Position numbers and translations under genes: made by a program | Assembly: GCA_020152595.1 (NCBI GenBank) | Contig: JAIGNY010000476.1 | Location: 1,507,501 to 1,571,500 of the forward strand | Direction: 5' to 3' | Source: Chiridota heheva | Lineage: Eukaryota; Echinodermata; Holothuroidea; Apodida; Chiridotidae | DNA: 64,000 nucleotides | In this document: in pieces, positions 1-64,000 of the stretch | Layout of the letters: every line of letters starts with the position of its first letter | How positions within the stretch are numbered: position 1 is the first letter of the stretch | The notes under the pieces: generated by a model | Databases searched by the model: none | Seen by the model: only the letters and a program-made list of their open reading frames with translations | What the model was told of the DNA's origin: nothing

Positions 1-1320
1 AAATAAAAAAAAACAATCATGATCTCTTTTTCATCATTTTCCTAGTGAAGGTTCCCCCCCTTTAAAAAAAAAAAGGTTTTACTGTGTTAATTTTGTACTG
101 CTGGTCCATTTTTACTATAATTTGGTTAAATACTTATACTGCAGGTATGAAATTTAATTTCTTTCATACTGCGGGTAACAAAATTGTATAATTTTATACT
201 GCAGTTACCAAAATATCTGTCATACTGCGTGTATGTTTTTCGGTTGGTGGGCTGCACACCCTTACCACTTTTAGTATGAAGTGCGCCCCTACCACCTCTC
301 CCAGGCTGTTTATCTCCCCAAATTGTAAAATGTTATTATTTATTATTCTGAGATAACTTAATGGTTTATATATTGGCATTTAGAGATGCTATGTAGCTTC
401 AACGAGGGTCAAAAAGCTTTGCTGAATATGTATGAGTCTCTGGAAAATTGCCTAGACTCTATATGGAACACAAAAGGGTCATTTTTGTTGTTCCATACAA
501 AAGCGTGGTCAGAGCTAGCTGGCTCTCAAGACGCTTAATCAATGGTACGCATCAACAACATCTGCTAAAATAGGACAAATAGGTCGGTTTTGGACAAATG
601 CGGATGCCGCAAATAAGTCTACATTGATTACATTTTTTGTCATATTCACTTTGTTTCATTTAAACACAACAAAAAGTAAACTTTGTTGGAGAAAAGAAAT
701 TATTATATTGAATAAGAATTTTCGTTAAGATTATGTTTCATAAATGTTTACTGTTTTTGTTGTTAAATTGTTTTTAAGAAGCAAAAATATTAAAGGTTTT
801 TTGCGGTATGCGCATTCTTCCCATCGTTTCATGACTCTACGCGCTGCGAGGGAGCAACAAGCTAAGTACAGTACAGCACAGTTGTTTCTTGCGTTCTGGC
901 AACATATTTTATGTATTTGTTGTATAAGGATAGTATAGACTATAGGGCTAACGTTAGGCCTATAGCTAGCTAGCTATGATAACAGGCCTAGGCCGAACGC
1001 TAGAATTTAGAAATACCTGTGGTAAGTAGTCCCTAAGTCGTTTTATTTCTCATTGCATATTTCATCACCAACATTTTATCGAGGTAGCATTAACATTGTA
1101 TTGCATTGTAAATACAAATCTTTGAGCTACAAACAATATGAATAAGATCGTCTTGCATTTACTATACTCTTTTAATTCCAACAGCACTGCAGTTTTCGAA
1201 ACTGAGAAAACATTTGATCAGTAATGGAGTAGTTCTGCAAATTTACTTTTTTTATGAAATTCGAAAAAAATGATCTTTCTCAATCTCTTCTTAAGTGGTA
1301 TGTGGGCAAATACTAGTCAT
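1..1320. other. AT-rich sequence without a recognised gene
   Basis: No open frame here shows a recognisable domain. Between about 130 and 240 there is a degenerate short repeat built around CATACTGC(A/G)GGTA. A palindromic patch of AGGCCTATAGCTAGCTAGC type lies near 955-1000. Nothing else stands out. Confidence 0.5.
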
Positions 1321-1324
1321 GATA

Positions 1325-1460
1325 TATATCCCTTAGTATGGGTTGACATTGGGATTGCCGTACGCGGACGGCCAGCCATCACCAACAGCAGCCATACTAA
1401 CACGGCTGACATCAGTCCGACAGTACTGCCTACATCATGTACGGGGAGTAGGCAAATACA
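1325..1460 (+). mobile_element. MITE-like repeat, family A (partial copy)
   Basis: This segment shares long near-identical stretches (GGTTGACATTGGGATTGCC, CGGCCAGCCATCAC, ATACTAACACGGCTGACATC, CAGTCCGACAGTACT) with 13030-13260 and in part with 11730-11792. That makes a dispersed noncoding repeat family with at least three copies here. No coding capacity is seen. The class is inferred from small size, copy number and lack of coding; no target duplication was established. Confidence 0.6.
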
Positions 1461-1572
1461 ATAATATTTTCAGAGATAGGAATCTGAATAGGTTAAGTAC
1501 TGCCTACATCATGTACGGGGAGTAGGCAAATACAATAATATTTTCAGAGATAGGAATCTGAATAGGTTAAGT
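1421..1572. repeat. Two-copy tandem duplication of about 76 bp
   Basis: The block starting GTACTGCCTACATCATG and ending AATCTGAATAGGTTAAGT occurs twice head to tail with almost no differences, so the duplication is recent. It overlaps the right part of the family A repeat. Confidence 0.8.
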
Positions 1573-1599
1573 CGGTAAAAATCTTTCTAGAGGACATGA

Positions 1600-2040
1600 A
1601 CTCCAACCGAGCATAGCAAAAGTATGAGAAAATAAAAATTAGGTCTAAGTCACTCTAACAAGCTCAGCAAGTTTAGCTTTAAAACAGTTTAGACTTGGTG
1701 CATGTACAACATCTGATGCTAAAGCATTCGAAGTTTTAGTGTTTGAGGAAAAAGTGAGTATATATATTCTTTTTAGCATAAGGAATGTGGAAATTTAGAT
1801 CATGGTTATATCTTGTATTCTTGCGTTTGGGATTAGATTATCATTATCAATGGTGACAAGATTGTTATTGATTTTATATAGCATTTGTAGATGGGTGTTC
1901 CTTCTTGTTATTAGCAGGGCTATTCCAATTTATGCAGCATGCTAGTGACACTAGATATATAAGAGTAGTCTGCCATACAGAACCTGGCTGCTCTCCGTTG
2001 AATTGACTCAAGTTTATCTACATGATGGGGGGGTCTTAGA
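1600..2040 (-). pseudogene. Non-LTR retrotransposon, C-terminal RT tail remnant
   Basis: The reverse strand reads KLESIQRRAARFCMADYS, SSVTSMLHKLE, TRYNHDL and HIPYAKK pieces in shifting frames. This is the typical tail after the reverse transcriptase of CR1/L2/RTE-type non-LTR elements (consensus style: Q.RAARF...Y...SSVT.ML..L.W, then a Y..P....). Stops and frameshifts show it is dead. It differs from the CR1-like tail at 14973-15359, so it belongs to another family. The exact clade is not resolved. Confidence 0.6.
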
Positions 2041-2574
2041 CTGCTGATGCATACTCAAGAGATAGGAACAGTGTGTACCCAGCAGTTCGCCTCGTTCCTG
2101 CTTGGAAGGCGAGACAAAAACCCAACAACAAAACAAATCTGCCCGGAAATTACTAACGTTAGGCCTAACAGTTAGCGCAGAATTCGCGTTAACAACAAAT
2201 TTGTCATATATTATGTCATATATGGCTGGAATTTTTACAATACATTTTGTACCTGTGTCGTAAAATTTATATATAGCATGTGAAATTTACGCCAGAGTTT
2301 TTCATTACCTTAAATGAAAATAATAAAAATCTTACCTCTGATGCGTTTGAAAACAATTTTTCACACAAAAATGAATTTGAATTACTCTGAAAAAAGAAGA
2401 AAAAAAGGCAAAACTACGAGACGTAATGCTTGAATGATTCAGCATGTCCATACAAGTACAGTACATAAACATATAGGCTAGTATATATATATAGTCAGTA
2501 TATACATGTACACTGTATGTGAAAGTTTTGATGTTGTTTTGAATGCAAGCTGTCAAAATAAATACTCATTCTTT
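2041..2574. other. No gene seen between two retroelement fragments
   Basis: AT-rich spacer with short TA runs near 2480-2510. No domain or convincing exon was seen. Confidence 0.4.
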
Positions 2575-4270
2575 CCTCAGGAAAGTTGTTCTAGGAGGGT
2601 TATTTTTTGGGGGGATTTTAATGTTCCAGACATTGACTGGAATCTTTATACTAGTGGTCCACATGGTGAAGATTTTCTGGGAGCTGTATTTGACTGCATT
2701 TTCACCCAGAATGTGTTGTTTCCCACGTGTCGTAGTAATTGTCTTGATTTGATTTTTAGTAGTGAAGAAAGTATGGTTAGAAATGTACTAAGTAGTGGTA
2801 AGGTAGGGTGTAATGATCATGACCTCATTAGTTTTAATCTGTATCATTTCACAAAGCCTTCTCCAGCTAAAAAACTGGGTTTAGAATTTAAGAATGCTGA
2901 TTTTGCTGCACTTCAGGATAATTTGTCATTCGATTGGACTTCTTTGCTTCGTGACATAGGTCCTGCTAAAGCATGGGATGTTTTTTGAACTATAGTTTTG
3001 GAGGGTTTAAATAGGTTTGTCCTATTAAAGAAAGTCTGTAGGTGTAATCGGCCAGTGTGGATGTCTCCGGAGGTTTTGCAGGCTGTTCGGAAAAAGAAGA
3101 AGTTGTGGTATTGTTGTAAACACAGTGGGTGTCCTGTGGAGCTAGCTAGGTATAAGGATCATGAAAAGTTCACAAAGGGTTTGATAAGAGATTCTAAAGT
3201 GTCTTTTGAAAAACTTTGTCCAAAGAGGTTCAGATTAATCCTAAGTCATTCATTCTTATGTTCGCTCTAAACAAAAAACCAAGGAGGTTGTTGATCCCCT
3301 TCATGGTAATGATGGTGTTACTATCAATAGTGGTTAGGATATGGCTTAGGTTTTGAATGACTACTTTGTGTCTGTTTTTACTAAGGAGTTCCCTGCTGAT
3401 GATGTTGTGGATTATCTCAGTGTGCACATTCCAGTATCTATAAAGAAGGTTGATTTTTCAGTTGATGTTGTGTCTAAGAAGTTGAAGGGTTTGAAGTCAA
3501 AAAATGCATGCGGTCCAAATGGTATACTGTATATCCTGCTGTCTTACATGAGTGTTCTGATGTTCTTTCTGTTCCCCTGAGTATTATCTTTTCAAAGTGC
3601 TTTGATGTTGGTGTAGTTCCTAGTGATTGGAGAATTGCTAATGTCACTCCTATTTTTAAAAAGGGTGACCACAGTTTGCCTTGTAACTATAGGCCAGTGA
3701 GTCTTACTAGTGTTGTGAACAAGGTCATGGAGTCCATTGTTGAGGATGTTGCACTAGATAATTTACTGGTCAATGGTTTGTTGAATTTGTCCCAGCATGG
3801 GTTCTTACCCAAGAGGTCTTATGTTTCCAATTCATTGGAGTTTCTTGATGATGTTACTAAACTAATTGATTTTGTCATAATGTGGATGTTATCTATTTAG
3901 ATTTCCAAAAAGCATTTGATAAGGTTCCATTGGGCAGGCTCATGACGAAAACAAGAGCGCTTGGTGTGGAGGGAAAGTGTGTCAGTTGGATATATTCTTG
4001 GTTAGTTGACAGGTCACAGAGAGTGTTGTTAATGGTGAAGTATCTCGATGGAAGAAGGTTACAAGTGGTGTTCCTCGGGGTTCTGTATTGTGTCCGCTTC
4101 TTTTCTTAATCTTCATTAATGATATTGATTTTCCCTTGGCTCCAGGATTTGTAAATTTGCTGATGACACTAAGCTGTACAGGATTGTAGATGATGCTAGG
4201 GATTCTTCACTTTTGCAAACTGATCTGGATAAGTTAGTTTCTTGGTCCCAAACATGGCAGATGTCATTCA
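2575..4270 (+). pseudogene. CR1-like non-LTR retrotransposon, endonuclease/RT part (left half)
   Basis: Broken pol gene of a CR1-like LINE. The end of the APE-type endonuclease is visible: GDFNVPDIDW at about 2611, and CNDHDLISFNL near 2810-2840, the catalytic DH pair. A linker with NRPVWMSPEVL follows at about 3048. RT motifs then follow: NYRPVSLTSVVNKVMESI (about 3690), YLDFQKAFDKVPLGRL (about 3891), [19 protein letters not shown] (about 4070) and the catalytic FADD (4156-4167), ending at LVSWSQTWQMSF (4270). Reading-frame shifts and stops (for example the TGA after WDVF at 2986) show it is inactive. The 5' part of the endonuclease is missing. The pol frame resumes at 14687, so the element is split by an insertion. 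Confidence 0.9.
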
Positions 4271-5110
4271 TATGGGCGGCCGTGTGGGCAAAAATAAAAA
4301 ATAAAAAAATAAAAAGTAAGAAACATAAATATAAAAATGAAATAGACAAAAAGAAACCAATAAAAAAAGTATGTTACAAGAAAAATATAAATTGAATATA
4401 AAATAAGTGAAAAGATTTCAATGCAAACAAATTTAAGAAAAATATATTTAAGAAACAAACTAAAATGAAATGATTGAAAAGGAAACCGATAAAAAAGATT
4501 TAAGAAAAATGAAAATTGAATATGAAATGAATGAAAAGAATTCAATACAAAAGAAATTAAGAACAATTATTAATAAAAACATAAACTGAAAATAAAATGA
4601 TTAAAAAGAAACCAATAAAAAAATGGATGTTATACAAAAATATAAATTGAATATGCAATAAATACAAATAAATAAATACAAAAGATTATAAGAAAAATAT
4701 AAACTAAAAACGAAACAAATAAAAAAAAAAAAAAATTTAAGTATATAGTAATAAGAAAACGACAAATTAGATACGAAATGAATAAAAGAAAACAAAATCC
4801 AAGTAATATACAAACAGAAAATATATCTCCAAATGTAAGTACTTATATATATAAACATTAATATATGTAATAATAAAAATGCTTCTATAAGCAGTTTGTC
4901 TGTAAATTTGTCTTTAAATCTTTAAATCAATATATCTTTAAATTAATGTATCTTTAAAACAATTTATCTTTAAACAGAAATGTAAGTATAGTCTCAGCTT
5001 TTATATATACAAACAGAATTCTAAGTACAAAAAAATATATACGTACAAAAAAATATATACCTACAAAAAAATATATACGTACAAAAAAATATACGTTCAA
5101 AAAGACAAAA
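4271..5110 (+). repeat. A-rich left arm of the 10.4-kb insertion
   Basis: Degenerate tandem units of the form AAATGAATAAAAAGAA-TTCAATACAAAAG fill 4290-4800. They match, in inverted orientation, the T-rich right arm at 14290-14680. The inner part carries repeats of GTACAAAAAAATATATAC (5030-5090). Confidence 0.7.
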
Positions 5111-5751
5111 AAATGTGAAAAAGGATATATGCGCAGCACTTTGCACACCACAATGCAATGTAACATGTGTTGCGTACACTTGCAATCTGTTACCGATTAT
5201 ACTTGGCAGCAGTTTCACTGCGCACCACAGATATTATATATGCATATCGGTTTCGTTAACGTACGACTCAAACATTTACATCAGGCCGCACCAGGTATTG
5301 AAGGGTACTGGTACTGTAAGCCGGGCACTTCCGACAAAAGTTCTGTTTCCCTTCTAATTAGGCCTACAGCCTCTACAAATATCGTGTTGGAATTTGTTTC
5401 CGTATCCTTTTTTTCCACATGAGGTTCTTAGATACCCAGACCAAGCCTGTCATGCTCAATTAAGACATACTTTTTGTCAAATAGGCCCACAGCAGTGATC
5501 TTGGTGTCATTTAAAAGAGCTTGAATAGTTCTTTTTGAATTTTTTTTTTGTGGATGGGGGTTGTGTTAAAGAATTTTGCAAAAAATTGGAATAAAAAAGA
5601 GAGATTTTAAATAATGCACAAAATATAAAGAAAACACTTTTTTTCTTCAAAAGCTTCCTTGCCATACTTCTAGACCTAGCTTTTGCTTGAAAAGTCGTGA
5701 ACAACGGCAAAGACATCAAAGTATCCAATGCCGGTCGAATTTTGACTGCCC

Positions 5752-5832
5752 CTACCATCAATATCTCTTTTGGCAAAATTTGTGCCAAATTCTACCATCA
5801 ATATCTCTTTTGGCAAAATTTGGGCCAAATTT
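5752..5832. repeat. Two-copy tandem repeat of about 40 bp
   Basis: The unit beginning CTACCATCAATATCTC and ending AAAATTTGTGCCAAAT occurs twice in a row with a single-base difference. Confidence 0.8.
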
Positions 5833-6024
5833 GATGACTTTTAAGCCTTTTTGAGACCAAAGTTTTGAAAAAAATTGTAAGTTCTGATTACAATACACCT
5901 ACCGTACATGAAATGTATCGTAAGAAAGGCCAAGCCAGTACTTTCAATTGATATCAAAAAGAGCAGGTACCCCTTCTCTAATCACATTTAATTTAAGTTA
6001 CTATCAAGCATTTTTATTTCTAGT

Positions 6025-6110
6025 TAGACGCTTTAGTCTAGTCGCAAATCTTAATGCACAGCACGCGATGGCCCAAGTTCGATCCCCGCACTGGACCACG
6101 TGGCTTTCCT
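6025..6110 (+). repeat. tRNA-derived SINE-like head (weak)
   Basis: The stretch has a B-box-like AAGTTCGATCCCCGCACTGG and, upstream at roughly tRNA spacing, a degenerate A-box-like TTTAGTCTAGTCGCAA. A similar head occurs in opposite orientation at 43935-44010. It does not fold as a proper tRNA by inspection, so it is called SINE-like. Confidence 0.3.
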
Positions 6111-6779
6111 TTTCCGCTAGTAATTAATTTTTTTGTTTATTTTCATTGTTTTTGCATGTTTTGCTTTGAGAACAAAATTAGACTGGTATCAAAGGAAAGG
6201 AAAGGAAATCTCACAAACCTTTTTTAATTTGACTTTGTCATTGAAAAGTTTATTCTCTTCACATTCATAGAAACTAAACTTGTAGTGGTAGAAAAGGAAA
6301 GGAAAGTTGTGAAAATCAATTTTGAAAACAAAATTCTGATAATTTTTTTTTCATGTTTTGAACCCCTGGGTCTTTAAGGGTTTAAGTTGGCTTCACGCTG
6401 AGCATAGCATTACGTTGCACAAACATAAACTTGTAGCTTGTAGGCCCTTACTCACCATGCTTGGGCACAAATCCTGGTGAAGTGCATTGTGGTGCACAAA
6501 GTGCTGTGCATGTTTTTCTATTTACATATTCATATTTTTTCTCCACATAATTTGTTTTTTATTCATATATATTTTTTTGTACTTATACATTTCTGTTTTT
6601 ATGATAAACAAATAAAAGGCTGTCTGCACTTATATTTCTGTTTAAAGATATATCACTGTTTTGTAGATATAGTAATGTTTATATTTTTAGAGAAAAAATT
6701 CTATTTGGAGATGTATTATCTGTTTGTGTAGTATTTTTTATAATCTTTGTTACTGTAGTCGGAAATCTGACCTCGTTTA

Positions 6780-8620
6780 ACCTGAAAACATTAAACATTG
6801 CGGACGTCATACAATTTTGAATTTGGCTCGAAATTCAAATGCAATGTACGGCACAACATCGAGCAAAATTTCACCCTTTATAAGTCAAATTAACTTGACT
6901 GATTTAAACTTTATGGAGAAATATCATCAAAGCAAACACAGAACAGCCTAACCCTTATGTATACTGATATAAAAGTGGAAAAAATAAGGTCAAAACCTAC
7001 CACTAGTCCGATCGAACGTATCGGCCGATGGTCGAAAATCAGGCCTAAATTGACTTTTTCAAAATCAACAAAAGAATTTCATAGCTAAAATTGTAGGAAA
7101 TTTACTTCTTGACACAAAAAAGTAATCGATACTAGACAGTTACGCTGTGAACGGTAGTTCACAAAACGTTTGCAAGCAGATTTTGAATGTTAAACACGCG
7201 TGTGATGGTCGCCATTTTGAACGCTGAATATTCAACATATATGACCAGGTATTTGAATATTAATCATCATTACACTGGTTCTATCAGTGCACTTGCGGGA
7301 GTACACTGGTTCTATCAGTGCAATTGCGAGAGCAGCCTGGTTCCAACACTCAATTTGGGAGATTCAATTATTTGAAAACGATTGAGAAGGGCAAATTAAG
7401 TTCGGATAAAACAGTACATCTCAAATGACACTTTCCTGGTACATTTTAGAAGTATGGTAAAAACTTTACAAATAAGCTAAGCTTTTAAATAAAATAAAAA
7501 GACCTAATAAAGGTTGGGTAAATTTGGGTTGGAGGTTATATGGGGTTCAGTCGGTGGGCTTAAGAAAAATTGGATGAGATATTAAATAAAAAAGAGAAGA
7601 CTGGGTTTAACAACATGACGAAGGAGACAGTTCATAGTTTGCCCCTAATGTGTTATTTCCAACTGGGCTTGCAATAATTATGAAGTTATGGATTCGACCA
7701 GGGGCAGATTGGTCAACTGACCCTGGACCAGTGGTCAAGGCCGGTCCCAACACGCTGATCGACTTTTCCCCATAACTTGAGTTTGGCGCTGGCCCATTGG
7801 ACTAGCTAATGTAATTTTTTCAGGAAATAAAACAAAAATATTTGTGTGCCTCATGCAAATCAACGAATTAACATTATGACACTTATCATTTTTTGCGTGG
7901 TAAGGTCAGACGAAGGCACCGGTCATTTTACCTCGACCGGTATATTTTTATGTGTCAGTCCGCGCCTGGATTCGACCCTCATATATGGTACACAAATGCA
8001 TTTTGGCAGTTTAGCAAAAATTGTTAGATCAAAAGTGGGTGTGGAAATTAAGTCCAACTGAGGCAGGGAGTAGATATTGCTTCTCATCTCCCATTCAATT
8101 CCTCCACTGTGTTCGGTATTTGTTCATAAAACACAAAATGTAACGTCAAAGTAATCCATGGTGTTGTCCTTCAGTACTTGGTCCGCGGGATACATTATCT
8201 TTTCCTCTTGCAAAATAGTAACGAATGGATAACATCAGGAGCAAATGACACAGCCAGCCTTAAAAAAATGAGTGTGGCGGTGATGGGGAGGGGAAAGGGT
8301 GATGAAGGAGGGGTTATGGGGAGGGGTGATGGGGGGGGGAAGGAGTGAGGAGGGAAAGGTGAGGGGGACAATTGTGAGAAGGGTCGAACTGTGATGTCAA
8401 GGTCCAGAAATTACAACAAGGAAAAAAGGTGGGCGTTTCAGCCATTCCCAGTCCTTTTTGAGAGGTTGAGAGGGAAGATCCTTGTTGCAATGGTGGGAAA
8501 TAGGCGAAACAAAGGAGAGAAAATATTACTTGGCAATACTTCACATAGAACAAATACATTCTCCCCATAAACCTTTGCATATACACCCACTTTCCTTGGG
8601 ATGCCCACCACAAGACATTT
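6780..8620. other. Interior of the 10.4-kb insertion, no gene seen
   Basis: No domain or exon was recognised. CACTGGTTCTATCAGTGCA occurs twice in tandem at about 7273-7322. A G-rich run with many GGGG tracts lies at 8275-8360 on the + strand. Open frames here are short and lack family resemblance. Confidence 0.4.
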
Positions 8621-9269
8621 TCATTTTCTAGTCTGTGGTGTGACTTGGTTCAGGCTTGACCCTGAATCTTTGGGCTAAATAACCATCTGAAAAATCAATG
8701 AGGATGGGAACTTTCAGAAAGAAGTTTCAAATCAGGTTAATTAGTTCCAAAAGAATTATCTTTTTTTTTTCCAGTCAGTTTATAGCTTAAACAAGGTTGC
8801 CAAGACAATGCTAAAACAGCTACAGAAAAAACTCAAAATACTTCAAAGGTGAATTCAGGATGAGGTTAACCACAATGGGTGCACTGGAAATTGATTCAAA
8901 CAATACAGAAGTAAAATTAGCACACCAATACCTTCAATGACTTAATGACCTCGATTGACCATCCTTACATCCACCTTTGGAATACTTTAATTTAAGAAAA
9001 GCAATAAATAAGACACAATGGAGACAGATTAAACAATAATAACTCTTGTTATCTTCAAATGCAACAAAATAAGAACCAATAAAAATACATCTTTATCAAG
9101 TTAACCTGAATAAAGGGTAGTGCTTATGTAAGTCTTATCAATACACAATATAAATATAAACAGCTGGCCAAAAAACTCCACATCAAGTGTGTATTACTGT
9201 AAGTTTCTTTGATATTACTTGTTATAAATATAACAAATCTGACACTTCTATAACATTAAAATGAATGGC

Positions 9270-9535
9270 ACTTCCTCGTATCACACAGACAGCCTTAGAT
9301 ATATACAGTATATGTCACCCAGACAGTCTTTAATAAAACCAATGTCACCCAGACAGCCTTAGATATATACAATGTCACCCAGTCTTTAATAAATACAATA
9401 TGTCACCCAGAAAGCCTTAGATATATACAGTATATGTCACCCAGACAGTCTTTAATAAAACAATATATGTAACCCAAACCGGCTTTAATATATGTCACCC
9501 AGTCTTTAATACATACAATATAATGGACTTTCCAC
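9270..9535. repeat. Minisatellite with TGTCACCCAGACAG units
   Basis: Unequal tandem units of roughly 35-75 bp, each with a TGTCACCCAGACAG core followed by TCTTTAATAAA or CCTTAGATATATACA. About six or seven degenerate copies are seen. It lies within the likely 3' untranslated or flanking part of the unidentified - strand gene. Confidence 0.75.
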
Positions 9536-10274
9536 CTTACACAAATAGAAAACCAGACAGATACAAACAAGGCAAAACTTTAAACTATGACTACTTTGCA
9601 CAGGAAGCTCACAAGTGATAAATCATGGTACTTCTTAGAAAAATAGACACATTTTCTCATTCTTTACTGTTCATATGTACATTTATAGTTGTAAAACTGT
9701 ACATAGCTAGTATATGTCAAAAATAAACTGTACAGTTTAAAAGGTACAAACAGGAAGAGCACAAATATTATGCTGTTAGTCGCTACCAACACTTCAAACA
9801 TACTAGTTTTACACAGCTTTTTTTTTTTTTTTTTACACAGCTGCATTACAAAATAACTTTAAAAAAAATAACATTCATGTGGCTATTGTACACACCAACT
9901 CACTTTATTGTGACCAATTAATTTATGGGCAGGTCAGGTACAAGAAATTTTAAAAGTTGTTGTATTCTGAATTTACAGCTCTTTGTAAACAACTTAAAAC
10001 ATGTCCATAGAAAAGTAATCAATTATGTCCTCTCAAGGTACAAGTAAGAAAGAAAGACACTGATTGTTACATCTTTATCACTTGAATAACATGTGTTTCT
10101 TTACCAGCCAATTACATTTGGAGAGACAAACTTCTTTGTACTTTTTACAACTTCTCCACAATCATCCATGATTCAATGATAAATAATGAAGACATCATTG
10201 CTAATCCAACTGAATGTATATGGCAAACAATAGTCTTTTAGGCTAACTGCTCTCCAGCACTGGTTAAATTTGTC

Positions 10275-10391
10275 CATGCCCATAGCCACTTGCAGGACCC
10301 ATGCCACTCATTTGTGAATGCACTATCTGGACGGCCCTGGTGTTAGTAAATTCACTTTCAGGATTTAAACTGGACATCACTTATCTTCAAT
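10275..10391 (-). other. Coding-like island on the minus strand (uncertain exon)
   Basis: The reverse strand has an open stretch reading VMSSLNPESEFTNTRAVQI followed by HSQMSGMGPASGYGHGQI and a stop. It is richer in G+C than its surroundings and has protein-like composition. An in-frame stop lies directly upstream, so it would need a splice acceptor (an AG at about 10380 is available). It could be the real last exon of the gene that includes 11534-11715, or a chance open stretch. No family was recognised. Confidence 0.25.
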
Positions 10392-11533
10392 GCTACTAAC
10401 TGATCACTCAATGAAAAACAGTAGCAGATCATACAATATCTTGGGGAGGGAGGATGAGGGGGAAGGGGGCACAGTGGCATTCAATAAAAGCCCAGCAATG
10501 GTTAATGAAATGACAGGCGTCATGACATTTTCACTTTTGACATACTTACCAATGGCTGCTAAAAAGAGTTAAGTAATAGTTTTTGGTTAAAAATATAAAA
10601 AAACCCATTTAGTATTTAGCATTCATCCATCACTGTACTGATGCATATGTACCTGTGAAAATAAAAAAAAAATAAAAAAATGTTTGAGTAATCATGAGAA
10701 AAAAATCATACTGTACATAAACTATTATATACTATATATATGAGCCAAACTTGAAGTGCTCAAGGGATTAAGTGGAAAGAATACAAGTCATCATTGGCAC
10801 GTAAGTTACTGCTTGCTGGAATGGTTAACTTGTTCTATATATATAGAAAACAGCAAGAAAAGACTTTGGTACCTGTAAAAATAATAAATTAATATAATGA
10901 ATGTTCTTAAAAAACTTTATTCTTTCTAAATTTGTATCACACACATGCATTCTTTAAACAAAGAAAATGAATACACTGTACATTAAGGCAGGCATTTGTA
11001 CTGGCATCAGATATGGCAAATGAAAAACATACTGATCTTTGGCACACACATGATATATAAAAGTAAAAAGATAGGGATCCAAAAAGTGGTAAATGTTATA
11101 TGTCTCTAGAAGTACACAGTTACTGGTATGGTAAAGCTTTTAAAATAAAAAAGGAAGTAAAGCTTTAGCACTTGTAAATAGCAGCTTCATGGCAAAATTA
11201 AAAACACTTAGTAAGCCTCACAATACAATGTCTCAAACAAAGGCAACTGAAAGTCAATAAAAGGCAGGCAAGTACATTTAATCTGTGCTTTCTACTTCAT
11301 AGGGAAAATAATTTCTGATGGGCTTCATTTTGCATTGCCCATCATATATACACATTAACATTTTAATACAATTTCAATACTAAAATTCATGGTTTCCAAT
11401 AATCTAGAGTTTTATAAAATTGTTACCTAATACAGTAACATTTAAATAAAATTTTAAAATGTAAACCATGAATTGCATGTACAAAATAAGCCTTCCAAAA
11501 TATAATATTTAGGTTCTAACTCATGGGAAACTC

Positions 11534-11715
11534 TTAGATGATACTGTAAAGACCACCAGAATCAATAATCATCTCAACTCCAACTCCCTCTTCAAAGTCA
11601 TTTTGTTCCTCCCAATCATCATTGTCAGCCACACTGATGTCTCCCAAAACATTGGGACCATAATCTGATTCATTGGAACTGAAATAAGATTCATCTGAGG
11701 TAACTTGGGAATCAT
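11534..11715 (-). CDS. Acidic C-terminal exon of an unidentified gene
   Basis: On the reverse strand a pyrimidine-rich acceptor (CTTTTACTCTCAG) opens a 59-codon frame: DSQVTSDESYFSSNESDYGP, then NVLGDISVADNDDWEEQNDF and EEGVGVEMIIDSGGLYSII, then TAA. The frame needs one base from an upstream exon, and an in-frame stop just before the acceptor supports the splice site. The peptide is strongly acidic, with serine clusters that look like casein-kinase-type sites, and has no membrane segment. No family was recognised, so no function is assigned. A possible first exon lies at 14023-13949; middle exons could not be fixed. A family A MITE begins within about 20 bp upstream of the acceptor. The gene sits inside the 10.4-kb TIR insertion. 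Confidence 0.45.
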
Positions 11716-11729
11716 CTGAGAGTAAAAGC

Positions 11730-11792
11730 TTCTAGGTCTTACTAGTTATTATACACATCCCTCAGTGCAGGTTAACATTGGGATTGCCGTAT
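11730..11792 (+). mobile_element. MITE-like repeat, family A (fragment)
   Basis: TAGTTATTATACACATCCCT followed by CATTGGGATTGCCGTA matches the copy at 13110-13170. It is cut at about 11792 by the hairpin element that follows. Confidence 0.6.
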
Positions 11793-12281
11793 GACAGGGG
11801 AGAATACTGGACCTTTGGTGTAATAATAAATACACCAAAATTTGGAGCTTCGTATTCATTAAGATCCATGGAGGCCGCCATTTTAATTGTAGTGATAACG
11901 TTAAGTCAATGGGGATTTTTAATGAGAACGCAGGGGGTATTTTTAGAACGAAAAACCAATACTAAATGAATATTCATTAGATTTAACCGCAGACTATTTA
12001 ATCTCATTGTGGACTTCGCGATAGAATAACAAAAGACTTCCAGTGACCTTTTGAACAACCCTCTCGACACAGGATTTTATGATGGCTCAGTCATCGCTGA
12101 TACCATGTACATATATCATACGTTACATTACACAATTACTACCGTTCTCTTAGTAAAAATCCTATTCATATAGCGTTATTACAAGTTAAAATGGCGGCCT
12201 TCATGGATCTTAATGAATACTACGAAGCTCAAGTTTTGGTGTATTTTCTTACTACACCAAAAGTCCAGGATTCTCCTGACT
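11793..12281. mobile_element. Hairpin MITE of about 490 bp
   Basis: The two ends are inverted copies over about 140 bp. GGAGAATACTGGACCTTTGG and CATTAAGATCCATGGAGGCC on the left match GGCCTTCATGGATCTTAATG and CCAAAAGTCCAGGATTCTCC on the right. The middle (about 11935-12140) is noncoding. It sits inside the family A repeat, so it inserted later. No clear target duplication could be fixed. Confidence 0.75.
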
Positions 12282-12299
12282 GACGAGGGTTGTTATAGA

Positions 12300-13029
12300 T
12301 TAGGTACAATTCCTGTTTTTTTAAATTCACACGTTGTATAAAATTGATGATTGAAAAATAACTTACTTTTTGGATATAGTTATATCACTTAGATTAATAA
12401 TACACTTTTTCAATAAAAACTTTCCCTAAATATTTACCTATTTAGCACCACAACGGGATAAAGTTCTCTGAGATTCATATTTTGGTCGTCATTTTCACCG
12501 CACGTTTGTGATTAACTATTCAATGTTTTAATTTTTTTTTTTAGAATGTTCCACTAAACTGCAAGTTGATTTTTCACCAACAACATTTAAATCTTTGTTC
12601 ATATAATTTTATTAAATAGTTTTGCTAAAAAAATGTGTGCGAAAACATATAAAACATCAAGAAATGTTTATATTATATAATTGTACTTTATAAGTATTAT
12701 CTTAATTTTTTCCTCAAATAATCTAAAATATAATACCCCTGCTAAAATAGTATAGCCACGATGACAGTGTTTTGAAGTGACTGTACTTTGAAGAGTCAGC
12801 AATTTTTACGGAAAGAAAGGTAATCCAAAATAATTCAATAAAAATAACTAAAATCACCTTAAAAACAGTTTTTGAAGACATGAATGGGCTTGAACATTGA
12901 TTCTAATCATTGTGAGCGAAAAAGAAGATAGAATGGTTTTGTTTTCATTAAGATCTTAAAACTGAGATTTTCCTATACTTTTAACACCTCGCTTAAAATA
13001 GTACAGGAGGGTATAGGATTTTGTAGCAC
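12300..13029. other. Probable intron of the unidentified gene, no firm exon
   Basis: AT-rich. Two weak - strand exon candidates were noted: near 12435-12465 (reads RELYPVVVLN, followed by GTAAAT) and near 12865-12910 (reads NQCSSPFMSSKTVFK, followed by GTGATT). Phases do not join them cleanly to the flanking exon candidates, so neither is called. Confidence 0.3.
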
Positions 13030-13260
13030 CCTCGGATGGCCAGCCATCACTAACGGCAGCGCAGCCATACTAACACGCTGGCATCAGTCCGACGGTACTA
13101 CAGGGAGTACTAGGTCTTACGTAGTTATTATACACATCCCTCAGTACGGGTTGACATTGGGATTGCCATACGGCCAGCCACCACTAACGGCAGTCATACT
13201 AACATGGCTGACATCAGCTCCATGGTACTACGGGAAGTACTACTATTAGGCCTAGGTCTA
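13030..13260 (+). mobile_element. MITE-like repeat, family A, one and a half copies
   Basis: GATGGCCAGCCATCACTAAC and what follows it at 13030-13110 are repeated in the fuller copy at 13105-13260, which has GGGTTGACATTGGGATTGCC, CGGCCAGCCACCACTAAC and ACATGGCTGACATCAG. The same family is at 1325-1460. Noncoding. Confidence 0.65.
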
Positions 13261-13948
13261 AAAACAGATAATTTGTTTTTTCTAATGTAAATTTAAAAAG
13301 ACACATTGTGAAACTGAGGCATACCCCTTGCTGCATGTACAGGACAAGAAATAAACAACTGCTATAGACAATTCATTAGTACTGATACTATGATAGTAAT
13401 ACTATGCCCAATGGCAAATTGCCAATGTAAAATCTGTCTTAAGAAGAGTTAGCATGCACTTGTAGGCCTAATGTCATTACAGCCTGGCTAAATGATAAGC
13501 GTACTAATATAAGTAGGCCTACTACTACTAGTATATTCGTTAGGGAACAAACACTGAATACAGAACTGAGTGATTTGTAAGAATAACAAAACAGGAAGAA
13601 GAAAAACTAAGCCCGAATGTTAGACTAGGCTCTATATAAATATCAACTGGCATAAAATTGCATGATGATTAGTATTGCACCTTCTCGACCCTAAGCTCCT
13701 GTATTAATAGGTACGATAAAAAATGATGTAGGTACTACAACACGTTACTCGTTAGGCTGCGATAAGGAGCCCCAAACCGGAAGTTCCACAAAAATATTAA
13801 ATTTACAAGAAACATTACACTCAACAAGTGGGAAAGTAAGATTGAACGATAATTTAAACTTTCGGCCGTTACATGGTACTATATGCAAGTCCATATCTGG
13901 CTGTCTATGAGAAATTCACAAAACCAAAAGTGCAGACTCGCCACTCAC
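13261..13948. other. Probable intron of the unidentified minus-strand gene
   Basis: No repeat family or exon was recognised. Short palindromic AGGCCTA motifs recur (13245, 13465, 13515), as they do in several places in the window. Confidence 0.35.
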
Positions 13949-14023
13949 CTCTAAAGCAGCTGATGGAAATGGGATTGCAGTTAAATGCACCTGTTTGATC
14001 GCAAAAATGTGCTGAATATCCAT
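13949..14023 (-). CDS. Putative first coding exon of an unidentified gene
   Basis: The reverse strand has an ATG at 14023 followed by 25 open codons (MDIQHIFAIKQVHLTAI then PFPSAALE) and a consensus splice donor GAG^GTGAGT at 13948. A promoter-like region lies directly upstream on the - strand. The peptide was not recognised. Linking it to the acidic terminal exon at 11715-11534 is inference from shared strand and lack of another gene between them; intermediate exons remain unresolved. Confidence 0.35.
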
Positions 14024-14069
14024 ATCTCTACGTGCACTACATATTCAACACCTCTACTTTCCACAGGTA

Positions 14070-14215
14070 GCCATGTAATTTTAATTTGACGTCACTAAAT
14101 CTGAATATTCAGTTCCAAAAAACTGACTGGTAATTTTAGGTAGCTCAAAACTGCATCTTCGGAGTTACTGCAAAACGACTTCCGGGTCAGCTGTAAATGT
14201 TTAATCAACTTGGGA
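14070..14215 (-). promoter_or_regulatory. Promoter-like region for the minus-strand gene
   Basis: A CRE-type site TGACGTCA (about 14089) and an ETS-type site, CCGGAAGT on the - strand (ACTTCCGG at about 14178), lie 65-160 bp upstream of the putative ATG at 14023. Such sites are common in metazoan housekeeping promoters. No TATA box is evident. Activity is inferred. Confidence 0.35.
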
Positions 14216-14224
14216 TAACGGCGG

Positions 14225-14680
14225 TATAGCGAGGTCAGATCTCCCACTGTGTAGTGGAACATTGTGTGTTATAAGATCTTATCAATTTTTAATTATAGAT
14301 GTGTTTCTTTTCTATTTATTATTTTTGTTGCTTTCTCTTCATTCTCTAAAATTCCATTTGATATATTTCGTATTATTTATTTTCTTTTGTATTGTTTTCT
14401 TTTTATTTATTTCACATTCAATTGATATTTTCCTTAATTAGATACTTTTTTTTTATTGCTTTCTTTTTATTTATTTAATTTTTTGATTTTTATGTTTCTG
14501 CTTATTTCTTTTTCTTTTTAATTTACTTTGTATTGAATTCTTTTTATTTATTTTCTATTAAGAGTTTTTTTTTTATTAGATACTTTTCTTTTTAATTGGT
14601 TTATTTTTTTGTTCCATTTTTATTTCATGTTTCTTAGTATTTTTCTGTCTGTTTAATTTTTGCCCAAATGGCCGCCCAAA
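14225..14680 (-). repeat. T-rich right arm of the 10.4-kb insertion
   Basis: Read on the reverse strand it carries GGGCGGCCATTTGGGCAAAA at its outer end, then AAGAAACATGAAATAAAAAT and further A-rich units like those of the left arm (which has AAGAAACATAAATATAAAAA). Its inner limit is the AGATCTGACCTCG motif near 14230. Confidence 0.7.
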
Positions 14681-14686
14681 CATTCA

Positions 14687-15450
14687 ATGTTGATAAATGC
14701 AATTTTTTCTTATTTTGGTCAGAGTAATTTGGCTTTTGATTACTGCATGAATGCATCAAATCTTGGTTGTGTTGATAAAGAAAGGGATCTAGTGTTGTCA
14801 TTACTAGCAATCTAAAGCCCTCTAAATAGTGTGCTGTAGCAGCTGCAAGGGTAAATAGGAATGCTTAGTTTGATTAGAAGAATTTTTGTTTTCTTGGTAG
14901 AGAGGTTGTTCTTAATTTGTATAAGCAGTTAGTCAGGCTTGGAGTCCCTTTTATGAAAAGAATAAGTTCATTTTGGAGCAGGTTCAGCAAGGAGCCACTA
15001 GACCTATTCCTGAAGTAAGGAATCTCTCTTATGAATCTAGGTTGCGAATTCTTGGTTTGACCACGCTTGAGTTGAGAAGATTATGTGGCGATATGATTCA
15101 GGTTTTTAAGTTCCTATCTGGTAGTGATGCTTTGACTTCCTGTTATTTCTTGCATGTTTCAGCTAATCCTCATGTGACACGTGGTAACAGTTTGAATTTA
15201 ACCAAAGTCTTCTCATGGATAGATATTCAGCGTTTTAGCTTTTTGCAAAGAGTTGTTAATGAGTGGAATGGTTTGCCTGAGTGGGTAGTCAGCCCCAATT
15301 CTGTTCACAATTTCAAAGTCAGCATTGATAAGTTCTTAACTAACTCTGGGCATCTTTGATTTTTTTTTTTTGAGGTGGTGGTAGTGTTAGTTTGGGCTTA
15401 TTATGGGGTGACTAATCCTTTTCAGCTCGTAATGTTGTTATGTTATGTTA
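14687..15450 (+). pseudogene. CR1-like retrotransposon, C-terminal part (right half)
   Basis: This is the continuation of the element at 2575-4270. Across frames it reads FNVDKC, DYCMNASNLGCVDKERDL, CAVAAARVNRNA, EVVLNLYKQLVRLGVPF, then EQVQQGATRPIPEVRNLSYE, LGLTTLELRRLCGDMIQVFK and FLQRVVNEWNGLPEWVV, stopping at 15359. That is the standard post-RT tail of CR1 elements. Frameshifts near 14710-14960 show decay. A short 3' tail with GTTATGTTATGTTA near 15440 is consistent with a CR1-type simple-repeat end. Confidence 0.9.
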
Positions 15451-15579
15451 ATTGTCAACGATATCATTAGCTAGAATTCAACTTTCATTCACTTTAGCAA
15501 GGCAGGCCTACACAAGTGTGTGTGTACGTTAGTAATATTTGTAAGCTTTGCTAGCATGCAGTGCCCTGTATATTACTCA

Positions 15580-16152
15580 GCGCTCGAAATAAACGTAGGC
15601 CCGCTAGCCTGGGGCAAGTAGAACTTACGTAGAGGGAAGCTGAAACTGATCTTTCCGAGCCCGCTGGGCAAGTAACTAGAAAAAAATATATACCTTAGAC
15701 TTTTCAAAAATACATTATTACACATCACTTACACAAGCCAAAATGCATAATTGTCCACTTCAATAAGGTTGGAAAGCCATAATTAACGAAAAACTTTACG
15801 AAAGATTATACTTATTTTCTGTTACGTTGTCACTACTACTACCGCACACAATACACGCACACACAGTCAATCAGTGCATTTAACTCGTACCGTAATTGAA
15901 AACCAACTACACAAGGCTAGAAAGAAGTTGGAACAAATTAACTGCGGCAATGGCTCTTTTGCAAACATGTACAGTAGTCTTACTGTTGGTTGATTGTTCT
16001 TTCATTATGTATGTTCCTGGAATGTTGTGAAGGTTTTTAAGCTTTTTGACGTACGTTTTCTCGGGCAAGTCAGCAGTCCATTCGGGCTAGTAGAAAAGGA
16101 GTCAAGCTAACCCGACGGGCTAGTGGTTAAAGTGTGCTAATTTCGAACCCTG
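15580..16152. mobile_element. Short TIR element of 573 bp with 10-bp target duplication
   Basis: ATATTACTCA is present on both sides (15570-15579 and 16153-16162). The ends are imperfect inverted repeats: GCGCTCGAAATAAACG on the left and TTTCGAACCCTG on the right, plus GGCCCGCTAGCC against GACGGGCTAGTGG. The interior is noncoding. It lies just outside the CR1 right half. Confidence 0.75.
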
Positions 16153-16289
16153 ATATTACTCAATGTCCTGTACATACAACGGCAAATTTACAAAATACGT
16201 CGCAAATCAAGGGCTTCTTGAACCGAATATGCTAGGCAAAAAATTATAATGCAACCTCTGCAGTTAGGCCCTAACGCTACTCCCTGTAG

Positions 16290-16435
16290 TTTTTTGGAAA
16301 TTGGAAGAATGTGCATTTCCGCCATGATGGGTTTCCGCCATTGAAAAATGGTTGTTTCCTCCATAAAAACTGTGTGTTTCCGCCATGGTGGAAATGCATG
16401 TTTTCTATGGCGGAAACAACTATTTTTGTTATAAG
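16290..16435. repeat. TTTCCGCCAT hairpin cluster
   Basis: Five copies of a (G)TTTCCGCCAT or inverted ATGGCGGAAAC motif occur within 140 bp and can fold on themselves (GTTGTTTCCTCCATAAAAA against TTCTATGGCGGAAACAAC). A CpG-decayed relative (TTTCTGCCAT, ATGGCAGAAA) is at 20285-20405 in inverse order. The two may be ends of one old element of about 4.1 kb. Confidence 0.6.
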
Positions 16436-16689
16436 AAATTTATTTGTATGTATGTGAAAACAACATTGAGTAGGCCTATTTTTTTCATTTCACTGAAAAA
16501 ATATATCCTTAATAGAAAAGTACAAGAAAAAAGATAACTTAATGGTTTGTAAATTGATACCAAAAAATATAAAAAAAGTAAAGAAATATATTCTCAATTT
16601 GTCCACAAAAATAACACTTGAACTGAAAAAATATATCGTCAATGGAAAAGTACATGGGAAAAGATAACTCAGTCAGTTCCCAGCCTTGC

Positions 16690-16860
16690 GTTAATGAGGT
16701 GGTTTGACGTCATCCTCTTTGCACTGGACTCCGCCCACTTTCAGAATTTTCCAGTTTTTGCGAAACCGATTACTGAAACAGACAATTTTTCTATCACGTG
16801 GGGTGTCTCCTGACAATGTTGTAGCAGTAAAGTTTCTAAGCTACTGTAGGTGAGAGTTTG
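16690..16860 (+). promoter_or_regulatory. Promoter-like patch with CRE, GC-box and E-box sites
   Basis: TGACGTCA (about 16706), CCGCCC (about 16732) and CACGTG (about 16796) are clustered, followed by a splice-donor-like CTGTAG^GTGAGAG at about 16847. An untranslated first exon for MED21 is possible: a strong acceptor TTTTTATATTGTAG ends at 21875, just before the MED21 start codon. This is inference only; the patch could serve another transcript. Confidence 0.3.
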
Positions 16861-17107
16861 CTGATTTTTCTTTCCATACCAAATTTCCCATATTTTTGGA
16901 CTTTCAATTTTGCATAATTGTCATTTGGATTTGTGTACTGAAATATTGGTTTAATTTTTGGGCCAAATTCATGCCGAGCTCCTGACTGGCTTCCTCAAAT
17001 TAAGGTAAAATTGATCGATAATTCATTAGATGACACAATAAGCTTTCTGCCAGTACTAAGTTTGTGTGGGCCCGGTGGCGATTAGTGACAGGGTTTTGTA
17101 GTTGAAA

Positions 17108-17166
17108 ATGGCCACCATTACAGAGATCAGCAATAGATTTTATGTGGATTTTTATCGCGATCAAGA
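17108..17166 (+). other. Candidate first exon (unrecognised)
   Basis: An ATG in good context (GAAAATGGCC) opens 19 codons, MATITEISNRFYVDFYRDQ, ending at a consensus donor GA^GTAAGT. No downstream partner exon or family was recognised, so this may be chance. It lies about 300 bp after the promoter-like patch. Confidence 0.2.
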
Positions 17167-17169
17167 GTA

Positions 17170-18070
17170 AGTTAGTGTGGTAGCTAGGATAATATTTGTT
17201 TTACATCCACCTCATTTACTCTGACCTAGTTAATGGCGTAGCTGTCAATGTGTCATTTGATTTCTTTTAATCTTTGCAGTGTTGAATCCAAATGATAGTT
17301 AATCATAAGCATATTTGAAATGTGGTGTTGTATAGTGAAAGACCAGTGATTTTTTTATCATTGTTTAGGCTGAAGTGTGAGCAAAGTCTATTGTGAAAAT
17401 GAGAATAGTGTATCCATAGTTACAAATCAACCATGGATAAGTTCTATATTTACAGCATAAAATTAACAATCAGCTTATTTTCAATGTCAATCTAGTGTGT
17501 TGCCATGTTGGTATGCAGTATTTTAAAAATTGTCTTGATATACTGTACCACATTAGACAATGAGGAAATACTTTAAGACCAAAAAGGTAATTTTTGTATT
17601 ACCTTTTTTAAATATTTTTAAAGATATAATTATCTTTCATATTTTATCGCTAAGTCTATCAGTCTATAACAATCATATGTTCTTTTTAAATCATGATTTT
17701 TAAAGTACTTATTGAAGTTATTTTACCTTTTAATGTTTTATTTGTATAGATGTATTGTTCTTAAATCCTTTTAATTTTCTTTATTTTTTATTTATATTCG
17801 ACATTATTATTTTGCTGCATGCTTTATTACACTTCTTATCTTTTATTTTCTAATGTCAGCATGTAAAATTTATTTGTAAAGTCTATTACTACCATATGTT
17901 CTATTAAATCATGATTTTAAAGTACTTATAGAAGTTAATTTACCTTTCAATGTTTTATTGGTATAGATTTATTGTTCTTAAATCCTTTTAGTTTTTCTTT
18001 ATTCTTACTTATATTAAATCTTATAACTTTATATATATACATATATGTATTTATATATATATATATATAA

Positions 18071-18101
<31 letters not shown>

Positions 18102-20280
18102 TTGCTGCATGATTTAATTACATTCAGTATTTTAGGGCTAGTTTTCTTAACTTTTATTTTTCTTATGTATTCATGTAATATTTTATTTGTACATCACCAA
18201 TGAATATTTACATAGATTTTGGCATTGTAGAAATTGTAATAATACCTAGACTGCAGATTATTCACTAGTTCCTTAGCTTGAGGACTTAAATTAGCAATCC
18301 GAGTGGTTGTGAAAACTTTTCCTTTTATGTGTATGTGTATTCATTTTTCCAATTGAGTGTTTCATTGATCTCTAATTTCTGTTGAAAAGTTTTAGTGGCA
18401 CTACTTATATACATACATATGTACCTTGCATGGGGTTGTTTTTAATAGAAAGTAAGTTGTAGTGAACATTTTTGTTTATTTTTGTTAATTGTCTGTAACA
18501 GTTGAAGAACAGCACTGCATCTGTGTATTCTGTTTACATTTCAAGGGTATATATATATATATATATATTGTCAGTATCAGAAGTAAATAAAATATTGAAG
18601 AAAAAGTGTCTTCCTCTTCGGAATAAGCATTGCCAATTTTTATTGTTGCAAGTTAATGCCATCGTGCAAGCATGGATACAATGTATATAGAACACCAGTA
18701 AAGTGCACATGTGGTCCTTTTGTAGAATATCATGCTATGCCATACATTTAGCCAATATTCTACATAGGCCTATTCACACAATGCATATATGCTTATTATC
18801 CGCTGTTATGTTTTAGGCTATTTTGTGAATTACGTGATTTTCTAAGGTTATTTTCATTTTCAGTGTTTTGGTTTAGAGTTCATTCTTACACAAGTCAGTG
18901 TTTTTCTGACCCAGGTCCTTAAAAAAAAAAGTATATTTTTTTGTTATGTTTGAATTCGTTTAATATTAATTGGCATTGATTAAATCGCTATTATAGCTAG
19001 TATATTACCAAAATAATTTCAACTTACATTAAAATTGTGTCAGAGGAACCAAGAATCCAATCCATAGTTCACTCATGGAAATTCACACAAGGCCTACGAA
19101 GCAACAATGTGTTTTACAAGTTGGAAGAAAGTACATAAAATCAGGGATTTATTATTTGGAATATCAAATCTCTGGTAAAATGGTATTTTAGCAGTATAAG
19201 CAAATATAAATGTACTTAACCCTATAAATTATAGCAAAAGAATAGTGAAAATACTACTGCATAGGCTGAATTTGAGAAAACCAGTACTGACAGATTGACA
19301 CCACATTACTTACACCAAGGTTCTAATTTTCAAAACCTTGCATACACTACGCTTGTATTCAGTTACCTCAAGAAGCTTTGTTGTCACCAAATCTCATTCA
19401 TTTTATTCTGAATTTGATATACAAATAAGATTACCCATGTAATCTGAAATATATTGTCCTATCATGATATGGATCGTACAATATTAGCGAAATCAACAGA
19501 TTCCTCTGGAAATCAGTGCAAAGCTTGTGAGCTCCTGACTTGCTTCCTCTGATTTTCATATTTATTTTCTTAGATTTAGATAGAAAATGAATTTTTCTAT
19601 CACATATTTAAAGATTGTGTGTGCCCAAGACTGGAAATGTGTTTTGTGACCACGTTTTTCCACAGCAGTTTTTTCCGAATTTTTTATCGTTATAAATCCC
19701 TTCGATTTTCAGTAATGTTGGCTGGAATTATTTCTTTAAATGTTAAAGGATAGTATTTTTAACCCTTTGTTTGCCTAAATTTCATGTATTGATACTGTTT
19801 TCTACCATAATGAAGCTGTAATCACCTTTGAAAAACAGCATTTTTTAGCTCATTATATATTCATAAACCCAAGTGGGAGGAATACGCACAGAAGAGAATA
19901 AGCAACTTTTTGCGAGGCTGGGAATTTACTGAATTTTGTTACTTTTGTAATTTTGATACCAAACCTGATTAAAAGCTTGAAGAAAACACACACCTTTAAA
20001 TAAGCCAATAATCACATTAGCAATATTGAACTCAATAGTAATAATGTTCTGAAGGTACTATTCCAATAAGCACACCCAGTAATCGCAGTTGTTACTTACC
20101 CTGTGTACATTCTATAGCTTCAAACGTTTTTGAAACGCCATACATTCCCGGATTAACAACTACAGTATAGCTGACCTTACGGATGGGAGGGAGCAAAATG
20201 AATGACACTGGATCATTAAACAGATAAAACTCATAATCAAGAAAAGTGAAAGTTTTCAAATTAAACTTTGTAAAGAAGGA
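17170..20280. other. AT-rich region upstream of MED21, no gene seen
   Basis: It contains a TA-rich microsatellite (about 18030-18105 and 18548-18570) and two near-duplicates of a 100-bp AT-rich block (17700-17760 versus 17915-17990, TTAAATCATGATTTTTAAAG). GAGCTCCTGACTTGCTTCCTC at 19528 repeats the block at 16976. No coding sequence was recognised. Confidence 0.4.
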
Positions 20281-20284
20281 TCAG

Positions 20285-20405
20285 TTTAAGAAAATCACTT
20301 TCTGCCATTAAAACCATGTGTTTCTGCCATGAGGGAAATACATGTCTTTTATGGCAGAAAGAAATGGTGGAAATGCACGTCCCCCAATTTGGAAAAATTG
20401 TTTTC
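20285..20405. repeat. Decayed relative of the TTTCCGCCAT cluster
   Basis: TTTCTGCCAT occurs three times, with inverted ATGGCAGAAA, and GTGGAAATGCACG lies on the right side, mirroring GTGCATTTCCGCC at 16311. Loss of CpG to TpG/CpA explains most differences. Confidence 0.55.
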
Positions 20406-20429
20406 TCTACGCCAAAGGTTTAAGCCAGA

Positions 20430-21185
20430 CTTTTTGAAAACCTCTGTTTACGCAAGTTTTGTTTATATCATTAAATTGTAATGTATTTCTTTATAAGTTT
20501 AAGACAAAAGTATGCCAAATTTGATCAAAGTGGCTAAGCTTCACGCCGAAGACCTAAGGTGTATTACCTGTATATTGTTGGGACTTTCCTTCCCTCCTTT
20601 AAACGTTAGAATCAATTCTTCCCCAAGTAGTCAACTTTTTTAGCCTCATCTTTCATTTTTTAAACTCTGATTTCAGTGCTTGAGTCTTTAGTATTGAAGT
20701 TTGGAAGAAGAAGAAGAAGGCAGACTAGAAATAGAATACAATTTTAAATAGACCTAGCATATATTAGCAACACAAGTTAGGGAGTACGCTCAGGAGAAAT
20801 GATTTCTTTGGTTCATCAAATAATTTCATCAAAACGGCATGAAAATCAAAAGTTTATCATAATACATTGGCATATTCACAAAAGTTTTACTTCGTAACCC
20901 CGAAATTTGACAGAAAAAACGGCTTATTGGGCATCTTCAATCAAGTCCGCTATTTATTTTTGCATAAATACATAGGCATACTCTGTGTCCACGGTGGAAG
21001 TTAGTTTTCTTCATGGGAAGATTTATGCCATAATATTTGGAAACCTAGCTGTTTATGCCAGTTTTGTTCATATCATTTTCATTTGAATGTATTTCTTAAA
21101 ATTGTCAATAACACGATAGAAAAATACGCCAAATTTGGTCAAAGTGGCTAAGCTACATGCTGAAGATCTTCGGCGTATTGAGCTT
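20430..21185. repeat. Diverged direct repeat pair of about 150 bp
   Basis: 20430-20575 and 21025-21185 share GTTTATGCCAGTTTTGTTCA-type sequence and CAAAGTGGCTAAGCT plus a GAAGA(C/T)CT...GGTGTATT end. The spacer has an AAGAAGAAGAAGAAGG run near 20710. Noncoding. Confidence 0.55.
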
Positions 21186-21225
21186 AACATGTCTTCCAGA
21201 CTGGCTCTGTCTCACCGGCACAATT

Positions 21226-21521
21226 CGTCCCTATTTTGACATAGTGGCGAATGTGCAAAAGTGGTTTTTCGTTTTGACAGTGACGAATGTGCAATTAACA
21301 AAGTTTAATTTCAAATTAATCTAATTAACAAGTATCTGTTTTTTGTGTTTGTGTCATTTGTTTATTATTTACAGTTTAAATAATTCATAACCTATAGAAA
21401 CCGAGGAAAATAAACATATAAATGATAGTACAGTGTAATATGCATTTAAAGACATTCGTCACCATGTCAAAACGAAAAACACGCTTTTCCAGTCGACTCT
21501 CGCCACTATGTCAAAACAGGG
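21226..21521. mobile_element. Hairpin MITE of about 300 bp
   Basis: TCCCTATTTTGACATAGTGG, then TTTTTCGTTTTGACAGTGAC, on the left (21226-21292) pair with inverted CCACTATGTCAAAACAGGGA and CACCATGTCAAAACGAAAAA on the right (21451-21521). About 65 bp of imperfect terminal inverted repeat surround an AT-rich loop. It lies about 370 bp before the MED21 start codon. Confidence 0.75.
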
Positions 21522-21875
21522 AGGAATTTTATAGAGTGCATCTGTCATTTTTTGCATCAAAGTTCAGAGTGAAAAGCATTCGACAAATTATACGCCCAGT
21601 TGCTGGGATTAAATACAAATATTATCTGGGTCTCCATAACATTTACTTGACCTTTCCGGATGGACAACTTGGTTTTCAGCAAAGTGTGCATTGCATGTTG
21701 TAGAAAAAACTTTCTACGGGCAACCTGATTTATTTTCAGGACAAAAACACATATTCAGAAACTCTTGCCCGGTGGGCAAGTTGGTTTTTAGGTTGATCTG
21801 TCGATCTGTGGGGGTGACAAACTTAAATATTTCACTGAAGTGTGATTTTCATTATACTTTCTTTTTATATTGTAG

Positions 21876-21934
21876 ACTAGACTCTTTTCAAAATGGCTGA
21901 TCGGGTGACACAATTACAAGATGCTGTTAATCAG
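21876..21934 (+). CDS. MED21: MED21 exon with start codon
   Basis: The start ATG at 21893 is followed by 14 codons and the donor CAG^GTATGT. Bases 21876-21892 are 5' UTR if the acceptor TTTTTATATTGTAG, ending at 21875, is used; without it the exon extends further upstream. Confidence 0.85.
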
Positions 21935-24900
21935 GTATGTATGATTGCAACCGAGGATCGGAAGCAAGGGAGTTCAGGTCGCCGCACAATTTTCTAAAGG
22001 CTGGTACTAAAACTCGCACTAGTCTTATCCTGCTTAAATGAGGAAACTCCTTCTCCTCTTAAGAACGAAAGACCTCTGAATAGAAACTATAGAAAATAGT
22101 AACCCACTGCTAGTTATGACAAGAGAACAGAAAGCACTCTGTTGAGAATAACCGAGGCAAGACTTTTACAGAACAAAGGTTAGTTATCCGTGAAAACATG
22201 CGAGCATAATCCGTTAGTGAACAGAATCAAACTGTAAACAACGCCTAATACGCCATGACAAAAATTCACCAGGTTTGTCAGATGACCGGAGCGGTTTAGG
22301 TAAGCATGAAGGGATCAAACCGTCTGTAAAGTTAATCTAAACAGAAGCTGCCAGGACCACGGCAGAACCGTTTTAGTAACACAAAAACGAAATAAAAGAT
22401 GCCAAAGATTGGCAAAATTCAAACAGTAAAACAACGAAAGAACAATCTCCAAAACAACGGCAAAGTTTTATTAGGAAGAATAAACAAAATAAAAAGAACC
22501 TGAACAATGGCCAAAACAGCGGCCGAAATCTGTTAGTGAAGAACTAAGACGTTAAGGAATTTAACGTTATAACTCCAACTGAACGAGAGAACGTGAATTA
22601 TAGAAAGCGAGAATATTCACCTCAAGAAAGGGGTGGTTCTCTTTTTGAAAGAACGGCCCTTGCAACTCTGCCTTGATAGTTTGGTATATCCTTCAGATAT
22701 GCGGAGACGAACATGACTGGTGTTTTCCATACCGCAGCACGAAGAATCGGGAGGAGGGCCCATTTTGTGGGGGCTTTTTGGAGGAGGGATAACAGATCCG
22801 CGATTGTGTTCTTTTTGCGTGGCAGGTGGACCGCCTGGAGTGTGACCTTGTTCGTCATGCACCAAGACAGAAGGGACTTGGCTAGAATCCAAAGACTCCT
22901 GGATCTTGTGTCTCACTCTCTGTAGATAAACGCCACTACCGTGGTGTTGTCGGTGCGTATGAGGACAGTCCTGTTCTGTACCCGTGGTAGGAATTGAACA
23001 AGAGCCCGAGTACTGCCTCTAGTTCCAACAGATTGGTGTGCTGACCGCACCAAGTGTCCGTCTAAAATTCGCGACTTGGGACCACGCTAAATGTGCTTAC
23101 CACCCTGCAAAAGACGCATTGGTCACCACTGACGCTGACGGGTGGAAAAATCGCTCTCTGTGACAGGTGAGAGTGGACGTACCACCACCAAATGTGGGGG
23201 ATCACCGCTCCGACAACGCCGCTTGATTCCAGTCACTGCACAAAGTACACAGGTTGGACTCGCAGCATAATTTACACATGTAACACGTGAGATGGATGTC
23301 ACTGAAGCGTAATTTAAAGAAGCGTTTACATGCGATGCATTGCGGGACATCTTGGGTGCATAATGCACCGACACTCGGGGACCTGTCCTCAGTGTCCATC
23401 ATACTGGTGAAAAATATTGCGGAAGTGTAACGTTCAACGCGGACAATCTTATTGATGCAGTCCACACGGCCTTGGAACTGCGTAGCTAATGGCTACGGGA
23501 CCAAAAAGGAAATAGCTCTGGTGGTGCTATACCTCTTTCGAAGATTGTCACTTGTCACCTGACCACGTAGCTAGTGGGTCTATTTCCGGGTTTATTGTAT
23601 GGTGTACGTAATCCCGTTACAAAACTCTGGAGCCGTACGAACCCGTTCACTGGAGCCGTATGGACCTGTAAAGCCGTGGGCCACGGAGTCGTATGGAGCC
23701 GTCTGGCCGTCCAGTAGACCCGTAAACACGGGCCGTGGAACCATATGGATCCGATCACCGGAGCTGTGCAGACCTGAAAGGACCCATGAAATCACTTAAA
23801 TCACGTATAACCCCTTTGGGCGCCTCCTTTACGTGGCCGTGTCGGTCCCTATCGCGGAACCGTGGACCACAGCGGTGTACAAAGGGTTTACTTACTAAAA
23901 ATACGCGCCTCACACAACTCAGTAATCTATCGAGAAGGGGGCGCTTCTTTTTAGTGGTTTATTCTAAGTGACGTCTAGGACGCCACCTAGCTGATCAATA
24001 TAGACTCAGGTAACTTACGTCTGATAGACCGCACCCATGGCCCTGCCAACTCAGTAATCTTTCGAGTCGGAGGCCTCCAGGGGGTGAATCAGGAAAAAGT
24101 TAACAAAGTAAACTACAAACACAGGCCTCTCTATAAAGATATATATATAAATATACACATATACACTTACACCAAGGCTCCCCGGGATGTACTTACGACC
24201 CTTACGCGGGCAAGACGGGTCTGCGGGAGTTGCAAACATAGTGAGGCAAGCCACAGCAATATTATACGTCAAAAACATTTATCAGAAAAAAACACTTTCT
24301 TAAAATTTTTTTAAAACCCGAAAAAATACACCGAAAGTAAATTCTTTAAAATCGCAGGGGTAGCGTGGAAAATACAAATGACTGAGTAACTTGGCGTGTG
24401 TGGAGATAAAAAGAAAAGATTAGATCTTCTGAAAAGAGGACGTCAGGGAGACCCTTTTAAGGTCTCTCCAATGCCCCAAAATTCAGGCTTAAAAATTTTG
24501 TCATAATTATATGCAAGAAAAACGAACACACGATATGTACTGGTAACGATAAATAAAATATAGGCTCTCTTGTAACAACTGTAGATCTTTGGAGCTGTAT
24601 AAAGCCGACTCCTCGAACACCCTGTGGTGACGTCGACCCAATACGCATGTGCCAATATCGATTGAAGAAATTGGCCTAATGCATACGAGAACCTGTACTG
24701 AAGATATGCTAAGATGTTAAAACAATGCAAAGTATACATTAACACTAGGCTCTCCTCGTGGAAGGGCGGAACCGAGGGTGAAAAACACTTAAACCCAGGG
24801 GCAAGAGGTCCACTAGACAGGCACACTTGGTGCTCTACGACCTAAAAACACCCGCCGCGAGAGTGGGACTCTCTCAAACTAGCCATCCGTTTTGTACGGA

Positions 24901-27900
24901 TGGAGACGAAAACACTTTATCTTAAGAGTAGACTTAACGGGAAAGTCCTGTGAGTCGGACCGAAGAAATCCTGGTCCCATGACCTGTCTTACCTCAGAGA
25001 CTTGAAAAGACTAATCGAATAAGGCTGAACAGCATACAAACCTGCCTGGTAGAAGCTGCAAGGGAGAAAATTGTTAGAAAAAGGTTAAATTTCTAAAAGA
25101 AAATTTGACCAGTTCCAGCGATGTTGTGATAAACAACGCACTGAAAAGAAGTGAGGGTTAGTAGAGGTAATATGGAAGTCAGGGCTGGGCTGGTAACTAC
25201 GTTTAAGGTCGGTTAGATGTGCGTTATAATCAGGTCATGTGACCAGATTGCTTATTCATAGCATGGAAGGTAAGGTATAACTTGAAGTAAGTATGTACAG
25301 TGCTAGTGCAGTTCCAACAGTATTATACACGACTCCCAAGCATTAGGAAGAAATTTAGGCAGTAAAAGTGATACAATTATATTTTCGTAAGTGCCCTGGG
25401 CGCCTATTAAGTTGAATAGGGTAATAGATACTGAAAATGATTGTTAAAATTAATAAAATGATTTGCTCTGTGGCATGCAAGATAGTGTTTGCCTTGTGTA
25501 AGTGAACATGGCTAAATTGAAACTTCTCATCAGCAGAAATCTGATATCAGTACCAGATTTATAAAGGTCATAGCAGGGCACCTTTTCTCCGTGAGTCCGT
25601 CACCAAATGGTGAAAAGTTTAAATATTGGATCAACAGGACTTGGAAAAGTACGCAGATACATCTCACTACGACACATTCAGGAAGAATGCTATTTGTGCC
25701 ATTTTGTTCTAGTTGCTTTTGCAGATTTTTTAAAACCCACTTCAGCTCTTCCTCCTAAGTGCAGAATCCGCCTATATGGAATATTATTCAATTTTACTTG
25801 TCAAATTGCACCTCTGTATTAAAGAAAGAATTCAATGTATAATTGACTCATTAAAGATTTTATGGTAGCCTTATGGACACATAGTGCAAAGTGCCACAGA
25901 TAGTCCCATTGCGCTCATCAGAAAGATATTTGTACATTGGTCACAGTCAGTTTCAACAATATTTTGGAAAGATGCCATACAAGTCATCAATTGCTGCAAA
26001 TTTACCGAGCATGTTGGACATGTCTTTAACTTTGATAAGCAGTAACTCTGATTTCAATTGTCTTTTCATAAAAGCATACAAATGTACCACAAAACCGTAA
26101 AGCATGTATTTGATGAAAACAAAAGGGCATAACTTCGTGAGCTGTGAAACCTGTGCTTCATGTTTCACTTGTTCGCAAAAACCTATTTTTTTTTTTGTTG
26201 AAATTAATATCTGAAGTTGCATCTTACAGGTGCAAGAGCCAACAGTTTCATCATCCTGAATTTTTAAATGAATTAACTAATTTCATTTCATTTCAGTCTA
26301 ACATATTTTTTGTGGATATATTTAAAACAGATGTCGGAGCATTTTTGCAACAGTATTGGAGTACTGCAACAAAAGGCAACACCTTCAAATTTCCAGTCAA
26401 CTGAAAAACAAGGTTTGTATTTATTTCATAATCACAAATTTATTGAATGTTTCTTTTTATTATCATTATAGTAAATTATTATTGTTAATGCTTTGCTCAT
26501 GATGAAAATGTATTTCATATTGCTGAGAATGTCCTAAGGCACTGCTTTTATGTACTTCTTGGACTGCAGAGCTTATTAATTTATAGGGAACTTAATATTT
26601 TCTGAGAAAATGAATCACTGGATTAGAGATTTTAGAATCTCTAATCTGAGACTAACTCTGATACAATCATTATTTCATATGACAAAGGATAAAACTCTTA
26701 ACCAAGTGCCAAACACAGCAAGTCAAAATCTTATACCTATCTCAAGTTATTCATGTTTGAAATTGACACATGAGGCTGCCATTTTGTTCAATTCTGTATT
26801 AAAATATTGTGCACGATGACATATTTTCCCCAATAGGCAGAAGTCAATGGAATAAATGACAGAAGTCAATATGCATTTCTTTTTTATGTGGATGTACATA
26901 TAGGTTTCCTTACATTCTGAAAAGGGGCACCACTGTACTCGTGTGTCTCTCTGACAGTGACTTGGACAGTGTTATAAATAATTTTAAACACATTTTTATC
27001 AGAAGGCCATGACCAACAACCGGTTTTATATTCAATGTCATGTACATACAATACTGCAATTACAATTTCTATTAACAAATTTTCATGCAATGTCGGAGTT
27101 TAAAGGAGACAAAGTCTGACATAATCCTTATTTCATATAATATAATTGAAAATAACAAATGAACTGACCAAGTTTCATAACTCCTGAAGCAATATAACAT
27201 TTTTTGTAATTATTAAAAACTTTAACTACTACAGTGTACTTAATAGTACCATGGAAGCTGCCATTTTGATTTCAAAACAGATTATGATGCCATCAGCCCA
27301 GCAGGATGTTGGAATGCTTTGTATTTCTTTATAATCTACCTCAAGTTTTCTAGCTGATGAAAAATTGTTTTTCTTTTGTAAGGGTCAAGGACATTTTGTG
27401 TACACATCAAAACATGCTGTTAAAACTTTGTGTCACATCATTTTGGAATAAAGAAATACATTATAATCCTTATGTCCCGTCATTTATTCCATTGACTTCT
27501 GTAAAAGGGAACACAAGAACACTTGTACAAAGACATCTCTTTATCATACATTAACCACCATTGCAAAATTTCAACCATTTGATGAATTTGGTCTTTCAAT
27601 TGGAATCATCAGTCGATAAGTGACCGGTACTGCCTGCAAATCAAAACATTTTAAGGGAAGCTTTATTGTGTTTAGATACAGTACATTATGAGCTTTTCAG
27701 GCCTGGTCAAAACAAAAAGATGAATTTTGGTAGAGCCAAGCATGAGAGCCGAATGCAAATGAACTCCTAATTTTGATAAGCCTAGGCATGAGAGCTAAAT
27801 GAACACAAAACCTAAACAAATTGTATACATTGTTTTTATGTAAACAAGGCATTTTACATAGAAAGAAATGAATGTAATTTTTGATTCCTTTGGTAGGACT

Positions 27901-29970
27901 AATGATCATATTTAATACATATAATGTTTTCTATTTTATGAGTTGAGAAAATGTATGGACATTTTGTAAGTATGCTATAAAATTATGTTTTGACACAGGT
28001 CAAGAAACACCCACGGGCAACCAAGAAGATTATACAACACTCTTTGCTCAGTTGATTGCCAGGACAGCCAAAGACATTGATGTATTAATTGATTCACTCC
28101 CCAGTGAGGAATCCACCACACAACTCCAGGTATGTTCTTTTTTCCAGGTTTTCTTGTTTGGCCACGAAAAGGTATTTAGATCATGAAAAACATCAGAAAG
28201 GTCGAACATAATGTGATGGAAATCAAAATCATGCACAGATTGTCTACAAATGGTATAAGTAACCTCTTGGCTTTGAATTTCATTATCAAATTACCTTAAT
28301 TTGGTTGAGAACCTGTTGCTAGGCAAGATAGTGTTCAGTTTTAGAGACTTTCATTTTTTCTTTCACACCTTGTTCTTTCTTAATTTTTTAAAATATTTTG
28401 TCAGATTGTAGATTCTCATCATAATTTCAAAGTATGAAAGATAAAACTACTGTTAATTTAGCTATAAATGTGATTCATTTGCCATGATAATATCATGATA
28501 AAAATATTCCTCACATTGGAACCTCATTGTATTGATCTCCTGGTTAGGGTTACACTATAAGTTTGTGGTCATGATTTACTGGAACAAAGAGAAAGGACAA
28601 TCATTCAACATTGATAAAAATATTCCTCACATTGGAACCTCTGTTGCTTGTGGGACACTATAGAGGAAATCAGTCAACATTGTTTTTCTATTATATGAAT
28701 TAACTTGCACTGTCAGTAGGTACTTACATCATGTGAAGGATGTTGCAAGTGAGTTATTCGGTTTAATAGATAAGCGTGAAATGCAGCATTACATGCTATG
28801 CAAACTTTTAGTCTGATTACCGTGATGTAATGTTTCCATTGTACAATTTAAAGATACTTGATCATGCTTTCTTCAAGTGGTAAACATTAGGTTAGGTTAA
28901 GTAGATGCTTGTAGGGTATGCTTGCTGTGAGAAGAAGTATGCCAATTATAATAACATTGATATGTAACAACTATGAAGTTTGTATTTAAGAAGATATAGA
29001 AAAATTGCATTCTATGGAAACGAAATAATCTGAAATTAACATGGGTGTTGCCATGCACTGGAAAATACTTCAATTTCATAATCCTAAGAAGTATATTCAG
29101 GTGTGATGAAAAAGGTACTGTTACAGGAATACCTGAAACTTTGTGACTTTACTCGTAAGGATTGTATTTCTAAATAGTTACACCACTGGTCACATGTACC
29201 ATTGTGAAGTTTTTAAAGATCTATGCATGGGCAGCTCAAGCTTAATCAGAGAAGGAAATATGCTACACGCCATCAAAATTGTCTATTTTACTTGAATTAT
29301 ATCTATTTTTTGCAATTTTGTGACTTCACATAGAGAGATACTTATGAATTTTCTTAAGTTAACTTAATGTTTTTCAATCAGTCACCACTCTTCTTTGAAT
29401 GGAAGCAGTCGCCTATGACCAAGATGTTTGGAATTTCCATTATACTTTATATCAAAATTTAGCAGGAGGAAAAAGTAAGATTTTTCAGTGACTGAAAATT
29501 AGGGCAGAATTATTAGGGCAGAATTTTAAAGAATTATATTAAAGATTTTGAGCTGTCCTCTTTCATATATCATATCACAACTGTTTTGCATTCAATAAAA
29601 TTTCTTCAAACTTTGATTAGTCAAAAACCATAGGAAACTACAGATGCTTAATGTCGTAATTTATTAAGTGTTCTGTTTAGAATTAAAAGCTCTTTCTGGT
29701 GAATATTGAATCTTTCTAATGTACTAGTGAGATTGTCTTAGATAAGTTCCTCTTATCATCTTCTGGTCTGTCTGTTGTCAGAATGCAAGTTTGAGGAGGT
29801 TGGAGGAGGAGAACAAAGAGGCCGCTGAAAGGCTGCGGGAACTGGTGCAACGAGGAGATACCCTGCTCATCAGGATCCAAAAAGCTTTGAGCGAGATCGC
29901 AGATGCTCAACTCAAGACAAAGAGTGCATCTTCATCCCACTCCAAACAAGGTTCAGATGGAAAGACATGA
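21893..29970 (+). CDS. MED21: Mediator complex subunit 21 (four coding exons)
   Basis: MED21 (Srb7) is a small core subunit of the Mediator middle module; it bridges transcription factors and RNA polymerase II in the nucleus. Joining 21893-21934, 26331-26412, 27999-28129 and 29782-29970 gives a 147-residue protein, close to the usual ~144. The highly conserved N-terminus [14 protein letters not shown], then [30 protein letters not shown] and [15 protein letters not shown] all match the family. The second half is the expected long coiled coil that pairs with MED7; the C-terminus is a serine/lysine-rich tail. All junctions are GT-AG and all phases agree. A likely acceptor 17 bp before the ATG suggests a 5' UTR intron. 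Intron 1 carries a 3.35-kb insertion directly after the donor. The gene converges on the MAPK gene downstream. Identity is based on remembered family sequence. Confidence 0.95.
22617..23165 (-). pseudogene. DIRS-like retrotransposon remnant (RT/RNase H region)
   Basis: On the reverse strand, in shifting frames, one reads VTNASFAGW (about 23126-23100, resembling the TDAS..GWGA motif), [36 protein letters not shown] (about 22965-22925), [20 protein letters not shown] and [13 protein letters not shown] (about 22800). In that order these are the RNase H-region motifs of DIRS1-type tyrosine-recombinase retrotransposons. Stops and frameshifts show decay. The RT catalytic core and recombinase were not found. 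The fragment is embedded in the satellite-like element. Confidence 0.65.
23310..23790 (+). repeat. Single copy of the 300-350-bp satellite-type unit
   Basis: The block from GAAGCGTTTACATGCGATGC through GGACCTGTCCTCAGTGTCCA, GGAACTGCGTAGCTAATGGC, ACCTGACCACGTAGCTAGTG and the GGAGCCGTATGGACC tail recurs several times at 61250-63150. Here it is present about once. Confidence 0.75.
25298..26330 (+). other. Remainder of MED21 intron 1
   Basis: Ordinary AT-rich intron ending in TATTTAAAACAG. No further element was recognised. Confidence 0.7.
26331..26412 (+). CDS. MED21: MED21 exon 2
   Basis: Encodes [14 protein letters not shown], then [13 protein letters not shown], plus the first base of a glycine codon. 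The acceptor is AAAACAG at 26330, the donor G^GTTTGT at 26413. The FCN.IGVLQQ block is the most conserved part of the family. Confidence 0.95.
26413..27998 (+). other. MED21: MED21 intron 2
   Basis: GT-AG intron of about 1.6 kb. No repeat or RNA gene was recognised. Confidence 0.7.
27999..28129 (+). CDS. MED21: MED21 exon 3
   Basis: Starts with the last two bases of the glycine codon and reads [17 protein letters not shown], then [16 protein letters not shown] and [10 protein letters not shown]. The donor is CAG^[26 protein letters not shown] is almost invariant in metazoan MED21. Confidence 0.96.
28130..29781 (+). other. MED21: MED21 intron 3, with short repeats
   Basis: AAAAATATTCCTCACATTGG occurs twice (about 28500 and 28618). 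The part at 29440-29640 resembles 49480-49690 in the MAPK gene, so it is a dispersed repeat shared by both genes. Confidence 0.6.
29782..29970 (+). CDS. MED21: MED21 exon 4 with stop codon
   Basis: Encodes [20 protein letters not shown], then [20 protein letters not shown] and a polar tail [15 protein letters not shown] before TGA (29968-29970). The acceptor TGTTGTCAG is at 29781. The leucine/glutamate-rich heptads form the C-terminal coiled coil. Confidence 0.95.
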
Positions 29971-30755
29971 CGTAGGGCTACAGGAGCAGTGAGGAAAGAA
30001 ACCATATGGAGATAAGGCCAGTTTGACCTGGTCGTCATGCCATATTTATTGAACAATGAAGCTGCAAGAGTGCCAAGATGGAGCATACAGACCCTACCTA
30101 AATGGAGCTAGGGAATCACATTTTGGTATAGGAGCATATATTTGACCAGAATTTCTTCTTCTGTCAACATTAGGTGTGTTTTTAAATAGACTTCAAAATC
30201 ATGTAAATTAACGGAGATTTTGGAAAGATGTGTGATATGAGGTGCTAATTTCTTGCAGCTCCTCGTACTGCTTGAAAAGTTCACCCAAGTCAAACAAGAT
30301 ATTGAAATTTCAATATTTTTTTTCACTTATTCGAAAAAGAGAGAATACAGTTTTTAAGGTCATATTCCTTGAAATCCATTCATTTTGTCACTTTTAGAAT
30401 TTGAATATTTTCATCCAAATTTCTGATTTGAAACAATTTGATACTGGTGGTGGTGTTTTTAATCATTATGCCCATAAATGATATTTTGTCAGTTTAAAAA
30501 CATGCATTTTAAGTCACGAAAGGTTTCAAAGTGATAATTTATGAGCTATTGATATCAAGCCAAGTTATGACCAAAGTTTCAAGATGACCTCAAACATGCA
30601 GAATCTGTAATGTAGGAAGTGGAAGGTAGACCAAGATGTTATGCTCTACAGTGCAGCCAAAGATGAATTAATGTCTCGTTATGTTTAGATATATATTTAG
30701 ATGTACGTATTGTATGTTTTAATACATATTAAAGCTTAAAAGTTGTAATATGGCC
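29971..30755 (+). other. MED21: Probable MED21 3' UTR
   Basis: AT-rich sequence after the stop codon. An ATTAAA hexamer at 30728-30733 is a plausible polyadenylation signal; an end near 30750 is inferred. Confidence 0.4.
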
Positions 30756-31438
30756 CATTATAAATTGTATTGCCATTTTCTTGACTTTAATTTAAAACAA
30801 ATTACTAAAGTTACCTTTGATATCACCAGTTTGTTCAAGGTCTGTACACTTGCAAATACTACCATTAAATATACAAAATTACTGAAACATTGTGATGTTT
30901 CCCTCATGTCATTTCCTGAATTTGCAATTTGAATGCTTTTCCACAATCATAAATATTATTTTGCTTCGGAATCAAGGTATGTAAGTTGCAAGCCAAGGGT
31001 ATGCTTATTTTATATTTTCAGGCCAGAAAGCCATTGAATTTCAAGAAGGGTGTTGTCTTTGTTTTAAGCTCTTGTTGTGTTTTTTATGCTCTTGTTGTGT
31101 TTTTTATGGAGGAGGGGAGGGGGGGTCATGGAAAGTGCCAAATTTCAGTAACTTCCCATCAGAATACAAGTTTGAGAAAATCTACTTGATTCTAATAAGG
31201 CCAAGAAAAGTCCACACCCAAATTTCTGGTAGAAATCACAAAAGATCTTCAAGATGTTAGATGTGGATCTGTTGGGCATAATACCATGAAATGTTAATTT
31301 ATTTGTAAAATCTGAAATTTAAGTCTTGTTTTGAACACTTTAGTTTACCGCATGTAATTGAAGATTTGTAAATGAAATGGATTAAATGTGTTCATATGAA
31401 TCAAACATTCAAAGTGTTCATATAAATAAGCATTAATT
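30756..31438. other. Intergenic AT-rich sequence, no gene seen
   Basis: It contains a small tandem repeat, CTCTTGTTGTGTTTTTTATG twice (31069-31107), followed by a G-rich run. No coding sequence was recognised. Confidence 0.5.
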
Positions 31439-31440
31439 TT

Positions 31441-33946
31441 GCCTTCTCTGCCCTTCGGTTTCCTTCTTCTCTCTGGTTTCCTTCTGCCCTCTGGTTTCCT
31501 TCTGCCCTCTGGTTTCCTTCTGCTTTCCTTCTGCCCTCTGCTTTCTTTCTCCCCTCTGGTTTCCTTTCTCCCCTCTGGTTTCCTTTCTCCCCTCTGGTTT
31601 CCTTCTCCCCCTGGTTTCCTTCTCCCCTCTGGTTTCCTTCTCCCCTCTGGTTTCCTTCTCCCCTCTGGTTTCCTTCTCCCCTGTGGTTTCCTTTTCCCCT
31701 GTGGTTTCCTTCTCCCCTGTGGTTTCCTTCTCCCCTGTGGTTTCCTTCTCCCCTGTGGTTTCCTACTCCCCTCTGGTTTCCTTCTCCCCTCTGGTTTCCT
31801 TCTCTCTGGTTTCCTACTCCCCTCTGGTTTCCTTTTCCCCTGTGGTTTCCTTCTCCCCTCTGGTTTCCTTCTCCCCTCTGGTTTCCTTCTCCCCTGTGGT
31901 TTCCTTCTCCCCTGTGGTTTCCTTCTCCCCTGTGGTTTCCTTCTCCCCTGTGGTTTCCTTCTCCCCTCTGGTTTCCTTCTCCCCTCTGGTTTCCTTCTCC
32001 CCTCTGGTTTCCTTCTCCCCTCTGGTTTCCTTCTCCCCTCTGGTTTCCTTTTCCCCTGTGGTTTCCTTCTCCCCTGTGGTTTCCTTCTCCCCTGTGGTTT
32101 CCTTCTCCCCTGTGGTTTCCTTTTCCCCTGTGGTTTCCTTCTCCCCTGTGGTTTCCTTCTCCCCTGTGGTTTCCTTCTCCCCTGTGGTTTCCTTCCCCCT
32201 CTGGTTTCCTTTTCCCCTGTGGTTTCCTTTTCCCCTGTGGTTTCCTTTTCCCCTGTGGTTTCCTTTTCCCCTGTGGTTTCCTTTTCCCCTGTGGTTTCCT
32301 TCTCCCCTGAGGTTTCCTTCTCCCCTGTGGTTTCCTTCTCCCCTCTGGTTTCCTTCTCCCCTGTGGTTTCCTTCTCCCCTGTGGTTTCCTTCTCCCCTGT
32401 GGTTTCCTTCTCCCCTCTGGTTTCCTTCTCCCCTCTGGTTTCCTTCTGCCCTCTGCTTTCCTTCTGCTTTCCTTCTGCCCTCTGCTTTCCTTCTGCCCTC
32501 TGCTTTCCTTTCTCCCCTCTGGTTTCCTTTCTCCCCTCTGGTTTCCTTCTCCCCCCTGGTTTCCTTCTCCCCTGTGGTTTCCTTCTCCCCTGTGGTTTCC
32601 TTCTCCCCTGTGGTTTCCTTCTCCCCTGTGGTTTCCTTTTCCCCTGGTTTCCTTCTCCCCTGTGGTTTCCTTCTCCCCTGTGGTTTCCTTCTCCCCTGTG
32701 GTTTCCTTTTCCCCTGTGGTTTTCTTCTCCCCTCTGGTTTTCTTCTCCCCTGTGGTTTCCTTCTCCCCTCTGGTTTCCTTCTCCCCTCTGGTTTCCTTCT
32801 CCCCTGTGGTTTCCTTTTCCCCTGTGGTTTCCTTCTCCCCTCTGGTTTCCTTCTCCCCTGTGGTTTCCTTTTCCCCTGTGGTTTCCTTCTCCCCTGTGGT
32901 TTCCTTCCCCTGTGGTTTCCTTCTCCCCTGTGGTTTCCTTCCCCCCTGTGGTTTCCTTCTCCCCTCTGGTTTCCTACTCCCCTCTGGTTTTTAGCCCCTC
33001 TGGTTTCCTTCGCCCCTCTGGTTTCCTTCTCTCTGGTTTCCTACTCCCCTCTGGTTTCCTTTTTGGTTTCCTTCTCCCCTCTGGTTTCCTTCTCCCCTCT
33101 GGTTTCCTTCTCCCCTCTGGTTTCCTTCTCCCTGTGGTTTCCTTCTCCCCTGTGGTTTCCTTCTCCCCTCTGGTTTCCCCTGTGGTTTCCTTCTCCCCTC
33201 TGGTTTCCTTCTCCCCTTCTCTGGTTTCCCTTCTGGTTTCCCCCTCTGGTTTCCTTCTCCCCTCTGGTTTCCCTTCCCCTCTGGTTTCCCTTCCCTCTGG
33301 TTTCCTTCTCCCCTCTGGTTTCCTTCTCCTCCCTCTGGTTTCCTTCTCCCCTCTGGTTTCCTCCCCTGTGGTTTCCTTCTCCCCTGTGGTTTCCTTCTCC
33401 CCTGTGGTTTCCTTCTCCCCTGTGGTTTCCTTTCCCCTGTGGTTTCCTTTTCCCCTGTGGTTTCCTTCTCCCCTGTGGTTTCCTTCTCCCCTGTGGTTTC
33501 CCCTGTGGTTTCCTTTTCCCCTGTGGTTTCCTTCTCCCCTCTGGTTTCCTTCTCCCCTGGTTTCCTTCTCCCCTCTGGTTTCCTTTTCCCCTCTGGTTTC
33601 CTTCTCCCCTCTGGTTTCCTTCTCCCCTCTGGTTTCCTTCTCCCCTCTGGTTTCCTTCCCCCTGGTTTCCTTTTCCCCTCTGGTTTCCTTCTCCCCTGTG
33701 GTTTCCTTTTCCCCTGTGGTTTCCTTCTCCCCTCTGGTTTGCCTTCTCCCCTGTGGTTTCCTTTTCCCCTGTGGTTTCCTTCTCCCCTGTGGTTTCCTTC
33801 TCCCCTCTGGTTTCCTTCTCCCCTGTGGTTTCCTTCTCCCCTGTGGTTTCCTTCTCCCCTGTGGTTTCCTTCTCCCCTCTGGTTTCCTACTCCCCTCTGG
33901 TTTCCTTCTCCCCTCTGGTTTCCTCCTCCCCTCTGGTTTCCTTCTC
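31441..33946 (+). repeat. 18-bp minisatellite, about 2.5 kb
   Basis: Roughly 130-140 copies of CTGGTTTCCTTCTCCCCT, with frequent T/G variation (CTCTGG versus CTGTGG), TTCTCC/TTTTCC variants and a few units shortened by 1-8 bp. Because the unit is 18 bp and has no stop in any + frame, it leaves very long open frames (SGFLLP-type repeats) that are by-products, not genes. It is strongly strand-asymmetric: pyrimidine-rich on the + strand. It lies 1.5 kb after the MED21 stop codon. Confidence 0.95.
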
Positions 33947-34068
33947 AGCTGTCACACAGTGCTTACTAGTGCTCCTGTGCATCACATGACCAGCCCACCT
34001 CCACCTTCTTTTTACTTCAGTGCTGATTTTGTCATGTTTAGTGATTCAGTATTTCATCGTTAGATATT

Positions 34069-34750
34069 ACATATGGCCATCTGATCTTTAAAATTTTCCT
34101 GTAACATTTGAACATAAATGTTTCCAGCTTTTTATTATCTGCTAAATTACTGTAACTCTCCATGTCTTGCAACCATACAAGAATACAGACTTAACAAGAG
34201 AGTTAAACAGTCATAATTTTGTATATATTGAGAATGTGCTTGAGTTCCACATTTTATTTAACTTCATAAATGCTACTCTTGCTTTATATGGCCATCCGAT
34301 CTTGAAAATTCTCCTGTAACATTTGAACATAAATGTATCCAGCTTTTCATTATCTGCTAAATTACTGTAACTCTCCATGTCTCGCAACCATACAAGAGTA
34401 CAGACTTAACAAGAAAGTTAAACAGTCGTATTTTTGTATATATTGAGAATGTGCTTGAGTTCCATATCTTATTAAACTTCATAAATGCTACTCTTGCTGT
34501 AGAGATTCTGTTTTAGATATCTTCCTCGCCACCACCTTGTAAGCTTACTGTTGCACCAAGGTATCTGAACTTCGTTTACTTCTTTAGTTATTTAGTTCAT
34601 GTAGTTGTTGCTTATCGATACAAACTTTTGTTTGCACATTTGCTGTTAACTTTCATGAGCTCTGTCTTATCCTTATTAATTCTTAGCCCAGATTGAGATC
34701 ACCACTGATTCATTGTATCATAACATATTTTTTGACAAAAGAAAACACAA
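34069..34750 (-). pseudogene. Non-LTR retrotransposon RT tail with local duplication
   Basis: The reverse strand reads SQSGLRINKDKTELMKVNSK (about 34720-34640), FRYLGATVS (about 34570), GGEEDI, NRISTARVAFMKFNKIW and RLFNFLVKSVLLYGCETWRV (about 34400). These are the end of the RT and the LYGCETW thumb motif of a non-LTR element unlike the CR1 or I-group copies here. A block of about 216 bp containing the LYGC.TW part is tandemly repeated (34069-34284 and 34285-34500). Stops and shifts show it is inactive. Confidence 0.75.
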
Positions 34751-34778
34751 AGAGACATGAAATAGAACTTAGCACAGA

Positions 34779-34784
34779 TTTATT
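34779..34784 (-). terminator. AATAAA, candidate polyadenylation signal of the MAPK gene
   Basis: AATAAA on the - strand. No transposon lies between here and the MAPK stop codon at 42640, only minisatellites, and transposon sequence resumes at about 34750. The 7.9-kb 3' UTR this would imply is long but possible. Inference only; nearer AATAAA matches exist (for example near 35595). Confidence 0.3.
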
Positions 34785-34876
34785 TTCACACTACAAAAGA
34801 TATGAACATTTGGAACAAAGAACAGGGACTCTCCTTGCACATAAAAGGGTTGATTCAAACATATAAAAGGGATTTG

Positions 34877-35575
34877 GCATGCAGTGCATGGATTCGGCAT
34901 GCAGTGCATGGATTCGACATGCAGTGCATGGATTCGACATGCAGTGCATGGATTCGACATGCAGTGCATGGATTGCATGGACATGCAGTGCATGGATTCG
35001 ACATGCAGTGCATGGATTCGACATGCAGTGCATGGATTCGACATGCAGTGCATGGATTCGACATGCAGTGCATGGATTCGACATGCAGTGCATGGATTCG
35101 ACATGCAGTGCATGGATTCGACATGCAGTGCATGGATTCGACATGCAGTGCATGGATTGACATGCAGTGCATGGATTCGACATGCAGTGCATGGATTCGA
35201 CATGCAGTGCATGGATTCGACATGCAGTGCATGGATTCGACATGCAGTGCATGGGATTCGACATGCAGTGAGTGCATGGGATTCGACATGCAGTGAGTGC
35301 ATGGGATTCGACATGCAGTGCATGGAGTCGACATGCAGTGCATGGGACTCGACATGCAGTGCATGGGACTCGACATGCAGTGAGTGCATGGGATTCGACA
35401 TGCAGTGCATGGAGTCGACATGCAGTGCATGGGAGTCGACATGCAGTGCATGGGACTCGACATGCAGTACATGGGACTCGACATGCAGTACATGGGACTC
35501 GACATGCAGTACATGGGACTCGACATGCAGTACATGGGACTCGACATGCAGTACATGGACTCGACATGTACTACA
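34877..35575. repeat. 20-bp minisatellite, about 0.7 kb
   Basis: About 34 copies of GACATGCAGTGCATGGATTC. Units at 35250-35420 sometimes carry an extra GAGT; the last units change to CAGTACATGGGACTCGA. The unit contains the palindrome TGCATGCAC-like GCAGTGC/ATGCAGTGCAT, so each copy can form a small hairpin. Open frames on both strands come from the unit length and are not genes. Confidence 0.95.
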
Positions 35576-35579
35576 TGTC

Positions 35580-38500
35580 AAACAAATGGCATTTTATTTC
35601 ATTCATATTCTGTGTAGAAAAAACACAAGTTTACCTTCAAAAAACATTCCTTACATTACTCAAATAAAATCCAGGGTTACTGTATTTTGAAGGGCTTAAT
35701 GTTGATTAAGTGTCATGTCCATTCATTAAAAAAAAGCATTAAATAATAACCATAGATACCACTTAAATTGACATGGGGGAATTTGATGCCGGTTACTGAC
35801 ACAGTTAAGGGTATTAAAATCTTTCTATATCCCTGTTTTAAGGACCACTTCCTAGAATCTAAACAGCTACTTGTATTATATAAGTTACAGAAATATATCT
35901 TCAAAAATAAAACAAATGCCCTCATACATGTAATCAATACTTTTGCGAATTTTGCTTGATTTCAGTGAGCAAGATGTTCATCCAGAACAAAAAAACAACT
36001 TATCTTATTCACTCATCTCGGTGACAGTTGGTCTAGAAAGAGTCTATGAGAGCAAATTTTTAAGTTAAAGAGATAACAAATAAAGTTACAGGGGGTCACC
36101 AAATAGACTTGCTTGGCTGCCCAAAATAACTAAAGCTTATATACCTAGGCAGACATTGCTGATCGAAAACAGATTTCTGGTAGATTTTGTATAATAGCTT
36201 TACTTGGAGATTACTTTGCTCCTGGTCAACCTTCAATGGAAATATCAATGTCTGGTGAAAAAGCTGTTGTCCGGTCAATTTGTTGAGGAAAGGTCAACAT
36301 AGAGGTGGAGAAGATTCAAGATGGGTAAATGGAAAAACAAGTGCTAGAGACATATTTTTGATGACTTGAAAATAGAAAAGATTTTTCAAAGAAAGTTGAT
36401 CAATGACAAAACAGTCATAAAAATGATCTTTTCTATGAGTATCACCAGTCAATTGGTCATGATGTGTGAATCAAATGTGACAAAAAGGCAAAACTAATGT
36501 TACATTCTGTGCAAAAGGTGCCAAAATTATGCACACATGTGAATTTGACATTTTGTGACGTGACATTTTGTGACAGGCCATCAATCATTACTCCATTTCT
36601 CTGATAGTGCTTAGGGACGTGGATTTACTTGAATTCAGACTACCTCTTCCCATCAGAATTTTGAAACCTTGTCCAATCTACAGTGTGAATGAACTAATAA
36701 ACATATAGTGCTAAAATATGCCCAATACAGATCAGCTCAAGTGTTGCAAAACACTAATAATTGCTTTGATGTGATTCACTACAACACAGTCCTATGGAAT
36801 TTGTTTCTTGCAAAGTTCTGATGATATTTTTATGCAAAAACAACAAGATGATTTTAAAGATCGTGTTCACACCAGATATACATTACTGCTACACCTAGTT
36901 TTATTTTGAATATTACCACTTTCATTTACATTTGTATAGCTGTGTCATTACTGTGGCACAAAATTCATGTTTGAAACACTATTCTTTACCACTCAAACTC
37001 CGAGACAAAACTTCACATCCTATAACATATCCAGATGAAGGTTTTTATGATAAGTTTTGACAAATTTTAATAGATTGAACACATTCGTTAACAACTCTTG
37101 AAAAAAGTATTAAACATAGCTGAAGCTGACACGGAAAATATCAATGAAGGTAATGCAGTTAAAAACAAACGTGGTTTGAGTATTAAATATAGAATGAGAC
37201 ACCAAATGCTTAGAAAGTTATAATTCATAAAGAACTGTGTCCCTTTCTGTACAATGATGTAAATTTATTAATACTTGTAAGAAAAGTTTAGATGAGGATT
37301 GTCAAGTGAAAATTACTCACAAATATGTACATTATGATGAGGCCATGTGTTACTTTTGTCTTGACACAAACCTTTATGTATATTTGGACTCCTTTCTATT
37401 ATTAAATACATTTCAATGAAAATTACAGAATTGCCATTATGATATCCAAACAATAACTTTCAAAATGATAACTGATTATGATAAGTCGTCTTAATTGTGT
37501 GAGAATATATCTCCACTGTAACTTCATCATTTGATTCTTCCACTGCTACGGAAACTCCAAGACTAATGGCAAAAAGTCATTCTGGCTGTGAGAAACACCT
37601 TTTGGAAAGTCACAAAAGTAAAGTAACAAATCTACTGTATTTATTCGTAGGTTTTGTGATTGGTTGATATACATTTATTTTGTTAAGAGGTAGTGACAAG
37701 TATACTTCTTATCCATTAATCACCCACAATTCATTGTTTAGTGAGATCTAGTATACACTATATACTGTATCAGCTGTGTGCCAATGCAGTATCATTAAAT
37801 CAAAGAACGTATTAAGGCATTAAGCACAACCCGTTATGAAGATAAGCAATTATTTTGTCCGTGAAGCAATATCTTTCCTTAGGAGAAATGGTCTGTCAGT
37901 CATTCAGTTAATGCACACACCACCTCAGGCGTATAATACATAACTATTTTATCCCTAGTTTGTAAACAAATTTCTCCCACTTAACACAGATTAGTGATTT
38001 CAATCACAAAAGTGCCCTGATTACTCAGCACTGGCTTCTGTAATCTTATACACACAGATAACATTGGGCTGCTTGGCTGTGGTGTGCATGGGAATGGCAG
38101 ATAAATAATCATTGTTTGGGGTGGAAACACAATACACTGAAAAGGAAGTCGGGTTGGTTAATGCCATACCTGAGTTTTCAGGATTAACTCAGTTGTTGGG
38201 TGCGGGTAGGCAGAGAAACCTTTCGGCATGTCCATTACTTCAAATTACTTGCTTACTTACTAGTTCTTTCCAGGTATCAAAATAATTTTACTGGCCCTAG
38301 ACAACTTTCATGTCATAAATTTTATATTGAAGCAGTGAACCTTAATACCCATAAGACCCCTACTCTGAACCCATGACTTCACTTCAATTATCTATCGTGC
38401 ACTACAACCATCACAAGACACTACAACCCTTCACAAGACACTACAACCCTTCACAGACACTACAACCCTTCACAGACACTACAACCCTTCACAGACACTA

Positions 38501-40779
38501 CAACCCTCCACAGACACTACAACATTTCAGATGTACTACCACTGTTGATGCGATTAGAGTTCATCGTCTGAAAAACTTAAGCCACTGGAAACCGTCACCC
38601 ACCTAGCAACTAATAAACAATTCGTCCAGACTAATATCATATATGAAACTCTACATATGTTGGCAAAATTTTACTAAAGCTGTGAAATTAAATACTGAAC
38701 AAAACAAAGGTTACACAAGAGGAAATTCCTTGCTACTGAAAATCCTTAACTTACATCCATCCATCCTTGTCCCAAGCATATACAAATTTAAAATAAAAAG
38801 CGCTACAAAATTGTACAATACCACAACCCAGCAATAATTAGCAAAACCATTTATGATGTTGTATCTGTTGCAAATAAACCCCCAAAAGTAATAGTGAAGT
38901 TCAACACAGTACAATTTAAGTCAGTACTTAATCATCAGCTATAATTTGCTCTGTAGACATGATGTATCATTTCATTATTTCTAGCATTTCATGACAAATT
39001 CTCTCTACAGGCATGATTAAATTCACGTCAATGGTCCTTTCCATCACAATGAATCAAAATCCATTCACATGCTATCAAATATGTGTTTATATCCAAAATG
39101 AAAGATTTCATTATATTAAAAAATCTACTATTAATTATCATTTTAGATGTGATCGAATGCCTCAAAATTTTGACATTACAAAGTCTTGTTTATTTATCAC
39201 CATAATAAATATTAAAAAATCCCTCTTGTAATAACAAATTTATAATAATTTACTAGATAAAATTGCTATCTAGTTATTCCTGTTGTTTCATGCAAACCAA
39301 AATCATACTCAGATACACCATATGGTAGATTACACAGTAATGGGTAAACAACAGTAAGACATACTGCTACAGTATGTGCTATCTTGAATTTGACCATGAT
39401 ATGCTGAACAAAGTAGTAGCAACAAAACAGCTTTTTAAGATGTAACAAAAACATGTTTTACCATTGATCCCATGGCATAAGTATAAAAAGCTTTTGGGGT
39501 GTCACTTTCTACAACATACCACACTGAAATGAGGAAAGCCTCACGTTAGGAAAATTGGACATACATTCAAAAGAAAAAATCTTGACGGAAATTCGGAAGA
39601 AAGTAGGGAACCTAACATTCAAAACCAGTTACTATTCTACAAAGATCAATTTAATAATAGGATCGAATATCAATTCAACATGCTGACTGCTACAATGTGA
39701 ATGTGAAAATGTTCATTTTTTTTTCCATGTCAACTTTTTTCACTATGAACCACTGTCATCTTCCTGTGACATTTGTTTCATATAATTTCAAAGACTTTCC
39801 CCAATAAGAATCTGGTTACGTGCACAATGGTAAGTCAACAACAATAAGTGCTTTGATGAGAAAAGATAAGGAAAACTAAATCTACAACAATATATGCCTC
39901 AATTTACAAAAAGTTGAAAATGTACAAAGTTTTTGGAGTCAAAGAGATAAAACGGGAAATCCACAGGCAAAATTTCTGACATATTTAGTTAATGAAGTCA
40001 CTCTTGGAAGGAACTTTAACAAGAACATAATATTTTGAGGCTTCAATTTGATTGTAAACTGATAACTTTCTTGTTAAAAAACCCTGCCATAAACAACTGA
40101 TGTATATAATAGTCTTTTACAAGTATATGGTAGTCAGGCAGATTGAGTTTACAATGTACATGGCAAAAAGGTGCATTCATTTCTCAAAACATGTTACGAA
40201 ATAGATCTGAACAAAAAATAATTAACTTATGAGCAAGAATCAGAAAAAGCCATTTTATTTCTTTTAAAGATCTGATCACAATATTTCTGTACACCAGTGA
40301 TATTTAAACTGCAAATATGGCAATAGTGACATAGAAAAGATGCAAGCTAAGTTTGCAGAAATAATGGTCCATGTGTGTAGTAAGAATTCTGGAAAAGTGT
40401 CCGGGACAATCTCTGAGACAAACAAAACCCCCCAATATGTTCAAGTGCTTCTATCTACAGGCACATGAACACACACAATACAGCGTTGCCATAGTTACAG
40501 TCAGACCCTTGACTTACAGCAAAAACAAGGTTTACAAGATTCTATTACCTACTGACTACTTCAACATCAGGTAGAAAAAAATTAGACAAAATTTTCAGTC
40601 ATGATTGTTACCATGGTTTCAAACATATAGACATTTTCTTAATTAAATCAATTCAAAATAAGATTTATCTTTCTCTTAAACTTTGCAATACTCTCATACA
40701 CTTTGAAACACATAACCCACCTTACTTACTGGCAGGCTTCATAAATTTATAGTACAAAATGGTCAAGTCTTGCAATGCA
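35580..40779 (-). other. Long stretch without gene, candidate MAPK 3' UTR or flank
   Basis: AT-rich, almost free of recognisable transposons, which contrasts with the rest of the window and is consistent with transcribed 3' UTR of the - strand MAPK gene. No RNA gene or coding domain was seen. A short minisatellite is listed separately at 38395-38530. Confidence 0.35.
38395..38530. repeat. 18-bp minisatellite CACTACAACCCTTCACAG
   Basis: Seven or eight near-identical units, the first ones with an extra A (CACAAGA). The open frame over it (HYNPSQTLQPF type) is a by-product. Confidence 0.9.
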
Positions 40780-41445
40780 CTACTTTAAACTAGCAAGATA
40801 CAAATGCTGTTCACAAGCTGCAAATGTGCTACTTAAAACTAGCAAGATCCACACTGTTCACAAGCTACAATGCGCTACTTAAAACTAGCAAGATACACAT
40901 GCTGTTCACAAGCTGCAATGCGCTACTTAAAACCCGCAAGAAAAACATGCGTGCTATTCACAAAGCTGCAATGTGCTACTTAAAACTAGCAAGATACACA
41001 TGCTGTTCACAAGCTGCAATGCACTACTTAAAACCAGCAAGATACACATGCATGCTATTCACAAACTGCAATGCACTACATAAAACTAGCAAGATACACA
41101 TGCTGTTCACAAATGCAATGTAGTACTTAAAACTAGCAAGATACACATGCTGTTCACAAGCTGCAATGTGCTACTTAAAACTAGCAAAATACACGTTCTG
41201 TTCACAAGCTGCAATGTGCTACTTAAAACTAGCAAGATACACATGCTGTTCACAAGCTGCAATATGCTACTTAAAACTAGCAAGATACACATGCTGTTCA
41301 CAAACTGCAATGTGCTACTTAAAAACTAGCAAGATACACATGCTGTTTACAAGCTGCAATGTGCTACTTAAAACTAGCAAGATACACATGCTGTTCACAA
41401 GCTGCAATGCGCTACTTAACTAGTAAGATACACTTGTTGTTCACA
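40780..41445. repeat. 48-bp minisatellite
   Basis: About thirteen copies of a unit made of CTAGCAAGATACACATGCTG, TTCACAAGCTGCAATGTG and CTACTTAAAA, with small indels. Unit length is a multiple of three, so open frames appear on both strands without being genes. It lies in the candidate MAPK 3' UTR. Confidence 0.93.
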
Positions 41446-42639
41446 AGTTGACCCCAGTCAGGTAAAGGTCATCATATTTGTAATAATCATCACATTATCA
41501 TCTTTTGCAAAGCTTCAAATATTATTATCTATTATTATTATTAATAATGCTACTCCACTTACAATGCTTGCCATAAGATGTTATGAACAAGTGCGGCCAT
41601 TTTCTTGGGGAAATTTCTTTGCATAGTTTCTGACAGTCCCACATTCACCAGAAACACCACTTATATTTACAAGTCTGGTGATTTGAAAAAGTACTGAGTG
41701 CCTGTTATGTGTCACCTATGCTTTAAAAAAAAGTACAAATTGGTTCTAAAAAATATGACACTCATGGCCAATTTATGTAGGATTAATTAACAATGACTAA
41801 TTTATTAGACAAATTTTACTTATTGAAGAATTGGTTACCTTTTCCCCTAAATGATTTTTTTTTTAATCAATCATTTTCTTGCAATCAAAGTTAAGGGCAT
41901 GAAAATTTACAAATCAGTGGTCACTTTACACTGCAAAAACTAACCAGTCAATTGCATTTTTTTTTAAAGCCACTCAAAGCAAGGGAAAACATGCAGAATA
42001 AGGAGTACAGACAATGATGTATCCTCCAGAGATTACAAGAGTTTACTATGCAAAGTGCCTAGAAATTACTTGAGAAAATTTTCAGCATATAAGTAAACAA
42101 TTTACACCACCTTCATGCTGTTACCAATATAACAACCACAGCGGTAATTGTGTTAGTACTAATACGACACAATTCAAATACGTTGTAGATGGTCAGTCAG
42201 CAAATGTACATCACACTGTTTAAATAATTAATGAGATCAAGGAGTGCATTACTTTTAAGCTTTAGGCATCTAAGCCTTATTTTTTGAAGCTCATTAATTA
42301 ACTGCAAAATAATCCCTTCTCTCAAGGCCAGTGGCCTAGATATGATGCTTGTCTCTGCTTTGTGCAACACTGGCATATAAGAACAAGTTTGTTAGTTTCT
42401 TACTATCCACACTATCACTACTTAAGCAACAACATTGCAAGACTTGATATTAATATCTAAACAAATATAAACAGTACAATATAAACTTTGAAGCTTTGAG
42501 CGCTCTTCTTCACTTTTATACACACTCTCCCTACTTTGTTTCTAATGCTTGAGCTCATGTAAGATGATCTTTATACAGACATCCTAGCCTCTCTTTCCTT
42601 CCTGCATATTAAAGCATCGGTTGATGCAGCTAACAGGTT
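41446..42639 (-). other. MAPK 3' UTR (proximal part)
   Basis: Sequence directly after the predicted stop codon. Apart from CTAATAATAATAA-type runs near 41530 no feature was recognised. Confidence 0.45.
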
Positions 42640-50489
<7,850 letters not shown>

Positions 50490-52483
50490 TGTTTGTTTGT
50501 TTGATGAGGTCTTAACGGCACCATGACAATGAAGGTCAAATTGTGCCTGAGAGGTCAGATCATTTTAGAGGTAGTAAGGAAAGAGACCAGGGGAAGAATG
50601 AGAGAAATTCAAGAACAAAAGCCAGAAAGCTGTGATCGAGAGAGGAGGTGCATGGGTAAAACTAAAAACAAAGTAGAGAGGGGGTGGAAGAGGAGAATTA
50701 AATATGGTTGTAGAGGGATGCATGCTGAAGGAAGGAGACTATTTTATCTGGAGGATTTTTTTGGAAGAACTCAGCAATTGAGTTGTGGGGAGCGAGAGAA
50801 GCTCTGGGAAGGTTGTACAGGGGGCAAGCAAGGAGAACGTGTTGGATTGTGAGGATGCAGTGGCAATTGTTACAGAGGGGTTGGGGGAACCAATAAGGAG
50901 GTGGGAGTGAGTGAGGTGGGTGTGACCAATTCTAAGGCGGGTAATATGAGCGTTGTCGATCACGAGAAAGGTTGTTGATGGTGGATTTGATCGGGATTGT
51001 GGGCTGGATAACATGGAGTTTGTTATCAATTTGGAAGTTCCATAAGGTTTGCCAGCGGTCACGAACAAGAGAAGCGATAAGCGGTTTGATGTCAGAGAGG
51101 GTTTTGGGAAAAGGGGAAGGGAGGAGGTTAAGGGCAAGCTTAGCGGCTGTATCAGCCCTGTCATTGCCAGGGATGCCAACATGGCTGGGTATCCAGAAGA
51201 AAGAACACTTTTCCTGCAGAGGGTGGGAGAAAAGAGTTTCCGGAGGAGGAGGTGGCAGGTGAGGTTATCCCATTTAAGATTGAGTAATGAAGTAAGAACA
51301 GCCTTTGAGTCAGAGAAAATGGCAAAGTGACTAAGAGGAGAGTACTCAATAAAGTTGAGGGCCAGGAGAATGGCCTTAGCCTCGGCTGAAAAGATGGATG
51401 AGTGGTCAGGAAGTCTGCTACTGAGGGTGATGTCTTGGATGATGGCAGCAGCAGCTGTCTTGTTGCCTTCCTTGGAGCCATCAGTATAGATGGAGGTGTA
51501 ATTTGAGAGTTGGTCTTTGATTTGGTTGTGGAGATTGATGAAGAGATTAGGGTGAGTTTGAGTTTTGTTATAAGTGGAGAGGTCTAGGTGGACAGAGGGA
51601 AGGGGGGTGGCCCAAGGCGGAAAAGTGGGCCAGGAATAGGTGCCGAGAGTGGCGGGGTTGATGCCAAGTTGAAAGAGGTCTGATTTAATGCGTAAGCTGA
51701 AGGGGGCGATAGGGTTTTAGTCCTATCAAAGAGGGAGGAGAAATTGGGGTACCTAATGAGGTTGTAAACAGGGTTCTGGGTGTTGGTGAGGACTCTAAAA
51801 GCATAGGAGAGGCTAAGCTTTTACATCTAAGTAGAAAGGGGGTTCGTTGGCTTCAACATGAAGGCTAGTGATTGGGGAGGTCCTGTAGGCTCCTAGACAA
51901 AGCCTGAGGGCTTCATTTTGGATGGTGTTAATGTGGTTGAGGTATGAGTTGTGAGCGACACAGTAAACAATATTGCCATAGTCAAGCTTGGCACGAATGG
52001 TGAGCCTGAAAATTTTGAGGAGAGCATAGCGGTTTGCTCCCCAAGTAGTGTTGGAGAGCAGTCGGAGGAGGTTGAGGGAGCTATTGCATTTTAGTTTCAG
52101 GTTGGTGATGTGTGGCTTGTAGGTGAGCTTGGGGTCTAGAGTTAGACCAAGGAACTTTGTGTTTTCAACTTTAGGGATGCGATTCCCATTGAGCACAAAG
52201 TTCGGGTTGGGGTGGAGGTTGTTGAAATGACAAAAGTGCATGCAGACTGTCTTGTCTTTGGAGAATCTAAAACCGTTATTGTTGCTCCAGACTTGCAGCT
52301 GATTGAGGCTGGTTTGGAGCCTATTTTCAACAATGGGAAAGCTAGGGGAGGAGTAGAAGATGGTGAAGTCATCCACGTAGAGGGTACGTTTGATGCTGGG
52401 GCCAAGGTCATTCCCGATGTCATTAATGCTCAGGTTGAAGAGAGTGGGGGAGAGGATGCTGCCTTGGGGGATCTCAAACCTTC
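50490..52483 (-). pseudogene. I-group non-LTR retrotransposon with RNase H, 5'-truncated
   Basis: On the reverse strand the copy begins inside the RT: RFEIPQGSILSPTLFNLSIND (from about 52480) and catalytic YVDD (52379-52368), then the thumb and connection (LTLDPKLTYKPHITNL, LDYGNIVYCVA). An RNase H domain follows with YTDGSKEGNKTAAAA (51488), SAEAKAILLAL (51391), FSDSKAV (51320) and HVGIPGNDRADTAAKLAL (51188), so D-E-D-D are all present. A C-terminal zinc-knuckle-like CNNCHCILTIQHVLLACP is near 50860. Some stops and shifts interrupt it. The 3' end is a short CAAACAAACAAAC run. It sits antisense to nothing and sense to the MAPK transcript, in its intron. Confidence 0.88.
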
Positions 52484-53340
52484 ATATTATCAAGCTTTAT
52501 CAGGAAGAGATAAACAGAGCTGAAAGAGGAGTTGCCTCTTGTCTAACATGACAGTTTGATTTTAAATGATATCCTCGGACTACAAACAAAAGTCACATGT
52601 ATCTTCATTTTAGTATGAACAAGCAAACATGGTGAAACCTAAGTCTCGTCCTAGCTATCACAGTCCCTGATTGAGCACACTATGTATGAAAGTCTGTCAG
52701 TTATTATAACTTATATGCAAATGACTTGTTGAATAAGAAAAAAAAGGCAGAGTCAAATAATCATGCCTATTATAGCTCTTGGTGCATACCACATGGTATA
52801 TATTCTATCCTATGTCCCTAATGGCCTCCATCCATGTCCCTAATGGCCCCCATCCATGTCCCTAATGGCCCCCATCCATGCCCCATAAGGCATCCATCCC
52901 CATGTCCATATGCAGTCACATCCTGTCACTCCCTGACTGAGCATACTAAGTAAAAAAAGTCCTGTCAGTTCATACACTCTAGCAACTTTATGCAAATAAA
53001 CACAATAATAAAGGCAGAGTTTAATATTCATGCCTGATACAGCCGTTGGTGCACAAATATTTTGAAGAAGTTTAAGGGTTTTAAACCTCCAGTGTTATGA
53101 GAGACACTTGAGGATCTCTGAAGAATTTTAGGAAATTAGAACATCTTACAGTTATATTCAAAGGAAATATCAAATATTTTGTAGACCTCTTAAGAAAACT
53201 AATCTTCAACCTGTCTTAAAGAGTCTCTGAAACACTAACATTTAGTAAGGAAATTCCAGCCTTCTATGAGGATATCTGAAGAAAATTTAACTTTTTCTGA
53301 GGAAGTCTAAAAAAACATTTAATATTTTCTGAGGAATTCT
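52484..53340. other. MAPK intron sequence with a short tandem repeat
   Basis: ATGTCCCTAATGGCCCCCAT is repeated about four times at 52812-52890. No coding sequence was recognised. Confidence 0.5.
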
Positions 53341-53342
53341 CA

Positions 53343-53590
53343 AAAAACTTAAACATTTCTGAGAAAATCTCAGGCAAAACTGAGGATGGACGGATGGCTA
53401 GAAATGCCATTACATAGGCTCGCATTATGCTTCGCATGCTCACCAATACAACGACTGATGTAACACAAAAAACTTAAACATTTCTGAGAAAATCTCAGGC
53501 AAAACTGAGGATGGACGGATGGCCAGAAATGCCACTACATAGGCTCGCATTATGCTTCGCATGCTCACCAATACAACGACTGATGTAACA
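53343..53590. repeat. Two-copy tandem duplication of about 120 bp
   Basis: The block with AAACTGAGGATGGACGGATG, ATTATGCTTCGCATGCTCAC and ACGACTGATGTAACACA occurs twice with only a few differences. Noncoding. Confidence 0.85.
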
Positions 53591-54640
53591 CAGTGAGCCA
53601 GATTTGGACAGTGAATATTCAAAGACAGCTGGTTACAGCACTAGAAAGTACAGACACTTTGACAAGTGTGTCAATCCAAATACGAAGTCAATTGTTTCAT
53701 AACAGTACCCATAACAAGTTAACCTATCTGTCTATGAAGCCTTTGGTCAGTTACAAGCAATCAACCACATCATGAAGACTGTGCTTATATTGGAAGTGGA
53801 CAAATTGTCCATAATGGAAAATCTTGACCAAACACCTCCATGGACATTGCATCTTTACAGGCTATCCAAATAATTAGTAAAAACCTGACAAGGAGAAGCA
53901 GCCAAGCTTGTCTTGGAGTTGAAAATTTGTCCTTAACAATAGGAAGTATGTCATGAATCCTTCAAAACATGCAAAGAGAAAGCCATAGTCTGTGACAATT
54001 CTTGCCTTCTGAAATGTGGACAACAAAACAAATCTTCTGAAGCCAACTTTTATATCCCAGATAAAACATGGCCAAACAAATTGGAGCAACCTAAACAAGC
54101 TATACTTAAGGTTACAGTATTGTATCTATTCACAACCCCAGGCAGAAAATAACACCCTTAAGTTTCAACGACTAGCTTGAATGTTGATTAGCAGTATAAT
54201 CAACAGAAGATAACTATCTTTAGTGCATTTAACTGACAAAAAACTCATATATTTTTTCAATTACTATTAATACAGGATATCCTAAAAGAGTTTCCCAATG
54301 AAACTTAATGCCGAATTTGTTTCCAATAGAATAAATAAAAGTACGCTGGAATGAAAATAAAATTGAGTATTGTATATCAAATTTGATAAGCTTCAAATAG
54401 ATACATTATGTTCATGTGATGAAAGTCTGTAAGTGTTTAGCGTTGTGGTTGGATACAGCTTTTCATAAATATATTAATGACAAGTGTAGAAGTGCTATGT
54501 ATATAATTTACATTCCAGTCAGTCCTCTCACCCCTAACATGACCTCGCCCCTAACAAGACATAAAAAGTCACCATTATCTCATGTTAAACCAAGAAGTAA
54601 ACAAGAAAGCAATCTGGTTGTGGATCTCATCACCATATGT
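53591..54640. other. Intron sequence, no gene seen
   Basis: No domain, repeat family or exon of the MAPK N-terminal half was found on the - strand. Confidence 0.5.
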
Positions 54641-54649
54641 ATACAGCAA

Positions 54650-56170
54650 GTAGGGGAAATACTTAACAGGGTCACTATAGCTCTGTGACTTTTGGCACAA
54701 AACATACAAATTAGTACACAATTACCCCTGAAAATCACATATTTGACCTCCTGACACTTGACCTTAATTACTGAAACTTTCGAAATTTTTCACATTCATC
54801 ATACCTACTCTATGTATGACACGCCACACTTACCATTCCATAATAGGGGGAAATGGTGAAAAGTTGTCTCTGTTACTTTTGACCCCAGAGTCTACAGGAC
54901 ACAAATTCATGTACAACATAGAGTTGGTATAGGTCTTGTACTTTTAGAGTGTAAAATGGCACAAAACTTTGCATAAAAAGCATTTATTTGACCTTTTGAC
55001 CTCCAATTATTAATTGTTTTTGTTAGAATGTGAAATCTTGTTTGTTTGATGAGGTCTTAACGGCACCATGACAACGAAGGTCAAATTGTGCCTGAGAGGT
55101 CAGATCATTTTAGAGGTAGTAAGGAAAGAGACCAGGAGGAGAATGAGAGAAATTCAAGAACAAAAGCCAGAAAGCTGTGATCGAGAGAGGAGGTGCATGG
55201 GTAAAACAAAAACAAAGTAGAGAGGGGGTGGAAGAGGAGAATTAAATATGGTTGTAGAGGGATGCATGCTGAAGGAGATTATTTTATCTGGAGGATTTTT
55301 CTGGAAGAACTCAGCAATTGAGTTGTGGGGAGCGAGGGAAGCTCTGGGAAGGTTGTACAGGGGGCAAGCAAGGAGAACGTGTTGGATTGTGAGGATGCAG
55401 TGGCAATTGTTACAGAGGGGTTGGGGGGAACCAATAAGGAGGTGGGAGTGAGTGAGGTGGGTGTGACCAATTCTAAGATGGGTAATATGAACGTTGTCGA
55501 TACGAGAAAGGTTGTTGATGGTGGATTTGATCGGGATTGTGGGCTGGATGACATGGAGTTTGTTATTAATTTGGAAGTTCCATAAGGTTTGCCAGCGGTC
55601 ACGAACAAGAGAAGCGATAAGCGGTTTGATGTCAGAGAGGGTTTTGGGAAAAGGGGAATGGAGGAGGTTAAGGGCAAGCTTAGCGGCTGTTAAATCTTAC
55701 CCACCTATGCAATTTGTACAGATACCAAGTAATTCCTTCAAAAGATACAAACATCACTAAAAACTTGTTTCATTTGACCTGTGCACCCCAAAACCTTGGA
55801 GACATAATTACCGCCTAAAATTGCATATTTGACCTTTGACCATAACCACCAAAACAACATCTGGATTTTTTTGCATTTATCTTACCCTACTATGACACCA
55901 CCCATGCTCAGATCACTAACTATTCCAAAACTAAGGCGGAGAGGAGGGGGGGGGGGGTGTTTAAAAGGGGTCAATAGCTCTGTGACCTTTTAACCGCAGA
56001 CTTTATGGGACACAAGTTCATGTACCACAGTATCATGATACAAATTTAGGATTGGTATAGGTATTGCACTTTCGGAATTTAAAGTGGCACAAAAATGTAC
56101 AAATTAGTACATAGTTACTCACTAAATCACATATTTGACCTCTGACCCTTGACCCTAATCACAGACACTT
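54650..56170. repeat. Degenerate tandem repeat of about 0.5-kb units
   Basis: Recurring pieces (CTATAGCTCTGTGAC, ACATATTTGACCTCTGACCC, GGACACAAATTCATGTAC, TTGGTATAGGT) appear about three times in the same order. The retrotransposon copy at 55040-55691 is inserted in one unit. Confidence 0.6.
55040..55691 (-). mobile_element. 5'-truncated 3' end of the same I-group retrotransposon, with TSD
   Basis: Nearly identical to 50490-51140, including the GACCTCATCAAACAAACAA 3' end, but cut at its 5' side within the RNase H domain. AAATCTT flanks it on both sides (55033-55039 and 55692-55698), a 7-bp target duplication as expected for target-primed reverse transcription. The high similarity suggests recent activity of the family. 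Confidence 0.88.
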
Positions 56171-56762
56171 CACACTGTGTATTAATATTCATGTAAACAG
56201 CATGTAGTACTATTACACAGACTAATTACAAACAAGCCAACATGCCCGCCCAACGCTCATAATGGAATACCAACTTCAAAGCTGCCAACAGGTGTCACAA
56301 CTATCTAATTGAAGGTGATCTTTATCAAACTGTTCTTTATCTTAGCAACCCTCTGTCTAGCCCCTTACCCCTTGTTATCCCATCATGGGGTCATAATTCA
56401 TTGTTTAGTTTTTCTGTTCAAACTCTTTGATCATATAAGGCCAAAGTTGCACAGAACTAACTGTTTGCCCCATTAAAACCTCTGGTACAGGCGACCAGTT
56501 TAGGATACTGTTCCTCCAAGAACACATAAGATTTGGGGTATTTTGTGATGTATATTGTGTGACAAACACCCTCACGCTCACACAAGGAGAGACACAAAAA
56601 ACACCAAATGTTGTCCTGATCCAAAAACTTATGACCCCTAAGCCTAACATGAGTCATCATATGAGACCCCCTGGTGGGCTCCACCAGCCCCCTTATACCA
56701 AGGGGGTGGCCATGTAGTGTAGGAGGTATAAGCAATTATTTGCCTATACTTGCAAAGTGACT
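56171..56762. other. Intron or flank, no gene seen
   Basis: No coding domain. GAGACCCCCTGGTGGGCTCC and nearby GC-richer sequence at 56660-56710 have no recognised identity. Confidence 0.45.
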
Positions 56763-56767
56763 ACAAC

Positions 56768-56806
56768 ATCTCATCCCCACATATATGTATATGTGGGTGA
56801 TGAGCT
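56768..56806. repeat. Near-perfect hairpin
   Basis: CTCATCCCCACATATA and TATATGTGGGTGATGAG pair across a 2-3-base loop. It is 50 bp left of the long (TA)n tract. Confidence 0.7.
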
Positions 56807-56855
56807 AAGATATGGTTGGTTGAAATTGTTTTAAACCCTATGTGTGTATATATAC

Positions 56856-57520
<665 letters not shown>

Positions 57521-57529
57521 ATATATATA

Positions 57530-57546
57530 TTAGAAAATATATATAC

Positions 57547-57612
<66 letters not shown>
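57530..57612. repeat. (TA)n microsatellite
   Basis: TA repeat directly abutting the inverted-repeat element that starts at 57618. Confidence 0.95.
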
Positions 57613-57615
<3 letters not shown>

Positions 57616-57617
57616 TA

Positions 57618-57883
57618 TTTACCCGCTAAGCGTAGCGGGGATATTTCTGAGAGTTATACTTACCTTCCATGCTATAATATGCAATCTGGTCACACGACCT
57701 GATTCTAACGCACTTCTAACCGAACCTAAAAACGCAGTAACCAGCCAAGCCCTGACCTCCATAATACCTCTGTACCACCTCACTCAACATTCCACCGAGG
57801 CCTGAGCGAGAGGGGAGGCGGGCGGGATGCATGGAAGGTAAGTATAACTCTTGTAAATATCCCCGCTACGCTTAGCGGGTAAA
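57618..57883. mobile_element. Inverted-repeat element of 266 bp
   Basis: The ends TTTACCCGCTAAGCGTAGCG and CGCTACGCTTAGCGGGTAAA are exact inverses and continue inward (GTTATACTTACCTTCCATGC against GCATGGAAGGTAAGTATAAC). Each arm also has the internal hairpin CCCGCTAAGCGTAGCGGG. Its left interior (57652-57800) is the inverse of the right end of the MED21 intron element (25130-25285), so it is a short relative of that family. Confidence 0.85.
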
Positions 57884-60800
57884 TTTACTTCAAGTTATAC
57901 CTTACCTTCCATGCTATAATATGCAATCAGATTGCAACCGAGGATAGGAAGGAAGGGAGTTCAATCGCCGCACATTCTTTTTTTTTTTTTTTTTTTTTAA
58001 TGGCTGGTACGAAAACTCACGAACCGAATCCCGTTTAAGGGCGAAATTCCTTCACCTCGGAAGGATGAAAGACCTCAAGAGTGGGAAGAACTAAAACATA
58101 GGAAACCACGGCGAGGTACAGTCAAACCGAACAAGGCACCATTCGTTGACAAGTAACGGAGGCAAACCTCGAAAGAACCTGAGCGAAAAGCCCAGAAAAA
58201 CAAGCCAACGGAAGAGCGTTTGGACACAATTACAGCAAAGTGTCCACAAAAAACCGCCACAAGCCACACGGATTCGTCCACGAGACAGAACGGCGAGGAA
58301 ACTACGATTGGGAGCGGCGTGTACCAAAAACAATTGAAGAAATCCCGGACAAGGGAAAAATTCGTTAGCGCATAACCGCGTAAGAGCTAAAGTTAGCGGG
58401 GAACACGAGCGTCGAAAAGTGAGTCAGACCAAAACAAGAGAAAAACATAAAAAGCGGTTTTCGAGCGGCGACACGAGAACCCGTGAAAAGAGGTTATGCC
58501 CGAACCCGAGTGCATACGCGGCCGTTCTATGAACAGTTCAGACTACTTTAAAAGAAAGCCACTGGATGATCTATCGGAGGAAAATGTCACATGACACACT
58601 ACGAAGAGATCTCCCAGAACTTACCAGTGGTCGCGAGTCAAAGACCGTAGACCCCACTGGAAAAACCCTGGTGGATAGCTGCAAGTTATCCCAGAGCTCA
58701 TGACGGAACTAAGCTTGAGAGAGGGCCCACCTCCACAACGGGGAGGGGCGAACAACCCCTCAGAAAAGCCATGCTACGTTGAGGAAAGGCCGGCAGAGGC
58801 CACACCATCAAACGAAGCGCTCCGGGACTGAGATGCAGTCCGCGGAGCCCGGAAAGAGACAAAAATCGTCCCTGACCCGAGGCTCGTCACGTGAAGCCTG
58901 CAAGGTCTTGAGCAGCCAAAGTTCGTCCTGCGCCAAGGCGAAAAAGGTCAAGTACCCGTCAAGTTTCCGACAGAAGGGGTCACAAGAAAAGTGCCCGACC
59001 TTGATCAAGAAGCCCCGTCGGCGATATCTGACGGGTGAAAACTTCGTTCCTAACCCCAGGTGGGAGCACCCGCACCACCACCAAAGGGGTGACCACCGAC
59101 TGAGCGTGTAAAGCGGAGGACTGAGCGACACCATCCGCAGTCCAGAAAAACTGCCGACCCTGAGCAAAGGTTGTTGAAACCGACTGACCAAAAATCAAAG
59201 GCTAAGCGAAACAAAAGGCAGGCCCGTTAATATAAAGCGTATACAAGAAGGGCTGCCAACCGTGTAAGGCCATGTAGCTGTGAGGCGGCATGGGTCGTAA
59301 GACCGCGGAGCCGTACAACATAGTCGATGGCACCCAAGCGGGTCCGAAAACTGTAGCAGTTGCGGGACGCGTAGCTCAGGCCACGCCTATCAACAGCGAA
59401 ACTTGTCTAAGAAGTTGACTGGAGAAAGTGTTAACGTACTCACGTATAGTAACAACCTTGAAACCGCGGAGCCCTCGACTCTGGCGCGCGGAAAAGCGAA
59501 TACCGTATGTCTATGCGGGCAGTTAAGTAACAGGCGTAAAACGCAAGGAAGCAGCTGTAAGGTGTTAAAGTATGGAATGAACCATACGTGCCGTTGTTGG
59601 TAATAGCTACCCCAAGCGTAAGGTTGTCTATCAAAAGGCCACCTATGGTCAAGAAAAATATCCTTCATGGAGGTAATATTGACAAGTAGGGGGTAGCGTA
59701 CTACGTCAACCGTATGAGTCATAAACCCCAACACTGGGGTAGAAATCACGAAAGAGGTGGCGTCCTGTGTATACTACGGACCGTTAAACACCCTGCACCA
59801 CGGAGCGGAAAAGCGGCGTGGCTACTGGGGACTTACGCCGTACAAAGTCGCAACCCGTTAAGTATTATAGATCCGTTATGGGTCTACAAAGGCGTCAGCA
59901 TGACAAGTAAAAACCACGAGTTCTCAGCCAGCGATGTCTCCTGTGCACCACGGAGCAAAAAGCTCGTGGCTACGCGAGGGGACAACTGGTGCTGGTGCGT
60001 GTCCCGAGCGTAGTAGCTATCAGTACAAAAGGACCGTCTAGGTCCACGATAAGCGTGAGCGTACTACACCTGTAACGTGAGTCGTTATCTCATTATACCT
60101 CTATTCACCACAGGGCCACCGAGTAAGTGGCTACGCGTAGGGAAGATGTACGCAGTGCAGCGTTCCGTTGAGAATAGTTAAAATATATAAACTGAGGCCG
60201 TAAGAAATACGGAGGAGTTCACGTGCCACACAAGCTATCTGAGTCGTAAACTGAGTTTGTTTCATCAGACTCTGAAACCGGTAGCTGCGTGGGAAGAAGG
60301 GACTACCGTCGTACTCAGTGCGTGTCGGTAAGAGAAAGCGGCCGTGGAACTCAGTAGTTCATGGCTACTGGTCCTCTACCACACACAGCGCTGCTGGTAT
60401 GGCCGTTAACTCCGTTTGTATAAAATCACTCACGGAGCCGCGAAGCCGGGCGGCTCGGCGTGGGGACTGCCGTCGAGCGCTAAAAAGCGTCCCAGCAAGA
60501 AAAAGCGACCGGAACACTGCAACACGCGGCTAACGGTCGCAATATCCGAAGTTCCGTTACCGGGTTTATCTTGCGTTATCGTAAAACGCGTTAATATCTG
60601 TAGAATGTGAGCGAAGGTCGTTCGGCGCAAGAATCACATTCAGAGTAGTTTGAGCGGTCGTGGAACTACGTAACACGGAGGAATAGCTCTCGTGATGGTA
60701 TGCCTCCGTAAAGAAGGAAATCTTATCACCCGGCGCTAGGCCTCGAAACCCGAGCAAGCGCTAACACGCGACGCATCCTGGGGCGTGGCGTACCGACAAG

Positions 60801-61249
60801 CGGGGACTCGTCCTCGTGTCCATGAACTGGTGAAAAACTATGCGGAACCGTGGCGTTCAGCGAAAATCTCACCAAGTCAGCTCACCTGGGCGTGGGGATC
60901 TCGAAACTAACGGGTGTGGCGTCGTTTATGCGTTACCTTGCTGTAGAACTAAGCAGCACTACAGACCCAAAGCGTCATCCCATGCCCCGGACGGAGCCGC
61001 CAAGTTGTGTTACGGACCCTTACGGGGCCGTAAAACAAGCCGTGGGGCGTATGGAACCGATTACGCGAGCCGTCACGGACCCTAATGGACCCGATGCAAA
61101 GTAATCCAATGGCTCTACAACTAGCCGTTAAAAAGGGGACTAACTCACGTAAGACCCGTGGGCGTCGCCTCTTGTTGGCCTACGGTCCCATCGCGGAACC
61201 GAGGACCACAGCGGTGTACACGGGTTTGAACATGTCGATAACACCAAAG

Positions 61250-63150
61250 CGCAACCTAAGAAGCGTTTACATGCGACGCATCGCAGGACAGTCAAGGCGC
61301 GTAACGCACTGACACTAGGGACCTGCCCGTCGTAGCCGATGATATAGGCGCAAAACATCGCGGAACTGTGGCGTTCACGCGGAAAATCCTACAGAGGCAG
61401 TTCGCGGCCGTGGAACAGCGTAGCTATGACCAAGCAGCTTCCTAGCTAGCGAACTCAACCGGGGTTCATCGTACAGTGTGCGTTATCCGTTGCAAAAACT
61501 CTGAAGTCGTACAGGCCCGTCACGGTCTAGAGAAGCGTTTGCATGCTATGCAAAGCGGGACCTCTGAGGTGCGTAGCGTGCCGGCCACGGAGGCCTGTCC
61601 TCCGTGCCTACGATACTGGTGAAAGTAATTGCGGAAATGTAACGTTCAACGCGGATAATCGTATAAATGGTGTTCATGATCGTGGAACTGCGTAGCTAAT
61701 GGCCACGGAACCATGAATAGAATAGCTCTCACGGCGCTATACTACTTGTGAAGATTATCACTTGTCACCTGGCCACATAGCTCGTAGCTAAGCGGGTGCA
61801 TATCCGGGTAAATAAATGCGTGTCACGATATCCCGTTACAAAACTACGGAGCCGTGCGCATCCGAACACGAGCCGCGCGCTCTCGGTCGCACCTTGAAAA
61901 ATACCGGTCGCGGTGGAGTCTGTGCTCCGACCACGCCGCTTGAACAATCGCTGCAAAGAGTACCACGAATGGACTGCAGCATAATCCGCAGCGTAACGCG
62001 GCGTGAGATGGATGTGACCGGGCGTAAATCAAAGAAGCGTTAGCACGCTCGCCGGGACATCAAGGGTGTGTAGAGCATCGGCGCCCGAGGACCTGTCCTC
62101 CATGTCCATGATACTGGTGAAAATAATTACGGGCGGTAATGTTCGCGCAGACAATCTTAATTGCGTTTGCAGTCGTGGAACTGCGTAGCTAATGGCTACG
62201 GGACCAAGAAGAAAATAGCTGTCGTGATGCTATACTTCTTGTAAAGAAAGTCATCTGTCACCTGACCACGTGGCGTAGTAGCTAGTGGGCGTATAACGGG
62301 TGAACCGTACAGTGTACGTTATCCCATTAAAGATAAGTTCCGCTCACTGGAGCCGTCCAATGGAAGCGAAAGGACCGTAAACACGGACCGTGGAATCGTA
62401 TGGAACCGTGCGGACCCGTAAACACGGGCGCGGAACCGTCAATGGAACCGTGCGGACCCGTAAAACACGGACCGTGGAACCGTGCGGACCCGTAAACATG
62501 GGCGTGGAACCGTATAACTGTCGTAGCCGTTGGCTCTGGGACCAGAAAGAAAAATAGCTGTCTCAATGCTATACTTCCGGATTAACCGTCACGGTGTCGT
62601 CTTTCAGAGGCGCTCCGCTAGGAGTGGGCGGCGGCCCGCCTCCCTGGCTTTGGACCTGGGTGGCGGTGGGGAGACGAAGAGGGCCTATCAGACCGTCCCT
62701 TCTCCACTTTCTCCGCCGCTCTTTGAAAGTACGGTCGCGGTGGAGTCTGTGCTCCGACCACGCCGCTAGATCCCAATCGCTGCAAAAGTACAGGGATTTG
62801 ACTCGCAGCATAATCTGCCGCAGCGTAACACGTGAGATGGATGTCACGGGCGTAATTTAAAGCGTTTGCACGCTCACGCATCACGAGACATCCTGGGTGT
62901 GTAAAAACATCGACACTCGGGGACCTGTCCTTCATGTCCATGATACTGGTGAAAATAAATCACGGAACTTGTAACGTTCGCGTAGACAGTCTTAATTGCG
63001 TTCACACGAGCCGTGGAACTGCGTAGCTAATGGCTACAGGACCAAGAAGAAAAATAACTGTCAATGCTATACTTCTTGTCAAGAATGTCACCTGTCACCT
63101 GACCATGTAGCTAGTGGGCGTATTGGATTAAACCCGTGCGATGTCGTTAA
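61250..63150 (+). repeat. Tandem array of a 300-350-bp satellite-type unit
   Basis: At least four units (starting about 61258, 61530, 62030 and 62855) share GAAGCGTTTACATGCGACGC, GGACCTGTCCTCCATGTCCA, ATACTGGTGAAAATAAT, GGAACTGCGTAGCTAATGGC and CACCTGACCACGTAGCTAGTG. Units differ in length through indels. A shorter relative is at 60760-60960. The matching single unit is in the MED21 intron (23310-23790). Confidence 0.8.
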
Positions 63151-63169
63151 CCCGTTAAATACGGACCCG

Positions 63170-63990
63170 TGTAAACACGGGCGCGGAACCGTCAATGGAA
63201 CCGTCCGCCCGTAACAACGGGCGCGGAACCGTATGGAACCGTCCAATGGAACCGTCCGCCCGTAACAACGGGCTGCGGAACCGTCCGCCCGTAACAACAG
63301 GCGCGGAACCGTATGGATCCCGGAACCGTCCAATGGAACCGTCCGCCCGTAACAACGGGCGCGGAACCGTATGGACCGCGGAACCGTCCGCCCGTAAACG
63401 GGCGCGGGCGTATGGATCCCGGAACCGTATGGATCCCGTTCCGGAACCGTATGGATCCGTCCCGAACCGCACAATGCCCGCACATAGGGCTGCGGAACCG
63501 TCAGGGGCGGTCCAACGGAACCGTATGGAACCGCCCGCCCGTAACAACGGGCGTGGAACCGTATGGAACCGTCCGCCAATGGAACCGTCCGCCCGTAACA
63601 ACGGGCCGCGGGGAACCGTATGGAACCGTCAATGGAACCGTCCGCCCGTAACAACGGGCGCGGAACCGTATGGAACCGTCCAATCCCGTCCGCCCGTAAC
63701 AACGGGCGCGGAACCGTATGGAACCGTCCAATGGAACCGTCCGCCCGTAACAACGGGCGCGGAACCGTATGGACTCACGGAACCGTCCAATGGAACCGTT
63801 AAGCCCGTAACAACGGGCGCGGAACCGTATGGACTCACGGAACCGTCCAATGGAACCGTTCGCCCGTAACAACGGGCGCGGAACCGTATGGACTCCCGGA
63901 ACCGTATGGAACCGTCCCCGGACTCGCAGCAGCCCGCGTACTAGGGCTGCGGAATCGTCGGGGACTGTCCAATGGAACCGTTTGGAACCG
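63170..63990 (+). repeat. Minisatellite with GCCCGTAACAACGGGC hairpins
   Basis: Units of about 50-65 bp combine GGAACCGTATGGAACCGTCC, CAATGGAACCGTCC and the palindrome CGCCCGTAACAACGGGCG (7-bp stem, 4-base loop). About twelve hairpins occur between 63207 and 63885. A sparser version (GGAACCGTGCGGACCCGTAA) precedes it at 62340-62520. Rich in CpG; open frames on both strands are by-products. Confidence 0.9.
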
Positions 63991-64000
63991 TGTTTACAAC

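Follow-up and report, generated by a model that had tools for sequence, protein, structure and literature searches.

A 10.4-kb insertion in a CR1 element of Chiridota heheva consists of two nested DNA transposons

A CR1 element in the genome of the holothuroid Chiridota heheva is split by a 10.4-kb TIR insertion, between whose arms lies what looks like a spliced gene. This raises the question of whether a mobile element captured a gene here or carries an unrecognised gene of its own. We analysed the locus in a window of 64,000 nucleotides (contig JAIGNY010000476.1, positions 1,507,501 to 1,571,500), and all coordinates below are those of the window. The host CR1 is on the plus strand. Its decayed 5' part, at 2482..4270, has endonuclease and reverse transcriptase frames, as seen from domain matches and from the joined flanks. 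The Pfam family Exo_endo_phos_2 matched at 2482-2985 with an E-value of 6.3e-7, above the cut-off, and RVT_1 matched at 3478-3897 with an E-value of 0.019, below the cut-off. The frame to the left of the insert is open up to ...WQMSF. The 3' part, at 14687..15359, begins with NVDKC... and includes the frame 14925-15359, which has no Pfam match and which we take to resemble the CR1 C-terminus. When the flanks were joined without the insert, all 40 of the 40 scored CR1 matches spanned the joint, with 91-94% identity. The insertion into CR1 described in an earlier note on this DNA is thus borne out, as are its CATTCA duplication at the two joints (4265-4270 and 14681-14686), the agreement of the terminal 25 bases in 22 positions, which we recounted, and the long A/T-rich arms, which are in inverse orientation.

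The insert is not, however, the single element that the earlier note described. It is composed of two elements, the inner one nested in the right arm of the outer one, within the older CR1. The outer element, of ~2.9 kb, comprises window 4271-6757 and 14250-14680 and provides both arms, while the gene-like unit lies in a second element of 7.5 kb, which has its own ends and 4-bp duplications. In other copies of the outer element, the sequence 4271-6764 continues directly into 14250-14681, with no middle between them. In a search with the right arm, all 39 of the other best-scored copies begin at window 14250; outside these 39, 13 further partial rows begin within the arm. The uninterrupted site reads TTATTGTAGTGGAAC, or nearly so, in 20 rows that represent 16 distinct genomic places, and the borders of the inner element in the window are TTACTGTA/GTCGG on the left and CACTG/TGTAGTGG on the right. 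The outer element was absent from all 31 fetched loci of the inner family, including flanks of ~40-130 bases, with L021 as the positive control. A single 10.4-kb element was rejected because the right arm starts at 14250 elsewhere and because the outer and inner elements each occur without the other. Copies with the expected ends and the empty CR1 site were indeed found in the genome, but the insert proved composite. An origin of the two arms from separate elements, also considered earlier, was not found either: both arms belong to one element, and only the middle is foreign. Both elements of the insert are ordinary transposons.

The outer element has the ends TATGGGCGGCCG...CCCATA, and CATTCA at 4265-4270 and 14681-14686 is its 6-bp duplication. 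The left piece (4271..6757, plus strand) is formed of the A/T-rich long arm, the middle and the start of the right arm, and was aligned to 10 loci (L019-L028); the alignment covers L028 only partly, owing to an N run, and has gaps in several of the loci. The right piece (14250..14680, plus strand), delimited by the right-arm search, contains the remaining right arm and the terminus GCCGCCCAAA, which is usually ...CCCATA. In the left-arm search, 19 of the 39 other scored places begin exactly at 4271 and 36 of them within 4262-4279. With overlapping loci counted apart, left-type termini read TATGGG or TATGGGC-like in 14 of 14 rows, and right-type termini read ...ATA in 15 of 17, the exceptions being L003 and the right end in the window, ...CCCAAA. 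Nine copies have two ends; the duplication is an exact 6 bp in four of them, 7 bp in one, 5 bp in one and 5 of 6 in one, and two have none. The arms hold internal tandem repeats.

Among the superfamilies with 6-bp duplications that had been suggested earlier, IS3EU has TA..TA termini and usually a 6-bp duplication, according to a review (PMC10045372), and the outer element fits a non-autonomous member of IS3EU/GingerRoot. It shares the TA..TA termini and the 6-bp duplication, which is present in the window and exact in four of the nine two-ended copies. It differs in its very long A/T-rich arms with tandem repeats, and no transposase was found among the copies examined: L021, L024, L025, L027 and L028 (mostly N) had no likely transposase frame. 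The longer copy L025 was tried as a transposase carrier and rejected, as its extra 3.6 kb consists of frames that look retrotransposon-like by eye. The lack of a recognised transposase, and long arms whose internal tandem repeats recall foldback elements, would suit another 6-bp superfamily (Polinton, Dada) or an unnamed foldback-type group. We consider such an assignment rather unlikely, since the TAT..ATA termini and the 6-bp duplications agree with IS3EU as the same review (PMC10045372) presents it.

The inner element (~7.5 kb, 6758..14249, minus strand) is, as judged from its 16 other copies, ends and 4-bp duplications, a non-autonomous derivative of a DUF6589-encoding transposon. Its ends are CAGTCGGAAATCTGACCTCG...CTCCCACTG; at the left end in the window two bases, the terminal CA, have been lost. 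Comparison with uninterrupted sites identifies its 4-bp duplication as TGTA at 6754..6757 and 14250..14253. The inner terminus (20 bases, 2 of them ambiguous) has 93+99 genomic occurrences. The outer terminus, in the exact 23-base form that other copies have and from which the two ends in the window deviate slightly, has 68+74. The control for the former and the reversed control for the latter gave 0, and chance is therefore excluded. The 16 other near-complete copies cover positions 1-5750 of the 5751 of the query at 93-97% identity. They are among 26 candidates that were scored, the copy in the window being one of these, out of 4692 at first look. In the inner-family search, 39 other scored places start within window 6747-6763, and pairwise identity among four copies is 96.6-97.6%. 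An exact 4-bp duplication flanks 10 of the 14 two-ended copies: seven of eight in one set, two of three in a second set (by eye), and C3232, with C187 and C1435 negative. Left out of the 14 were two copies without a left end in the fetched piece and one for which no right end was found. L030 has a 3-bp duplication, and C1545, C187 and C1435 have none. Polinton was rejected for this unit on account of the 4-bp duplications, and no Polinton gene was recognised among the scanned frames.

At least two longer copies with the ends of the inner element, C187 (11.8 kb) and C3232 (13.2 kb), have a coding region of ~1,800 residues. In C187, of 11,772 bp, it is split into several frames. C3232 (744327-757566), with the duplication TTAT, has an open frame of 1831 codons, and an open long frame of 1774 codons is present in the same genome. 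Another candidate for an autonomous copy, C1435, whose termini are 12.0 kb apart, proved to be a derivative split by an element whose frames look reverse-transcriptase-like by eye. DUF6589 is the sole Pfam family above the cut-off in the long proteins, and was found in two with a mutual identity of only 44%, at 35.1 and 40.7 bits where the cut-off is 27. The CXC domain (Pfam TCR) gave weak matches in five of ten family members, with a best E-value of 0.002; the match shown in full for one member reaches 15.8 bits and falls short of the cut-off, which is 23.5. The motifs HEEGDSRVWYHA, SPDRDTF and SGCDYTSFFKG were recognised by eye as XPG-nuclease-like. The XPG models in Pfam did not match the long protein, no XPG or nuclease match was obtained in the PDB with a 234-residue motif piece, the whole protein or profiles, and NCBIfam gave no meaningful match. 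DUF6589 is here linked to complete DNA transposons with defined termini, and its likely function is thus transposition.

The inner family probably belongs to the Academ group, which it fits best. It has 4-bp duplications, a very large single protein, and XPG-type-looking motifs that we take to resemble those of XPG-nuclease-bearing AcademX proteins. The XPG kinship was left unconfirmed by the searches, and the copy in the window differs in having lost its coding middle. Alternatively, the family could represent another, possibly unnamed, superfamily based on DUF6589, the only Pfam family above the cut-off in the long proteins and a term that was not met in the literature searched. We find this doubtful, as the three motifs presumably recall the XPG nuclease of AcademX. 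The 4-bp duplications also speak against it, since duplications of AcademX are 3 or 4 bp according to PMC10045372. It is more speculative to suggest that DUF6589, one of the Pfam families of unknown function, might provide the catalytic core for a cut-and-paste transposase of animals. This would form a superfamily of its own, with 4-bp duplications and with a second nuclease-like domain in the same protein of ~1,800 residues.

Both parts of the gene-like unit, the segment resembling a first exon and the acidic frame, are present as first described. The former is a frame of 25 codons at 13949..14023 (minus strand), with a donor GTGAGT that is common to the longer copies C187 and C3232. This first exon is not proven, because its junction in phase 0 with the likeliest-looking acceptor (by eye) meets an immediate stop and because the second long protein (L058) could start within the long frame. 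The acidic terminal exon, at 11519..11725 (minus strand), corresponds to the last 67 residues of the long transposon coding region (tblastn, 74% identity, E 1.7e-22, residues 1765-1831 of the 1831-codon frame); in the window it stops early, at 11534. Since the tail lies within the coding region of elements with the same termini, a parent gene is needless, and a captured gene was rejected as the source of the exon. Pfam had no match to the window frames 11534-11731, 8314-8649 and 11736-11969. Only the two ends of the gene survive. Longer copies support the other early proposal, an unrecognised gene of the element's own, with the correction that it belongs to the inner element.

We consider it very probable that the locus holds three stacked elements, and that the gene-like unit is a remnant of the transposase gene of the inner family, with its middle replaced. 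As the joined CR1 flanks show, a cut-and-paste element of ~2.9 kb, whose long inverted arms are A/T-rich, entered the CR1 and duplicated CATTCA. Later an element of 7.5 kb from another family entered the right arm of the first and duplicated TGTA, as the uninterrupted copies show. Homology to the 11.8- and 13.2-kb copies shows that the minus-strand unit retains, at one end, the upstream part in which the first-exon-like segment and the donor lie, and at the other the acidic tail with the following ~4.8 kb. The coding middle has been lost, with ~1.6 kb of unrelated DNA in its place, and the inner element is therefore unable to produce a transposase of its own. Both termini are retained, and the enzyme of full-length copies in the same genome presumably mobilises the element. 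This enzyme, as read from the 1831- and 1774-codon frames, has the DUF6589 region and the XPG-nuclease-like motifs, together with a CXC-like cluster of cysteines and the acidic tail. Ds-like non-autonomous DNA transposons are internally deleted and contain filler DNA. The inner element is similar in that it keeps its ends and the gene borders around a replaced coding middle, but it also retains ~4.8 kb of non-coding DNA 3' of the gene, and is thus unusually long for such a derivative.

It is improbable that the 7.5-kb element is autonomous, with a short spliced protein of the first and acidic exons that moves it or helps to do so. The tail frame is open in three of four copies compared (the window, L030 and L031), and a stretch of 212 bases surrounding it has 99.1-99.5% identity to the window, where the overall figure is 96.6%; both points speak for such a protein. 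Against this, the tail has one stop in the fourth copy, L029; L032 lacks window 11452-11830 and with it the entire tail; at 17 of the 39 other scored places the query from 11730 is missing at least its first ~90-150 bases; and open long frames are present in the same genome. Capture of a spliced host gene by a single 10.4-kb TIR element, which the position of the unit between matching ends and the segment 11725-13289, to which nothing corresponds in the two longer copies compared, had seemed to favour, is hardly tenable: the unit comes with transposon ends and 4-bp duplications of its own, lies wholly in the inner element and has its DNA in all 16 other copies, and was therefore not captured here, the outer element is beside none of the 31 inner-family loci, and the tail is that of a transposon protein. 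Gene capture is thus removed as a false lead, and an ordered history takes its place: the CR1, then the long-armed element, then the 7.5-kb element. A gene finder could annotate copies of the gene-like unit many times across this genome.

Nothing in C187, nor in the part of C3232 that was fetched, corresponds to the replacement segment (~1.6 kb, 11725..13289). No origin was found for it, the 40 scored candidates being the family's own copies. Within it lie a direct repeat (92%, 11743/13122) and a long palindrome (11799-12276), and parts of it match window 1311-1427 and C1435.

The insert at window 4271-14680 is real and correctly located: CR1 has the same orientation on either side, CATTCA is duplicated at both joints (4265-4270 and 14681-14686), and the two ends agree in 22 of their 25 outermost bases, as the earlier note had read them. 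When the CR1 flanks were joined without the insert and searched against the genome, all 40 scored matches spanned the joint with 91-94% identity; these are paralogous empty sites. The explanation is ordinary, but it is not the single 10.4-kb element proposed at first. The insert is composed of two elements, an outer one (4271-6757 and 14250-14680) and, on the minus strand, a 7.5-kb middle (6758-14249) that belongs to another family.

With a left-arm query (4200-4900), 36 of the 39 other scored places begin within window 4262-4279, 19 of them at 4271 itself. With a right-arm query (14000-14760), all 39 other best-scored places begin at 14250, and 13 more partial rows start inside the arm. The outer element is about 2.9 kb long, because other copies run from 4271 to about 6764 directly into 14250-14681, the two parts overlapping slightly where they meet, and the uninterrupted site, TTATTGTAGTGGAAC or near it, was seen in 20 rows from 16 distinct genomic places. 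Among the copies compared, the one at locus L028 covers the later part only, beside a run of N, and some have gaps or extra insertions. The exact 23-base terminus occurs 68 + 74 times in the genome, against zero for the reversed control. Of nine two-ended copies, four have an exact 6-bp duplication, one has 7 bp, one 5 bp, one matches in 5 of 6 and two have none. The TA..TA ends and the 6-bp duplication are as in IS3EU, for which PMC10045372 gives TA..TA ends and usually 6-bp duplications, mostly so for GingerRoot too. No transposase was found for the outer element; it would most likely have been moved by an IS3EU-type enzyme produced elsewhere. The right arm, terminus included, is tandemly duplicated at L019, L024 and L027 (contigs C654, C1622 and C600), each unit covering window 14375-14681 (about 307 bp), a possible route to satellite arrays. 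At L026 (C826:5142800-5148600), an inverted right-hand piece immediately precedes a nearly complete outer copy.

The inner family was delimited in the same way. Query 4850-8500 gave 39 other scored places with matches starting within window 6747-6763, and 16 other places span positions 1-5750 of the 5751 in query 8500-14250, at 93-97% identity. Scoring covered 26 of 4692 candidates, the window among them, and the counts are therefore minima. Four copies are 96.6-97.6% identical pairwise. The termini in the copies compared are CAGTCGGAAATCTGACCTCG and CGAGGTCAGATCTCC[C/G/T]ACTG, a pattern with 93 + 99 genomic occurrences and none for the control. Of 14 copies with both ends, 10 are flanked by an exact 4-bp duplication, L030 by one of 3 bp, and those on C1545, C187 and C1435 by none. 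The window's own copy has TGTA at 14250-14253 as its right duplication, while its left TGTA runs straight into GTCGG with the loss of two terminal bases. The copy at G000:C49:8550-10435 contains a tandem unit of about 67 bp, with 28 rows matching window 10776-10852.

The outer element is absent from all 31 inner-family loci examined, flanks included. Full inner copies are more like the window (93-97%) than are outer arms (84-88% left, 87-91% right), and this difference in identity is consistent with the inner element having come later. An outer-family terminus lies 1.2 kb beyond the end of the inner-family copy at G000:C628:403862-412387, where the two may have nested a second time, independently. 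At L020 (C25), positions 660-1063, an inner-family piece (window 6820-7237, about 84%) adjoins an outer copy.

The spliced gene suspected within the insert is the inner family's own coding remnant, shared with longer copies. Two such copies, C187 and C1435, were picked from unusually spaced terminus pairs among the matches listed. C187 (11,772 bp) has a long minus-strand coding region, split into several frames, with the same acidic tail at its end. C1435 (12,022 bp), examined as a possible autonomous copy, is an interrupted derivative. A genome protein search gave at least 97 matches (best 78 of 694 candidates scored). It led to the copy on C3232 (744327-757566), which has the two termini, is flanked by the duplication TTAT and stays open for 1831 codons from stop to stop; a second long protein, 44% identical to the first, has a frame of 1774 codons. 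The 1831-codon frame matches the window in its final 67 residues, which correspond to 11725-11519, the acidic exon (74%, E 1.7e-22), and the rest of the window gave no further match to either long protein at E 1e-3. At the DNA level, the window element parallels C187 in a series of blocks over 6757-11724 and, interrupted by a gap, over 13290-14249. Neither C187 nor the portion of C3232 compared has anything corresponding to segment 11725-13289. Within this segment lie a long palindrome and a direct repeat of 49 bp, and there are partial matches to C1435 and to window 1311-1427, a repeat that recurs at 13033-13217 and 11740-11791. The first-exon-like frame (13949-14023, minus strand) is a candidate exon: its donor GTGAGT is common to the window, L029, C187 and C3232, and joined to the nearest obvious acceptor it gives, by eye, a stop in phase 0. 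Locus L032 lacks window 11452-11830, the entire tail included, and in a search with a query from 11730, 17 of the 39 other scored places begin, like L032, at query 93-154 and not at 1; the tail is therefore probably not required in cis for amplification.

Both long proteins exceed the 27-bit cut-off of DUF6589 (PF20231), at 35.1 and 40.7 bits, and the CXC (TCR) model picks up 5 of 10 family members, the best at E 0.002. The C-terminal third has the conserved motifs HEEGDSRVWYHA, SPDRDTF and SGCDYTSFFKG, in which we see a likeness to the acidic core of XPG/FEN nucleases, one that sequence searches of Pfam and PDB did not confirm. On these motifs and the 4-bp duplications, the inner family is probably best filed as Academ of XPG type. 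The duplication length lies within the 3 or 4 bp given for that type in PMC10045372. Comparison of the C-terminal 562 codons of C187 with those of C3232 showed 37 differences and a pN/pS of 0.66, a weak hint of constraint. Because the inner element keeps its termini and flanking DNA without nearly all of the coding region, we infer that the DUF6589 protein encoded by longer copies most likely moves it. The word DUF6589 occurs in no paper of the literature searched, Repbase and subscription journals lying outside that scope, and its tie to full-length transposons with defined ends is worth keeping.

Elsewhere in the window, 31457-33946 holds the 18-bp unit GGTTTCCTTCTCCCCTCT about 140 times in tandem, and 62375-63905, close to the window end, consists of G+C-rich nested tandem repeats based on GGAACCGTCCGCCCGTAACAACGGGCGC.
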